Origin: Thermoplasmata archaeon
GTDB lineage: Archaea > Thermoplasmatota > Thermoplasmata > RBG-16-68-12 > JAGMCJ01
Direction of reading: 5' to 3'
Length of the DNA: 43,337 bases
NCBI GenBank assembly: GCA_023136265.1
Contig: JAGLRN010000057.1
Location: 1 to 43,337, forward strand
Each line of letters starts with the position of its first letter. Position 1 is the first letter of the stretch. Positions 1 to 43,337 of this stretch are shown here, piece after piece. The translations under genes and the position numbers were made by a program. The notes beneath the pieces were generated by a model, which was not told where the DNA came from, searched no databases, and saw only the letters and a list, made by a program, of their open reading frames with translations.

Positions 1-37
1 GGGGCTTTCAATCTGAAGAAACCCGCCCCCCAGTGGC

Positions 38-1291
38 TTAGGACTTCCCCGAGGACGACGAGGAGCGTTTCTTCCACTTCTTCAGGACCTCTATCCCGGG
101 GAGCGTCTTGCCCGACAGGAACTCCAACAGCGATCCGCCGCCGGTGCTCACGTGGTCCATTTTCGCCGCGATGTCGAAGTACTCCGCCGCAGCTACCGTG
201 TGCCCGCCCCCGATGATCGTGTACGCGTCAGAGTACGCCATCGCTCTCAGCAGTTCGGACGTGCCTATCGAGAACTCTGGTACTTCGAATATCCCCGCGG
301 GTCCGTTCATTATGGCGGTCTTCGAATCGCCGATGATGTCCGCGAAGTGGACGATCGTGTCAAGGCCAATGTCAGAAATCAGTTCGTCCGAGGGCAGATC
401 CTCCACGCGCATGCCCTTCCTTTTCCCACCGCGGTTCACGACGACATCCTTTGGAATCTCGACGCTTCCTTTGAACTTCTCCAACAGGCTCCTCGCCTCA
501 TCCAGGACGCTCTCGTAGTCATCGAGCTCCTTCCTCACGAGGTCCAGGTTAGCCTCGCCAACATCCACACCGCTGGCGATGAGGAAGAGATTCCCCACCA
601 TCCCCGTCGTGAGAACCTTGTCCGCCACGCCCCTCTCGAGGAGGTTCCGTGCTATGTCAATGGAGTCATCGGCCTTGACGCCGCCCAGAATGGCAGCGTT
701 CGGTTTCTGAACGCCTCCCAAGAAGCGATTCAGCGCGTCGAGCTCCTTCTCCATAACCCTTCCCGCGATCGTCGTCAGGACCTCGGAGAACCCAACGAGC
801 GAAGGCTGGGACCGGTGCGCCGCGGCAAAGGCATCGTGGACGAAGAAGTCCATGTGCGGCGCGAGACTCCTCACTATGTGCGATCGACTCTGCTTCGCAA
901 GGGTCCGATTCTGGAGGATTATCTCCTCCGAGAACATCCGTGTGTTCTCCAGGATCAGCATGTCCCCGACGTGCATGTCCTCGATCGCCCCGATGGCCTT
1001 GGAACCGAAGAGACTGTCGACGTATCCGACCCGCCTCCCCAGAAGATAGGACAGCCTGTCCGCATGGGCCTTGAGCGTCGTGAAATCTGCCTTCCCCGGT
1101 CGGCTCTGGTGCGCCATTATCACTGTCTTCGACTCCTCAAGGTCCTGCAACGTCTCGACGTGGCTCCTTATCCTGGAATCGTTCAGTATTCTCCCGCTGG
1201 AGGGGTCTATCGGCGAGTTAATGTCGACCCTCACAAGAACAGATTCGCCTCTTAGGTCGAAGTCATCTAGAGTGAGGAACTCCTCTCCCAT
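38..1291 (-). CDS. pgk: phosphoglycerate kinase
   Basis: Catalyses reversible phosphate transfer between 1,3-bisphosphoglycerate and ADP in glycolysis/gluconeogenesis, in the cytosol. The 417-residue length is that of archaeal PGKs. Visible family motifs are the N-terminal substrate loop VRVDINSP (about 21-28), AHQSRPGK (about 60-67), ENTRMFSEE (about 115-123), the GGVKADDS segment of the nucleotide domain, GPAGIFE, and the C-terminal GGGHT and STGGGSLLEFLSGK loops that close the ATP site. The ATG at 1291 is the natural start; a TATA-like AGATATCT at about 1313-1324 would put the transcript start almost at the ATG, so a short leader or leaderless mRNA is likely. The tail is unusually serine-rich (KKRSSSSSGKS). 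It is divergent from the DnaA-like gene. The identification is secure. Confidence 0.97.
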   Translation of the reverse strand: MGEEFLTLDDFDLRGESVLVRVDINSPIDPSSGRILNDSRIRSHVETLQDLEESKTVIMAHQSRPGKADFTTLKAHADRLSYLLGRRVGYVDSLFGSKAIGAIEDMHVGDMLILENTRMFSEEIILQNRTLAKQSRSHIVRSLAPHMDFFVHDAFAAAHRSQPSLVGFSEVLTTIAGRVMEKELDALNRFLGGVQKPNAAILGGVKADDSIDIARNLLERGVADKVLTTGMVGNLFLIASGVDVGEANLDLVRKELDDYESVLDEARSLLEKFKGSVEIPKDVVVNRGGKRKGMRVEDLPSDELISDIGLDTIVHFADIIGDSKTAIMNGPAGIFEVPEFSIGTSELLRAMAYSDAYTIIGGGHTVAAAEYFDIAAKMDHVSTGGGSLLEFLSGKTLPGIEVLKKWKKRSSSSSGKS

Positions 1292-1425
1292 GACGCACGC
1301 CTGAGAGGACTACGGATAGATATCTCTTTCGACTTGGACAGTTGCGGTGCAACGGACTCGATGCTCTGGCTCCTTACCAGATTGGCGAATGGGGACAAAA
1401 AAAGTATTATACTGCGGGTAGATAT
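1292..1425. promoter_or_regulatory. divergent promoter region, pgk / dnaA-like gene
   Basis: This 134-base gap separates two divergent genes. On the minus strand AGATATCT at about 1313-1324 is a TATA candidate for pgk. On the plus strand AGTATTATAC at about 1402-1411 follows a run of seven A (BRE-like) and is the best TATA for the DnaA-like gene; a second one, AGATATATG, sits at about 1420-1428. Either would start the transcript near 1432-1448, so the long reading frame that opens at 1342 cannot be translated from its beginning. Confidence 0.55.
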
Positions 1426-3519
1426 ATGCGCCGAGGCTCGTCTTTGACTCCTGATTATGAGATTCCCGAAGGCAAGGTAATCAAGACCTTCAAAGGCGGG
1501 ACGGATGCTCTCAAGAAGACACTTCTCGACCTGAAGAAATATGCCTTCAGCGGGTACGTGAAGACGATCTCCCTTCGGGATAACGAGCCTTCCATAGGGT
1601 ACGTGGTCGTCAAAGAGGGCACCCCCGCCATCTCCGTCTACATCGGTGAGGGGGGCTCCGAGTACGGACGAATGGGCCTCAAGAAGATCTGGGAGGACTC
1701 TTACGACGGGAAATGCGAGATTGAGCTGCATGCCAGGGTCGGGGTAAACGAGCTCATTCGCCAGTACGGAGCGAAGGCCAGTATCGCCAAGCTGAAGAAG
1801 TCGGAGAAGATCAAGATCGTTGACAAGGGGGAGAAGGTCCTTCGCAGGAAGCTCGAGCTGTGGGAGAAGAGAGGTTACGATGGGAGCAAGCTGGAGAAGG
1901 CTCTCAAGGGTGATATGGAAAAGGCCAGGAACATCTTCCGAACCTTTGAAGAGGACGTCAAGAAGCTGAAGATACTGGAGGAGATCCTGGACTCCATGGA
2001 AACTAAGGGGTTCGAGGACGAGGTCCAGGCGATCAAGTCGAAGTTCAAGAAGCCGGAGATGAACCTCGCGATAGAGGCAGACATCGAGAGGCTAAGGGAG
2101 AAGCTAGAGGAAAAGGAGGATATGGAGCGCTGGCTGACCGCCGAGGAGAAGGTCATCGGGGAGAAGGAGATTGAATCCAGGGCCACCGCCGTTGCCGACA
2201 TGATCGTGGAGAAGGCGGATGACGAGGCCGAACTGCCAGATGTGCCCCCGCTAACGAAGGAGGAGGTCGAGAGCAAGCACAAGCGGGACGAGAAGACCAA
2301 CCTGATAGGCCAGTTCACGTTCGACAGGTTCGTCGTCGGTCCTAGCAACAGGTTCGCGCAGGCGGCAAGTCTCGCCGTTGCGAAGACGCCGTACAAGGCC
2401 TACAATCCCCTTTTCATCTGCAGCGGGCCGGGTCTGGGCAAGACGCACCTGCTCAACGCGATGGGGAACTACATCATGGAAAGGTCGCCGGAGACGAAGG
2501 TCCTCTACGTCACGCTGGAGACGTTTGTCAACGAGCACAACGACGCCAAGAGAACGGGCGACCTCTCGGCCTTCAGGAAGAAGTACAGGAACCTGGATGT
2601 GATGCTCCTGGACGACGCCCAGTTCCTGTCCGGGAATGACGACGTGCAGGAGGAGCTCTTTCACACTTTCAACGCCCTCTATAACGCGAACAAGGAGATC
2701 GCGCTGACGAGCGACCGACCGCCGAAGGACATACCGGAGCTCGAGGACCGCCTAGTGTCCAGGTTCGAATCGGGCCTTGTCACGGACATCCAGATCCCAG
2801 AGGTCGAGACGAGGGTCGCGATTCTGGCGAAGAAGGCGGAGGAGGCGGAAGTGATCCTCGGTGAGGACGTCCTGGACTTCATGGCGAACGCTCCGACCGA
2901 TAACATCCGCGAGCTGGAGGGCCTGCTGAACCGCGTCGTCGCGTACTCCTCGCTGACCGAAGTCCCGATCACGCTGGAGATGGCGAAGGATGTGCTGTCC
3001 GACGTCGCTGCGAGAGAGGCGATGAGAGAGGGAGAGATCGTGGAGGAGATGGAGAGGGAACTCGTCGCAGGCAGGAGCTATCTCATCGAGGAGGACAGAC
3101 CCGCGAACGTCTTCAGGCTGTGCCGCGAAGCGATGGAGGAAGGCAGCACCGCGTTCCTGGTCACGCGAACGAATCCCAGGAGGATGAGGGACGTCTTCGA
3201 CTTGGGCGACGCCCGAATCGTCTGGCTGACCGATAGGGACAGCGCCAGCGAGGAAACCATCCCGCCCACGTTGGAGCGGATAATATACATGATAGAGAAC
3301 TTCGTCAAGAACGCCGACAAGGGCATCGTGGTGCTGGACGGCCTGGAGTATCTCATAAGCAACAACAACTTCGACGCGGTGCTGCGCTTCCTGAGAAGGC
3401 TCATAGACGAGGTTTCCGAGAGCAGCGCTTTCTTCTTGCTGTCCGTGAGTCCGAAAACGCTGAGGGAGCAGGAACTGAAGATACTCGAGAGGGAGATGGA
3501 AGTAAGGATCTTCCGCTAG
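1426..3519 (+). CDS. DnaA-like AAA+ ATPase with N-terminal PATAN/DUF2226-like domain and C-terminal DUF835
   Basis: Numbering from ATG 1426 (697 aa). Residues about 14-115 look like the small PATAN/DUF2226 sensory fold (GYVKTISL, GYVVVKEGTPAISVY). A charged coiled coil fills about 150-260. Residues about 296-530 are strikingly like the ATPase domain of bacterial DnaA: FTFDRFVVGPSNRFA, Walker A GPGLGKTH, Walker B MLLDDAQFL, FHTFNALYNANKEI, LTSDRPPKDIPELEDRL, the arginine-finger segment SRFESGL, and sensor 2 NIRELEGLLNRVVAY. DnaA domain IV, the DNA-binding HTH, is absent; in its place residues about 547-697 form a DUF835 domain (SYLIEE, VWLTDRD, IVVLDGLEYLISNNNF). Archaea start replication with Orc1/Cdc6, so an initiator role is unlikely and an ATP-switch or signalling role is inferred. 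The start is uncertain: TTG 1444 is an alternative given the TATA boxes. It converges with the next gene, sharing CTAG stops. Confidence 0.85.
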   Translation: MRRGSSLTPDYEIPEGKVIKTFKGGTDALKKTLLDLKKYAFSGYVKTISLRDNEPSIGYVVVKEGTPAISVYIGEGGSEYGRMGLKKIWEDSYDGKCEIELHARVGVNELIRQYGAKASIAKLKKSEKIKIVDKGEKVLRRKLELWEKRGYDGSKLEKALKGDMEKARNIFRTFEEDVKKLKILEEILDSMETKGFEDEVQAIKSKFKKPEMNLAIEADIERLREKLEEKEDMERWLTAEEKVIGEKEIESRATAVADMIVEKADDEAELPDVPPLTKEEVESKHKRDEKTNLIGQFTFDRFVVGPSNRFAQAASLAVAKTPYKAYNPLFICSGPGLGKTHLLNAMGNYIMERSPETKVLYVTLETFVNEHNDAKRTGDLSAFRKKYRNLDVMLLDDAQFLSGNDDVQEELFHTFNALYNANKEIALTSDRPPKDIPELEDRLVSRFESGLVTDIQIPEVETRVAILAKKAEEAEVILGEDVLDFMANAPTDNIRELEGLLNRVVAYSSLTEVPITLEMAKDVLSDVAAREAMREGEIVEEMERELVAGRSYLIEEDRPANVFRLCREAMEEGSTAFLVTRTNPRRMRDVFDLGDARIVWLTDRDSASEETIPPTLERIIYMIENFVKNADKGIVVLDGLEYLISNNNFDAVLRFLRRLIDEVSESSAFFLLSVSPKTLREQELKILEREMEVRIFR

Positions 3520-4997
3520 CCCCTTCTCATGTTCCTTATCTCTTTTCTGAATACCTTAAGGAGCCCGAGGGAGTCCACGTATTTCTCCTCCTTCAGGGTC
3601 TTGCTCGCCTTCTTCAGTATCTGGATGGGTCTCTTCAGGTCCCCTCCTCTGACCTTGAGCTCGAGTAGTATGTCCCGGGCCCTCTTGACCTCCTCCACGA
3701 GCTGGGCGGGCAGTTTCTCGATGAGTTTCTCCCTGCTCTGCTTCGCGAACAGGGAGGCGACGTCCCACTCCTTTCTCTGAAGGGCCGCCGAACCCTCCTT
3801 GTACAAGTGCTCTGCCTCTGACACGTCGATTCCGAACTGCGAGGCGTCCTCAATCAGTTGCTTGGCCTCCTTAAGGGCGTCCTTCGCGGTGGTCAAGCCT
3901 CCGCCGACGGTCTCGAACTCCTTCTTCGCGGACTGTAGGTCCTTTATGGAACCCTCGAAGTCCTCGTTCTCCAAGGACAGTATCGCGCTCTCTATCGTTT
4001 CCTCGATCCTCTCGACATCTGCGCCCAGGCCCCTCGCGGCGGTCACATCCTCGCGGAATGCCTCGATGCTACCAGCAATCTGCTCCGTGAAAGCGTCCTC
4101 AAGGCCGACCTTGCTCTGCATCACGAGTCCAACGGCCTTCCTTATGTCTCTCCTTTTTCCGGCGGCGATCGCCTCGCTTATCAGCTTCCTGCTCTCGGTT
4201 ATGTCGATGCCGAGCTTCTTGGCGGATATGAGCATCGGCTTGACCTCGTTCACGAGCTTCGGGAGGTTCTTGTAGAGGGCTCGTATGTCTTCCTCCTCCT
4301 CGACCTCCGCCACTGCACGGGCCTCTCTCTTCGCCTTCACCCTTTCCAGGACCGTGAAACCTGGCACGGGAGGCTCGATTTCCGGCTCTTCAGGGAACTC
4401 GATTTCCGGCGGCTCCACCACCTCTTCTTCCACTTCCTCGGCGGGTTCTTCCGGAACCAGTATCGCCTCTCCTTCTTCGAACTCCTCAGCCGGGGCCTCT
4501 TCCTCCGCTGGAGCTTCCTCCTCGGCGGGGGCCTCCTCCTCGACTTCGAACTCAACCCCGCAACCCGGACAGGACGAGGCGTCACTGGCGACTATCGCCT
4601 TACAGACGGGACACTCGAACTCGGCCTCTTCTTCCCCAACGAACTCCGCGCCGCATCCAGGGCAGGAGGTTGCGTCGGAGGCCACTGAAGCGCCACAGGC
4701 CGGGCATTCGAACTCGACATCCCCTCTGGCCTCATCGACGACGGCGGTATCGTTCTTTCCCAGGCTCTTGATGTCTTCCAGGATGTCGCCCTCTTCGCCC
4801 TTCTCCTCTCCCACGATGTTCGCAAGGATCTGATCTATCGATTTCTCGTCGTTTATCCTGATCTTGTCTATGTCCAAACCCGGTTCCGAATCGAAGTCGA
4901 AAAGCGTCAAATCGGTGTGGCAAGAAGGGCAAATCTTGGCGGCGGGGTCTATTGTTGCATCACACACTGGACAAGTCTTCTTCTCCCCACCTGCCAA
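3516..4997 (-). CDS. zinc-ribbon protein with acidic linker and four helical repeats
   Basis: Function unknown; probably a cytosolic scaffold. It starts with TTG at 4997, preceded five bases earlier by GAGGTGAA. The N-terminus has a CPVC/CPSC ribbon (residues about 9-26), followed by two more pairs, CPAC/CPGC and CPVC/CPGC, at about 98-150. An acidic EAPAEEE linker follows (about 152-215). The C-terminal 270 residues hold four copies of a helical unit with the pattern D-x-x-x-(8-9)-A-x-x-x-x-(D/E)-(Y/F/W): IDITESRKL, ADVERIEETI, IDVSEAEHLY and GDLKRPIQIL are the repeat heads. The same unit is repeated about 21 times in the 1496-residue protein at 30543-35033, so the two are related. No signal peptide or membrane segment is seen. 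Its stop overlaps that of the DnaA-like gene. Confidence 0.8.
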   Translation of the reverse strand: MAGGEKKTCPVCDATIDPAAKICPSCHTDLTLFDFDSEPGLDIDKIRINDEKSIDQILANIVGEEKGEEGDILEDIKSLGKNDTAVVDEARGDVEFECPACGASVASDATSCPGCGAEFVGEEEAEFECPVCKAIVASDASSCPGCGVEFEVEEEAPAEEEAPAEEEAPAEEFEEGEAILVPEEPAEEVEEEVVEPPEIEFPEEPEIEPPVPGFTVLERVKAKREARAVAEVEEEEDIRALYKNLPKLVNEVKPMLISAKKLGIDITESRKLISEAIAAGKRRDIRKAVGLVMQSKVGLEDAFTEQIAGSIEAFREDVTAARGLGADVERIEETIESAILSLENEDFEGSIKDLQSAKKEFETVGGGLTTAKDALKEAKQLIEDASQFGIDVSEAEHLYKEGSAALQRKEWDVASLFAKQSREKLIEKLPAQLVEEVKRARDILLELKVRGGDLKRPIQILKKASKTLKEEKYVDSLGLLKVFRKEIRNMRRG

Positions 4998-5156
4998 AGA
5001 AATTCACCTCGAATAAAGACTGCGGGTTTCAACTAATATTACACGTGGGTTAAATAGTTATCGATGTGGGTCAGACCATGCCAAGACATGATAACCGAAA
5101 CGATAGAGTTAAATCTCACAACGATATCTGAGCGATAACCGTCCGGGAGATGGACA
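4998..5156. promoter_or_regulatory. divergent promoter region, zinc-ribbon gene / KaiC-like gene
   Basis: On the minus strand CTATTTAAC at about 5049-5058 is a TATA candidate for the zinc-ribbon gene. On the plus strand AGAGTTAAATC at about 5105-5115 is a weaker TATA candidate for the KaiC-like gene, which also has a GGGAGATGG ribosome binding site at about 5145-5153. The octamer GATAACCG occurs twice (near 5090 and 5135), once on each side of the plus TATA; its meaning is unknown. Confidence 0.45.
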
Positions 5157-5870
5157 ATGTTCAAGAACTCAATAGAAGGGCTGGACAAAGTCTTCAAGAC
5201 GGATATCGAGTCGCCCAAAGTGATACTCGTTACCGGCCCCCCAGGATCCATGAAGACCAGTTTCTGCTATGCAATGATGTCGAAGTACCTCTCGAACTCG
5301 GGTGAATTCGGCCTCTACACGACGCTCGAAGAGAGCGTCACGAGCCACCTGAAGAACATGGAGAGCCTCGGCATCGAGATATCCCTGAACCTTCAGATAT
5401 CGGACTTCACGGACCTGCGCGAGATTGACCAAGTAGTCGATGAGAGCGAGGCGACCGACTACCTGCAGTTCATAGAGAAGATGATCACGCACTTCAAAAA
5501 GGTCCACGGGAAGAAGTTCAAGGTCTTCGCGCTCGACTCTCTTGGAGCTCTCTATTCGCTCATGGAGGACGTGAGCGACATGAGGAAGAAGATGTTCTAC
5601 TTCTTCAAGATGATCAGGGACAACGACCTCATCTCATTCGTGATCATGGAGAGGTCTCTCGGAGCGGAGTCCCAGCTCCTCGGAAACGAGGGGTTCCTTG
5701 TCGATGGGATCATCATGCTGGGACTGGACAGGATGAGGGGAAAGCTCGTCCGCTACCTCCAGGTCGAGAAGATGAGGGCCTCGCAGCACAGCATGGAGAG
5801 GCATGCCGTCCAGGTCGGGGAGGACGGGATATCCATCCTGGGCCCGATTTTCGATAGCGGGGGTGATTAG
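5157..5870 (+). CDS. KaiC-like RecA-superfamily ATPase
   Basis: A single RecA/RAD55-fold ATPase domain of 237 residues, the size of one KaiC or archaellum ArlH-type domain. Walker A is GPPGSMKTS at about 28-36, with Met where many have Gly-x-Gly-Lys. The TTLEES segment at about 59-64 carries the catalytic-type Glu, and the hydrophobic Walker B ends in LDS (KVFALDSLGAL, about 122-132). The last part (MRGKLVRYLQVEKMRA) is the usual beta-hairpin with KMR. It has no second domain and no CheY/HTH fusion. In archaea such proteins act as ATP-dependent switches in signalling or as partners of motility motors; no partner can be proved here. It has its own promoter and a good ribosome binding site. It lies between two zinc-ribbon genes, which may be its partners (inference). 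Confidence 0.85.
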   Translation: MFKNSIEGLDKVFKTDIESPKVILVTGPPGSMKTSFCYAMMSKYLSNSGEFGLYTTLEESVTSHLKNMESLGIEISLNLQISDFTDLREIDQVVDESEATDYLQFIEKMITHFKKVHGKKFKVFALDSLGALYSLMEDVSDMRKKMFYFFKMIRDNDLISFVIMERSLGAESQLLGNEGFLVDGIIMLGLDRMRGKLVRYLQVEKMRASQHSMERHAVQVGEDGISILGPIFDSGGD

Positions 5871-5942
5871 ATACAAAAGATTATTACCGCGAGAGATGTA
5901 TTCTATCTGAGCGGGATTATTTATCTGTGTGAGGCGATATAA
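5871..5942 (+). promoter_or_regulatory. promoter and ribosome binding site of the coiled-coil zinc-ribbon gene
   Basis: GATTATTTATC at about 5903-5913 is TATA-like. GAGGCGAT at about 5931-5938 is followed by four bases and TTG 5943, which decides that start. Confidence 0.5.
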
Positions 5943-7103
5943 TTGGCAGAAGATGAGGCTCCAGAGGAAGAAGCCGCTTCCGATTCGGCCCTTGGTACTG
6001 AGTCCATATTCGACACCATAAAGAAGGTCGAGCTGGCACTCAAGGAAAAGGAAGAGACGATCAGGAAAAAAGAAGCGGAGCTTGGTGAGATAGAGACGCG
6101 AGTGCAGACGCAGAAAGAGGAGATAGAATCTGCGAAACAGGCCCTCGACTCTGAGAAGGAGAGCTTTGAGGCCGAGAAGAACGAGCTGAGTGCGGAAAAG
6201 GAGAGAGTTGAGGGACTCAGCGCGGAGATTTCCGGGAAGGAGGCGGAGTTCGCGAGCCGGGAATCCGAGATCTCTTCGAGGCAGGAGCAGCTCGTTGCGC
6301 GCGAGGAGGACGTCCTTCGCAAGGAGGAAGGCCTCTCTGGAAAGGAGAACGAGATCTCCTCGAAGAGAAACGAGGTGTTCGCAAGGGAAGAGACCCTCCT
6401 GAGGATGGAGAAGGAGCTGAGAGAGGTTCTCGACGCCAACATCCAGAAGGCGAACAACCTCCTCGAGAGGGAGAAACAGGTTGCCTCCGAGGAAGAAGAG
6501 GTCCGCCAACTGAAGCAGAAGCTCATCGAGGACGGAAAGAAGCTGATGGAGAAGGAGAGGGCGATCCTAGGCAAGGAAGTGGAGGTCAGGGAGATGGTCG
6601 AGGCCGAGGTCACGGCCGAGGAGGAGGCTCCCGCCGAGGAGGAACCCGCTGAAGAGATGCCCCCTGAGGAAGCTCCCACTGAAGAGGCCGAAGAACCCCC
6701 CGCAGAGGAGGTTCCCGAAGAGGAAGCTCCCACTGAAGAGGCCGAAGAGGCTCCCGCAGAGGAGGTTCCCGAAGAGGAGGCTCCAGCAGAGGAAGAGGCC
6801 GAAGAGGCTCCCGCTGAAGGAGAGGCTGGCGAGATCCCCTGCCCCGCCTGCGGGACCATGATCAGCTCGGACGCCGTGATGTGCTACGCCTGCGGTCACA
6901 AGCTCGAGGAGGGCGCCGAGGAAGCTCCCGCCGAAGAGGAGGCCCCGGCAGAGGAAGAGGCCGGCGAGGAAGAGGAGATCCCCTGCCCCGCCTGCGGGAC
7001 CATGATCAGCTCGGACGCCGTGATGTGCTACGCCTGCGGTCACAAGCTCGAGGAAGGGTCCTCCAAGAAGAAACCCGTCCGCAAGATCCTGAAACGGAAA
7101 TAG
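5943..7103 (+). CDS. coiled-coil protein with two C-terminal zinc ribbons
   Basis: 386 residues, function unknown. Residues about 18-220 are a nearly unbroken charged coiled coil rich in Glu/Lys. Residues about 221-300 are a low-complexity EEAPAEEEPAEE linker. The C-terminal quarter has two identical four-cysteine ribbons (CPACGTMIS, then CYACGHKLEEG) separated by another acidic linker, and a basic end (KKKPVRKILKRK). TTG 5943 is chosen because GAGGCGAT lies just upstream and the DNA before it holds the promoter. No signal peptide or membrane segment is present. The layout (long rod, flexible arm, ribbons) suggests a cytosolic adaptor. The same kind of acidic linker and ribbon occurs in the genes at 3516-4997 and 7254-13172, hinting at a common set of proteins. 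Confidence 0.78.
   Translation: MAEDEAPEEEAASDSALGTESIFDTIKKVELALKEKEETIRKKEAELGEIETRVQTQKEEIESAKQALDSEKESFEAEKNELSAEKERVEGLSAEISGKEAEFASRESEISSRQEQLVAREEDVLRKEEGLSGKENEISSKRNEVFAREETLLRMEKELREVLDANIQKANNLLEREKQVASEEEEVRQLKQKLIEDGKKLMEKERAILGKEVEVREMVEAEVTAEEEAPAEEEPAEEMPPEEAPTEEAEEPPAEEVPEEEAPTEEAEEAPAEEVPEEEAPAEEEAEEAPAEGEAGEIPCPACGTMISSDAVMCYACGHKLEEGAEEAPAEEEAPAEEEAGEEEEIPCPACGTMISSDAVMCYACGHKLEEGSSKKKPVRKILKRK
6666..6773 (+). repeat. 54-base tandem repeat, two copies, in the acidic linker
   Basis: 6666-6719 and 6720-6773 match at 51 of 54 positions by eye. Each copy encodes 18 residues of the Pro-Ala-Glu linker. A shorter, decayed third copy follows. It is in frame, so it can expand or shrink without breaking the gene. 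Confidence 0.85.
6831..7054 (+). repeat. perfect 80-base direct repeat encoding a zinc ribbon
   Basis: The copies lie at 6831-6910 and 6975-7054 and are identical base for base; the start-to-start distance of 144 keeps the frame. Each encodes one complete four-cysteine ribbon. Identity at silent positions points to recent duplication or ongoing gene conversion. Confidence 0.92.
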
Positions 7104-7148
7104 CCAGATTTTCAGAACCGATTACGTGGACTGAAATTGGGTGGACAA

Positions 7149-7253
7149 CATATATATATGCCAAGCACCTTATTGTCAAAAAGCGTTTAGAACCATACTG
7201 GTTGCGCGTTGTTTAATAGGTGTCCAGCATCGATATTTAATGGAGGAATAAGC
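7149..7253 (+). promoter_or_regulatory. promoter and leader of the 1972-residue surface protein gene
   Basis: An alternating TATATATATG at about 7151-7160 is a strong TATA box and implies a leader of about 70 bases. GGAGGA at about 7242-7247, seven bases before ATG 7254, is the ribosome binding site and decides the start. A second AT-rich stretch (GATATTTAAT, about 7232-7241) is too close to the ATG to be its TATA. Confidence 0.65.
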
Positions 7254-10200
7254 ATGGGAAAGAACTTCTCGAAGCTCATGATGAGATTCGTGAGCTTTCT
7301 AATCGTAGGGACCATGATTCTTGGAAGCATGATGGGGATTCTCGACCAGCGTGAGGTCGAGGCAGATATCATAATCGACATCAACGGAGATGTTCTGATT
7401 ACCCCACCAGGAGAGACCTGGCAGGATGCAATCTATCGCGTGGACGGCAATATCACGATTGCCGGTGGAACACTAGAAGTGATAAACGGCGGAATCGTGT
7501 TCCTGCAGGACATCACGCACGTTCACCATCTGACAATCCAAGGTCCGGGGAGACTATGGCTCGTCAACAGCACCGTATCGACCTGGCTGGACCAAATCAA
7601 CAGCTACCCCAAGCTCAACATGCACGTGTCTGGAACACTTGAGATGGACACGGGTTCGCAGCTGAAGTTCCCGGGAACGCTGAACGCCTACGCGGGCTCC
7701 TCGATCGAGATGCGGGATTCCGTGATAACCGGGTTCTCCGCAACTGAACTGTCACCGTACGTAGGCGGGGCCACGCAGGAGTTTGATGACGCTCCCGTGA
7801 TGACCTTCACGGATTCAACTGTTGATTTGTATGACTCGAGAATCGAGAAGATTTATGAGAATCCAGGTTCTGGTGGTTCGGACTTCAGGTACAACATCAC
7901 GCTTGAAGGCAATACTGAGATGACAATAGTGAATTCCTATGTCGGAGTGGACTACTCCAATGACGCCAATAAACACAACGTCATCCTGGCGGATGACACA
8001 TCCACCGTTTACATATACAACATGACAATTGACGAAGATCAGGATCCGGCTCCCCACCTGAGATCTCCCTGCCTTCAACCATATGGCAATGTGATTCTTG
8101 GGAGTGGGACTGCTCTGCCAGACTCGATTCATCAGACGTTGGATACAACAACAACGCCCCAGGATGAGACGTTCTTGCAGGTGGACGACAATATCTGGTA
8201 TGTTGTCAAACCTCAAGAAACGATGTTCATAGATGGATTCGATTTGAACATGCCTTATGTGATGACCAGTGCTATGCTTTGGGTAACCTACTTCACGGAT
8301 CCAGAGTACGATGGAACTCGACCCGTCCGGTGGGGACAGTGGCCAGATTTGGGTGACACAACCATTGTTCCGGTCAATGCTGGCCTGGAGATCACTGCAA
8401 GCTTTGACCTCTACAGCGCTGGAATGGACACATTCAACGAACTCAGTGATCTCGACATCACATTCACTAACAACGATGCTTTGCCGGCGGCAAACGTCTA
8501 CTTCGACAGAATCTGGATCGAAGTGGATTACTTCGTCATAGACTCCCAGGCGACATTCTACATCCACCGCTGGCTCGTTCCGACCGTACGGGATGAGAAC
8601 GGAGCTCCCGTCGAGGACGCGGATGTTGACATAACATTCCTCGCTGATCCATTACTTCTTCCTGAGTACCCGAGGAATGGCTGGGCCAATGATCCGAGCT
8701 CAGACATACTCACGTACCTCGGGAAGACCGTGGGGAACTACAAGACAACCGGGGCGGACGGAAGGGCTTGGATTCCATTGCTCTCTGAGTGGATGAACAG
8801 CACACTGCAGCAGCCCACATTCCCGAACACCGAGTTCATCGGCAACTACAACGCGACTGCCACTTATGTACCGTTCACTGGCTTCGCAACCATGGCTTTC
8901 AACCCGTACCCAGCGCTGACCGAGTCCGATAATACTTATGTGTTGGACATATACCTCATTGGGCTCGTCCTCCCTGAGCCAGACCTTACACCCAAGACCG
9001 TCTGGACAGATCCCGCGATAATCCACGTTGGTGATAATGTGACTATCTGGGCAACGGTCGAGAACGTGGGTGACTGGCCAGCCATCGACATCTGGGTGGA
9101 CTTCACGGTGGGGGCGACCATCCTGCAATCCTGCTTCATCCCATGGCTGAACATAAGCGATTCAGCCAACTGCTCGGCTGTATGGATCAATGCAACGGTG
9201 GGAACCCATCTCGTCGTCGTTGATGTTGACCCGCCCATCGACACCGGCGGGATGATCCAGGAGTCGAATGAGGGCAACAACATGATGACCCTGCCCATAA
9301 CGGTGGAACCCCTCTATCCCGATCTCGTTGTCTTCATTGCCGCCCCAGGTCAGGGCTATCCTGGCAACCCATTGACAATCACTGCAACGATTCAGAATCA
9401 GGGCAATGCTGATGTGACGAACAAGTTCTTCGTGGAGTTCTTCATCGGAGCGGACAGCATCGATCTCATCACGTACTCAGACATACTAGATAACGAAACG
9501 ACCATCATCCTGGAAACCGAGTGGACGCCCATTGCTGTGGGCGATTACACGATTCGCGTCGTCGTCGATCCGACGGACACGGTGCAGGAGATCAGTGAGG
9601 ACAACAACGAAGCGACCTGGGACATCCAGGTCATTCCTGTCGCGAATCTTGTCATAATCTCGGACTACGTGTCTCCGGACGATCCCTGTCCATCGGAGGG
9701 CCAGAACATCCGGGCTGACGCTTGGATATCCAACGCAGGTCAGGCCGACGCCGCCATCTTCGAGGTGGCCTTCTGGATAGATGGCGTTTCAGTGGGAACA
9801 TGGACTTCCCCGTCTACTCTGGCCCCTGGGGCCACGGTCCTTGCTACAAGTCCGTTGTCAACACCAGCAGGGAGTCCTGGTTTCGGGGAAATCACGGTCA
9901 TGGTCGACCCGACCGATGCAATAACAGAGAGCAATGACGACGACAATACGGTGATTGCCCCGTACATGGTCTACACGGGATTAGAAACCGTCTGGTCTGT
10001 TGACACGACACTGGACTCAGTGGCCGTCTCACCGACTGACAACCTCGTGATTACGGCCAACATCGTGCTCATAAACTCGGAACTCACGGTGACTCAGTCA
10101 GGACCTGGCATTGGCCGGCACTACGTCAAGATCCAGACCGGAGGCAGCCTGACCCTCATCAACAGCGAGCTGAAGACCAACTTCGTTAACAACTGGCCTC

Positions 10201-13172
10201 TGAACGTCTGCGTGCTGGGCGACGGAGAGCTGATAACCGAGCAGGACTCCCAGGTGCTCCTGGACTCGGAGATCCATGGAAAGGGAGCTCTATTCACTCG
10301 AGGGAACGGGAGGATAGACCTGAGCGACACCATGCTCGACGGGGACATCAGGGCAACTGGATTCGATGTCTCGCTCAAGGACGTGGACCTCACCGGGGAT
10401 GTCGTGTTCATCTACACTCAGAACACCTCATACATATGGGACACGGTCTTCTGGACCGTTGGAACGCTTTCATTGAACACCGACGACGGTGATGTTGGCA
10501 CGCTCGACTTCGACATCAGGAACGTGTCCTTCGCCGACCCAGGTCTGGACCGGCAGCTCGTCTTTGGCGGGGACCAGTGGGTCTGGCTCACGGATGTCGA
10601 GACGCACATCCCTGTGGGCGAGGACTGGTGGACCAACATGATCGTCGGAAGCGCCAAGGTCTCGGTCTACTACTGGCTCACGGTCGAACTTGTTGACGGT
10701 ACGGGGGCATTGCTTCCGACCTCGAACCTCACGCTCTATCATCTCGACCCGGACACGCTCAGCTGGAGTGTGGCCATCGACGATCTGGGCAACCCCGTGC
10801 AAGACGTCTTCCTCCTGGAGGGCAACTACTTGTACCGCGCGCTTTCCCAGATAAGGTTCACGGTGGACCACTATGAGCCGTGGACATACATGGCGAACGG
10901 GTCGAAGTACCTTCCAGTTGAGGGAAGGAACTACTATCCCGACAAGGACGTCGCTGGCAGCGTTATGTCGAACACCGTCATCCGACTCGTGTTCTCGGCC
11001 CTCACCCCCGAGTTATGGCCTGAGGGAATCAGCTTCATCGGCGGCAACGGTATTTCGACCGACCAGCCGTACAACCTGGCTCTGGATGTCTCCGCCGCCG
11101 TTCACAATGATGGTAAGATCACGACGAGGAACGTCGAGGTCTACTTCTACGCCACCGACATCGATCCCGACAAGGATGGCACAATGCAGAACGAACCATC
11201 GACCTTCGCGGCCTACTTGATCGGTGTTGCCATCATCGACGTACCGGCGAACGGTACGGCAAACGCAGTGGTCACGTGGGAGAAGGACCAACCGACAATG
11301 ATCGCTGCTGGAAACAAGATCTCCGTCTTCATAGACATGTATGACAAGATCAACGAGGTCAACGAGCTGAACAACATTCGTATGGAAGTAGTCACCATGT
11401 TCCGCTGGCCCGACCTCGAGGTTCCGGTCGAGGATATCATCTCGATCCCGACACAGGTCCCAGTCAACTCACAGGTAACCCTTCAGGCGAAGGTCCGCAA
11501 CGTCGGATCGGCCGAAGCGACGAATGTCAGAGTGGAGTTCCTTGATAGCGGGACGTCGATCGGCAACGACACGATTCCCGTCATCCATTCCAGTGGATCG
11601 GCCCTTGCCATGGTCGACTGGACCGCCACTCAGTCAGGACCTCGTGAGATAACGGTAATCGCTTACACGGACAACCTCACTAGCGAGAACACGGACTACA
11701 ATTGGGATAACAACGAAGCGTCGATTACGAAGTCCGTTCTCTCCGTTCCAGACCTCATGGTGGACTCGACTAGCGTCACGGGTCTTGGAACACCGCCGAA
11801 CGTGACACAGGCCAAGGGATTCACATTCACCGTCAGGGTCTACAACATCGGTCAGAGCTCTGTCTCCTCGTTCACCATCGACGCATACATTGACAGTAAC
11901 GCCCTCCTAATCGCAAGCCTGAGTGATCTGTCCATTGGAGGCGATACGTACAGCGACTTCGAAATCTCCGTCGCGGACGGCCTGCCCGACACGGGGACGT
12001 ACGACCTTATTGTGGCAGTTGATCCAGCCTACGAAGTCCCCGAGGCCGACGATGCGAACAACAACGTCACGGTCTCCCTGCAAGTTGTTCCGCCTCAGGG
12101 TTTCATAACGATAAGCCAACCGCCAGTTGGCCAGGAATACAAGCCCGGCACGACGATACTCATAAGAGGCCGTGTCCAGACAAACGCACACGATCCGATA
12201 CCCGGCGTAACAGTGCATATTGACCTTCTCGGTACCCCGGCTTCGGTGAACACTGTGACTGACTCTAGTGGCCAATTCCTCATCACGAGCTTCCAGATCC
12301 CCGACGTCAAGGGCACGTTCATTCTCCAGGCCTCGACCGACATCGTCTCCATTACAGATGCCAATGTGACGATCACGGTCAAGGAGGAAATCCCCTGGTA
12401 TATGGAGAAGTTCCTTGGGATTGAGATATGGCTCTGGCTCATCATCATCATAATCATCGTTGCCGTCATCGTTGCCGTCACAGTCTATCTCAAGTACGTC
12501 GGACTCGGCAAGCTTGTCGAATGCGGGAACTGTGGAGCTTTCATCCCGGAGTCCAGCGAGAAGTGTCCGAAGTGCGGCGTGGAATTCGAGAAGGACCTGG
12601 CGAAGTGCAGCAGCTGTGGAGCTTGGATACCCATCGGCGTCAAGGTCTGTCCCGAGTGCGGCGTGGAGTTCGCGACCGGAGAGCTCGAGATGGAGGAGTA
12701 TCACGAGAAGATGAAGATGCAGTACGAAGAGGTCGTTGCGAAGTTCCGCGCTGAGGCCGACAAGGCTCTTGGAAGAACCCTCAGCGAGGATGAGTTCCAG
12801 TCGTGGTGGAAGACACAACCAACGTTCGTGACCTTCCAGGAATGGCTGAGGGAAGAAGAGGAGATGAGGAAGATGGGCTCACGCGCGTGCCCGTCCTGCG
12901 GAACGCTCAACTCCGTCACGGCCAAGGTGTGCCACAAGTGCGGTACCCTCTTCGAGGATGTCGAGGCGGAGGTCCCGCCTGCAAAGGAGCCGCCCAGGAA
13001 ACCCGCAGCCCCGGCCCCTGTCGAGGAGAAGGCCGTCCCCGAGGAGAAGCTGGAGAAGCTGGAAAGGCCGGTTCCGAAGAAGGTCGTCAAGAAGCCGGTG
13101 GACAGGGCCGTAGTTCAGAAGAAAGTGATTAAGAAGCCCGTCGTCGAAGAGGAGACGGAAGGAGAGCTCTAG
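7254..13172 (+). CDS. giant CARDB/beta-helix surface protein with transmembrane anchor and cytoplasmic zinc ribbons
   Basis: 1972 residues from ATG 7254. A signal peptide (FVSFLIVGTMILGSMMG, about 12-28) is followed by right-handed beta-helix-like repeats. Three CARDB-type Ig domains come next (around 565-900; typical PDL, VENVG, ESNEGNN motifs). A second beta-helix-like part follows (around 900-1240), then three more CARDB-like domains (about 1255-1620; VRNVGSAEATNV, DWDNNEA-like ends) and one carboxypeptidase-regulatory-like domain (about 1620-1715). One hydrophobic helix (WLWLIIIIIIVAVIVAV, about 1725-1748) then crosses the membrane. What follows must be cytoplasmic: paired ribbons CGNC/CPKC and CSSC/CPEC (about 1755-1809), a charged helix, a third ribbon CPSC/CHKC (about 1877-1900), and a Pro/Lys tail. 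Probably an adhesin or surface sensor. It converges on the pilus operon with CTAG-overlapping stops. Confidence 0.85.
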   Translation: MGKNFSKLMMRFVSFLIVGTMILGSMMGILDQREVEADIIIDINGDVLITPPGETWQDAIYRVDGNITIAGGTLEVINGGIVFLQDITHVHHLTIQGPGRLWLVNSTVSTWLDQINSYPKLNMHVSGTLEMDTGSQLKFPGTLNAYAGSSIEMRDSVITGFSATELSPYVGGATQEFDDAPVMTFTDSTVDLYDSRIEKIYENPGSGGSDFRYNITLEGNTEMTIVNSYVGVDYSNDANKHNVILADDTSTVYIYNMTIDEDQDPAPHLRSPCLQPYGNVILGSGTALPDSIHQTLDTTTTPQDETFLQVDDNIWYVVKPQETMFIDGFDLNMPYVMTSAMLWVTYFTDPEYDGTRPVRWGQWPDLGDTTIVPVNAGLEITASFDLYSAGMDTFNELSDLDITFTNNDALPAANVYFDRIWIEVDYFVIDSQATFYIHRWLVPTVRDENGAPVEDADVDITFLADPLLLPEYPRNGWANDPSSDILTYLGKTVGNYKTTGADGRAWIPLLSEWMNSTLQQPTFPNTEFIGNYNATATYVPFTGFATMAFNPYPALTESDNTYVLDIYLIGLVLPEPDLTPKTVWTDPAIIHVGDNVTIWATVENVGDWPAIDIWVDFTVGATILQSCFIPWLNISDSANCSAVWINATVGTHLVVVDVDPPIDTGGMIQESNEGNNMMTLPITVEPLYPDLVVFIAAPGQGYPGNPLTITATIQNQGNADVTNKFFVEFFIGADSIDLITYSDILDNETTIILETEWTPIAVGDYTIRVVVDPTDTVQEISEDNNEATWDIQVIPVANLVIISDYVSPDDPCPSEGQNIRADAWISNAGQADAAIFEVAFWIDGVSVGTWTSPSTLAPGATVLATSPLSTPAGSPGFGEITVMVDPTDAITESNDDDNTVIAPYMVYTGLETVWSVDTTLDSVAVSPTDNLVITANIVLINSELTVTQSGPGIGRHYVKIQTGGSLTLINSELKTNFVNNWPLNVCVLGDGELITEQDSQVLLDSEIHGKGALFTRGNGRIDLSDTMLDGDIRATGFDVSLKDVDLTGDVVFIYTQNTSYIWDTVFWTVGTLSLNTDDGDVGTLDFDIRNVSFADPGLDRQLVFGGDQWVWLTDVETHIPVGEDWWTNMIVGSAKVSVYYWLTVELVDGTGALLPTSNLTLYHLDPDTLSWSVAIDDLGNPVQDVFLLEGNYLYRALSQIRFTVDHYEPWTYMANGSKYLPVEGRNYYPDKDVAGSVMSNTVIRLVFSALTPELWPEGISFIGGNGISTDQPYNLALDVSAAVHNDGKITTRNVEVYFYATDIDPDKDGTMQNEPSTFAAYLIGVAIIDVPANGTANAVVTWEKDQPTMIAAGNKISVFIDMYDKINEVNELNNIRMEVVTMFRWPDLEVPVEDIISIPTQVPVNSQVTLQAKVRNVGSAEATNVRVEFLDSGTSIGNDTIPVIHSSGSALAMVDWTATQSGPREITVIAYTDNLTSENTDYNWDNNEASITKSVLSVPDLMVDSTSVTGLGTPPNVTQAKGFTFTVRVYNIGQSSVSSFTIDAYIDSNALLIASLSDLSIGGDTYSDFEISVADGLPDTGTYDLIVAVDPAYEVPEADDANNNVTVSLQVVPPQGFITISQPPVGQEYKPGTTILIRGRVQTNAHDPIPGVTVHIDLLGTPASVNTVTDSSGQFLITSFQIPDVKGTFILQASTDIVSITDANVTITVKEEIPWYMEKFLGIEIWLWLIIIIIIVAVIVAVTVYLKYVGLGKLVECGNCGAFIPESSEKCPKCGVEFEKDLAKCSSCGAWIPIGVKVCPECGVEFATGELEMEEYHEKMKMQYEEVVAKFRAEADKALGRTLSEDEFQSWWKTQPTFVTFQEWLREEEEMRKMGSRACPSCGTLNSVTAKVCHKCGTLFEDVEAEVPPAKEPPRKPAAPAPVEEKAVPEEKLEKLERPVPKKVVKKPVDRAVVQKKVIKKPVVEEETEGEL

Positions 13173-14962
13173 CCTCTCGCCAGAACCCCTTTCGCTTTCT
13201 TGTAGACCGCGTCGGGGTCCTTGTAGTACGAGGAGATGATCTTCGCCACCTGCGTGTGTTTATCGAGCCCGATCTTGTTCATGTACTTGAAGAGCTCGAT
13301 TCTCCTCCGGACCTCCTGCTCCATCCTCTTCTGTGACCAGTTCCTCGTGATGGATATCTTCTCGTAGACGTAGCTGTGCCCGCTGTAGTTGAAGGTGTCG
13401 TCAGCAGGGTTCCACGAGTAGGCGGTGTTGGTTATCAGCTCGTCTGACTCAGGGTCCACCCCGATGAACTCTGTGAGCGACTTCACTCTTCTGGTCATGT
13501 CGGTCCCAACCTTCACCTGGGCCTGCATCAGGACGATGTCCAGTGCGGAGACAAGAGCGCGCGGGAGGTTTATCGGGTCGTTCTCCATCCTGTGAACCAT
13601 CGCCTGGACGTCCTCAGCGTGGAACGTCGTGTACGCACTCTTCCCCGTTGCCATCGCCTGGAAGACGACGTAGGCCTCCGTTCCTCTGACCTCTCCGACC
13701 ATCAGGTACTGAGGCCGTTGTCGCAGGGCGGATGTCAGCAGGTCGAACATGTCGATCTCTCCCATCGCCTTCCCCGTGACCGGATTCCTGGATCCGAACC
13801 CAGCACGGGTCACGGTGGGAACCCAGTTGTCGTGCGGCAGGTTGAGCTCTCTAGTGTCCTCGATGCTGACGATCTTCATCTGAGGCGGTATGAAGAGCAG
13901 TATGGCGTTGAGCGTGGTAGTCTTCCCGCTCGCCGTTCCACCGCATATGAGCATGGACTGACCGTTCTCGATGGCGAGCCACAGATAGGCCATCATCTCA
14001 TCATTCATCGTCTTGAATCTCAACAGGTCCAGAGGTGTGAACGGGTTCTCCCTGAACCTTCTGATCGTGAAGCTCGAGCCTCTCTTGGTGACGTGCTTGC
14101 CGAGTGTCGCCTGAAGCCTTGACCCATCCGGCACTGTGGCGTCGAGCATCGGTTGCGCGACCGAGATGTGCTTGCCGCATCTCTGTGCCAGCCAAACGAC
14201 GAAGGAATCGAGCTCCCCCTCGTCGTCAAACTTCAGGTTGGAGGGTATGGACCCGTACTTCCTGTGATAGATGTAGAACGGGATCTGGACACCATCACAC
14301 GAGATGTCCTCCACGTTCGGGTCGATCATCACGGTATCGATGGCTCCGAACCTGATGAAGTCCCTGAGCACGTAGTACATTATCCTCTCCTTGGATATCG
14401 GGTGAAGGTTGACACCGAGCTCCCGGAGAAGACCGTCCACAAGCCTCCTCAGGTAGGTCTCCCTAACTCTCTCGTCCTCTTCCGCGATTGTCTCAAGTGA
14501 TTCGACCAGGATCTCCTTGAGGACCTCGAGTATGTCCACCTCTTCTGGGAGGAGTTTCGGCTCAATGACCTCGTACCTGTACTCATTCGAGCGCGTGTCG
14601 TAGTTTATGCGAATGTAGGAATAACCCTCAATCATGGGCAGGATCTCGATTTCAGTGAGGTCCTTCTTCGAAATCTTGGGGATCGTAGTTACCCTTCCCA
14701 TCGTTTTCTCTTCGACCCCACCGACCAAGGGCGCGAGGACCTTTATTCCCTTCTTGCCCAGAAGCTTGCTGAAGTATCCCTTCTTGACGGCATCGAGGGC
14801 GGAGAAGACGCTTCTCTTCCTGCGCTCTTCTATGACTTCCAGCTCCTCCTCTGTCGCCGTCTTCTCCCGTTCGAGCCGCCTGAGCTTCGCAGCAGTCTCT
14901 TCCTCTCTCCTCTTGAGCTCTTCCAGCTCGTCTTTGACATCCTTGCCTATCGCTTCACTCAA
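13169..14962 (-). CDS. type II/IV secretion-type ATPase (TadA/VirB11/ArlI-like), copy 2 of the operon
   Basis: Hexameric motor ATPase of the PilT/VirB11 superfamily, acting at the inner face of the membrane with the F-type proteins encoded just upstream. The frame is open to 14971, but AGGTGAT followed by four bases points to TTG 14962 (597 aa). A basic coiled coil (about 10-60) precedes the N-terminal domain. The motor core has DISCDG, RGSSFTIRRF, Walker A GGTASGKTTT (about 345-353), the Asp box SIEDTREL, Walker B-type YLMVGEVRG and the His box TTFHAE. It is clearly homologous to the copy at 16922-18598 along its whole core but differs in its N-terminal coiled coil and about half of its residues. 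Last gene of the operon; its stop overlaps the surface-protein gene in CTAG. Confidence 0.93.
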   Translation of the reverse strand: MSEAIGKDVKDELEELKRREEETAAKLRRLEREKTATEEELEVIEERRKRSVFSALDAVKKGYFSKLLGKKGIKVLAPLVGGVEEKTMGRVTTIPKISKKDLTEIEILPMIEGYSYIRINYDTRSNEYRYEVIEPKLLPEEVDILEVLKEILVESLETIAEEDERVRETYLRRLVDGLLRELGVNLHPISKERIMYYVLRDFIRFGAIDTVMIDPNVEDISCDGVQIPFYIYHRKYGSIPSNLKFDDEGELDSFVVWLAQRCGKHISVAQPMLDATVPDGSRLQATLGKHVTKRGSSFTIRRFRENPFTPLDLLRFKTMNDEMMAYLWLAIENGQSMLICGGTASGKTTTLNAILLFIPPQMKIVSIEDTRELNLPHDNWVPTVTRAGFGSRNPVTGKAMGEIDMFDLLTSALRQRPQYLMVGEVRGTEAYVVFQAMATGKSAYTTFHAEDVQAMVHRMENDPINLPRALVSALDIVLMQAQVKVGTDMTRRVKSLTEFIGVDPESDELITNTAYSWNPADDTFNYSGHSYVYEKISITRNWSQKRMEQEVRRRIELFKYMNKIGLDKHTQVAKIISSYYKDPDAVYKKAKGVLARG

Positions 14963-14971
14963 TTCCATCAC

Positions 14972-15910
14972 CTAGATTAACATCAGAATGGAGAAACCGA
15001 TTATCAACATCAGGAAGCTGTGCCTGAATCCGCTGACTACCCTTCCGTTGTCGATAACCCCTGCGAGCAGCCCATCACCCACGGCATGTATTATCGCTGC
15101 AAGGAAGAAGGCCAGCTTGATGCTTTCCACGACATTCGGCAGGTCGGACGCAAGCGGGCTATCCACCGAACCGCCACTGTCGCCACCTGTGGCAGTGAGC
15201 GACTCGCTTGCCTCAAGCATCTTCGGGAGGAAAGTCGCGTTGATGATGGCGATTGTGACAAGGAACACGAAGAACGAGATGTAGATGACAGCGATGTATG
15301 TCGACATCGCAATGCTCCTTTCGTATTCTGTCAGCTGCGTTTCCTTGGCATCATGCGACACCATCGTCAGAACGTCTGCGACATCTCCGCCCGCATCGCT
15401 CGACTTGACGATGATGCTGACGACACGACTGACCATGGGCGTCTTGACACGCTCGTTGAAGAGCTTGAGTGCTTCGCTCGCGGGAACTCCCCATTGGATT
15501 TGGGCCGCCATCTTCTCGATCTCTGCAGTGAGCTTCCCATACCTTCCGGACGAGGCCACGACAATCGATTCGGCAAGAGTCATTCCGAACCTTCCGGCCT
15601 CAGCAACGTCTCTGAGGAAATCCGGAAGCCTTCCCTCGATCGCCTCGATTTGCTTCAGTTTCCTCTGCGAATAGAACCCGTACGGCCCCAGCATAGCGAG
15701 CATTGCAAAGACAATGAAGTTCACCCCCCTCTTGACGGGCTGGGTCGCCTCGTCCGCACGCAGTGGCATGTTGAAGATATCCATGATGTTCAGGATTGCG
15801 ATGACGACGAGGATCCCAGCAATGCCCCCGCTCACTAGCAGTATCGGTTTGGTGAAGTCCAGCTTCTCGTACATCTTTGTCTTGGCTTGCTCCAGGTCTG
15901 CTTTCGTCAT
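14972..15910 (-). CDS. type II secretion F-family membrane protein (TadC-like)
   Basis: Polytopic platform protein of the pilus; the family couples the ATPase to pilin insertion. An early hydrophobic pair (PILLVSGGIAGILVVIAIL and FIVFAMLAMLGPYGF) is followed by a cytoplasmic T2SSF domain with LPDFLRDVAEAGRFGM and SSDAGGDVADVLTM. Two or three C-terminal membrane helices (YIAVIYISFFVFLVTIAI, LAFFLAAIIHAVG, SFLMLIIGFSILMLI) end the protein. ATG 15910 is chosen (312 aa): GGAGG lies seven bases upstream and ATGA overlaps the stop of the preceding gene. The frame is open to 15937. Confidence 0.9.
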   Translation of the reverse strand: MTKADLEQAKTKMYEKLDFTKPILLVSGGIAGILVVIAILNIMDIFNMPLRADEATQPVKRGVNFIVFAMLAMLGPYGFYSQRKLKQIEAIEGRLPDFLRDVAEAGRFGMTLAESIVVASSGRYGKLTAEIEKMAAQIQWGVPASEALKLFNERVKTPMVSRVVSIIVKSSDAGGDVADVLTMVSHDAKETQLTEYERSIAMSTYIAVIYISFFVFLVTIAIINATFLPKMLEASESLTATGGDSGGSVDSPLASDLPNVVESIKLAFFLAAIIHAVGDGLLAGVIDNGRVVSGFRHSFLMLIIGFSILMLI

Positions 15911-16941
15911 CCCCTGGCCTCCTGCTCCATGTTCCATATGACGAAGATGAACCCGAACTGGGAAATCGGTATCATTAGGCCAACGACGACGTACAGCAGG
16001 GTCACAACAAAGCCTGACCCACCCTTGCTAATCAGGCCCATTATGGCCATGATGACGACGAGGAAGAGAGGGAAAGCGACGACTACCGTGACGAAGCTCT
16101 CTGCAAGCATGCCGAGGGTCTCCATGTTCTTCTTCATTTCCAGTTTGTCTTCCTTCTCGAACTGTTCCGCCTTCATAAGGAAGTAGGGCTTGAGCTGTCC
16201 TCCGGACGTGGAGGTTGTGACGACGCCCTGGAGGAAGTCCTGGAACTTGATGGACGGGGATCTTGCGGCACCAGCACGGATGGCGGAGAGGATGTCGACT
16301 CCCAGAAGCTCCGTGTCCCTCGTTATCCACTCGGCCTCCTCAGCAACCTCGCCGTACACCGTTTGCTTCGAGAGCTCCTTGAAAATGACGTCGACTGGCA
16401 CGTCGGCCGACGCCATCGCGGAAATGAAGCTCATCGCTCCGGAAATCTTGGCGTCGATCTTGGTTCCCCTCTTCTTCTTCGTGGATGAAGGGGAGTGCAT
16501 CAATACGAAGTACGCGAGGACTGCTGGAACCACTGCCAACAAGATGGCAATGATGATGCTTGTCATCGCATCCGCGCCCAGTATGAACATGAGCGCTCCG
16601 AGGATTACTCCGAGGATCACACCGACGATCACCATGATGAACGTGCTCATCCAAACATAGGCCAGATACTCTTCCGGTCTGATTTTCAGGTGAGCCTGAA
16701 CGAGGTTGTCTTCCAGTTCCTGCGTCGGTTCGAACTTCGACTCCACGAACCCTCCAAGGAAGCGCCAGCTGGTCTCCTGAAAGGGCGTCAGCTTGATGTA
16801 TGCTGCCGGTTTCGAGCCCTTGGCCAGCCTTATCTGGTGAGGCCCTCTGAACCCTGCGTCATCTGGTCTGAACCTCTTCGTCTTCACATAGGCCTTACTC
16901 GCCTCTAACTTATCGAATGTGTCAGACCTCTCTGGCGGCAA
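15907..16941 (-). CDS. type II secretion F-family membrane protein (TadB-like)
   Basis: Second platform protein of the pilus operon, the partner of the TadC-like protein. A soluble N-terminal region of about 95 residues is followed by two long membrane helices (FIMVIVGVILGVILGALMF and SIIIAILLAVVPAVLAYFV). Then come the cytoplasmic T2SSF domain (SFISAMASADVPVDVIF, FLQGVVTTSTSGGQ) and two C-terminal helices. The frame opens at TTG 16956, but AAGGTGAT at 16946-16953 with a four-base gap favours TTG 16941 (344 aa). It overlaps the ATPase gene before it by about 20 bases and the TadC-like gene after it by four, so translation is probably coupled. Confidence 0.9.
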   Translation of the reverse strand: MPPERSDTFDKLEASKAYVKTKRFRPDDAGFRGPHQIRLAKGSKPAAYIKLTPFQETSWRFLGGFVESKFEPTQELEDNLVQAHLKIRPEEYLAYVWMSTFIMVIVGVILGVILGALMFILGADAMTSIIIAILLAVVPAVLAYFVLMHSPSSTKKKRGTKIDAKISGAMSFISAMASADVPVDVIFKELSKQTVYGEVAEEAEWITRDTELLGVDILSAIRAGAARSPSIKFQDFLQGVVTTSTSGGQLKPYFLMKAEQFEKEDKLEMKKNMETLGMLAESFVTVVVAFPLFLVVIMAIMGLISKGGSGFVVTLLYVVVGLMIPISQFGFIFVIWNMEQEARG

Positions 16942-18598
16942 ACATATCACCTTCAACTAAATCCTCGGGTTTGGGCTCCTCTCGAACCCATCCCATCTCG
17001 TTTCTAATCTTCTCAATCGTCTCTTCAGGGTAGTGGTAGTAGGAGACAACGAGTCTCGAAATGCCCCTGTAATCGTCGAGTTCCTTCTCGACCATGTAGT
17101 TGACCAAGTCCACCCTTCTCTGGAACTCCTGGTCCATCTCATCATGGGTCATGTTCTTCATTTCCTGCAGCTCGTCGAAGAGGAAGCTGTGACCCTTGTA
17201 GATGAACGAATCGGTTGCCGTATCCCACTCGTACACCGTATTCGTGATCAGCTCATTCGTCTCGGGTTCGAAGCCGACAAGCTCAACTATCTGAACGATT
17301 CTTCTCACCTGCTCTGAATCGGCGCCGATTCTCGCGAAATTCTGTATGACCACGAAGTTGAGGGCGGTCAGCAAGATTCTCGGAGTGTTGATGGGCGGGT
17401 TCTCGAGTCTGTTGACCATCGATTTCACAGAGTCTGCGTGCATCGTGGACATCGTCGGGTGGCCCGTTGCCATGGCCTGGAACATCGTGTATGTCTCCCT
17501 TCCTCGGACCTCTCCGACAATGATGTAGTTGGGCCTCTGCCTGAGAGCTGCCCTTACCAGGTCGAACATATCTATCTCGCCGGCGGCCTTTCCATCTGGC
17601 CCCCTCTCGCCGACGCCACTCCTTGTTGTCCCTGGAATCCAGTTCTCATGTGGAAGGTTGATCTCTCTCGTGTCCTCGATGGACACGATCTTTGCACCTG
17701 GCCTGATGAACAATGCCGCCGCATTCAGAGTCGCCGTCTTGCCCGTAGCGGTCCCGCCACAGACCATCATGGACCTTCCGCTCTCTACAGCCAACCACAG
17801 ATACGCGACCATCTCCGGCGATGCCGTGTTGTAGGTTATGAGCTCAGTCGGAGTGAACGGTTTCTCCTTGAACCTTCGAATCGTGAAAGATGAACCTCGT
17901 GTGGTCACCTCCCTTGCGTACGTGGCCTGGACACGATGGCCTTCATAGCTGGTTCCGTCCAGGATGGGATTGGCCACAGAGATCTGCTTCCCGCATCTCT
18001 GTCCCAGCCCAATGACGAACGAGTTGAGTTCATTCTCATCGTCGAATCTCTCCCGTGTCCTGATGGACTCGTATTTCCTGTGGAATACGAAGAGAGGAAC
18101 GCCAACGCCATCGCACGAGACGTCCTCAATCGACTTATCGGCCATCAGAACATCGATCGGACCGTAACCCACGTAGTCCCTCGTGATGTAGTAGACGATC
18201 TTGTTCCGGGAGTTCTCGTCAAGGTTTATCCCCCTGCTCCTGAAGAAGCTGTCTATGCTCTCTCTGAGGAACTCTTCCTTGTCTTTTATGTCCAGGGTGC
18301 CGGCCTCGTACTCTAGCGTTCGTTTGAGCGAGTCTTTGACGAGGGCCAGCATCTTCTCTTCTCTCTCGGTGAGGAAAGGTTCCCACGACTCGTAGACGTA
18401 CTCGCTCCCCTTGTTGTCGTAGATTATTCTCGAGTAGCTGAAGGGAGGCTTTATGGGCACTATCTCAAGCTCCTCTATCCACTCCTCCTCAATCGGTGCG
18501 ATGGGCGTGAGGTGGGAACCTCTACCTCCTTCCCACTTCGTTGCCGTGGACGCGCCTCTTGGTACCAGGATTTTTCTCTGTTTCTTTGCTCCAAACAT
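16922..18598 (-). CDS. type II/IV secretion-type ATPase (TadA/VirB11/ArlI-like), copy 1 of the operon
   Basis: 558 residues. Motor ATPase of the same superfamily as the gene at 13169. Family motifs: SYSRIIYD near residue 54, DVSCDG (159-164), RGSSFTIRRF (234-243), Walker A GGTATGKTAT (281-290), Asp box SIEDTREI, NYIIVGEVRG, and the His box STMHAD. It has no long N-terminal coiled coil, unlike copy 2. ATG 18598 has GGAGGT about eight bases upstream. It is 22 bases downstream of the pilin-like gene and overlaps the TadB-like gene, so it is the usual pilin-proximal assembly ATPase of the operon. Alternative roles (DNA or protein transport) cannot be excluded. Confidence 0.93.
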   Translation of the reverse strand: MFGAKKQRKILVPRGASTATKWEGGRGSHLTPIAPIEEEWIEELEIVPIKPPFSYSRIIYDNKGSEYVYESWEPFLTEREEKMLALVKDSLKRTLEYEAGTLDIKDKEEFLRESIDSFFRSRGINLDENSRNKIVYYITRDYVGYGPIDVLMADKSIEDVSCDGVGVPLFVFHRKYESIRTRERFDDENELNSFVIGLGQRCGKQISVANPILDGTSYEGHRVQATYAREVTTRGSSFTIRRFKEKPFTPTELITYNTASPEMVAYLWLAVESGRSMMVCGGTATGKTATLNAAALFIRPGAKIVSIEDTREINLPHENWIPGTTRSGVGERGPDGKAAGEIDMFDLVRAALRQRPNYIIVGEVRGRETYTMFQAMATGHPTMSTMHADSVKSMVNRLENPPINTPRILLTALNFVVIQNFARIGADSEQVRRIVQIVELVGFEPETNELITNTVYEWDTATDSFIYKGHSFLFDELQEMKNMTHDEMDQEFQRRVDLVNYMVEKELDDYRGISRLVVSYYHYPEETIEKIRNEMGWVREEPKPEDLVEGDMFAAREV

Positions 18599-18620
18599 AC
18601 CAGATACCTCCTTGCAGGAC

Positions 18621-19643
18621 TCAGGTTCGAGAACTGGTCTCTCCTACGATAATGTCGAAGTTTGACGAAACCAATGTCAACCGCCCGATGTCCACGTCAT
18701 CGGATTCTATCGTGATCTCAACAAGCGAGTAATCATCAAAGACCGTTCTCTTAATGATGAAATATGGATTGGTAACCTTCTCCTGTGCCCCGGTATCATA
18801 CCAATCCCATTCGGGAGGTGAGTTGTCCTCGTAGTCCTGTTCCGTCACACTATAGGCACCTGACAGCGTTTCATTGAAGAAGTCATACCACGCCTTGCCG
18901 TTCTGGGTCCAGTGAACGATGGTCACGTCAGAGTTTACATTGTGGTACTCGTCATACGAGGCCCCATTGAGGTCATGGTGGACACCCTGCGTTCCGATGC
19001 CGCCCACGGAACCGTCACCGTAAAGGTCCATGAGGTACAACCAGATTTCGACGTAGTCACCCTTCTTGGTCACCATGAAAGAAGGCTCTCCCTTCATGAC
19101 CTCACCTTCCTCTTGAGATCTGATGATGGCGCCGCCCTCGTACGTGAGCGTCTGTCTCACGAAATACCTGTTCGCGACATGAAGGACGATGTTCCCTGAA
19201 CTGTTCTGCTTCACGTAGAACGTCTGGTTCGTGCCTTTGACCTCATGTTGATAGCTGAAATTGACGGAGAACTTCCCGCGGTCCTCCCTCGCCGTGAGTT
19301 CCCCGACGGTCGGTCCGGAAAAGATGGGGACCCCGTCGATACCTATTTCAATCGGAGAGAACACGCTGCTCTTCATGCACGGCTCGTTTTGACGCAGCAT
19401 GATCACGCAGGACAGGACCTGCAGGTCAACTGATCCCTTGAGCGAGCCAAACTGCCCGTACACCTCGTTCATATGAGCGGATTCGGCGTCCTTCATCCAC
19501 ACAGGAACGTACTGGTTCACTATCATGGACATGAACGTCATGACGACCATCAGAGCCATGATCGTGCCTACTGTAGAGGCCACTCCTTTGTTGTCCCACC
19601 TGAGTTTCCTCTTTATCCTAAAAGCTTTGCGCGAGGGCTCCAT
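18621..19643 (-). CDS. type IV pilin-like / DUF7289-like secreted protein
   Basis: 340 residues from ATG 19643. A basic leader (KAFRIKRKLRWDNKG) ends in a class III-type cleavage site before VASTVGTIMALMVVM, a 20-odd-residue hydrophobic helix typical of archaeal pilins. The large C-terminal part is beta-rich with many Asn-x-Ser/Thr sites and no second membrane helix, much larger than a minor pilin. ATG 19643 is chosen because AGGTGATG lies upstream and the TATA box (19692-19703) lies inside the longer open frame that begins at 19721. First gene of the five-gene pilus operon, so it may be the fibre subunit or a tip or adaptor protein. Confidence 0.82.
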   Translation of the reverse strand: MEPSRKAFRIKRKLRWDNKGVASTVGTIMALMVVMTFMSMIVNQYVPVWMKDAESAHMNEVYGQFGSLKGSVDLQVLSCVIMLRQNEPCMKSSVFSPIEIGIDGVPIFSGPTVGELTAREDRGKFSVNFSYQHEVKGTNQTFYVKQNSSGNIVLHVANRYFVRQTLTYEGGAIIRSQEEGEVMKGEPSFMVTKKGDYVEIWLYLMDLYGDGSVGGIGTQGVHHDLNGASYDEYHNVNSDVTIVHWTQNGKAWYDFFNETLSGAYSVTEQDYEDNSPPEWDWYDTGAQEKVTNPYFIIKRTVFDDYSLVEITIESDDVDIGRLTLVSSNFDIIVGETSSRT

Positions 19644-19691
19644 CACATCACCTGGAAGAATCGGATTCCTCTTAGTTCTAATGTTGCATGA

Positions 19692-19703
19692 CGTATTTAT
19701 AGG
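19692..19703 (-). promoter_or_regulatory. TATA box of the pilus operon
   Basis: Minus-strand CCTATAAATACG. Transcript start expected near 19670, giving a leader of about 28 bases before ATG 19643. It rules out the longer start at 19721. Confidence 0.7.
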
Positions 19704-19761
19704 TGTCGCCACCAATTGCAACTGGTCATTCCAAGCAATGATAGTTGGGAGCCCTCGAATC

Positions 19762-19777
19762 TAGGGTTGAAACCCTA
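19762..19777. promoter_or_regulatory. 16-base palindrome upstream of the tRNA promoter
   Basis: TAGGGTT-GA-AACCCTA: two perfect 7-base arms with a 2-base centre, directly upstream of the tRNA TATA box and about 60 bases upstream of the pilus TATA box. Possible operator between the divergent units. Confidence 0.5.
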
Positions 19778-19778
19778 A

Positions 19779-19790
19779 CTTTAATATGTG
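19779..19790 (+). promoter_or_regulatory. TATA box of the tRNA-Phe/tRNA-Tyr unit
   Basis: ACTTTAATATGT, centred about 28 bases upstream of the first base of tRNA-Phe. Confidence 0.6.
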
Positions 19791-19812
19791 CAGAATCATA
19801 TGAAACTCCGCT

Positions 19813-19885
19813 GCCGCAGTAACTCAGTTGGGAGAGTGCAAGACTGAAGATCTTGAAGTCGCCGGTTCAAGTCCGGCCTGCGGCA
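19813..19885 (+). tRNA. tRNA-Phe (GAA)
   Basis: 73 bases with a full cloverleaf: acceptor GCCGCAG/CTGCGGC, D stem ACTC/GAGT, anticodon stem CAAGA/TCTTG around loop CTGAAGA (anticodon GAA), T stem GCCGG/CCGGC with TTCAAGT, discriminator A. CCA is not encoded. No intron. Confidence 0.96.
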
Positions 19886-19887
19886 TT

Positions 19888-19994
19888 CCCGACTTAGCTT
19901 AGACTGGCTAGAGCGGCTGACTGTAGTTGGTTCCCGGAGTTCTCCGGTTTCAGCCGATATCAGCAGATCCCCGGTTCAAATCCGGGAGTCGGGA
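19888..19994 (+). tRNA. tRNA-Tyr (GTA) with intron
   Basis: Starts two bases after tRNA-Phe, so the two are surely one transcript. Acceptor CCCGACT/AGTCGGG has the archaeal Tyr identity pair C1-G72 with A73. D stem GCTT/GAGC, anticodon stem GCTGA/TCAGC, loop CTGTAG-intron-A (anticodon GTA), T stem CCCGG/CCGGG. Mature length is 75 bases. CCA is not encoded. Confidence 0.95.
19927..19958 (+). other. 32-base intron of tRNA-Tyr
   Basis: Inserted between positions 37 and 38, the canonical archaeal site. Intron TTGG can pair with CCGA near its 3' end to form the central helix of a bulge-helix-bulge, and CCGGAGTTCTCCGG makes an inner hairpin. Removal by the splicing endonuclease is expected. Confidence 0.88.
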
Positions 19995-20001
19995 CTTCTG
20001 C

Positions 20002-20017
20002 GGGGCTCACAAGCCCC
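20002..20017 (+). terminator. short GC-rich stem-loop after tRNA-Tyr
   Basis: GGGGCT-CACA-AGCCCC, eight bases after the tRNA end. No T run follows, so a role in termination or 3' processing is uncertain. The rest of 20018-20124 shows nothing I recognise. Confidence 0.35.
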
Positions 20018-20124
20018 CACCTCTCCCCATGGGCCTCATTGAGGGCCTGTGGTTCAGTCCGCTACACCGACGTGAACGAAGGCGGAGTGCGCCTCGCGGG
20101 CCTCGATGTGGCATTCCGAAATGC

Positions 20125-20172
20125 TTTTATATGTCCTACGATATTAACCATGTTGTCGGACAATAGTCCGAC
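20125..20172 (+). promoter_or_regulatory. promoter with paired GTCSGAC element, membrane-protein gene
   Basis: TATA TTTTATATG at 20125-20133 predicts a transcript start near 20155. Exactly there begins GTCGGAC (20155-20161), AATA, GTCCGAC (20166-20172): a perfect inverted repeat, or two GTCSGAC sites 11 bases apart. In RNA it would be a 7-bp hairpin at the 5' end. The same element lies at the same place in the smc promoter. Confidence 0.7.
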
Positions 20173-20186
20173 CAGCCTTATCAGGG

Positions 20187-21068
20187 ATGGGAATGACCCG
20201 CCGGAAGAAGAAGTTGAAGACTGCAGATAAGACCACCAAGAAGCTGATGGAATCAGGGGTCATGAGTGTCGGTCTACAAGACACTTACTCGCGGAAGTTG
20301 GCAAACGAGTCTCATCCCCCGTTCAGCTTCTGGAGTGCTGTGCGATACACATTCGTCCTTTCCATCTTCCTGTGGTGGATGCCGACCTTCGGACAGATGA
20401 TCGCCGGCTACGTCGGTGGTAGGAGGGCAGGAGGACCGTGGAAGGGCGCCATCGCGGCATTCATCCCCGTTGCCATTTTCATTGCAGTGTTGGCCATGGC
20501 GGACCAAGGCATACTCGCTGAGGAGATATCCCTTGTGGCCGGTGTCCCCTCCTACATCGCGTCAGCCCTACACGCCAACGTTCCGGTTCTTGCTCCTTAC
20601 ATCGAATTCGTGACGATCTATGTGACGACATTCGTGGAATCACTGGCCTTGACGCTCGGGCTAGGACTCAATGGCTATCTCGTGACCGTGATTTTCGCGT
20701 ACATCGGTGGGGTAGTCTCCTCCCAGAGAAGGAGTGAGATGGAGTATGCCAGAGCGGGCGTCCCTACGATGATAGTCGCAAGACATGACCACCCACACTT
20801 CGCGACCCCTCAGTCAACGGCCCCGAGGGGATGGCATGATGGGCAACAGGCGACCCTCCGGTCAATGAAAAAGATCCCCGTCGCATCAGGCAGGAAGGCC
20901 GCTGGCCAGAAGAAAGAGACCCCGAGGCCCGCCAAGGCATCATCGAAACCGAGCAAACGCGCAAAGACCAAGGCGAAGGGGCAGAAGAAACAGAAGGCCA
21001 CGGCGGACGAGGACCGCGAGAGAATCGGTCGTAAGCTAGCGGAAAGGGCCTTGAAGAACTACCGCTGA
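20187..21068 (+). CDS. membrane protein with strongly basic C-terminal tail
   Basis: 293 residues, family not recognised with certainty. A basic N-terminus (TRRKKKLKTADKTTKK) precedes hydrophobic segments at about 48-76, 84-110 and 135-185 (three or four membrane helices). The stretch GYVGGRRAGGPWKGAIAAF recalls DUF5518-type small archaeal membrane proteins. From about residue 225 to the end the chain is soluble and very rich in Lys/Arg (KPSKRAKTKAKGQKKQK), and by the positive-inside rule it lies in the cytoplasm. It could bind nucleic acid or ribosomes (inference). ATG 20187 or ATG 20193 may be used. Its promoter element is shared with smc. It is followed by TFS with its own promoter. Confidence 0.75.
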   Translation: MGMTRRKKKLKTADKTTKKLMESGVMSVGLQDTYSRKLANESHPPFSFWSAVRYTFVLSIFLWWMPTFGQMIAGYVGGRRAGGPWKGAIAAFIPVAIFIAVLAMADQGILAEEISLVAGVPSYIASALHANVPVLAPYIEFVTIYVTTFVESLALTLGLGLNGYLVTVIFAYIGGVVSSQRRSEMEYARAGVPTMIVARHDHPHFATPQSTAPRGWHDGQQATLRSMKKIPVASGRKAAGQKKETPRPAKASSKPSKRAKTKAKGQKKQKATADEDRERIGRKLAERALKNYR

Positions 21069-21079
21069 CCCGCCACAAA

Positions 21080-21113
21080 AGGTTTTTATTCGAACTCTCC
21101 CTATGACGCTGGG
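21080..21113 (+). promoter_or_regulatory. promoter of tfs, leaderless-type
   Basis: AAGGTTTTTATTCG with TATA-like TTTTTATT at about 21084-21091; a start about 25 bases on falls at or next to ATG 21114. No ribosome binding site is seen, so the mRNA is probably leaderless. Confidence 0.55.
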
Positions 21114-21434
21114 ATGTCCCTCTTTTGCCCCAAGTGTGAGTCACTGATGTACCCGGAGAAAGGAGAACTGATCTGCAGCAATCCGCAGTGCAAGCACTCC
21201 AGGAAGATCGGAGAGGAAGATGACCGCCAAGTCGTACGTACCAAGAGAAAGGAGAAGATGGAGACGCTTGTTCTTGACGAGATCATAGAGACGCTTCCGA
21301 AGACCAGGATCGAGTGTCAGGAGTGCGGGAACAACGAGGCCTTCTGGCAGTTGAGGCAAACACGGGCCGCTGACGAACCTGAGACCAGAATATACCGATG
21401 CACAAAATGCGGTCACACGTGGAGAGAGTTCTAG
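21114..21434 (+). CDS. tfs: transcription factor S (TFIIS/RPB9-like)
   Basis: 106 residues, the normal length. It rescues backtracked archaeal RNA polymerase by stimulating cleavage of the nascent RNA. The N-terminal ribbon has CPKC (6-9) and C-x5-C (CSNPQC). The C-terminal TFIIS ribbon has CQEC and CTKC, with the acidic tip ADEPET that reaches the polymerase active site and the typical end YRCTKCGHTWREF. Both catalytic acids (Asp-Glu) are present, so it should be an active cleavage factor. It converges on the beta-propeller gene; the two stop codons overlap in CTAG. Confidence 0.96.
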   Translation: MSLFCPKCESLMYPEKGELICSNPQCKHSRKIGEEDDRQVVRTKRKEKMETLVLDEIIETLPKTRIECQECGNNEAFWQLRQTRAADEPETRIYRCTKCGHTWREF

Positions 21435-23158
21435 CCTCCCATGCCGTTGTTGAGCGCGTCTGCGATGCTCTTGGCCCTTTCCAGTTCAGCCTTGTCGGCG
21501 CTGTGAAGGATGATGTCCTCGATTTCCGCGATCGCATCTCCCACAGTGCTCGCTGAGGTCAGATTCCCAAGGTCGATTCCCGCCGAAGTGTCCACATATC
21601 CGGCGACGACATTGAGCCAGAGTGCCATGAGCTGTATCAGCGCTTTCCCCGTCATGTTCGACTTTGGATTGGACCGAAGCACATCGCAGACGTCGTCCAC
21701 GGACTGAACGTCCGCAAAGACGAGCGAGTTGTCAGCGATTCCCTGCGCGAACTCATCTGTTATGCCAGGATGTTCCTCCTTGGGCTCGGTGACCTTGCAC
21801 TGGTGTTTCCAGTATCCCATGCTTCTTGGGAGGAAATCGGGTTGAGGAGCCTGTTCGAGGACGTAGACCAGTCCGCCTGCCGCGCTCAGCACTATCTCCG
21901 CAACGCCATCCTGATCGATGTCCCAGACCGTGGGTTGTCCGAACGGCTTCCCGACGCTGAATGTCCATTCTATGATGCCAGTCTTGACGTCGAGGGAGAA
22001 GATGTCCCCGTCCTTGCCCAGAGCCAGAACCTCGATTTCGCCGTCCCCGTCCACGTCGGCCGTGACCAGTGAGCTCTGCGCTCTCACATTGTTCGGAAGA
22101 ACCGTCTGCCAGAGAGGAGTCCCATCGACCCCGCGATATGCCAAGATTGTGTGGTTATTGAAGTCGCCCCCGATCAGGTCAGGAAGGCCATCACCGTCAA
22201 TCTGCGCGATTGTGGGAGTGCTGTAAAAGTCACTTCTGGAGGTGTCGTTCCATAGGACCGAACCGTCGTGGTTCAGGACAGAGATCCCTCCAGTGACGAC
22301 CATGAAGCTGGCGATCTCGCCGTACCCGTCACCATCGAAGTCAGCTATTAGGGGCGAGGAGCCGACTCCGTATCCGAGCTTGGTCTCCCACTCGATCGTC
22401 CCGGTGTCAGCATCGTACAGTCGCATCTGGGCTGCGTTGTCGAATCCGACGATCTCTTGGTCTCCGTCATTGTCGATGTCATCCATTGGCGATGTCGTGC
22501 GGATGTAGTGGAGCCCCTTCGGGCTCTTCCAGATTTCGCTTCCGTTGGGGCCGTTGAACGCATAGAAGTAATCATCCATGCTCCCTACAAGAACATCCAG
22601 GATTCCATCATCGTTGGAGTCGTGGAACATGGGTGATGCAAAGAAGCCGTGTTCAGAACCAGAGGTGGAGGTGTAACTCCACAGGGGTGAGAGGTCCTCG
22701 CCGTTCAGGGCGTGTATCTCGAGAGACCCTCCGAAGCTGTGGCTTCCCTGGCCTGCCATGATCTCGAGCTTTCCATCGCCGTCGATGTCGGCCGCTGCTG
22801 GCATCATTGGGTACTCAGGCGCGAAGTACGTGCTGTAGAGGAAGACACCGTTCTCGTCGATGACATACAGCCCGCCGTTGTCAGCCGCGACAATCACCTC
22901 GTACCTGTCGTCCCCGTTCACGTCCGCAACGAGCGGGGCCGATATCACGTTGGCACTTGTGTTGAAAACCCATCTCACTTGTGGCTCGTCTATGTCTCCC
23001 ACAAAGGGGGCTCTTCCCGTTCTGTTGGCGTCATATCGATAGAGGGCTAGGTCGTCCCCGATGGCCATCGGGCTCAGGTCCGAAGGAATCGAGGAAACGC
23101 CCACGAAACCTGCGAACAGGAGAATCGAGATGGTCATTGCTGCCAATAGCCTTTTCAT
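21431..23158 (-). CDS. secreted FG-GAP/VCBS beta-propeller protein with GYWKH C-terminal domain
   Basis: 575 residues. Signal peptide MKRLLAAMTISILLFAGFVGV. Residues about 40-435 contain about eight repeats with Ca-binding loops of the D-x-D-x-D-G type (DIDGDGKLEI, DFDGDGYGEI, DVDGDGEIEV, DIDQDGVAEI), as in integrin-like propellers. A separate C-terminal domain (about 440-575) starts SMGYWKHQC and includes ALIQLMALWLNVVAGY, matching the GYWKNH...LLAxxLN module at the end of many secreted proteins. No membrane anchor is seen, so it is released or held by others. GGGGGG lies just upstream of ATG 23158 and a TATA box at about 23200-23212. Function is probably binding; no catalytic site is visible. 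Confidence 0.85.
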   Translation of the reverse strand: MKRLLAAMTISILLFAGFVGVSSIPSDLSPMAIGDDLALYRYDANRTGRAPFVGDIDEPQVRWVFNTSANVISAPLVADVNGDDRYEVIVAADNGGLYVIDENGVFLYSTYFAPEYPMMPAAADIDGDGKLEIMAGQGSHSFGGSLEIHALNGEDLSPLWSYTSTSGSEHGFFASPMFHDSNDDGILDVLVGSMDDYFYAFNGPNGSEIWKSPKGLHYIRTTSPMDDIDNDGDQEIVGFDNAAQMRLYDADTGTIEWETKLGYGVGSSPLIADFDGDGYGEIASFMVVTGGISVLNHDGSVLWNDTSRSDFYSTPTIAQIDGDGLPDLIGGDFNNHTILAYRGVDGTPLWQTVLPNNVRAQSSLVTADVDGDGEIEVLALGKDGDIFSLDVKTGIIEWTFSVGKPFGQPTVWDIDQDGVAEIVLSAAGGLVYVLEQAPQPDFLPRSMGYWKHQCKVTEPKEEHPGITDEFAQGIADNSLVFADVQSVDDVCDVLRSNPKSNMTGKALIQLMALWLNVVAGYVDTSAGIDLGNLTSASTVGDAIAEIEDIILHSADKAELERAKSIADALNNGMGG

Positions 23159-23199
23159 AAGACCCCCCGTTAGATTACTGTTGAATTTATTGGATTCTC

Positions 23200-23212
23200 G
23201 CGTATATATAGT
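23200..23212 (-). promoter_or_regulatory. TATA box of the beta-propeller gene
   Basis: Minus-strand ACTATATATACG. Transcript start expected near 23180, about 20 bases before ATG 23158. Confidence 0.6.
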
Positions 23213-23321
23213 TATGGCGAAAGTCTAACGCCTTCTTTGGCATATGCCACGCGTTAGTTTTCGATGCGTCAGGATTTGTAGTTCCCATCCGGATTGCTCC
23301 TTCCGAGAAAGGTGCCGAGCA

Positions 23322-23379
23322 TACCTTTATAATCGCCAAATCGCTTACGGAAATGGACTATAGGATTTCGGGGGAGTAT
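23322..23379 (+). promoter_or_regulatory. promoter and ribosome binding site of pcn
   Basis: TTTATAAT at 23326-23333 predicts a start near 23353. GGGGGAG at 23370-23376 lies four bases before ATG 23380. The first in-frame ATG (23353) would be leaderless. Confidence 0.6.
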
Positions 23380-24117
23380 ATGTTTAGCGCAAAAGCCAAG
23401 TCAGAGGTGCTGAGAGAAGTTGTGGATGTCATTTCGACCCTCGTCGATGAGGCTAAGCTCAATCTTAACAAGGACGGGCTTTCCGTCAAGGCCGTCGATC
23501 CGGCTCACGTGGCGATGCTCGACCTGTCCGTTGGAAAGGACGCTTTCGAGGAGTACAGTGCTGACGATCAGGAGATGGGCGTGGATATGGACAAGTTCAA
23601 GGAGGTCCTGAAGCTGGCCAAGGCGGGGGACATTATAAGCATGGACTACGACGAGGAGAAGAACCGACTCATAATGAGCGTCGGCAACATCACCCGCAGG
23701 ATGGCGCTGGTCGACACCGCAGGTATGTCCGACCCAAAGGCGCCGAACCTTAACCTACCTGTCAAGGTGACAGTCAGGGCAGAGGAGCTGCGTCAGGGCA
23801 TCCGGGCATCGGAGAGCGTTTCCGACCACGTCGCGTTGATATGCTCACCCGACGGCTTCGAGATGACCTCTGAAGGGGACACGGATTCCGTCAATCTGAA
23901 ACTGCCAAAGGACCTCCTTGAGTCGCTGGACTGCAAGGAAACCGTCCGCTCGCTGTTCCCGCTCGACTATTTCTCCAATATGGTAAAGGCGGCCTCCTCG
24001 GCTGGGTCGATTACGATGTTCTTGGGGACCGACTATCCTGTCAAAATGGAGTTCACGATCTCCGACGAAAAGGGAGAAGTGCACTATCTTCTGGCTCCTA
24101 GGATCGAGAGCGAGTAG
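23380..24117 (+). CDS. pcn: DNA polymerase sliding clamp PCNA
   Basis: 245 residues from ATG 23380. Forms a trimeric ring that tethers DNA polymerase, ligase and other factors to DNA. The N-terminus MFSAKAKSEVLREVVD and SVKAVDPAHVAMLDL are classic archaeal PCNA signatures; KLAKAGD, the interdomain loop region NLNLP and the C-terminal LAPRIESE also fit. ATG 23380 is preferred over 23353 because it matches the family start and has its own ribosome binding site; the longer form would add nine residues. It converges on srp54 with no bases between the stop codons. Confidence 0.96.
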   Translation: MFSAKAKSEVLREVVDVISTLVDEAKLNLNKDGLSVKAVDPAHVAMLDLSVGKDAFEEYSADDQEMGVDMDKFKEVLKLAKAGDIISMDYDEEKNRLIMSVGNITRRMALVDTAGMSDPKAPNLNLPVKVTVRAEELRQGIRASESVSDHVALICSPDGFEMTSEGDTDSVNLKLPKDLLESLDCKETVRSLFPLDYFSNMVKAASSAGSITMFLGTDYPVKMEFTISDEKGEVHYLLAPRIESE

Positions 24118-25458
24118 CTAGGACGCCATATCGAAATCGGCGGCCTGCATCTGTTTCATCAGCTGTCTTCTCATCTTGCGGTTTCCCGCCAGGCCTTTGA
24201 TCGCCTTCTGGGACATGTTGTACTGCTTTAGCAGTTCCCGCACGTCCTTGGGGGAGGTCCCGCTGCCCCTTGCGATTCTGGCGATCCTGCTTCCTTTCAC
24301 GGTTTTCGGGTTCGTCATCTCATCGTCCGTCATGGAGTCCATGATGAACCTGAACTTCCTCAGTCTCGCCTGAGCGGTCTCCAGGTCCTCGTCGCTGAGC
24401 TTCCCAGGCATACCCGGCAGCAGGCTCATCAGCTTTCTGAGCGGGCCCATTCCGCTGAGCATCTCCATCTGGCTGTACATGTCCTTCAGCGTGAATCTCC
24501 CGCTCATCATGTTCTTGACGGTCTCCTTTGCCTTCTCCTCGTCCATGGCCTCCTGGGCTCTCTCGAGCAGGAGCTTGAGGTCGCCCATTCCGAGAAGACG
24601 CGAGATGAATCTCTGAGGATCGAACTTCTCTAGGTCGTCGATTTTCTCGCCCGTTCCTATGAAGACGATCGAAGCGCCGGTCTCCGAGATCGCGCTCAAT
24701 GCCCCGCCGCCCTTCGCCGAGCCGTCGAGCTTAGCCAGCACAACGGAAGTCACACCAACGGCGTCGTGAAACGCCTTCGCCTGAGGCCCCGCCTGCTGCC
24801 CCATTGTCGCGTCCAGCACGAGGACGGTGTCAGTGGGATTGGCGACCTTCGACACGCTCTTGATCTCCTTTATCAGGTCCTTCTCGAGGGAATGCCTCCC
24901 GCTCGTGTCCACTATCACGACGTCGAAGGCTTCGAAGCGCTTCATGCCCTCCTTCACGATCCTCTCTGCCTTTTTCTCGCTGGGGTCCCCGTGGACGGGC
25001 ACGTTTATGGATTCCGCTATCTGGGAGAGCTGTTCGAACGCAGCCGGTCTGTGGACATCCCCCGCAATAATTCCCACCTTCAGACCTCTCTTCTGGAAGT
25101 ACCTCGCCATTTTTCCCGCGGTGGTCGTCTTCCCTTGACCGTACAGACCGACGAGAAGCAGTCTCTGCTTCTGAAGCTTGAGCTCCTTCCCCTCTCCCAG
25201 TATGTTGACGAGCTCCTCATAGATGATTCTGGCAACGTGTTCTCTCGCGCTCATTCCTGCAGGCGGTGCTTCTTTCAGGGACCTCTCCTCGAGCGTCTTC
25301 GAGAGTTCGAGGGTCAGTTGCACATTGACGTCGGCTCTGAGCAGGGCTCTCTGGATGTCCCTGACAACTTCCCTTATGAGGTCCTTGTCCAGATGGGAGG
25401 CCGAGAACACCTTTTGCATTGCATTCCTGAGCGAGGCGCCGAATTTCTCAAAGCTCAT
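24118..25458 (-). CDS. srp54: signal recognition particle 54 kDa protein
   Basis: 446 residues from ATG 25458 (TTG 25467 is also in frame). GTPase that binds signal sequences and SRP RNA and docks with FtsY at the membrane. N-domain helices come first, then the G domain with GLYGQGKTTTAGKMA, DTSGRHSLEKDL and the TKLDGSAKGGGALS motif. The M domain has GMGPLRKLMSLLPGMPG and the RNA-binding RIARGSGTSPKDVRELL segment, with the usual Met-rich pocket residues. A minus-strand TATA (CTTAATATAG, about 25482-25491) predicts a start only a few bases from ATG 25458, so the mRNA is nearly leaderless. Confidence 0.97.
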   Translation of the reverse strand: MSFEKFGASLRNAMQKVFSASHLDKDLIREVVRDIQRALLRADVNVQLTLELSKTLEERSLKEAPPAGMSAREHVARIIYEELVNILGEGKELKLQKQRLLLVGLYGQGKTTTAGKMARYFQKRGLKVGIIAGDVHRPAAFEQLSQIAESINVPVHGDPSEKKAERIVKEGMKRFEAFDVVIVDTSGRHSLEKDLIKEIKSVSKVANPTDTVLVLDATMGQQAGPQAKAFHDAVGVTSVVLAKLDGSAKGGGALSAISETGASIVFIGTGEKIDDLEKFDPQRFISRLLGMGDLKLLLERAQEAMDEEKAKETVKNMMSGRFTLKDMYSQMEMLSGMGPLRKLMSLLPGMPGKLSDEDLETAQARLRKFRFIMDSMTDDEMTNPKTVKGSRIARIARGSGTSPKDVRELLKQYNMSQKAIKGLAGNRKMRRQLMKQMQAADFDMAS

Positions 25459-25758
25459 CGTTGTCAAATATCGCGTTGCCTATATTAAGATTCCACCGCC
25501 CATTCTCTGGATGGCTGGTCGCATTCCCAAGAAGCTCGGTTCTCGACTCCGCTCATTCTCCGGAACAAGATGCGCGTGGATCTTCAATCTGTTCAATGAC
25601 AGAAACACACGGCACTCTCTGGACGTAAAAAATAGAAAAGGGAGGGCCAGCCTTGTCAGAAGGGATGGGATGCACTCTAACGAACTAGCCCAAAACTCCC
25701 CATGCGATATATTCTATCACCTATATTTAAAGCTTTCTTGAAAATCGAGCACTCGGCT
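25459..25758 (-). promoter_or_regulatory. 300-base gap: srp54 promoter plus a possible small transcript
   Basis: Near 25482-25491 is the srp54 TATA. Farther upstream, minus-strand TTTAAATATA (25722-25731) is a consensus TATA that would start a transcript near 25700. About 65 bases on, minus-strand CTATTTTTTACG (about 25624-25636) is a T run of the archaeal terminator type. Between them there is no good reading frame. The unit could be a small RNA, a distal srp54 promoter, or the 3' end of the coiled-coil gene's transcript. A plus-strand frame at 25511-25741 is not convincing. Confidence 0.35.
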
Positions 25759-26640
25759 CTAAAGGTAGCCAGACTTCTGTAACGTCATCAGGTCTTCCGT
25801 GCTGAGCTTCTCACCACTCTTGAAGCGGTCATATATCTCATCAGCTTTCTTCTTGGCGACCGTCTCGCCCTTGGAAACTCTCTCTCTTCTGTGTTTGCGT
25901 CTTATCCCGCTGATCATCTTGTCGAAGTCATGCACCTCTCTGATCATGGCTATGTGGTTCTTGTGCTCCTCATCAGCCATCATCTTCGTTCTGATGAACT
26001 GCTCCTGGGCCCCGTCCGCCTGCTTTCTGACCCCGTCGCTCTTCTCGTAGAGGGCCATCATCTTGTCATGCTCTTCCTGCGCCGCATCTGCTAGCTCGCC
26101 GACCTTCCCATGGCATTCCTCGGCTTCCGACTTGGAGCTCTCGAGTTCCCCTATGGCTTCCTGAATCTCCTCCACCTTTTCCAGTTCCTTCTCCCTTTCG
26201 TCAATCTGGTCTTTGACATTCGAGAGGGCCTCCACGAGCTGCCTCTCTTTGTCGATTTTCATGACCGAGGTCATCTGTTTGAATTCCAGATCCCTCAGAT
26301 CCTTCTTCAGCCGACTGAGGGGCACCTCTCCCCTCGGCGTGTGCCTCCTCTTCAGTCTGTTGATCTTGTCGATGATCTCATTGACGGCGCGGTTGAGCTT
26401 GTCCCTCTCCTCCTTCGCCCCCTTGACATCAAGGTTGAGCTTGTCCCTTTCCTCTCTGTGCTTCGCGGCCTCGTCGATGAGCTCTCTGACCTGAGCATTC
26501 AGCTCGTCTCTCCTCCCGACCCACTGCTTCGTCTTATCGTTGAGCTCATCGCGCCTTCTCTTGTGCCTCTCTGCCTCGATGTTCCTCCCGTTCCTCTTCT
26601 CCAGGAGTTCACTCATTAACTCGGTCACTTGCACAGCCAA
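25759..26640 (-). CDS. archaeal coiled-coil protein (COG1340-like)
   Basis: 293 residues, almost all charged coiled coil from about 10 to 240, with a short break at TPRGEVPLSRLKKDL (about 100-115) that could be a hairpin turn. The C-terminal 50 residues (KKKADEIYDRFKSGEKLSTEDLMTLQKSGYL) form a compact conserved-looking end typical of the COG1340 archaeal coiled-coil family. Function is unknown in the family. The start is TTG 26640 or ATG 26616: a TATA (ATTATAAG, 26665-26672 on the minus strand) predicts a transcript start only a few bases upstream of the TTG. Confidence 0.75.
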   Translation of the reverse strand: MAVQVTELMSELLEKRNGRNIEAERHKRRRDELNDKTKQWVGRRDELNAQVRELIDEAAKHREERDKLNLDVKGAKEERDKLNRAVNEIIDKINRLKRRHTPRGEVPLSRLKKDLRDLEFKQMTSVMKIDKERQLVEALSNVKDQIDEREKELEKVEEIQEAIGELESSKSEAEECHGKVGELADAAQEEHDKMMALYEKSDGVRKQADGAQEQFIRTKMMADEEHKNHIAMIREVHDFDKMISGIRRKHRRERVSKGETVAKKKADEIYDRFKSGEKLSTEDLMTLQKSGYL

Positions 26641-26716
26641 CGTGGCTTAACATGAAACGAACCGCTTATAATCCTTTCTTTGTGCCCGGCAATCTATGGC
26701 TGAAGCGGGGCGTTCC

Positions 26717-27913
26717 TCAGAAGACAGACACTTCTCCATTCACAACGAGTTCAGTGATTCTGGAGATGTTTGCGAGCCACTCATCCGCAACCGCTTCCGC
26801 CTCCGACTGGACACCGCTCAGCGGAGCGCCATCGGCCATCACGAGCTGGATGCTCGCCACCTGGGGGTCGTCTATCGGTTTCCCGATCTGGGAAACGATT
26901 CTCACATAGGCTTCGAGGATGTCACCGCCCCCGGCCTTGACGATGTCGTTGGCGATTTTCAAGGTCAGGATGTTGTAGAGCTTTCCAACGTGGGTCACTG
27001 GATTCTTGCCCGCGGTCGCCTCCATGCTCATCGGTCTGAAAGGTGTGATCAGCCCGTTTGCTCGGTTCCCCCTGCCAACGGACCCATCGTCACCGTTCTC
27101 GAACGAGAGTCCCGTCACCGTGAGATAGAATATGCCATCATCGTAGTTGTCGCCGGTGTTTATGTCCACGTTCACGTTCCTTTCCGTCTGCTTCAGAGCG
27201 GCCTCGAGAAGCCTCTCCTTCAGCTCCTCGACGACGCTGATGTAGTGCGACTTGTCCGGGACGAGGCGGTCAACCATCGCCGCCGCCACGGTCAGGTCGA
27301 TATCATCGTCGACTCTCGTTGCCATCACTTTGACGTCTTCGCCGACTTCTGGAATCTCCTTCTTCAGCGGACCGTTGATGAGCCGCTCCGTTTCGTACGT
27401 GATTGTCTCGGTCTCGCTAAAGGGCGCGTAGCCCACCCCGAATGACGTGTCATTCGCGAGCAGCCTCTGGGTCTCGTAGAGGCCTCTGAGGTCCACGGAT
27501 CCCTGGCCGATCCTGCAGTCCAGCATGACGTCCATATCGACGTCGAGATGCGGGCAGAAAGATTCCAGGTAGTCTCTGGCCGCCCTTATCGCCCTTGACC
27601 TGTACGGGAGTCTCTCTCCATCCACTTGCGTCGTTGCCCTTCCCACCAGAAGGATGTAGACGGGTTCGAGAACCGTTCCACCGCCGAACTTGGGCGCCGA
27701 TTGACCGCCCACGATCTGCGTCTCGTCGGTATTGTGATGAAGGATCTTCTCGTACCGTTCCATGTACAGCTTGCACAGCGCCCTGCTCACCGATTCCGCA
27801 AGCCCGTCGGCAATGCTATCCGGGTGTCCGATTCCCTTCCTTTCCACGATCTCTATCTTCGTCTTTTCCATCGGCAAACGATTGGCCTGCTCAACCCAGA
27901 TGTTACGATCCAT
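26717..27913 (-). CDS. mat: S-adenosylmethionine synthetase, archaeal type
   Basis: 398 residues, the usual length for the archaeal enzyme (COG1812), which is only distantly related to bacterial MetK. Makes S-adenosylmethionine from methionine and ATP in the cytosol. Visible family motifs are [19 protein letters not shown] (about 23-41), [11 protein letters not shown] (about 69-79), [22 protein letters not shown], and the C-terminal [14 protein letters not shown] 27913 has GGGGAGGAA about six bases upstream, and minus-strand GGATAAAT near 27955-27962 is a TATA candidate. No neighbour in the same pathway is seen. Confidence 0.97.
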
Positions 27914-27999
27914 GTGTTTCCTCCCCGCGGAGTGAGCCTAAAGTTCAGCCTTCGATTTATCCCTTTCGGTCTTTCGAACGTGATAGACGTTTCGTTCGG

Positions 28000-28908
28000 C
28001 TAGTCTCTGTACCGCACAAGGTACTCATCGAAATCGTTCGGGACGTGGACATTCTCGAATATGTCTCTTGCGTCCTTTTCCAATGTGGACACGTCCTCGT
28101 ACCTGGGACTGATGTGTATCAAGAACAGCGTCTGGGCACCACAGTCCCTTGCGATTTGGGCGGCCTGGCGGGAGGATGAGTGCCCGAACTCATTTGCCTT
28201 CTCCTCGAGGCTGGCATCGGTCGTGGCATCATGGATGAGAGCGTCGGAGTCCCTCGCGGCATCCGCGAAGCTCTGTGAGGGCACCGTGTCCCCAGAGTAT
28301 GCGACCTTCCTTCCCGCCCGCCGTTCCCCAAGGACCATGTCAGGCGTTACGGTCCTGCCGTCGTGCTCAACGGTCTCTCCTCTCTGAAGCCTGCCGAACA
28401 GCGGACCCTCTGGCAGACCCAGCTCAACCGCCCTCTCGCGGTTGAACTTGCCAGGTCTGTCGTTCTCTTGGAGTACGAATCCGATGGATGGGACATTGTG
28501 CCTCATCTTGATGCTCGTGACCGTGTACTCGGGGAAGTCGACCTTCGATCCGTCTCCCATCTCCTCCACGTAGACGTCGAAGCCAGGATTGAAGTAGCCG
28601 ATCCTCAGAAGCACGTCCATTAGGTCCCTTATCCCCTTAGGACCCCATATCCGCAGCGGGTCTTCTCTGTCGTTCAGCGTCATGCTCTGTACGAGTCCTG
28701 GAAGCCCAAGGAAATGATCCCCATGGAAGTGGGTTATGAATATCTTCTGAACTTGCATGAACGAGAGGCTGGATTTCATGAACTGTCTCTGTGTGCCCTC
28801 CCCGCAGTCGAAGAGGATGATCTCCCTTCCTCTCTTGACTGCCACGGCTGCCACGTTCCTCTTTGGCGAGGGCCAACTCCCACCTGTTCCCAGGAATACG
28901 ATTTGCAC
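28000..28908 (-). CDS. rnz: ribonuclease Z (tRNA 3' endonuclease)
   Basis: 302 residues from GTG 28908. Cleaves tRNA precursors just after the discriminator base so that CCA can be added; needed here because neither tRNA gene in the window encodes CCA. The metallo-beta-lactamase fold shows FLGTGGSWPSP at the start, the zinc motif THFHGDH (about 61-67), HNVPSIGF, YSGDT, the FGHSSSRQAA segment and the final LIHISPRY. The frame is open to 29052, but family proteins begin at VQIVFLGTGG, which corresponds to GTG 28908, and the extra codons overlap the promoter of the divergent hutH gene. Confidence 0.94.
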   Translation of the reverse strand: MQIVFLGTGGSWPSPKRNVAAVAVKRGREIILFDCGEGTQRQFMKSSLSFMQVQKIFITHFHGDHFLGLPGLVQSMTLNDREDPLRIWGPKGIRDLMDVLLRIGYFNPGFDVYVEEMGDGSKVDFPEYTVTSIKMRHNVPSIGFVLQENDRPGKFNRERAVELGLPEGPLFGRLQRGETVEHDGRTVTPDMVLGERRAGRKVAYSGDTVPSQSFADAARDSDALIHDATTDASLEEKANEFGHSSSRQAAQIARDCGAQTLFLIHISPRYEDVSTLEKDARDIFENVHVPNDFDEYLVRYRD

Positions 28909-28982
28909 GACTGGAACGAAAGAGGCACGCTCTTCATTAAGGTTTCGAAGACCGGATGAGGTTGATGATGGAACCCGCGGAA

Positions 28983-29008
28983 ACATAAATAGTCGGAAAG
29001 GTATCTCA
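28983..29008 (+). promoter_or_regulatory. hutH promoter
   Basis: ACATAAATA at 28983-28991 is a TATA box that predicts a start at or near ATG 29009. GGAAAGG at about 28994-29000 is a weak ribosome binding site. It lies in the 100-base gap between the divergent rnz and hutH genes. Confidence 0.5.
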
Positions 29009-30550
29009 ATGCAGGGTGGTTCCTTGATTGTAGTGGATGGAGAGTCCCTCACGATAGAGGATGTCGTTCAGGTTTCCAGGAACTGCGAGAAGGTCAAGCT
29101 GTCTCGTGAGGCCGCGAAAGGAATGGAGAGGTCCAGAAAGACAGTGCTCGAGATTATCAGGTCTGACGGGATAGCCTACGGCATAAACACAGGCTTCGGC
29201 GACCTGGCGAGCGTTGTCATACCGGAGAAGGAACTCCTCGATCTTCAGAGGAATCTCGTCAGAAGTCATTGCGCGGGAGTCGGAGACAACCTTGACGAAG
29301 AGCGCGTCAGGGCGAGCATCCTTCTTCGCACCAACAGCCTCGCAAAGGGACACTCTGGTGTCCGCGTTCTCGTTGTCAAGACGCTCTTGGAGATGCTGAA
29401 CAAGGGGGTCCATCCCATCGTTCCTGAGATCGGGTCCGTGGGTGCCAGCGGCGACTTGGCGCCCTTGGCTCACATAGCGGCGGTTGCGATGGGAGAGGGT
29501 CAGTGCTCCTTTGACGGAAAGGTGATGGAAGGAGACGCGGGGATGAAGAGGGCGGGGATCAAGCCGCTTCGCCTAGAACAGAAGGAGGGCGTCGCGCTGG
29601 TCAACGGCACGTCGGTGATGACGGGAATCGCTTCTTTGGTCGTTCACGATTCCCTGAACCTGGTGAGAGCCGCGCAGATAGCCGCCTCGATGAGTTTCGA
29701 GGCCCTCAAATCCTCCCCTCAGCCCTTTGACATGAGGCTGGGCAGGGTCCGCCCTCACCGGGGTCAGGTGAGATGCGCGAGGAATATGCTGAGACTCCTC
29801 AAGGGGAGCGAGATCATCCCGTCCCACAAGGACTGCCCGAAGGTCCAGGATGCCTACACGATTCGTTGCATCCCTCAGGTGATAGGCTCCGTCATGGATG
29901 CAGTCGATACCGCGAGGAGGACCATAGAGACGGAGGTGAACTCCGCTACTGACAACCCGCTGATTTTCCCAGAGACGGGTGAGAGCATCTCCTGTGGCAA
30001 CTTCCACGGCCAGCCGGTCGCAATGGCGATGGACCATCTCTCGCTCTCCATGTGCGTCCTCGGGTCCTTCTCAGAACGAAGGACCGCCAGGCTCGTGGAC
30101 TCTCATCTGAGCGGTCTCCCGCCGTTCCTCACGGAGAAGAGCGGGACACACTCGGGCCTCATGATGGTGCAGTGCACCGCGGCCGCGCTGGCATCGGAGA
30201 ACAAGACACTTGCCCATCCCGCGTCCGCCGACTCAATCCCAACCTCGGCTGGTCAGGAGGACTTTGTGAGCATGGGGTTGTGGGCTGCTCGAAAGGCGGC
30301 CTTGGCGGTTGGCAATACGAGGAATATCGTCGCCATTGAGCTCCTCTGCGCTGCTCAGGGCCTCGAATTCCTCAAGCCTCTTAGACCGGGAGTAGGTTCG
30401 CACGCAGCGTACAAAGTCGTCCGGCGAAATGTCAGTCGACTGAATGATGACAGGCCACTGACTGCGGATGTTGAGCGCCTAGCGGCCCTAATCGAAAAGG
30501 GAGTAATCAACAGGGAAGTCGAAAAGGAGGCCGGGGAGTTGGCTACGTAA
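29009..30550 (+). CDS. hutH: histidine ammonia-lyase
   Basis: 513 residues, the usual HutH length. Removes ammonia from histidine to give urocanate. The Ala-Ser-Gly that cyclises to the MIO group lies in GSVGASGDLAPLAH (about 141-154). YGINTGFG, LVRSHCAGVG (the Ser-His typical of histidine rather than tyrosine lyases), NGTSVMTG, QDAYTIRCIPQV and TDNPLIF are all present. One difference is QEDFVSMG, where histidine lyases usually have QEDHVSMG. No urocanase or other hut gene is in the window. ATG 29009 may be leaderless; TTG 29024, with GGTGG before it, is an alternative. Its end overlaps the giant repeat gene by eight bases. Confidence 0.93.
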   Translation: MQGGSLIVVDGESLTIEDVVQVSRNCEKVKLSREAAKGMERSRKTVLEIIRSDGIAYGINTGFGDLASVVIPEKELLDLQRNLVRSHCAGVGDNLDEERVRASILLRTNSLAKGHSGVRVLVVKTLLEMLNKGVHPIVPEIGSVGASGDLAPLAHIAAVAMGEGQCSFDGKVMEGDAGMKRAGIKPLRLEQKEGVALVNGTSVMTGIASLVVHDSLNLVRAAQIAASMSFEALKSSPQPFDMRLGRVRPHRGQVRCARNMLRLLKGSEIIPSHKDCPKVQDAYTIRCIPQVIGSVMDAVDTARRTIETEVNSATDNPLIFPETGESISCGNFHGQPVAMAMDHLSLSMCVLGSFSERRTARLVDSHLSGLPPFLTEKSGTHSGLMMVQCTAAALASENKTLAHPASADSIPTSAGQEDFVSMGLWAARKAALAVGNTRNIVAIELLCAAQGLEFLKPLRPGVGSHAAYKVVRRNVSRLNDDRPLTADVERLAALIEKGVINREVEKEAGELAT

Positions 30551-33500
30551 GGCTCGCCTCGCACTTGGGACATTCCTCGACTCTTCCCGCGCACGTGTCG
30601 TGCATCTTTTCCCCGCAAGGACAGACAACCATCGGGAATCCTTTCTTTATCTTCCCACGACAGATGGCGCACTTCGTATCCTTCTCGGCAACCATCTTGA
30701 TTATGTCTTCCTTCTTCTTCTTTCCAGGGGTCTCAGCGACTTCGATTTGAGCGATGCTCTCCTCGACGTACTCCGCATCGTCGAAGACCCTGTGGGAGAT
30801 TACTTTGATTGCCAGAGGCACCGTCCCTGGTGCCGTCATCTTGAGCCTGAACTTGACACTTTCCGAACCACCCGCCCTGACGCTCTCGACGGGCTCAAGC
30901 CCCTCGGTCTCCGCGTCCCCAAGCATCTGGATGGAGACATTGCTGGCGAGCGTCTTTCCGCTGTTTCGGAGAGTAAGAGTTGCATCCATCCACTCTTCCA
31001 GATCCGCCTTCTCGATGTCTATCTCAGCGGTCACGGAAGGAGCGAAGCCATCTATTGCCCCGTTCGCAAGGTCGAGCGACTTCTGTGCGTGCTCGATCGC
31101 CTCTTCGACGTTCACATTCTTCGCGTCCAAGGCCTGAAGGAGGAGCCTCTCCGCCTCCTTGATGTCGATTCCGAACCTCTTCGCGGAGCCGATTATGCTG
31201 TCCGCCTTGTATGTGAGGTCGATGAATTCCTTCTCAAGCTTTCTGCTGGACTCGACCTTCTTGACCGATTCCTCAGCCAGGTCGAGGGCGTCTTGGTATC
31301 TCCCTTGCTCGAGGGCGCCCTTCGCGGATGTGATCATCTCCTCGTTCTCAGCAACATCCGCGCCCATCTTCTTGGCGTAGCGCAGCGCGCTCTCGGAATT
31401 CCCTATCACCTGGGTCGCGACCTCGGAGAGGATGCCCTCAATCTCCTGTCTGGCGGATTCGATGAGGTTCTTGGCGTTCTCAAAGTCCTTGCTCCTGATC
31501 AGAGCCTTGGCCTCTCCCAGTTTGTGTCTGGACAGACTGCTTTCCAGGCCTAGCTCTTCGGCAAGGTCGACATTCTGCGACATCTGGGTCGCGATCTGGA
31601 GGAGGTGGGATTCGCAGACTCCCGTTGCCCATTCATAGCATTGATTGGCGGCTTCCCTTGCCGCTTTCATGTTTCCGGAGTCGAGCGCGGACTTGGCCTC
31701 GGTCAGTATCTTCTCAACTTCGGAGGAGTCCGCGCCTATCGAAGTGATAGTGTCGTGCATCTTCTCCGCTAGTCCGACAGACTTCTTCGCGTCCTCATAT
31801 GCCTCGACGGCCTCATGGAAAACGTCCCCGCTCTTCAGACTCAGCTCGAGCGCATTGGGATAGTCACCACTGTTGAACGCCCCCTGAGCTTCGCGCAGGA
31901 AATCCTCAGCCTCTCGAATCGGGATGGGGAAACCGTCCATCTTCTTCTTCGCCGTCGAGATGGCCTTTCTGGCCATGTCCTGCTGGAGGCCGACTCTCTC
32001 AACCTCGCTCTCACTCTTCATTGCGAATTCAATGGACTCTTTGAAGTCCCCGTTCCTGAAGTGGTTCTTCGCCCTTGCGATCAGCTCTTCCGCGGATTTC
32101 GTGTTCACTCCTTCCTGCTTGGACTTCTTGATGACCTCGATGAACGAGTTTATCATGTCGGTGATGTACGTGTCCCGCTCGAGCTGCATGTTCCTGAGGC
32201 ACTCCTCGGCGGATTCCAGCGCGTCCTCGTACCGCCCTGTATCAAGGCCCCTTTCCGCTCTCTCGAGCAGCCTCACGGATTCCGGGGCCCCGACGTTCAT
32301 GCTCTGGATCTCCTGGAGGGCGGTTCTCGCCTCCTTGACCTTCCCGGTGGCCTCATCGAGCTGACCGCGCATTTCCGACAGGGCATCTCTTGCCTGGGCC
32401 GCAAGTCTGGCGGACGTCTCGTAGTCGCCCTCGTCAAGGAGCTTCCTGGCCTCCGTGAGGTCGTTGTCCACCGTTTCCGTCAGAATGCCCGCCTCGCGGG
32501 ACTCCGTCGAGATCGATTGTGATGATGTGATCGTGTTGACAATACCATCCCTGAGAAGCTCCTCCACTCCGGACATGCTCTTCTCCGCCAGTTCCAGGGC
32601 CGCCTCGTACTTCTTCTCCTTTATCGCATCCTTTGCCTCTTGCACGACCCCGTTCATCCCGGCGATGTCGATTCCCAACGTCTGAGCGAGCTCGATTCTC
32701 TCATTGACGGCAGCGATCTTCTCCGCGGATGAGTACAGGACCATGAGCTTCTCGGCTTCCTTCTTGCTCCTGGTCGCGAGGTTGAGGGCCTTTTCGTAGT
32801 CATGACCCTCAAACGCCTTCTTCGCCGCGAGGAGGATCCTGAGGGCCTTCGAGACATCCATCTTCTTCTTTCTGGCCTCACCGACGAGGGCGGCCGAGGA
32901 GGATATGGCGTTGTACGTCTCCTTGTGGTCTTTGAGCAGCACGCCCACCGTCCGATTGCATTCCACGAGCAGGCCCAAAGCATCGGAGTAGTCCTCCGTT
33001 CCCATGGCTATTTTCGCCTTCTTCAGGAGGCTCCTCATCTCTTCTATGCCAACGCCTGTCTTTCTCGCCTCCACGACCTTCTCCTTCACGTAGGAGAAGG
33101 CTGAGTCCGTCAGCCCCGAAACCTCGGAAGCGACATCCTCCGTGATCCTAACGAGCTCATCGAACTTGCCTTCCTGAATCGATTGCCTGACGCTCTCAAG
33201 CCTCGTCTCCAGCTCGTCAGTGTTCTCGCCCATCACCTTTCCAATCTCGATCCCGGCTTCAAGGCTCTGGAGGAGACCCGTCCCCTTCTGCTTGAACTTC
33301 TCTTCGAGGAGATCGCGTGCGTCGGTCACAAGCTCGATGGCCTTCGGGAAGTCCCTTATCGCGAGAGCGCTCTCCGCCTTGTCCAGCAGCTTCCTGGCCG
33401 AGACCGCCTCCTTGCCAATCGCGTCCACGGACCCACCAAGGCTCTGTATGGTCGACACGAGGTGGTCATCAACCTTCCCATCGGTGACCTCCCTGCACTC

Positions 33501-35033
33501 GGTTGCCAACCCTATTGCGTTGAGGTAGTCCTTGGACTTCGTCAGGACGACGCACTCTTCGAGCATGATGTCCGCTTTGCTGAGGTCAGCGCCGATCTGC
33601 TCTCCGAGAGTGAGTCCAAGCTCGGCGGATTCGATCAGCTCCATGGTCCTTTCGTACTGCGCTTTCTCAAGCTCGTCCTTGCCCTCCTCTATGTGTTTCG
33701 CCACACGCCCAAAGCTCCTCGTCTTGAGCGCCAGGCCGGCCTTATCTAGAAGGGTCTTCGCCGATGATATGTCCACGCCAAGGCCTTCCGCCTCCGTGAA
33801 ATCGGCCTGGAGCTGAGATATCTCCTTCTCAACCAATCGGAACTCCTCTACAAGCCTGTCGACTTCTGCATCGCCTTTCTGAGCGTATTCCAGGGCCTTC
33901 TCGAAATCGCCCTTCCTCAACGATTCCCTTGAGACATTGAGAGATTCCATCGCCTTGCCAAGGTCGGCACCGATGTTCCTCGCCGTCACAAACTTCGATC
34001 TGGATTTGGAAATGGTCTCGAGAACGGTCTGGAACTGAGCGTTCTCCACGTTTTCCAAGGTCTTCTTGATGAGTATCACGGATTCCTTGTAGTTGCCACC
34101 CTTCAGCGATTCCCTCGTCTCGGACAGGAGCGCCTTCGTCTTGCTGGTGTCCGCCTTGATTCTCTCGGCCTTGGCTATTGCCTTCTCGATCGTGTCTATT
34201 CCGTTCTCGACGCTTCTGTGGAGGAGCTTCTCCGCCTCTGCCCTTGCCTGCTTGGAGGAGTTCAGGGACCGCTCGAAATCCTTGCTCTCGAGTTCCGCCC
34301 TTGCTCTTTCAACTATGCCATCCACTTTGGATGTGTCCTCCCCGATCTCCTTGGAGACGTCTATCATGGCCCGGGCATCCTCAAGCATCCCGTTTATGTC
34401 CTGCTCGAGTTCCGAGCTGACCGATTCCATGCACTCGTTCATGTAGTCCATGGCGGTCTGGTAGTCCTGGTCTTCCACAGCACTCCTTGCACGCGACAGG
34501 AGATCCTCTGCCACAGACGTGTCCTTCTCCTGCTTCTTGGCGGCAACGATTGTCGACTGAGCGGTCGAGAACGAACTTGACAGGTGCTCGTGGAGTATCT
34601 TCTCCGATTTCTCCCAGCTCTTCTGGGCGAACTCGATGGACTTCTCGAAATCATCCTTCGAAAGGGCCTCTTCAGCGCTCTTCGCGAGGCTGTCGGCAGA
34701 TGATGTATCCGCCCCTATGTCCTTGGCCAGTTTCAGGAGAACGAGGCTCGAATCCACAATCGTCTTGACCCGGTCCTGATACGCCTTCGTTGCCTTCTGC
34801 TTCGATTCGGTGGCCTTCTCCAGGGCAAGCTTGTAATCCTTGCCCCTAACGGCGTCATTGGCCTCAGAAAAAGCGGCTTCTGTCTCGGCGAGGTTGGCGT
34901 CTATCTTCTTGGCCTCTTCGATTCCTTTCTCGGCTTCCTCAAGCTCCTTCTCTGCGAGCTGTCGGAACTTGGTCGCCTCTTTGGCTCGTTCTTCCAGCTG
35001 CTTTGATAGCTGGATGTGCTTGAGATAACTCAT
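30543..35033 (-). CDS. giant helical-repeat protein with CARDB-like domain and C-terminal RING/PHD-like zinc finger
   Basis: 1496 residues, no signal peptide or membrane helix, so cytosolic. Residues about 40-1340 are built of about 21 copies of a unit of roughly 65 residues with a head like ADTSKxxxLLxxAxxAL, a (K/G)(D/N)(Y/F) turn and an ALExAxxS helix (for example MDVSKALRIL, VNTKSAEELI, ADSSEVEKIL). This resembles TPR-like antiparallel helices. Residues about 1345-1440 are a beta domain of CARDB/NEW3 type (TLRNSGKTLASNV). The last 44 residues have C-x2-C-x12-C-x-C-x4-H-x2-C-x6-C-x2-C (CAIC, CPC, MHDTC, CPKC), a treble-clef RING/PHD-like set of ligands. Likely a large scaffold; ubiquitin-ligase-like activity is only a possibility. 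ATG 35033 has CGGAG upstream. Confidence 0.82.
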   Translation of the reverse strand: MSYLKHIQLSKQLEERAKEATKFRQLAEKELEEAEKGIEEAKKIDANLAETEAAFSEANDAVRGKDYKLALEKATESKQKATKAYQDRVKTIVDSSLVLLKLAKDIGADTSSADSLAKSAEEALSKDDFEKSIEFAQKSWEKSEKILHEHLSSSFSTAQSTIVAAKKQEKDTSVAEDLLSRARSAVEDQDYQTAMDYMNECMESVSSELEQDINGMLEDARAMIDVSKEIGEDTSKVDGIVERARAELESKDFERSLNSSKQARAEAEKLLHRSVENGIDTIEKAIAKAERIKADTSKTKALLSETRESLKGGNYKESVILIKKTLENVENAQFQTVLETISKSRSKFVTARNIGADLGKAMESLNVSRESLRKGDFEKALEYAQKGDAEVDRLVEEFRLVEKEISQLQADFTEAEGLGVDISSAKTLLDKAGLALKTRSFGRVAKHIEEGKDELEKAQYERTMELIESAELGLTLGEQIGADLSKADIMLEECVVLTKSKDYLNAIGLATECREVTDGKVDDHLVSTIQSLGGSVDAIGKEAVSARKLLDKAESALAIRDFPKAIELVTDARDLLEEKFKQKGTGLLQSLEAGIEIGKVMGENTDELETRLESVRQSIQEGKFDELVRITEDVASEVSGLTDSAFSYVKEKVVEARKTGVGIEEMRSLLKKAKIAMGTEDYSDALGLLVECNRTVGVLLKDHKETYNAISSSAALVGEARKKKMDVSKALRILLAAKKAFEGHDYEKALNLATRSKKEAEKLMVLYSSAEKIAAVNERIELAQTLGIDIAGMNGVVQEAKDAIKEKKYEAALELAEKSMSGVEELLRDGIVNTITSSQSISTESREAGILTETVDNDLTEARKLLDEGDYETSARLAAQARDALSEMRGQLDEATGKVKEARTALQEIQSMNVGAPESVRLLERAERGLDTGRYEDALESAEECLRNMQLERDTYITDMINSFIEVIKKSKQEGVNTKSAEELIARAKNHFRNGDFKESIEFAMKSESEVERVGLQQDMARKAISTAKKKMDGFPIPIREAEDFLREAQGAFNSGDYPNALELSLKSGDVFHEAVEAYEDAKKSVGLAEKMHDTITSIGADSSEVEKILTEAKSALDSGNMKAAREAANQCYEWATGVCESHLLQIATQMSQNVDLAEELGLESSLSRHKLGEAKALIRSKDFENAKNLIESARQEIEGILSEVATQVIGNSESALRYAKKMGADVAENEEMITSAKGALEQGRYQDALDLAEESVKKVESSRKLEKEFIDLTYKADSIIGSAKRFGIDIKEAERLLLQALDAKNVNVEEAIEHAQKSLDLANGAIDGFAPSVTAEIDIEKADLEEWMDATLTLRNSGKTLASNVSIQMLGDAETEGLEPVESVRAGGSESVKFRLKMTAPGTVPLAIKVISHRVFDDAEYVEESIAQIEVAETPGKKKKEDIIKMVAEKDTKCAICRGKIKKGFPMVVCPCGEKMHDTCAGRVEECPKCEASLT

Positions 35034-35168
35034 GATTAGGCTCCGCAGTCAAAGCGTACAACTATGTGCTCCATCAAGCTTCCAGTAGTTATACATAACT
35101 TATGACCCTGCCTCTATTTAAATTCAACGACATGCACCCATCCACATGATTTGACCACTCTACTTGGC
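35034..35168 (-). promoter_or_regulatory. promoter region of the giant repeat gene
   Basis: Minus-strand AATTTAAATAG at about 35115-35125 is a strong TATA; transcript start near 35095, leader about 60 bases. This 135-base gap also holds the 3' end of the smc-scpA-scpB transcript; no clear T-run terminator is seen. Confidence 0.5.
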
Positions 35169-35669
35169 CTACTGTATTCCTATTCTCTCTGCCATCACCT
35201 TCTTCACGATTTCTCTGTTGCTAGATGGTAATCCGAAGTATTCCGAGAACGCCCCGCTGGTTACGAGCTCGTATGTGGGGCCCTTCCTTCTTGTGATGAT
35301 GAGCCCTAGGTCCCTGAGAGCCTTCACGTGGTTGTAGACCTTGCCTCCCACGAGGATCTTCAAGTCGCTCTGCATGATCGGTTGATGATATGCTATCAAT
35401 GAGGCCGTTTTCAGCACATCGCGCTCGATCTGCGATTCGGAGAACTCCAGCACCTCATCCGAGTACTCTTCCTTCACCTTCATGATGTAGCTCTGACCTA
35501 TCCTGCTTATCTCCAAGGCGCTCTTGCCTTTGTTGTATCTCCTTCTCAGGTCATCGAGAGACCTCTTGACCACGTCCTTGCTTAGGCCAGTTCTGTCCGA
35601 AATCTCGGCTATCCTGAGCGGGTAGGATGAGGAGAAGAGGGCCGCCTCAACGACGCCTTTCGCCTTCAA
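35169..35669 (-). CDS. scpB: segregation and condensation protein B
   Basis: 166 residues. Winged-helix partner of ScpA in the SMC condensin-like complex. Two wHTH domains are visible: EAALFSSSYPLRIAEISD at the start, and ASLIAYHQPIMQSDLKIL followed by VYNHVKALRDLGLIITRR. It starts with TTG 35669 overlapping the scpA stop as TTGA, with GGTGAT three bases upstream, so translation is coupled. Third and last gene of the smc operon. Confidence 0.93.
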   Translation of the reverse strand: MKAKGVVEAALFSSSYPLRIAEISDRTGLSKDVVKRSLDDLRRRYNKGKSALEISRIGQSYIMKVKEEYSDEVLEFSESQIERDVLKTASLIAYHQPIMQSDLKILVGGKVYNHVKALRDLGLIITRRKGPTYELVTSGAFSEYFGLPSSNREIVKKVMAERIGIQ

Positions 35670-36580
35670 TTCATCACCGCCAGTTTCTCCACTTCGAGAG
35701 TCTGTGCCACATCTTCCCGGGTCAACATTTCCTCTCCGGTCAGGCTCTTCACGAATATCTCACCGTGTGGCATTCTCCGCTGCCAGAGTTTCACCTTCTG
35801 CATCATGCAGAGGAAGAGCACTGACACGAATACCGTCACGCGGTCCCAAACGTCGTTGTCCCATAAGTTGTGAAGCGGGATCGCCTTTCCGTTGAACTGG
35901 CGGATTCGTGCCCACGTCAACATCATGTCCTCCGTCAGGTTCTCCTTGTGGACCTTTGAATGGAACTCCACTTCTTGCTCCACGTTCGCCACCCTCAGGG
36001 ACTCGATCTTGGCCCTGTACTCGGACTCCCTTCTCGCCTCGTCGAAGGCATCGACGAGCTCGATCAGAGTGACCTTCCTCTCTGGGTGTCTTCTGACCGC
36101 CTGCTTGAGCGGGTTCGTGCCCGTGTGCATTATCACGTTGGTGTAGTCAAGGTCCTCGGGCGCCTGATAGAACTCTGGCGGGACGTCCCAATCTGAGAAG
36201 AAACACTCTTCAGCGGGAAGCTGCGGCGTAGCGTCCTCTAGGACCTCGTCGCTCTGGAGCTTGAGGATGGACCACGCCATGAGAATCAAGCGGCCCGCCA
36301 CGATGAAATTCACATCCCCGTCCGACCTGACCTTCTTCAGGTACATCTTCGTGAACTCGACCAGGTTTATGTCCCACGGATCGAACTTGCTCTCGATGAC
36401 CAGTTCGAAAGCCGCCGCGAGGCTCTTTTCCACGGGGTCCCTGCACGCGATGTGCATCCCCTCATTTATCTCTTCGATCATCTGCAAGTACTTGGCTATC
36501 CTCTCACCGTTTTCCTGCTCGGAGATCAGCGCCTTGTGGAAAAGCAGGTGGTTGAGAACGGCCTCGTAGCTCTCCCTCAA
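35666..36580 (-). CDS. scpA: segregation and condensation protein A (kleisin)
   Basis: 304 residues. Kleisin that bridges the SMC heads and binds ScpB. The central FDPWDINLVEFTKMYLKKV is the family signature, and INFIVAGRLILMAW-like text (VNFIVAGRLILMAWSILKL) follows. The C-terminal winged helix (VSVLFLCMMQKVKLWQ, EIFVKSLTG) would bind the SMC ATPase head. The N-terminal leader (MRESYEAVLNHLLFHKALI) is slightly long. Start TTG 36580 overlaps the smc stop (TTGA) and has a full GGAGGTGA just upstream. Confidence 0.93.
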   Translation of the reverse strand: MRESYEAVLNHLLFHKALISEQENGERIAKYLQMIEEINEGMHIACRDPVEKSLAAAFELVIESKFDPWDINLVEFTKMYLKKVRSDGDVNFIVAGRLILMAWSILKLQSDEVLEDATPQLPAEECFFSDWDVPPEFYQAPEDLDYTNVIMHTGTNPLKQAVRRHPERKVTLIELVDAFDEARRESEYRAKIESLRVANVEQEVEFHSKVHKENLTEDMMLTWARIRQFNGKAIPLHNLWDNDVWDRVTVFVSVLFLCMMQKVKLWQRRMPHGEIFVKSLTGEEMLTREDVAQTLEVEKLAVMN

Positions 36581-39500
36581 GGCGTCACCTCCACCTTGGG
36601 CGGCTCGGCCTCCGGGGTCTCGCTTATCCCGACCTCCATCACCACGCTGGAGACTCCCTCGTCCTGCATCGTGACCCCCACGATGTGGTCCGATTCCTTC
36701 AGCGTGACCTTTCTGAGCGATATCTGGATGAACTGGGCGACAGCGGAGTGCTCCTTGATCGCCTGGGCAATCTTCTCCGCGTTGACCGCATCCAGGTTCT
36801 GATCGACCTCGTCCAAGAAGTAGAATGGGGACGGATCGTACTGCTGGAGCGCGAATATGAAGGCCATCGAGACCAGGCTCTTTTCCCCGCCCGAGAGCGC
36901 CTCCAGCCTGAGGAGCTTCTTGTGTCTTGGCCTCGCCTTTATCAGGAGCCCGCCTTCGAAGGGGTTCTTCTCGTTCTCCAGGACCAGCTCCGCCTCTCCT
37001 CCGCCCGAGAGCTCCTTGTGTATCCGATGGAAGTTCTCGCTAATCGCCGCGAAGACCTTCATGAGCCCGTCCTTCCTCCTGGAGTTCAGATCGTCGACCA
37101 GATCGAGTAGGTTCTTCCTCTGCTTCTCGAGTTGTGAGAACTCGTCCTTCAGCTCTTGGTGTCTGCCCTTCTGCCTGTCGTAGTCCTCGAGAGCCCTCAT
37201 GTTGACGGGACCCAGGGTCTCGATCGACTTCTGGCACTCCTCGACCGTCCTCTTGAGCTCGTTGGCTGGGGGGAGGTCGTCCGCGCTCTCGATCTCACAG
37301 CCCTCAAGGGCCTTCTCCGCCTCGTCGAGGTTCTGCTTGCCGATGTTCAGCTCGCGCTGAAGCCCGAGAAGGAAGTCCTCCTTCGTGTCCATCTTGTGGA
37401 TGACCTTGTCGATCTCGTTCTCGAGCCTCGTCTTCTCCCTGTAGGCCTCGTCCCGGCGGTCCCGGATCTCTTTCAGGTCCTCTCCCATCGACTGCTCGAC
37501 CTTCTCCAGGGCGAGGAGCTTCTCCTTGGACTCTCTCTTCTTCTTCTCCATCTGCTTTGACTTCCGGGAGTTCTCCTCGATGAACGTCTCCATGAACTCG
37601 AGCCTTTCCGTCATCTCTTTCTTTCTGTCGCCGATCACTCCGATCTGCGTCTTGACGGTCTCCCTCTTCGACTCGAGGGCGTTGATCTCCTCTCGAAGAC
37701 CGCTCCTCTCCTTCTCGAAGGCCCTCAGCTCCTTGGAAAGGGCCTCTGGCGTGGACTTCTCAAGCCTCCTTTTCACACCCTCTCTCTCGTCCTTCATGGA
37801 TTTGATGGCCTTTTCCAGGTCGGATATCTCCTTTGCGGTCGTCGCCCTGCTGGTGTCCAGCTCCTGCAGGTCCGAAAGGGCTTCCTCGATCTTCTCCGAA
37901 AGGAACTTGGACTTCTTCCTGAACTCCTTGATCTTGACCTTCAGCGTGGACAGCTTGAATATGGACGACTCTGACCCTTCTCTTGCGTTGCACAGCCCAT
38001 CTTCCGCGGTTTTGATCTGATCCCTGATCGCTCCGATCTCCTTCCTCGTATCGTCCGCCCTCTTCGTGGCTCTTCGGAGGTCCTTTGACACCTTGTCAAT
38101 CTCACCCTTGTCCGGTGACCCGAACTTAATGATGGCCCTCTCGATCTGTCCACCGATCATGGCCCCGCTCGCCTCTATCAGCTCTCCGTCCAGTGTCGTG
38201 ATCCTGACGCCGCCCATCAACTCCCTGGCGGACCCGAGGTTCTCCACAATGAGCGTGTCCCCGAACACATACGAGAATGCCGCCTCGTATTTCTGATCGA
38301 ATTCAACGAGGTTGATGGCAAAGCCGAGAGAGTCCTTCGAGGCCAGGAGGGCCTTGCCGCGCGGTCTCCTCGTGGTCATCTTATTCAATGGCAGGAAGAT
38401 CGCCCGTCCGATCCGCTTGGATCTCAGGAACTCTATGGCCTTCGCGGCAACGGAGTCATTCTCCACGACGATGGCCTGCATTCTCGCTCCCGCCGCGACG
38501 TTCAGCGCGACCTCGTACTTCGGGTCGACCTTCGCGAGATGAGCGATCGTGCCGTGGATTCCCTTGATCTTCCCCTTGTCTCGGGTCTCCAAGACGGCTC
38601 TGACCGCCCTTGTGTACCCCTTCTGCACGTCCTCCGCGGCTTGGGCCTCCGCCTTGAGCTGGTTGTAATCCCTCGTGAGCCTCTTGACAGCGTCCTCGAG
38701 TTCCGTCTCCTTCCGGACGAGTTCCCGCTCATCCTTCCTGAGCCTGTCCAGCTCGCTGTGGTGCTTGTCGAGGTTCTTCGTCTTCGTCCTCTCGCTCTTG
38801 TTCACCTCCTTGAGCTGCCAGGTGGAGTCCTTTAGCTCGAAATCTGCCGTCTTCTTGGACTCCTCCAGCTGGGCGATCTCCTCGTTCTTCCGCTCCGTCA
38901 TCGCTTCCAGCCTGTCATCCTGGAGCTTGACCTTGTGGAGCTCTTCCTCCGAGTCCTGCACCTGCTTGTTCATCGAAATGATCTTCTTCTGCAGCTTCAG
39001 CGCGCTCGCATCGGACTTCGTCACGGCCTGCTCGACGTCCTCGATCCGCTCGCTCTTCTTCTTCAGTTCCTTCTCCTTGGAGCGCAGACGCCTCCCGGTC
39101 CTCTGGAGCGCTTCCGAGAGCTTCTCCAGCTCTCCCTCGACCTTCTTCATCTCTTCCTTGAGGTTCCGGATCTCATCCGTGGTCTTTGTGATGGCTTCCT
39201 CCGCGTTCTCGGCGCCATCCTCGGCTCGTGCTCTTTCTATCCTGAGTTCGTCGATGCTCTGCTTGAGCTTCCTTACTTCGTCCCCGCCCTTCTCGACCAT
39301 CTTGTTCTCGTGGTCCTCCAGCTCCCGCTTGGCCTCCTCCAGCAGCTGGGAGAGCTCCTGCTTCCTTCTCAGCAGGTTCTCCTTCTCGGACTCGAACTTC
39401 TCGATCTGCTTCAGCGTGCCGATGACCTGATGCTCGAGCATCTCCTTGTTCTTGAAGACAATCTGCTTGTTGGCAAGGTCCATCGTGTCCTTGATCTCCT

Positions 39501-40161
39501 TGTACTTCAGGGCGCCTGACCTGTCACTTCCGAGCTGGCGGATCTGTTTCTTGATCTCGCCCAGTATTATCTCGATTCTCGACACGTTGTCCTCGACACT
39601 TGTTCTCTTCCTGTCGGCCTTCTCGATGTCCTCGTCGTACTTCGAGATGCCAGCCATGGAGTCCAAGACCTTCCTTCTGTCCACGTTGCCCATCTGAACG
39701 ATGTTGGCGACGTCCCCCTGCTGCACGATGTTGTAGCCGTCCGCGCTTATCCTGGCGTGTGCGAGGAGGGAATCGAACTCGGAGAGCTTGGACCGCCTGT
39801 CGTTGATGTAGAAATAGGAGTTGTAGCCTCCCTCCACGGAAGGTGAGCGGTTCACGTATCTCGTCAGCTTCACCTCGTCCGCGTCGACGGGGAATAACCT
39901 GTCCTTGTTGTCGAATATCAGGGACACCCTCGTGTACTTAGCGGGCCGCTTGGACCTCCCTCCGTTGAAGATGAGGTCGGTCAGCTTTCCCGCTCGGATC
40001 ACCCTTGAGCTTCTCGGTCCGAGCACAAAGAGGATCGCGTCCGCGATGTTCGATTTCCCGCTTCCGTTGGGACCTGTCACCGTTGAATAGCCCTTCAGAA
40101 ATGGAATCCTCATCCGCTTGAAGGACTTGAAGTTCTCCAGCTGTATTTCTTTGAGATACAA
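36577..40161 (-). CDS. smc: chromosome segregation protein SMC
   Basis: 1194 residues from TTG 40161. Long-arm ATPase that organises and segregates DNA. Walker A GPNGSGKSN (about 30-38) and the Q-loop region GDVANIVQMGN lie at the N-terminus. Long coiled coils flank a hinge at about 515-670 (GIHGTIAHLAKVDP, GGVRITTLDGELIEASGAM, GGQ). The C-terminal head carries the signature LSGGEKSLVSMAFIFAL and Walker B FYFLDEVDQNLD. The frame extends to GTG 40170, but AGGTGAT at 40166-40172 overlaps that codon and lies four bases before TTG 40161, which also gives the normal family start YLKEIQLENFKSF. Promoter with paired GTCSGAC element upstream. Confidence 0.96.
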   Translation of the reverse strand: MYLKEIQLENFKSFKRMRIPFLKGYSTVTGPNGSGKSNIADAILFVLGPRSSRVIRAGKLTDLIFNGGRSKRPAKYTRVSLIFDNKDRLFPVDADEVKLTRYVNRSPSVEGGYNSYFYINDRRSKLSEFDSLLAHARISADGYNIVQQGDVANIVQMGNVDRRKVLDSMAGISKYDEDIEKADRKRTSVEDNVSRIEIILGEIKKQIRQLGSDRSGALKYKEIKDTMDLANKQIVFKNKEMLEHQVIGTLKQIEKFESEKENLLRRKQELSQLLEEAKRELEDHENKMVEKGGDEVRKLKQSIDELRIERARAEDGAENAEEAITKTTDEIRNLKEEMKKVEGELEKLSEALQRTGRRLRSKEKELKKKSERIEDVEQAVTKSDASALKLQKKIISMNKQVQDSEEELHKVKLQDDRLEAMTERKNEEIAQLEESKKTADFELKDSTWQLKEVNKSERTKTKNLDKHHSELDRLRKDERELVRKETELEDAVKRLTRDYNQLKAEAQAAEDVQKGYTRAVRAVLETRDKGKIKGIHGTIAHLAKVDPKYEVALNVAAGARMQAIVVENDSVAAKAIEFLRSKRIGRAIFLPLNKMTTRRPRGKALLASKDSLGFAINLVEFDQKYEAAFSYVFGDTLIVENLGSARELMGGVRITTLDGELIEASGAMIGGQIERAIIKFGSPDKGEIDKVSKDLRRATKRADDTRKEIGAIRDQIKTAEDGLCNAREGSESSIFKLSTLKVKIKEFRKKSKFLSEKIEEALSDLQELDTSRATTAKEISDLEKAIKSMKDEREGVKRRLEKSTPEALSKELRAFEKERSGLREEINALESKRETVKTQIGVIGDRKKEMTERLEFMETFIEENSRKSKQMEKKKRESKEKLLALEKVEQSMGEDLKEIRDRRDEAYREKTRLENEIDKVIHKMDTKEDFLLGLQRELNIGKQNLDEAEKALEGCEIESADDLPPANELKRTVEECQKSIETLGPVNMRALEDYDRQKGRHQELKDEFSQLEKQRKNLLDLVDDLNSRRKDGLMKVFAAISENFHRIHKELSGGGEAELVLENEKNPFEGGLLIKARPRHKKLLRLEALSGGEKSLVSMAFIFALQQYDPSPFYFLDEVDQNLDAVNAEKIAQAIKEHSAVAQFIQISLRKVTLKESDHIVGVTMQDEGVSSVVMEVGISETPEAEPPKVEVTP

Positions 40162-40234
40162 GCGTATCACCTACCGGGGAAAATGATATGGCTCGCTGTC
40201 TGTCGATGCTGCACCCCATCTTTCCCTTCTATTA

Positions 40235-40282
40235 GTCCGACAAACTGTCGGACAAGCAGTGAATAGACTATGGGTATATAAA
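40235..40282 (-). promoter_or_regulatory. smc operon promoter with paired GTCSGAC element
   Basis: Minus-strand TTTATATA (40275-40282) predicts a start near 40252. The element GTCCGAC-AGTTT-GTCGGAC (read on the minus strand, 40253 down to 40235) begins there: two GTCSGAC sites 12 bases apart, or a 7-bp hairpin at the mRNA 5' end. It matches the element at 20155-20172. Confidence 0.7.
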
Positions 40283-40515
40283 TATTGTGATAATACAGAT
40301 GTCGAACACGGGACCAGCGGCTCTCCGTGGCCGGGGGAACTAACAGGCTCTCAATAGGCTCTCCAGCCGCTCCGTCCTCCCGCTAGTTTTGTATCGCTAT
40401 GTTTTGGATATGGGATAGGAAATCAGTGCTCGACGAACAGTCGCGTGCAACCAAGTGGTGGTTCAGGGATGGAGGACTTCCCGCTGGCCGGCCTCGTTAG
40501 GGACTGTAGATCGTC
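40283..40515. other. intergenic region with no recognisable gene
   Basis: Together with 40516-40737 this is the only gap longer than 300 bases. Reading frames are short on both strands, base composition is mixed, and no tRNA or repeat array is seen. GGCTCTC occurs three times near 40319-40355 (with small changes), without clear meaning. Confidence 0.5.
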
Positions 40516-40677
40516 TCATTCTGACGTTAGCCTCTTGGCGAGATGAGATCCGATGAAGCCAGCACCGACCGAGACAAGGATTCTCTCCCGGTCAATCATT
40601 TTGGGGCTGATAGCTGAAGCTTCGTATGAACGAGCATCGGACACGATATCGGCCCGTGAGAAATCCTCGACAGCGGA
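40516..40677 (-). pseudogene. remnant of an NAD-dependent sugar epimerase N-terminus
   Basis: From ATG 40599 the minus strand reads MIDRERILVSVGAGFIGSHL and then AKRLTSE before a stop at 40516-40518. GAGFIGSHLAKRL is the Rossmann nucleotide-binding start of the UDP-glucose 4-epimerase family (usual form LVTGGAGFIGSHL). Only 27 residues remain from the ATG; the frame is open upstream to 40677 with unrelated-looking residues. Nothing of the rest of the enzyme is found downstream in any frame I read. Probably a relic, less likely a small peptide gene. Confidence 0.6.
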
Positions 40678-40737
40678 TTATCGCAGCATCATGGATCGTC
40701 CCCTCATTGGGCGGACTGTGGCGGGTCCCTGAGGAAG

Positions 40738-40798
40738 ATATTTAAGGAGTTTCGGGGTTAGGTTGAATCCCCGCGGTTGGGGAGGAGGGTAGAGCCGT
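40738..40798 (+). promoter_or_regulatory. promoter and ribosome binding site of the terminal repeat gene
   Basis: ATATTTAAG at 40738-40746 is a TATA box; transcript start near 40767. GGAGGAGGG at 40781-40789 is a rich purine ribosome binding site about ten bases before ATG 40799. Confidence 0.6.
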
Positions 40799-43337
40799 AT
40801 GATACGATTCGAGAGAAGCAGGTTCAGCCTGATGCTCTGTGTCGCTGTGTTCTTGACCATGTTCCAGATTCTGCCCTGGAATGCGAGCGCCCAATTGGCG
40901 ACGGTAACTTCTGAGCCTTACATTTTCGTGCCAAATGGGGAAGGTGCAGAATTGCTCCTTGACAGCCAGGACAGTCTACACTGGCTCCATGTAGTGAGCG
41001 GTGACTTGTACTTCCGGCGGTACAACTCGTCTCACCTGCTGGAGATCCCTGATAAGCCTCTGTATCTCAATGGCACAAATGAGAGGGTCGACGCGGAGTG
41101 GGATGACGCGGGCAACATACACTTCACGTGGGCAACGGACTATTTCGGTGACCAAAGCGTGATGTACGCGAAAATCGACACGAACGGCGATTTCCTTGTG
41201 CCCCCGATTAAGCTTTCCGGTAACAACACCGATAGAGACTACTCTTCGGCAATCGCAGTCAATTCTCTGGGGCAAGCCTATGTTGCCTGGAACTACTGGT
41301 GGAATCCTCCACTTGGCGTTATCGACAAAGACGTTCTCTACGCGAAGATTGATTCAGATGGAAGCATAGTCTTCACCCAGCAGTACGTCGCACCCGCGGG
41401 CTGGGACACGGCGTTTTATGCCAAGAAAGACATTGTCGTGGATAGGGCCGACAATGTCCATGTAATATTCGACCGCATCTACTCGAACTGGGACATCGAG
41501 ATTTACTACAAGAAGTACGCAAGCGACGGGACGGTACTTGTGAGTGAGAAGAAGCTGATCCCGACCGTGTTCGAGAACACTGCCAGCGCCATGGAAGCTG
41601 TGCTGGACTCCCAGGACAGGATTAACATAGCCTATTCTCACGGGTTGGCGGGAATCCTTGAAGTCTTCTACACGAGAATAGACCTCCAGGGCAATATCGA
41701 GGTCGGACCGATCTCGCTCTCCGCCTTGGATGCTTTTCACTCCCATCAAGCGTACCTCGCAATGGATGCCAATGACAACAGCTACGTTTTCTGGCGAGAG
41801 AACAAAGACGGAAACGGAGAGGTCTACTATGCTGTTGTCGACCAGAATGGCACCGTTTCGCTTGACTCTACGAGGCTGACAAACACGACTGGGGACGAGG
41901 GCGTTTACTATATGGGTGCTGTCATCGATTCGTTTGACTACTGCATCTGGAGTTATTATGACAGTACTGGCACCTTCGTTGTGTATCCGTTTCCACTGCC
42001 TGAGACAACAATCGTCCTTGGTCTTCCAAGGTTCGGAGTTCTTCCCTCGTTTGTCACCAACACGACACCAGTTTCCTTCTCGGTATCTGATCCTGGGGGA
42101 AGCGGTATCAGGGGAACCTACTACCAGATCGACTCGTTGGCGTGGGTGAACTATACGGCGGCAGGTCCGTTTACAGTCGCCGCGGAGGGGACTCACACCA
42201 TTTACTACAACAGTACAGGCATGAAGGAGAATGTGGAGCCCACGAAGTCGCACGACATTGTCGTTGACAACACACCCCCAACTTCCTATGAAGTCCTGGG
42301 GGAACCGAACTACACCTCCGGACAGACCTGGATCAGCTCGGCTACGCCTATCTCCGTCCTAGCAGCCGATGGCGGCCTCATCCCAGTAGGTCTCAACTAC
42401 ACACGATATCGAACTTGGAATGGTGGTTCTTGGTCTCCTTGGGCTGACTACAGTGCTCCCTTCACGATCGGACCTGCAGAAGGCCTGAGCCACTTGGAGT
42501 TCTACTCTTCGGATCTCCTATGGAACGACGAGACCGTCCAGAATGCGACTTATATCGTCGACAACAGTCCTCCGCTGACACAACTCAGCGTCGGTGTGCC
42601 GAACTACACATCAGGAAACACTTGGATTTCTTCTTCGACATCCATCGCTCTCAGTGCGATTGACAGCGGATTGAGTCCGGTGGGCATCTCAAGGACCTCA
42701 TACAGAACATGGCAAGGCGGCTCTTGGGACAGCTGGCGGGACTATTCGATACCCTTCTCGCTCGCCACCGAGGGCACCGCGTACGTGGAGTACTATTCCA
42801 TCGACCTCCTGAACAACACTGAGGCGACGAACAACGCGACACTCATAGTGGACAACACTCCACCTGCGACACAACTCACGATAGGTGCCCCGAATCACAC
42901 GGCAACGAACACATGGGTCACATCAGCGACACCGATCACGCTCACGGCGACAGACGGAGGAACAGTACCGGTCGGCCTGAACGCCACACGCCATCGAGTC
43001 TGGGCGGGGAGCTGGGGGCCGTGGCAGGACTACACCGTGCCTTTCACGCTCGCCACGGAGGGTGTGAACATGGTTGAGTACTATTCCGTCGACCTGCTCG
43101 GAAACGATGAGTTCGTTGAGGTCCAGATCCTCATAGTCGACGACACACCACCGTCAACGTCTTTCGTCGTCGGACATCCAAGATATCGCTCGAACCCCTC
43201 ATTGTGGTGGAACGTCACTTCCGCCACACCCTTGGCGCTATCCGCTCAAGACGGAGGACCCATCCCCGTTGGAATCGCAACCATGGAATGTCGAATCATT
43301 CCATCCCCAACCTGGATCGATTGCTCATCGCCCTTCG
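40799..43337 (+). CDS. secreted repeat protein, 3' end outside the window
   Basis: Open from ATG 40799 to the last base (846 complete codons, no stop). Signal peptide with core LMLCVAVFLTMFQILPW, cleaved near NASAQ. Residues about 35-400 form a propeller-like part with repeats such as LDSQDSLHWLHV, WDDAGNIHFTWA and VDRADNVHVIF. From about 410 a tandem of 95-100-residue Ig-like units begins. Each unit has a VDNTPP or VDDTPP start, a W(I/V)(S/T)S(A/S)T-P-I stretch, DGGxxPVG, TxYRTW-x-GGSW, a Tyr-x-x-PF segment and EYYSxDLL. At least four copies are present and the last is cut by the window edge. The unit resembles OmpL47-type or glycosidase-associated Ig domains. Many Asn-x-Thr sites fit an extracellular glycoprotein. 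Confidence 0.82.
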   Translation, partial: MIRFERSRFSLMLCVAVFLTMFQILPWNASAQLATVTSEPYIFVPNGEGAELLLDSQDSLHWLHVVSGDLYFRRYNSSHLLEIPDKPLYLNGTNERVDAEWDDAGNIHFTWATDYFGDQSVMYAKIDTNGDFLVPPIKLSGNNTDRDYSSAIAVNSLGQAYVAWNYWWNPPLGVIDKDVLYAKIDSDGSIVFTQQYVAPAGWDTAFYAKKDIVVDRADNVHVIFDRIYSNWDIEIYYKKYASDGTVLVSEKKLIPTVFENTASAMEAVLDSQDRINIAYSHGLAGILEVFYTRIDLQGNIEVGPISLSALDAFHSHQAYLAMDANDNSYVFWRENKDGNGEVYYAVVDQNGTVSLDSTRLTNTTGDEGVYYMGAVIDSFDYCIWSYYDSTGTFVVYPFPLPETTIVLGLPRFGVLPSFVTNTTPVSFSVSDPGGSGIRGTYYQIDSLAWVNYTAAGPFTVAAEGTHTIYYNSTGMKENVEPTKSHDIVVDNTPPTSYEVLGEPNYTSGQTWISSATPISVLAADGGLIPVGLNYTRYRTWNGGSWSPWADYSAPFTIGPAEGLSHLEFYSSDLLWNDETVQNATYIVDNSPPLTQLSVGVPNYTSGNTWISSSTSIALSAIDSGLSPVGISRTSYRTWQGGSWDSWRDYSIPFSLATEGTAYVEYYSIDLLNNTEATNNATLIVDNTPPATQLTIGAPNHTATNTWVTSATPITLTATDGGTVPVGLNATRHRVWAGSWGPWQDYTVPFTLATEGVNMVEYYSVDLLGNDEFVEVQILIVDDTPPSTSFVVGHPRYRSNPSLWWNVTSATPLALSAQDGGPIPVGIATMECRIIPSPTWIDCSSPF

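Follow-up and report, generated by a model that had tools for sequence, protein, structure and literature searches.

A DnaA-type ATPase fused to an inactivated KaiC domain in archaea of the phylum Thermoplasmatota

Replication is regarded as the task of DnaA in bacteria and of Orc1/Cdc6 in archaea, which begs the question what a DnaA-type ATPase is doing in a Thermoplasmata archaeon. The gene concerned lies at positions 1426 to 3519 of the window, by which we mean the whole stretch of 43,337 nucleotides that was analysed. A sequence-only reading had described it as encoding a DnaA ATPase domain without the DNA-binding domain. The coordinates and all the motifs quoted there were right and are present in the 697-aa protein, for which we use the name DnaA-iKaiC. 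The description itself was correct as far as it went, but the AAA+ domain does not stand alone: a signalling-type N-terminal domain precedes it and an inactivated KaiC domain follows, and it occurs widely in Thermoplasmatota.

The DnaA-iKaiC protein and its AAA+ domain

Upstream of the gene there is an in-frame TTG at 1342, but the alignment with relatives starts at the ATG at 1426. The protein carries, in this order, a PATAN/DUF2226-like N-terminal domain, a helical segment, DnaA domain III and, at the C-terminus, DUF835, which takes the position that domain IV has in DnaA. Its features are as follows:

1426..3519, plus strand: DnaA-iKaiC, 697-aa fusion protein (open reading frame; 49 homologues aligned; dN/dS 0.19 overall)
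1459..1797, plus strand: N-terminal domain, residues 12-124, PATAN/DUF2226-like, a weak assignment (pLDDT 91.9 and weak Pfam matches)
1825..2208, plus strand: helical segment, residues 134-261 (model)
2296..3015, plus strand: bacterial-type DnaA domain III, AAA+ core and lid, residues 291-530 (PF00308, E=1.1e-60; TM to 8bv3_A and 2z4r_A)
2425..2448, plus strand: Walker A motif GPGLGKTH, residues 334-341 (sequence)
2515..2589, plus strand: ISM, the initiator-specific two-helix insertion, residues 364-388, with N372 and K375 at the I190 and I193 positions (model, alignment)
2749..2763, plus strand: box VII with R442 and the arginine finger R446 (alignment)
2908..2910, plus strand: sensor II arginine R495 (alignment)
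3115..3498, plus strand: DUF835, an inactivated KaiC domain without Walker A, residues 564-691 (PF05763, E=7.4e-28)

An AlphaFold2 model built from 49 sequences (mean pLDDT 87) contains four confident blocks, namely the N-domain (17-118), the helical segment (134-261), the AAA+ domain (approximately 291-530) and a RecA/KaiC-like C-terminal domain (549-697), whose mutual placement is not fixed because the pTM of the whole protein is 0.46. The weak Pfam matches of the N-domain are to DUF2226 in 10 of 33 members and to DUF4388/PATAN in 2 of 33, and a PDB fold search with its model, which is confident on its own, gave no match below E=0.05 (best E=0.058).

The AAA+ domain is of the bacterial DnaA type. 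The Bac_DnaA profile matches residues 296-454 with 205 bits (cut-off 23), and the NCBIfam DnaA model gives 338.6 bits, just below its cut-off of 343.9, with an alignment that ends at position 343 of 437, approximately where domain IV begins. Among solved structures, B. subtilis DnaA comes first (8btg, E=7.5e-80), and the DnaA proteins of T. maritima and A. aeolicus are also among the best matches. Clostridial DnaA is 54% identical to domain III (BLASTP E=6e-91), and clostridial and bacillar DnaA stand at about this level. The modelled domain superimposes on B. subtilis domain III (8bv3_A) with a TM of 0.95 and an rmsd of 1.0 Å over 229 columns, and on T. maritima 2z4r_A with a TM of 0.96. The full AAA+ core and lid, Walker A and B, the ISM helices, the arginine finger and sensor II are shared with bacterial DnaA, whereas domain IV and a recognisable domain I are missing, and a PATAN-like N-domain and an iKaiC C-domain stand in their stead. 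The sequence-only reading had named two grounds against its own view, a tree position among Orc1/Cdc6 or other archaeal AAA+ families and loss of the initiator-specific motif in a structure model. Neither was observed. Both ISM helices are in the confident model (residues 364-377 and 380-388), and the domain groups with bacterial DnaA rather than with Orc1/Cdc6.

Orc1/Cdc6 resembles DnaA-iKaiC insofar as both are initiator-type AAA+ proteins in a broad sense, but a BLASTP comparison with the genome's own Orc1/Cdc6 detected no similarity (E=0.15), and DnaA-iKaiC lacks the Cdc6-type AAA+ and the winged helix. An origin from Orc1/Cdc6 or another archaeal AAA+ family was rejected on similarity and profile evidence. 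Of the IstB/DnaC-type models, NF038214 stays below its cut-off (55.8 against 200 bits), and Pfam IstB_IS21 passes its own (37 against 24.1), but remains far under Bac_DnaA.

At the C-terminus, the match to DUF835 scores 97.5 bits against a Pfam cut-off of 33.1, and a P-loop of the form GxxxxGK[S/T] was looked for in residues 549-697 and was not found. DUF835 has been described as "iKaiC", an inactivated KaiC (PMC5847659). Archaeal signalling proteins of this kind carry the inactivated KaiC as a C-terminal output domain, as in the REC-DUF835 proteins of Methanomicrobia and Thermoplasmata (PMC5847659), but the partner domain here is a DnaA AAA+ and not REC or PAS. In the literature that we searched, no DnaA-DUF835 or DnaA-KaiC protein from archaea was found, though a prior mention is possible in the literature on KaiC as a hub. 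A further DUF835 protein is encoded in the same genome (G000:C39; L112, 5515-9984, minus strand). It is a class I tRNA synthetase of 1490 aa (tRNA-synt_1, Anticodon_1, DUF5915; IleRS-like) that also carries a helix-hairpin-helix, zinc ribbons and, at its C-terminus, DUF835. Many other genomes of the class likewise have open reading frames of this size (approximately 1390-1500 aa) that match DUF835.

Distribution and origin

Strong DnaA-type AAA+ domains are found in approximately 104 of 250 genomes of the class Thermoplasmata, all of them MAGs of varying completeness, with one genome (G026) set aside as contaminated. The count covers this class and the survey of architectures its phylum, and a single scan of genome contigs reached one close relative. 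The Bac_DnaA Pfam profile also matches in three archaeal control genomes, these being profile matches alone. Several architectures exist in the phylum: proteins of about 430 aa with the AAA+ domain alone, proteins of 870-1020 aa with AAA+ and DUF835, and relatives of 1270-1420 aa (L085-L087) that combine the N-domain, several similar helical repeats, AAA+ and zinc ribbons. Divergent proteins from another branch (L104-L108), 635-856 aa long, also have a DnaA-type AAA+, and several of their contigs encode a DUF835-type protein as well.

An assembly artefact or recent bacterial contamination was also weighed. One MAG does speak for such events, namely G026, a single contig of 5.2 Mb that is probably contaminated or chimeric and carries two truncated DnaA copies (L064, L065) that start like bacterial DnaA. 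For the gene in the window, the probability of this explanation is negligible. DUF835 is fused to the domain in 49 of 49 aligned homologues and the gene has conserved archaeal neighbours, in an order that is kept across many families, and hence neither chance nor contamination accounts for it. Furthermore, the sequences of the class form one clade (support 92/85), and the AAA+ domain is under purifying selection (dN/dS 0.12-0.15 against L002 and L024).

When the tree is rooted on alphaproteobacterial and phage DnaA, which is an assumed root, all Thermoplasmatota rows are nested inside bacterial DnaA (100/99). Hda and DnaC, when used as outgroup, had very long branches and gave no usable root. 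An AU test does not reject the grouping of all Thermoplasmatota rows in one clade (p=0.588), and the constrained tree is even slightly better. A bacterial origin is favoured by the short branches to Firmicutes DnaA, the level of identity and the lack of detectable similarity to the genome's own Orc1. The gene capture from bacteria that the sequence-only reading had put forward is thus borne out as regards the grouping with bacterial DnaA, while its direction is likely rather than certain, the tree being unrooted.

Residues kept and lost

For the comparison of residues we aligned 62 sequences from the class Thermoplasmata, 26 from elsewhere in Thermoplasmatota and 15 from bacteria. The B. subtilis residues K157, T158, D214, D215, R260, R264 and R313 correspond to K339, T340, D396, D397, R442, R446 and R495, all of which are present in the window protein. 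In the Thermoplasmata rows, the Walker A lysine is found in 61 of 62 and T/S in all 62, Walker B is kept, and the sensor II arginine (R313) is present in 57 of 62. The arginine finger (R264), which all 15 bacterial sequences have, is found in 54 of the 62, such that about one row in eight lacks it. The retention of the finger and of the ATPase residues argues for nucleotide-dependent assembly, which, by analogy with the biochemistry of DnaA, we infer for the archaeal protein as well.

The situation is different for the grip on single-stranded DNA. In B. subtilis, I190 and I193 flank the captured base and K222 contacts the phosphate, and these residues are needed for ssDNA binding and oligomerisation (PMC10721633). 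The equivalents in the window protein are N, K and N, a loss that the sequence-only reading did not mention. The I190-type position is hydrophobic in 13 of 15 bacterial but only 19 of 62 Thermoplasmata rows (p=1e-4), the I193-type position in 15 of 15 against 21 of 62 (p=1.6e-6), and the K222-type position is basic in 14 of 15 against 36 of 62. The loss is partial, however, because the base-contacting residues N187, R202 and E228 are present as N369, R384 and E410 in the window protein and are mostly kept in the family. All three of the other ISM features are retained in 9 of 62 rows of the class and 12 of 26 elsewhere in the phylum, so that some members may still bind DNA.

Bac_DnaA_C (domain IV) was sought in the protein and in its genome and was not found. 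In addition, a domain-IV HMM built from 12 bacterial DnaAs, which recovers all bacterial and viral or phage DnaAs tested, gave no archaeal open reading frame at E<=10; the domain is absent from every archaeal homologue examined, and we therefore rejected the idea of a domain IV hidden in some homologue.

These observations bear on whether DnaA-iKaiC might still act on DNA, as a residual ssDNA-binding filament in which the zinc ribbons of partner proteins give the DNA contact in place of domain IV. The persistence of the ISM helices in the model, the three kept base contacts and the members with an intact set of ISM features are consistent with this. We nevertheless regard it as very unlikely, given the substitutions at all three positions in the window protein, the depletion of hydrophobic ISM positions in the class and the lack of domain IV.

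The four-gene module, the gyrase locus and possible functions

DnaA-iKaiC belongs to a module of four genes, the other three being:

3516..4997, minus strand: zinc-ribbon/helical protein, convergent neighbour (zinc ribbons; directly downstream in many families)
5157..5870, plus strand: KaiC-like ATPase with intact Walker A, GPPGSMKT (KaiC PF06745, E=1.1e-34; co-occurrence)
5943..7103, plus strand: coiled-coil protein with two C-terminal zinc ribbons (conserved gene order)

These neighbours, which the sequence-only reading did not take into account, are the most informative as to function. The convergent zinc-ribbon gene overlaps the DnaA-iKaiC gene by 4 bases, and its order with the KaiC-like gene is conserved across many families. 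The KaiC ortholog is clearly separable from its paralogs (best E<=1e-65 against 8e-43). Among the 250 genomes, 96 have both this ortholog and the DnaA-type AAA+, 8 only AAA+, 12 only KaiC and 134 neither, which leaves 20 discordant genomes (Fisher p=4e-45, a value that ignores relatedness and is inflated by shared ancestry). Joint presence and absence is also seen at a finer scale: in family f19, genus g72 has KaiC and AAA+ whereas g22 and g65 have neither, and two genera of f29 without DnaA-iKaiC also lack the other module genes, with the thiC-gyrBA locus otherwise intact (L183/L201, L184/L202).

Seven of the 12 KaiC-only genomes belong to family f24, and the three of them that were read (G156, G038 and G222; L180-L182) have, in the same syntenic slot, a gene for N-domain and DUF835 without AAA+. 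One genus group has thus lost the AAA+ domain alone, while the N-domain/iKaiC remainder and the neighbouring genes persist, which makes the AAA+ domain a removable module.

In families f8, f14, f24, f29 and f30, the order is zinc-ribbon / DnaA-iKaiC / ThiC-like / gyrB-gyrA / KaiC / coiled-coil zinc-ribbon, a composite, as not every module member was seen in every one of these families. In 23 genomes of six families, gyrB lies on the same contig 2.5-7.5 kb from the AAA+ gene. Gyrase in this group of archaea is itself a bacterial acquisition (PMC9348778), and in view of the linkage we considered a co-transfer of dnaA and gyrBA as a segment of a bacterial oriC. We do not claim it, since the genes are divergently oriented with a ThiC-like gene between them, and the story of a joint transfer is further weakened by five members of the phylum (MAGs 68-87% complete) that carry AAA+ without a detected gyrB.

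The gyrase neighbourhood hints at a link to the state of the chromosome. DnaA-iKaiC could be a chromosome regulator that either acts on Orc1/Cdc6 as an Hda-like partner or regulates gyrase and supercoiling, and that is itself controlled by the KaiC module. Hda, the RIDA factor, is a small protein that acts on DnaA together with the bacterial sliding clamp and stimulates the hydrolysis of DnaA-ATP. Like DnaA-iKaiC it has a DnaA-type AAA+ without domain IV, and Hda_lid matches 19 of the 49 members; the conserved order of the gyrase cluster fits a role at the chromosome as well. Against this, the window protein scores 92 bits with the NCBIfam Hda model (cut-off 194.8), has 24% identity to E. coli Hda and is a 697-aa signalling fusion, and the target of Hda, DnaA, is missing from the genome, in which no domain IV was found. 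Furthermore, in the taxonomic order of the window's genome the module has left the gyrase locus (gyrB is on contig C33), and the five members without a detected gyrB also speak against a tie to gyrase. We therefore judge a role of this kind to be rather unlikely.

What, then, does the protein do? The genome holds two complete Orc1/Cdc6 genes, such that DnaA-iKaiC is not the sole candidate initiator and another role is to be expected, as the sequence-only reading had argued. The absence of domain IV and the eroded ssDNA grip also argue against an initiator. The signal-driven ATPase scaffold envisaged there is conjectural, but three observations favour re-use in signalling: the fusion to DUF835, the presence of KaiC in the module and the co-loss of the module's genes. 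The linkage of the iKaiC fusion to an intact KaiC-like ATPase likewise suggests a signalling complex. Taken together, we consider it probable, though by no means assured, that the captured DnaA ATPase works within a KaiC-type signalling complex as a switch whose oligomerisation depends on nucleotide. Much as DnaA does, the AAA+ domains would stack head to tail by way of the arginine finger when ATP binds, and thereby cluster the N-terminal input domains and the C-terminal iKaiC domains. The iKaiC domains may then dock on the partner KaiC-like ATPase, to which the gene is tied by linkage and co-occurrence. The zinc-ribbon proteins might serve as adaptors, and their role as partners is supported by proteins of other lineages in which AAA+ and zinc ribbons are fused directly to each other. 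Hydrolysis would reset the assembly, and the opening of origins would be left to Orc1/Cdc6.

A wider reading would see here an undescribed four-gene ATP-switch complex across much of Thermoplasmata, with relatives elsewhere in the phylum, in which the DnaA filament motor, without reading DNA boxes, drives a KaiC-type machine that monitors or controls the chromosome, be it gyrase-made supercoiling or the timing of Orc1/Cdc6. We regard this as speculative and, as a whole, unlikely. A role in anti-phage defence was rejected, as PADLOC gave weak matches to mad8 and HEase alone.

The findings suggest that archaea across the phylum acquired a bacterial replication switch and turned it to a different use. 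A DnaA ATPase without its DNA-reading domain has persisted there long enough to be found in many families and several architectures, and nature thus offers a test of which DnaA parts can be uncoupled from replication. With the KaiC-like ATPase, a compact conserved module is now defined that is open to direct expression and testing.

Three further features of the window are worth recording. A 1496-aa protein (30543-35033, minus strand) had no Pfam match at 1e-5. Next to the module, a 1987-aa protein (7209-13172, plus strand) has a hydrophobic stretch near its N-terminus and, in its C-terminal part, a membrane helix and CxxC motifs that resemble zinc ribbons. It is followed by an archaeal pilus or Tad-like cluster (13169-18598, minus strand) with two T2SSE-type ATPases and two T2SSF-type membrane proteins.
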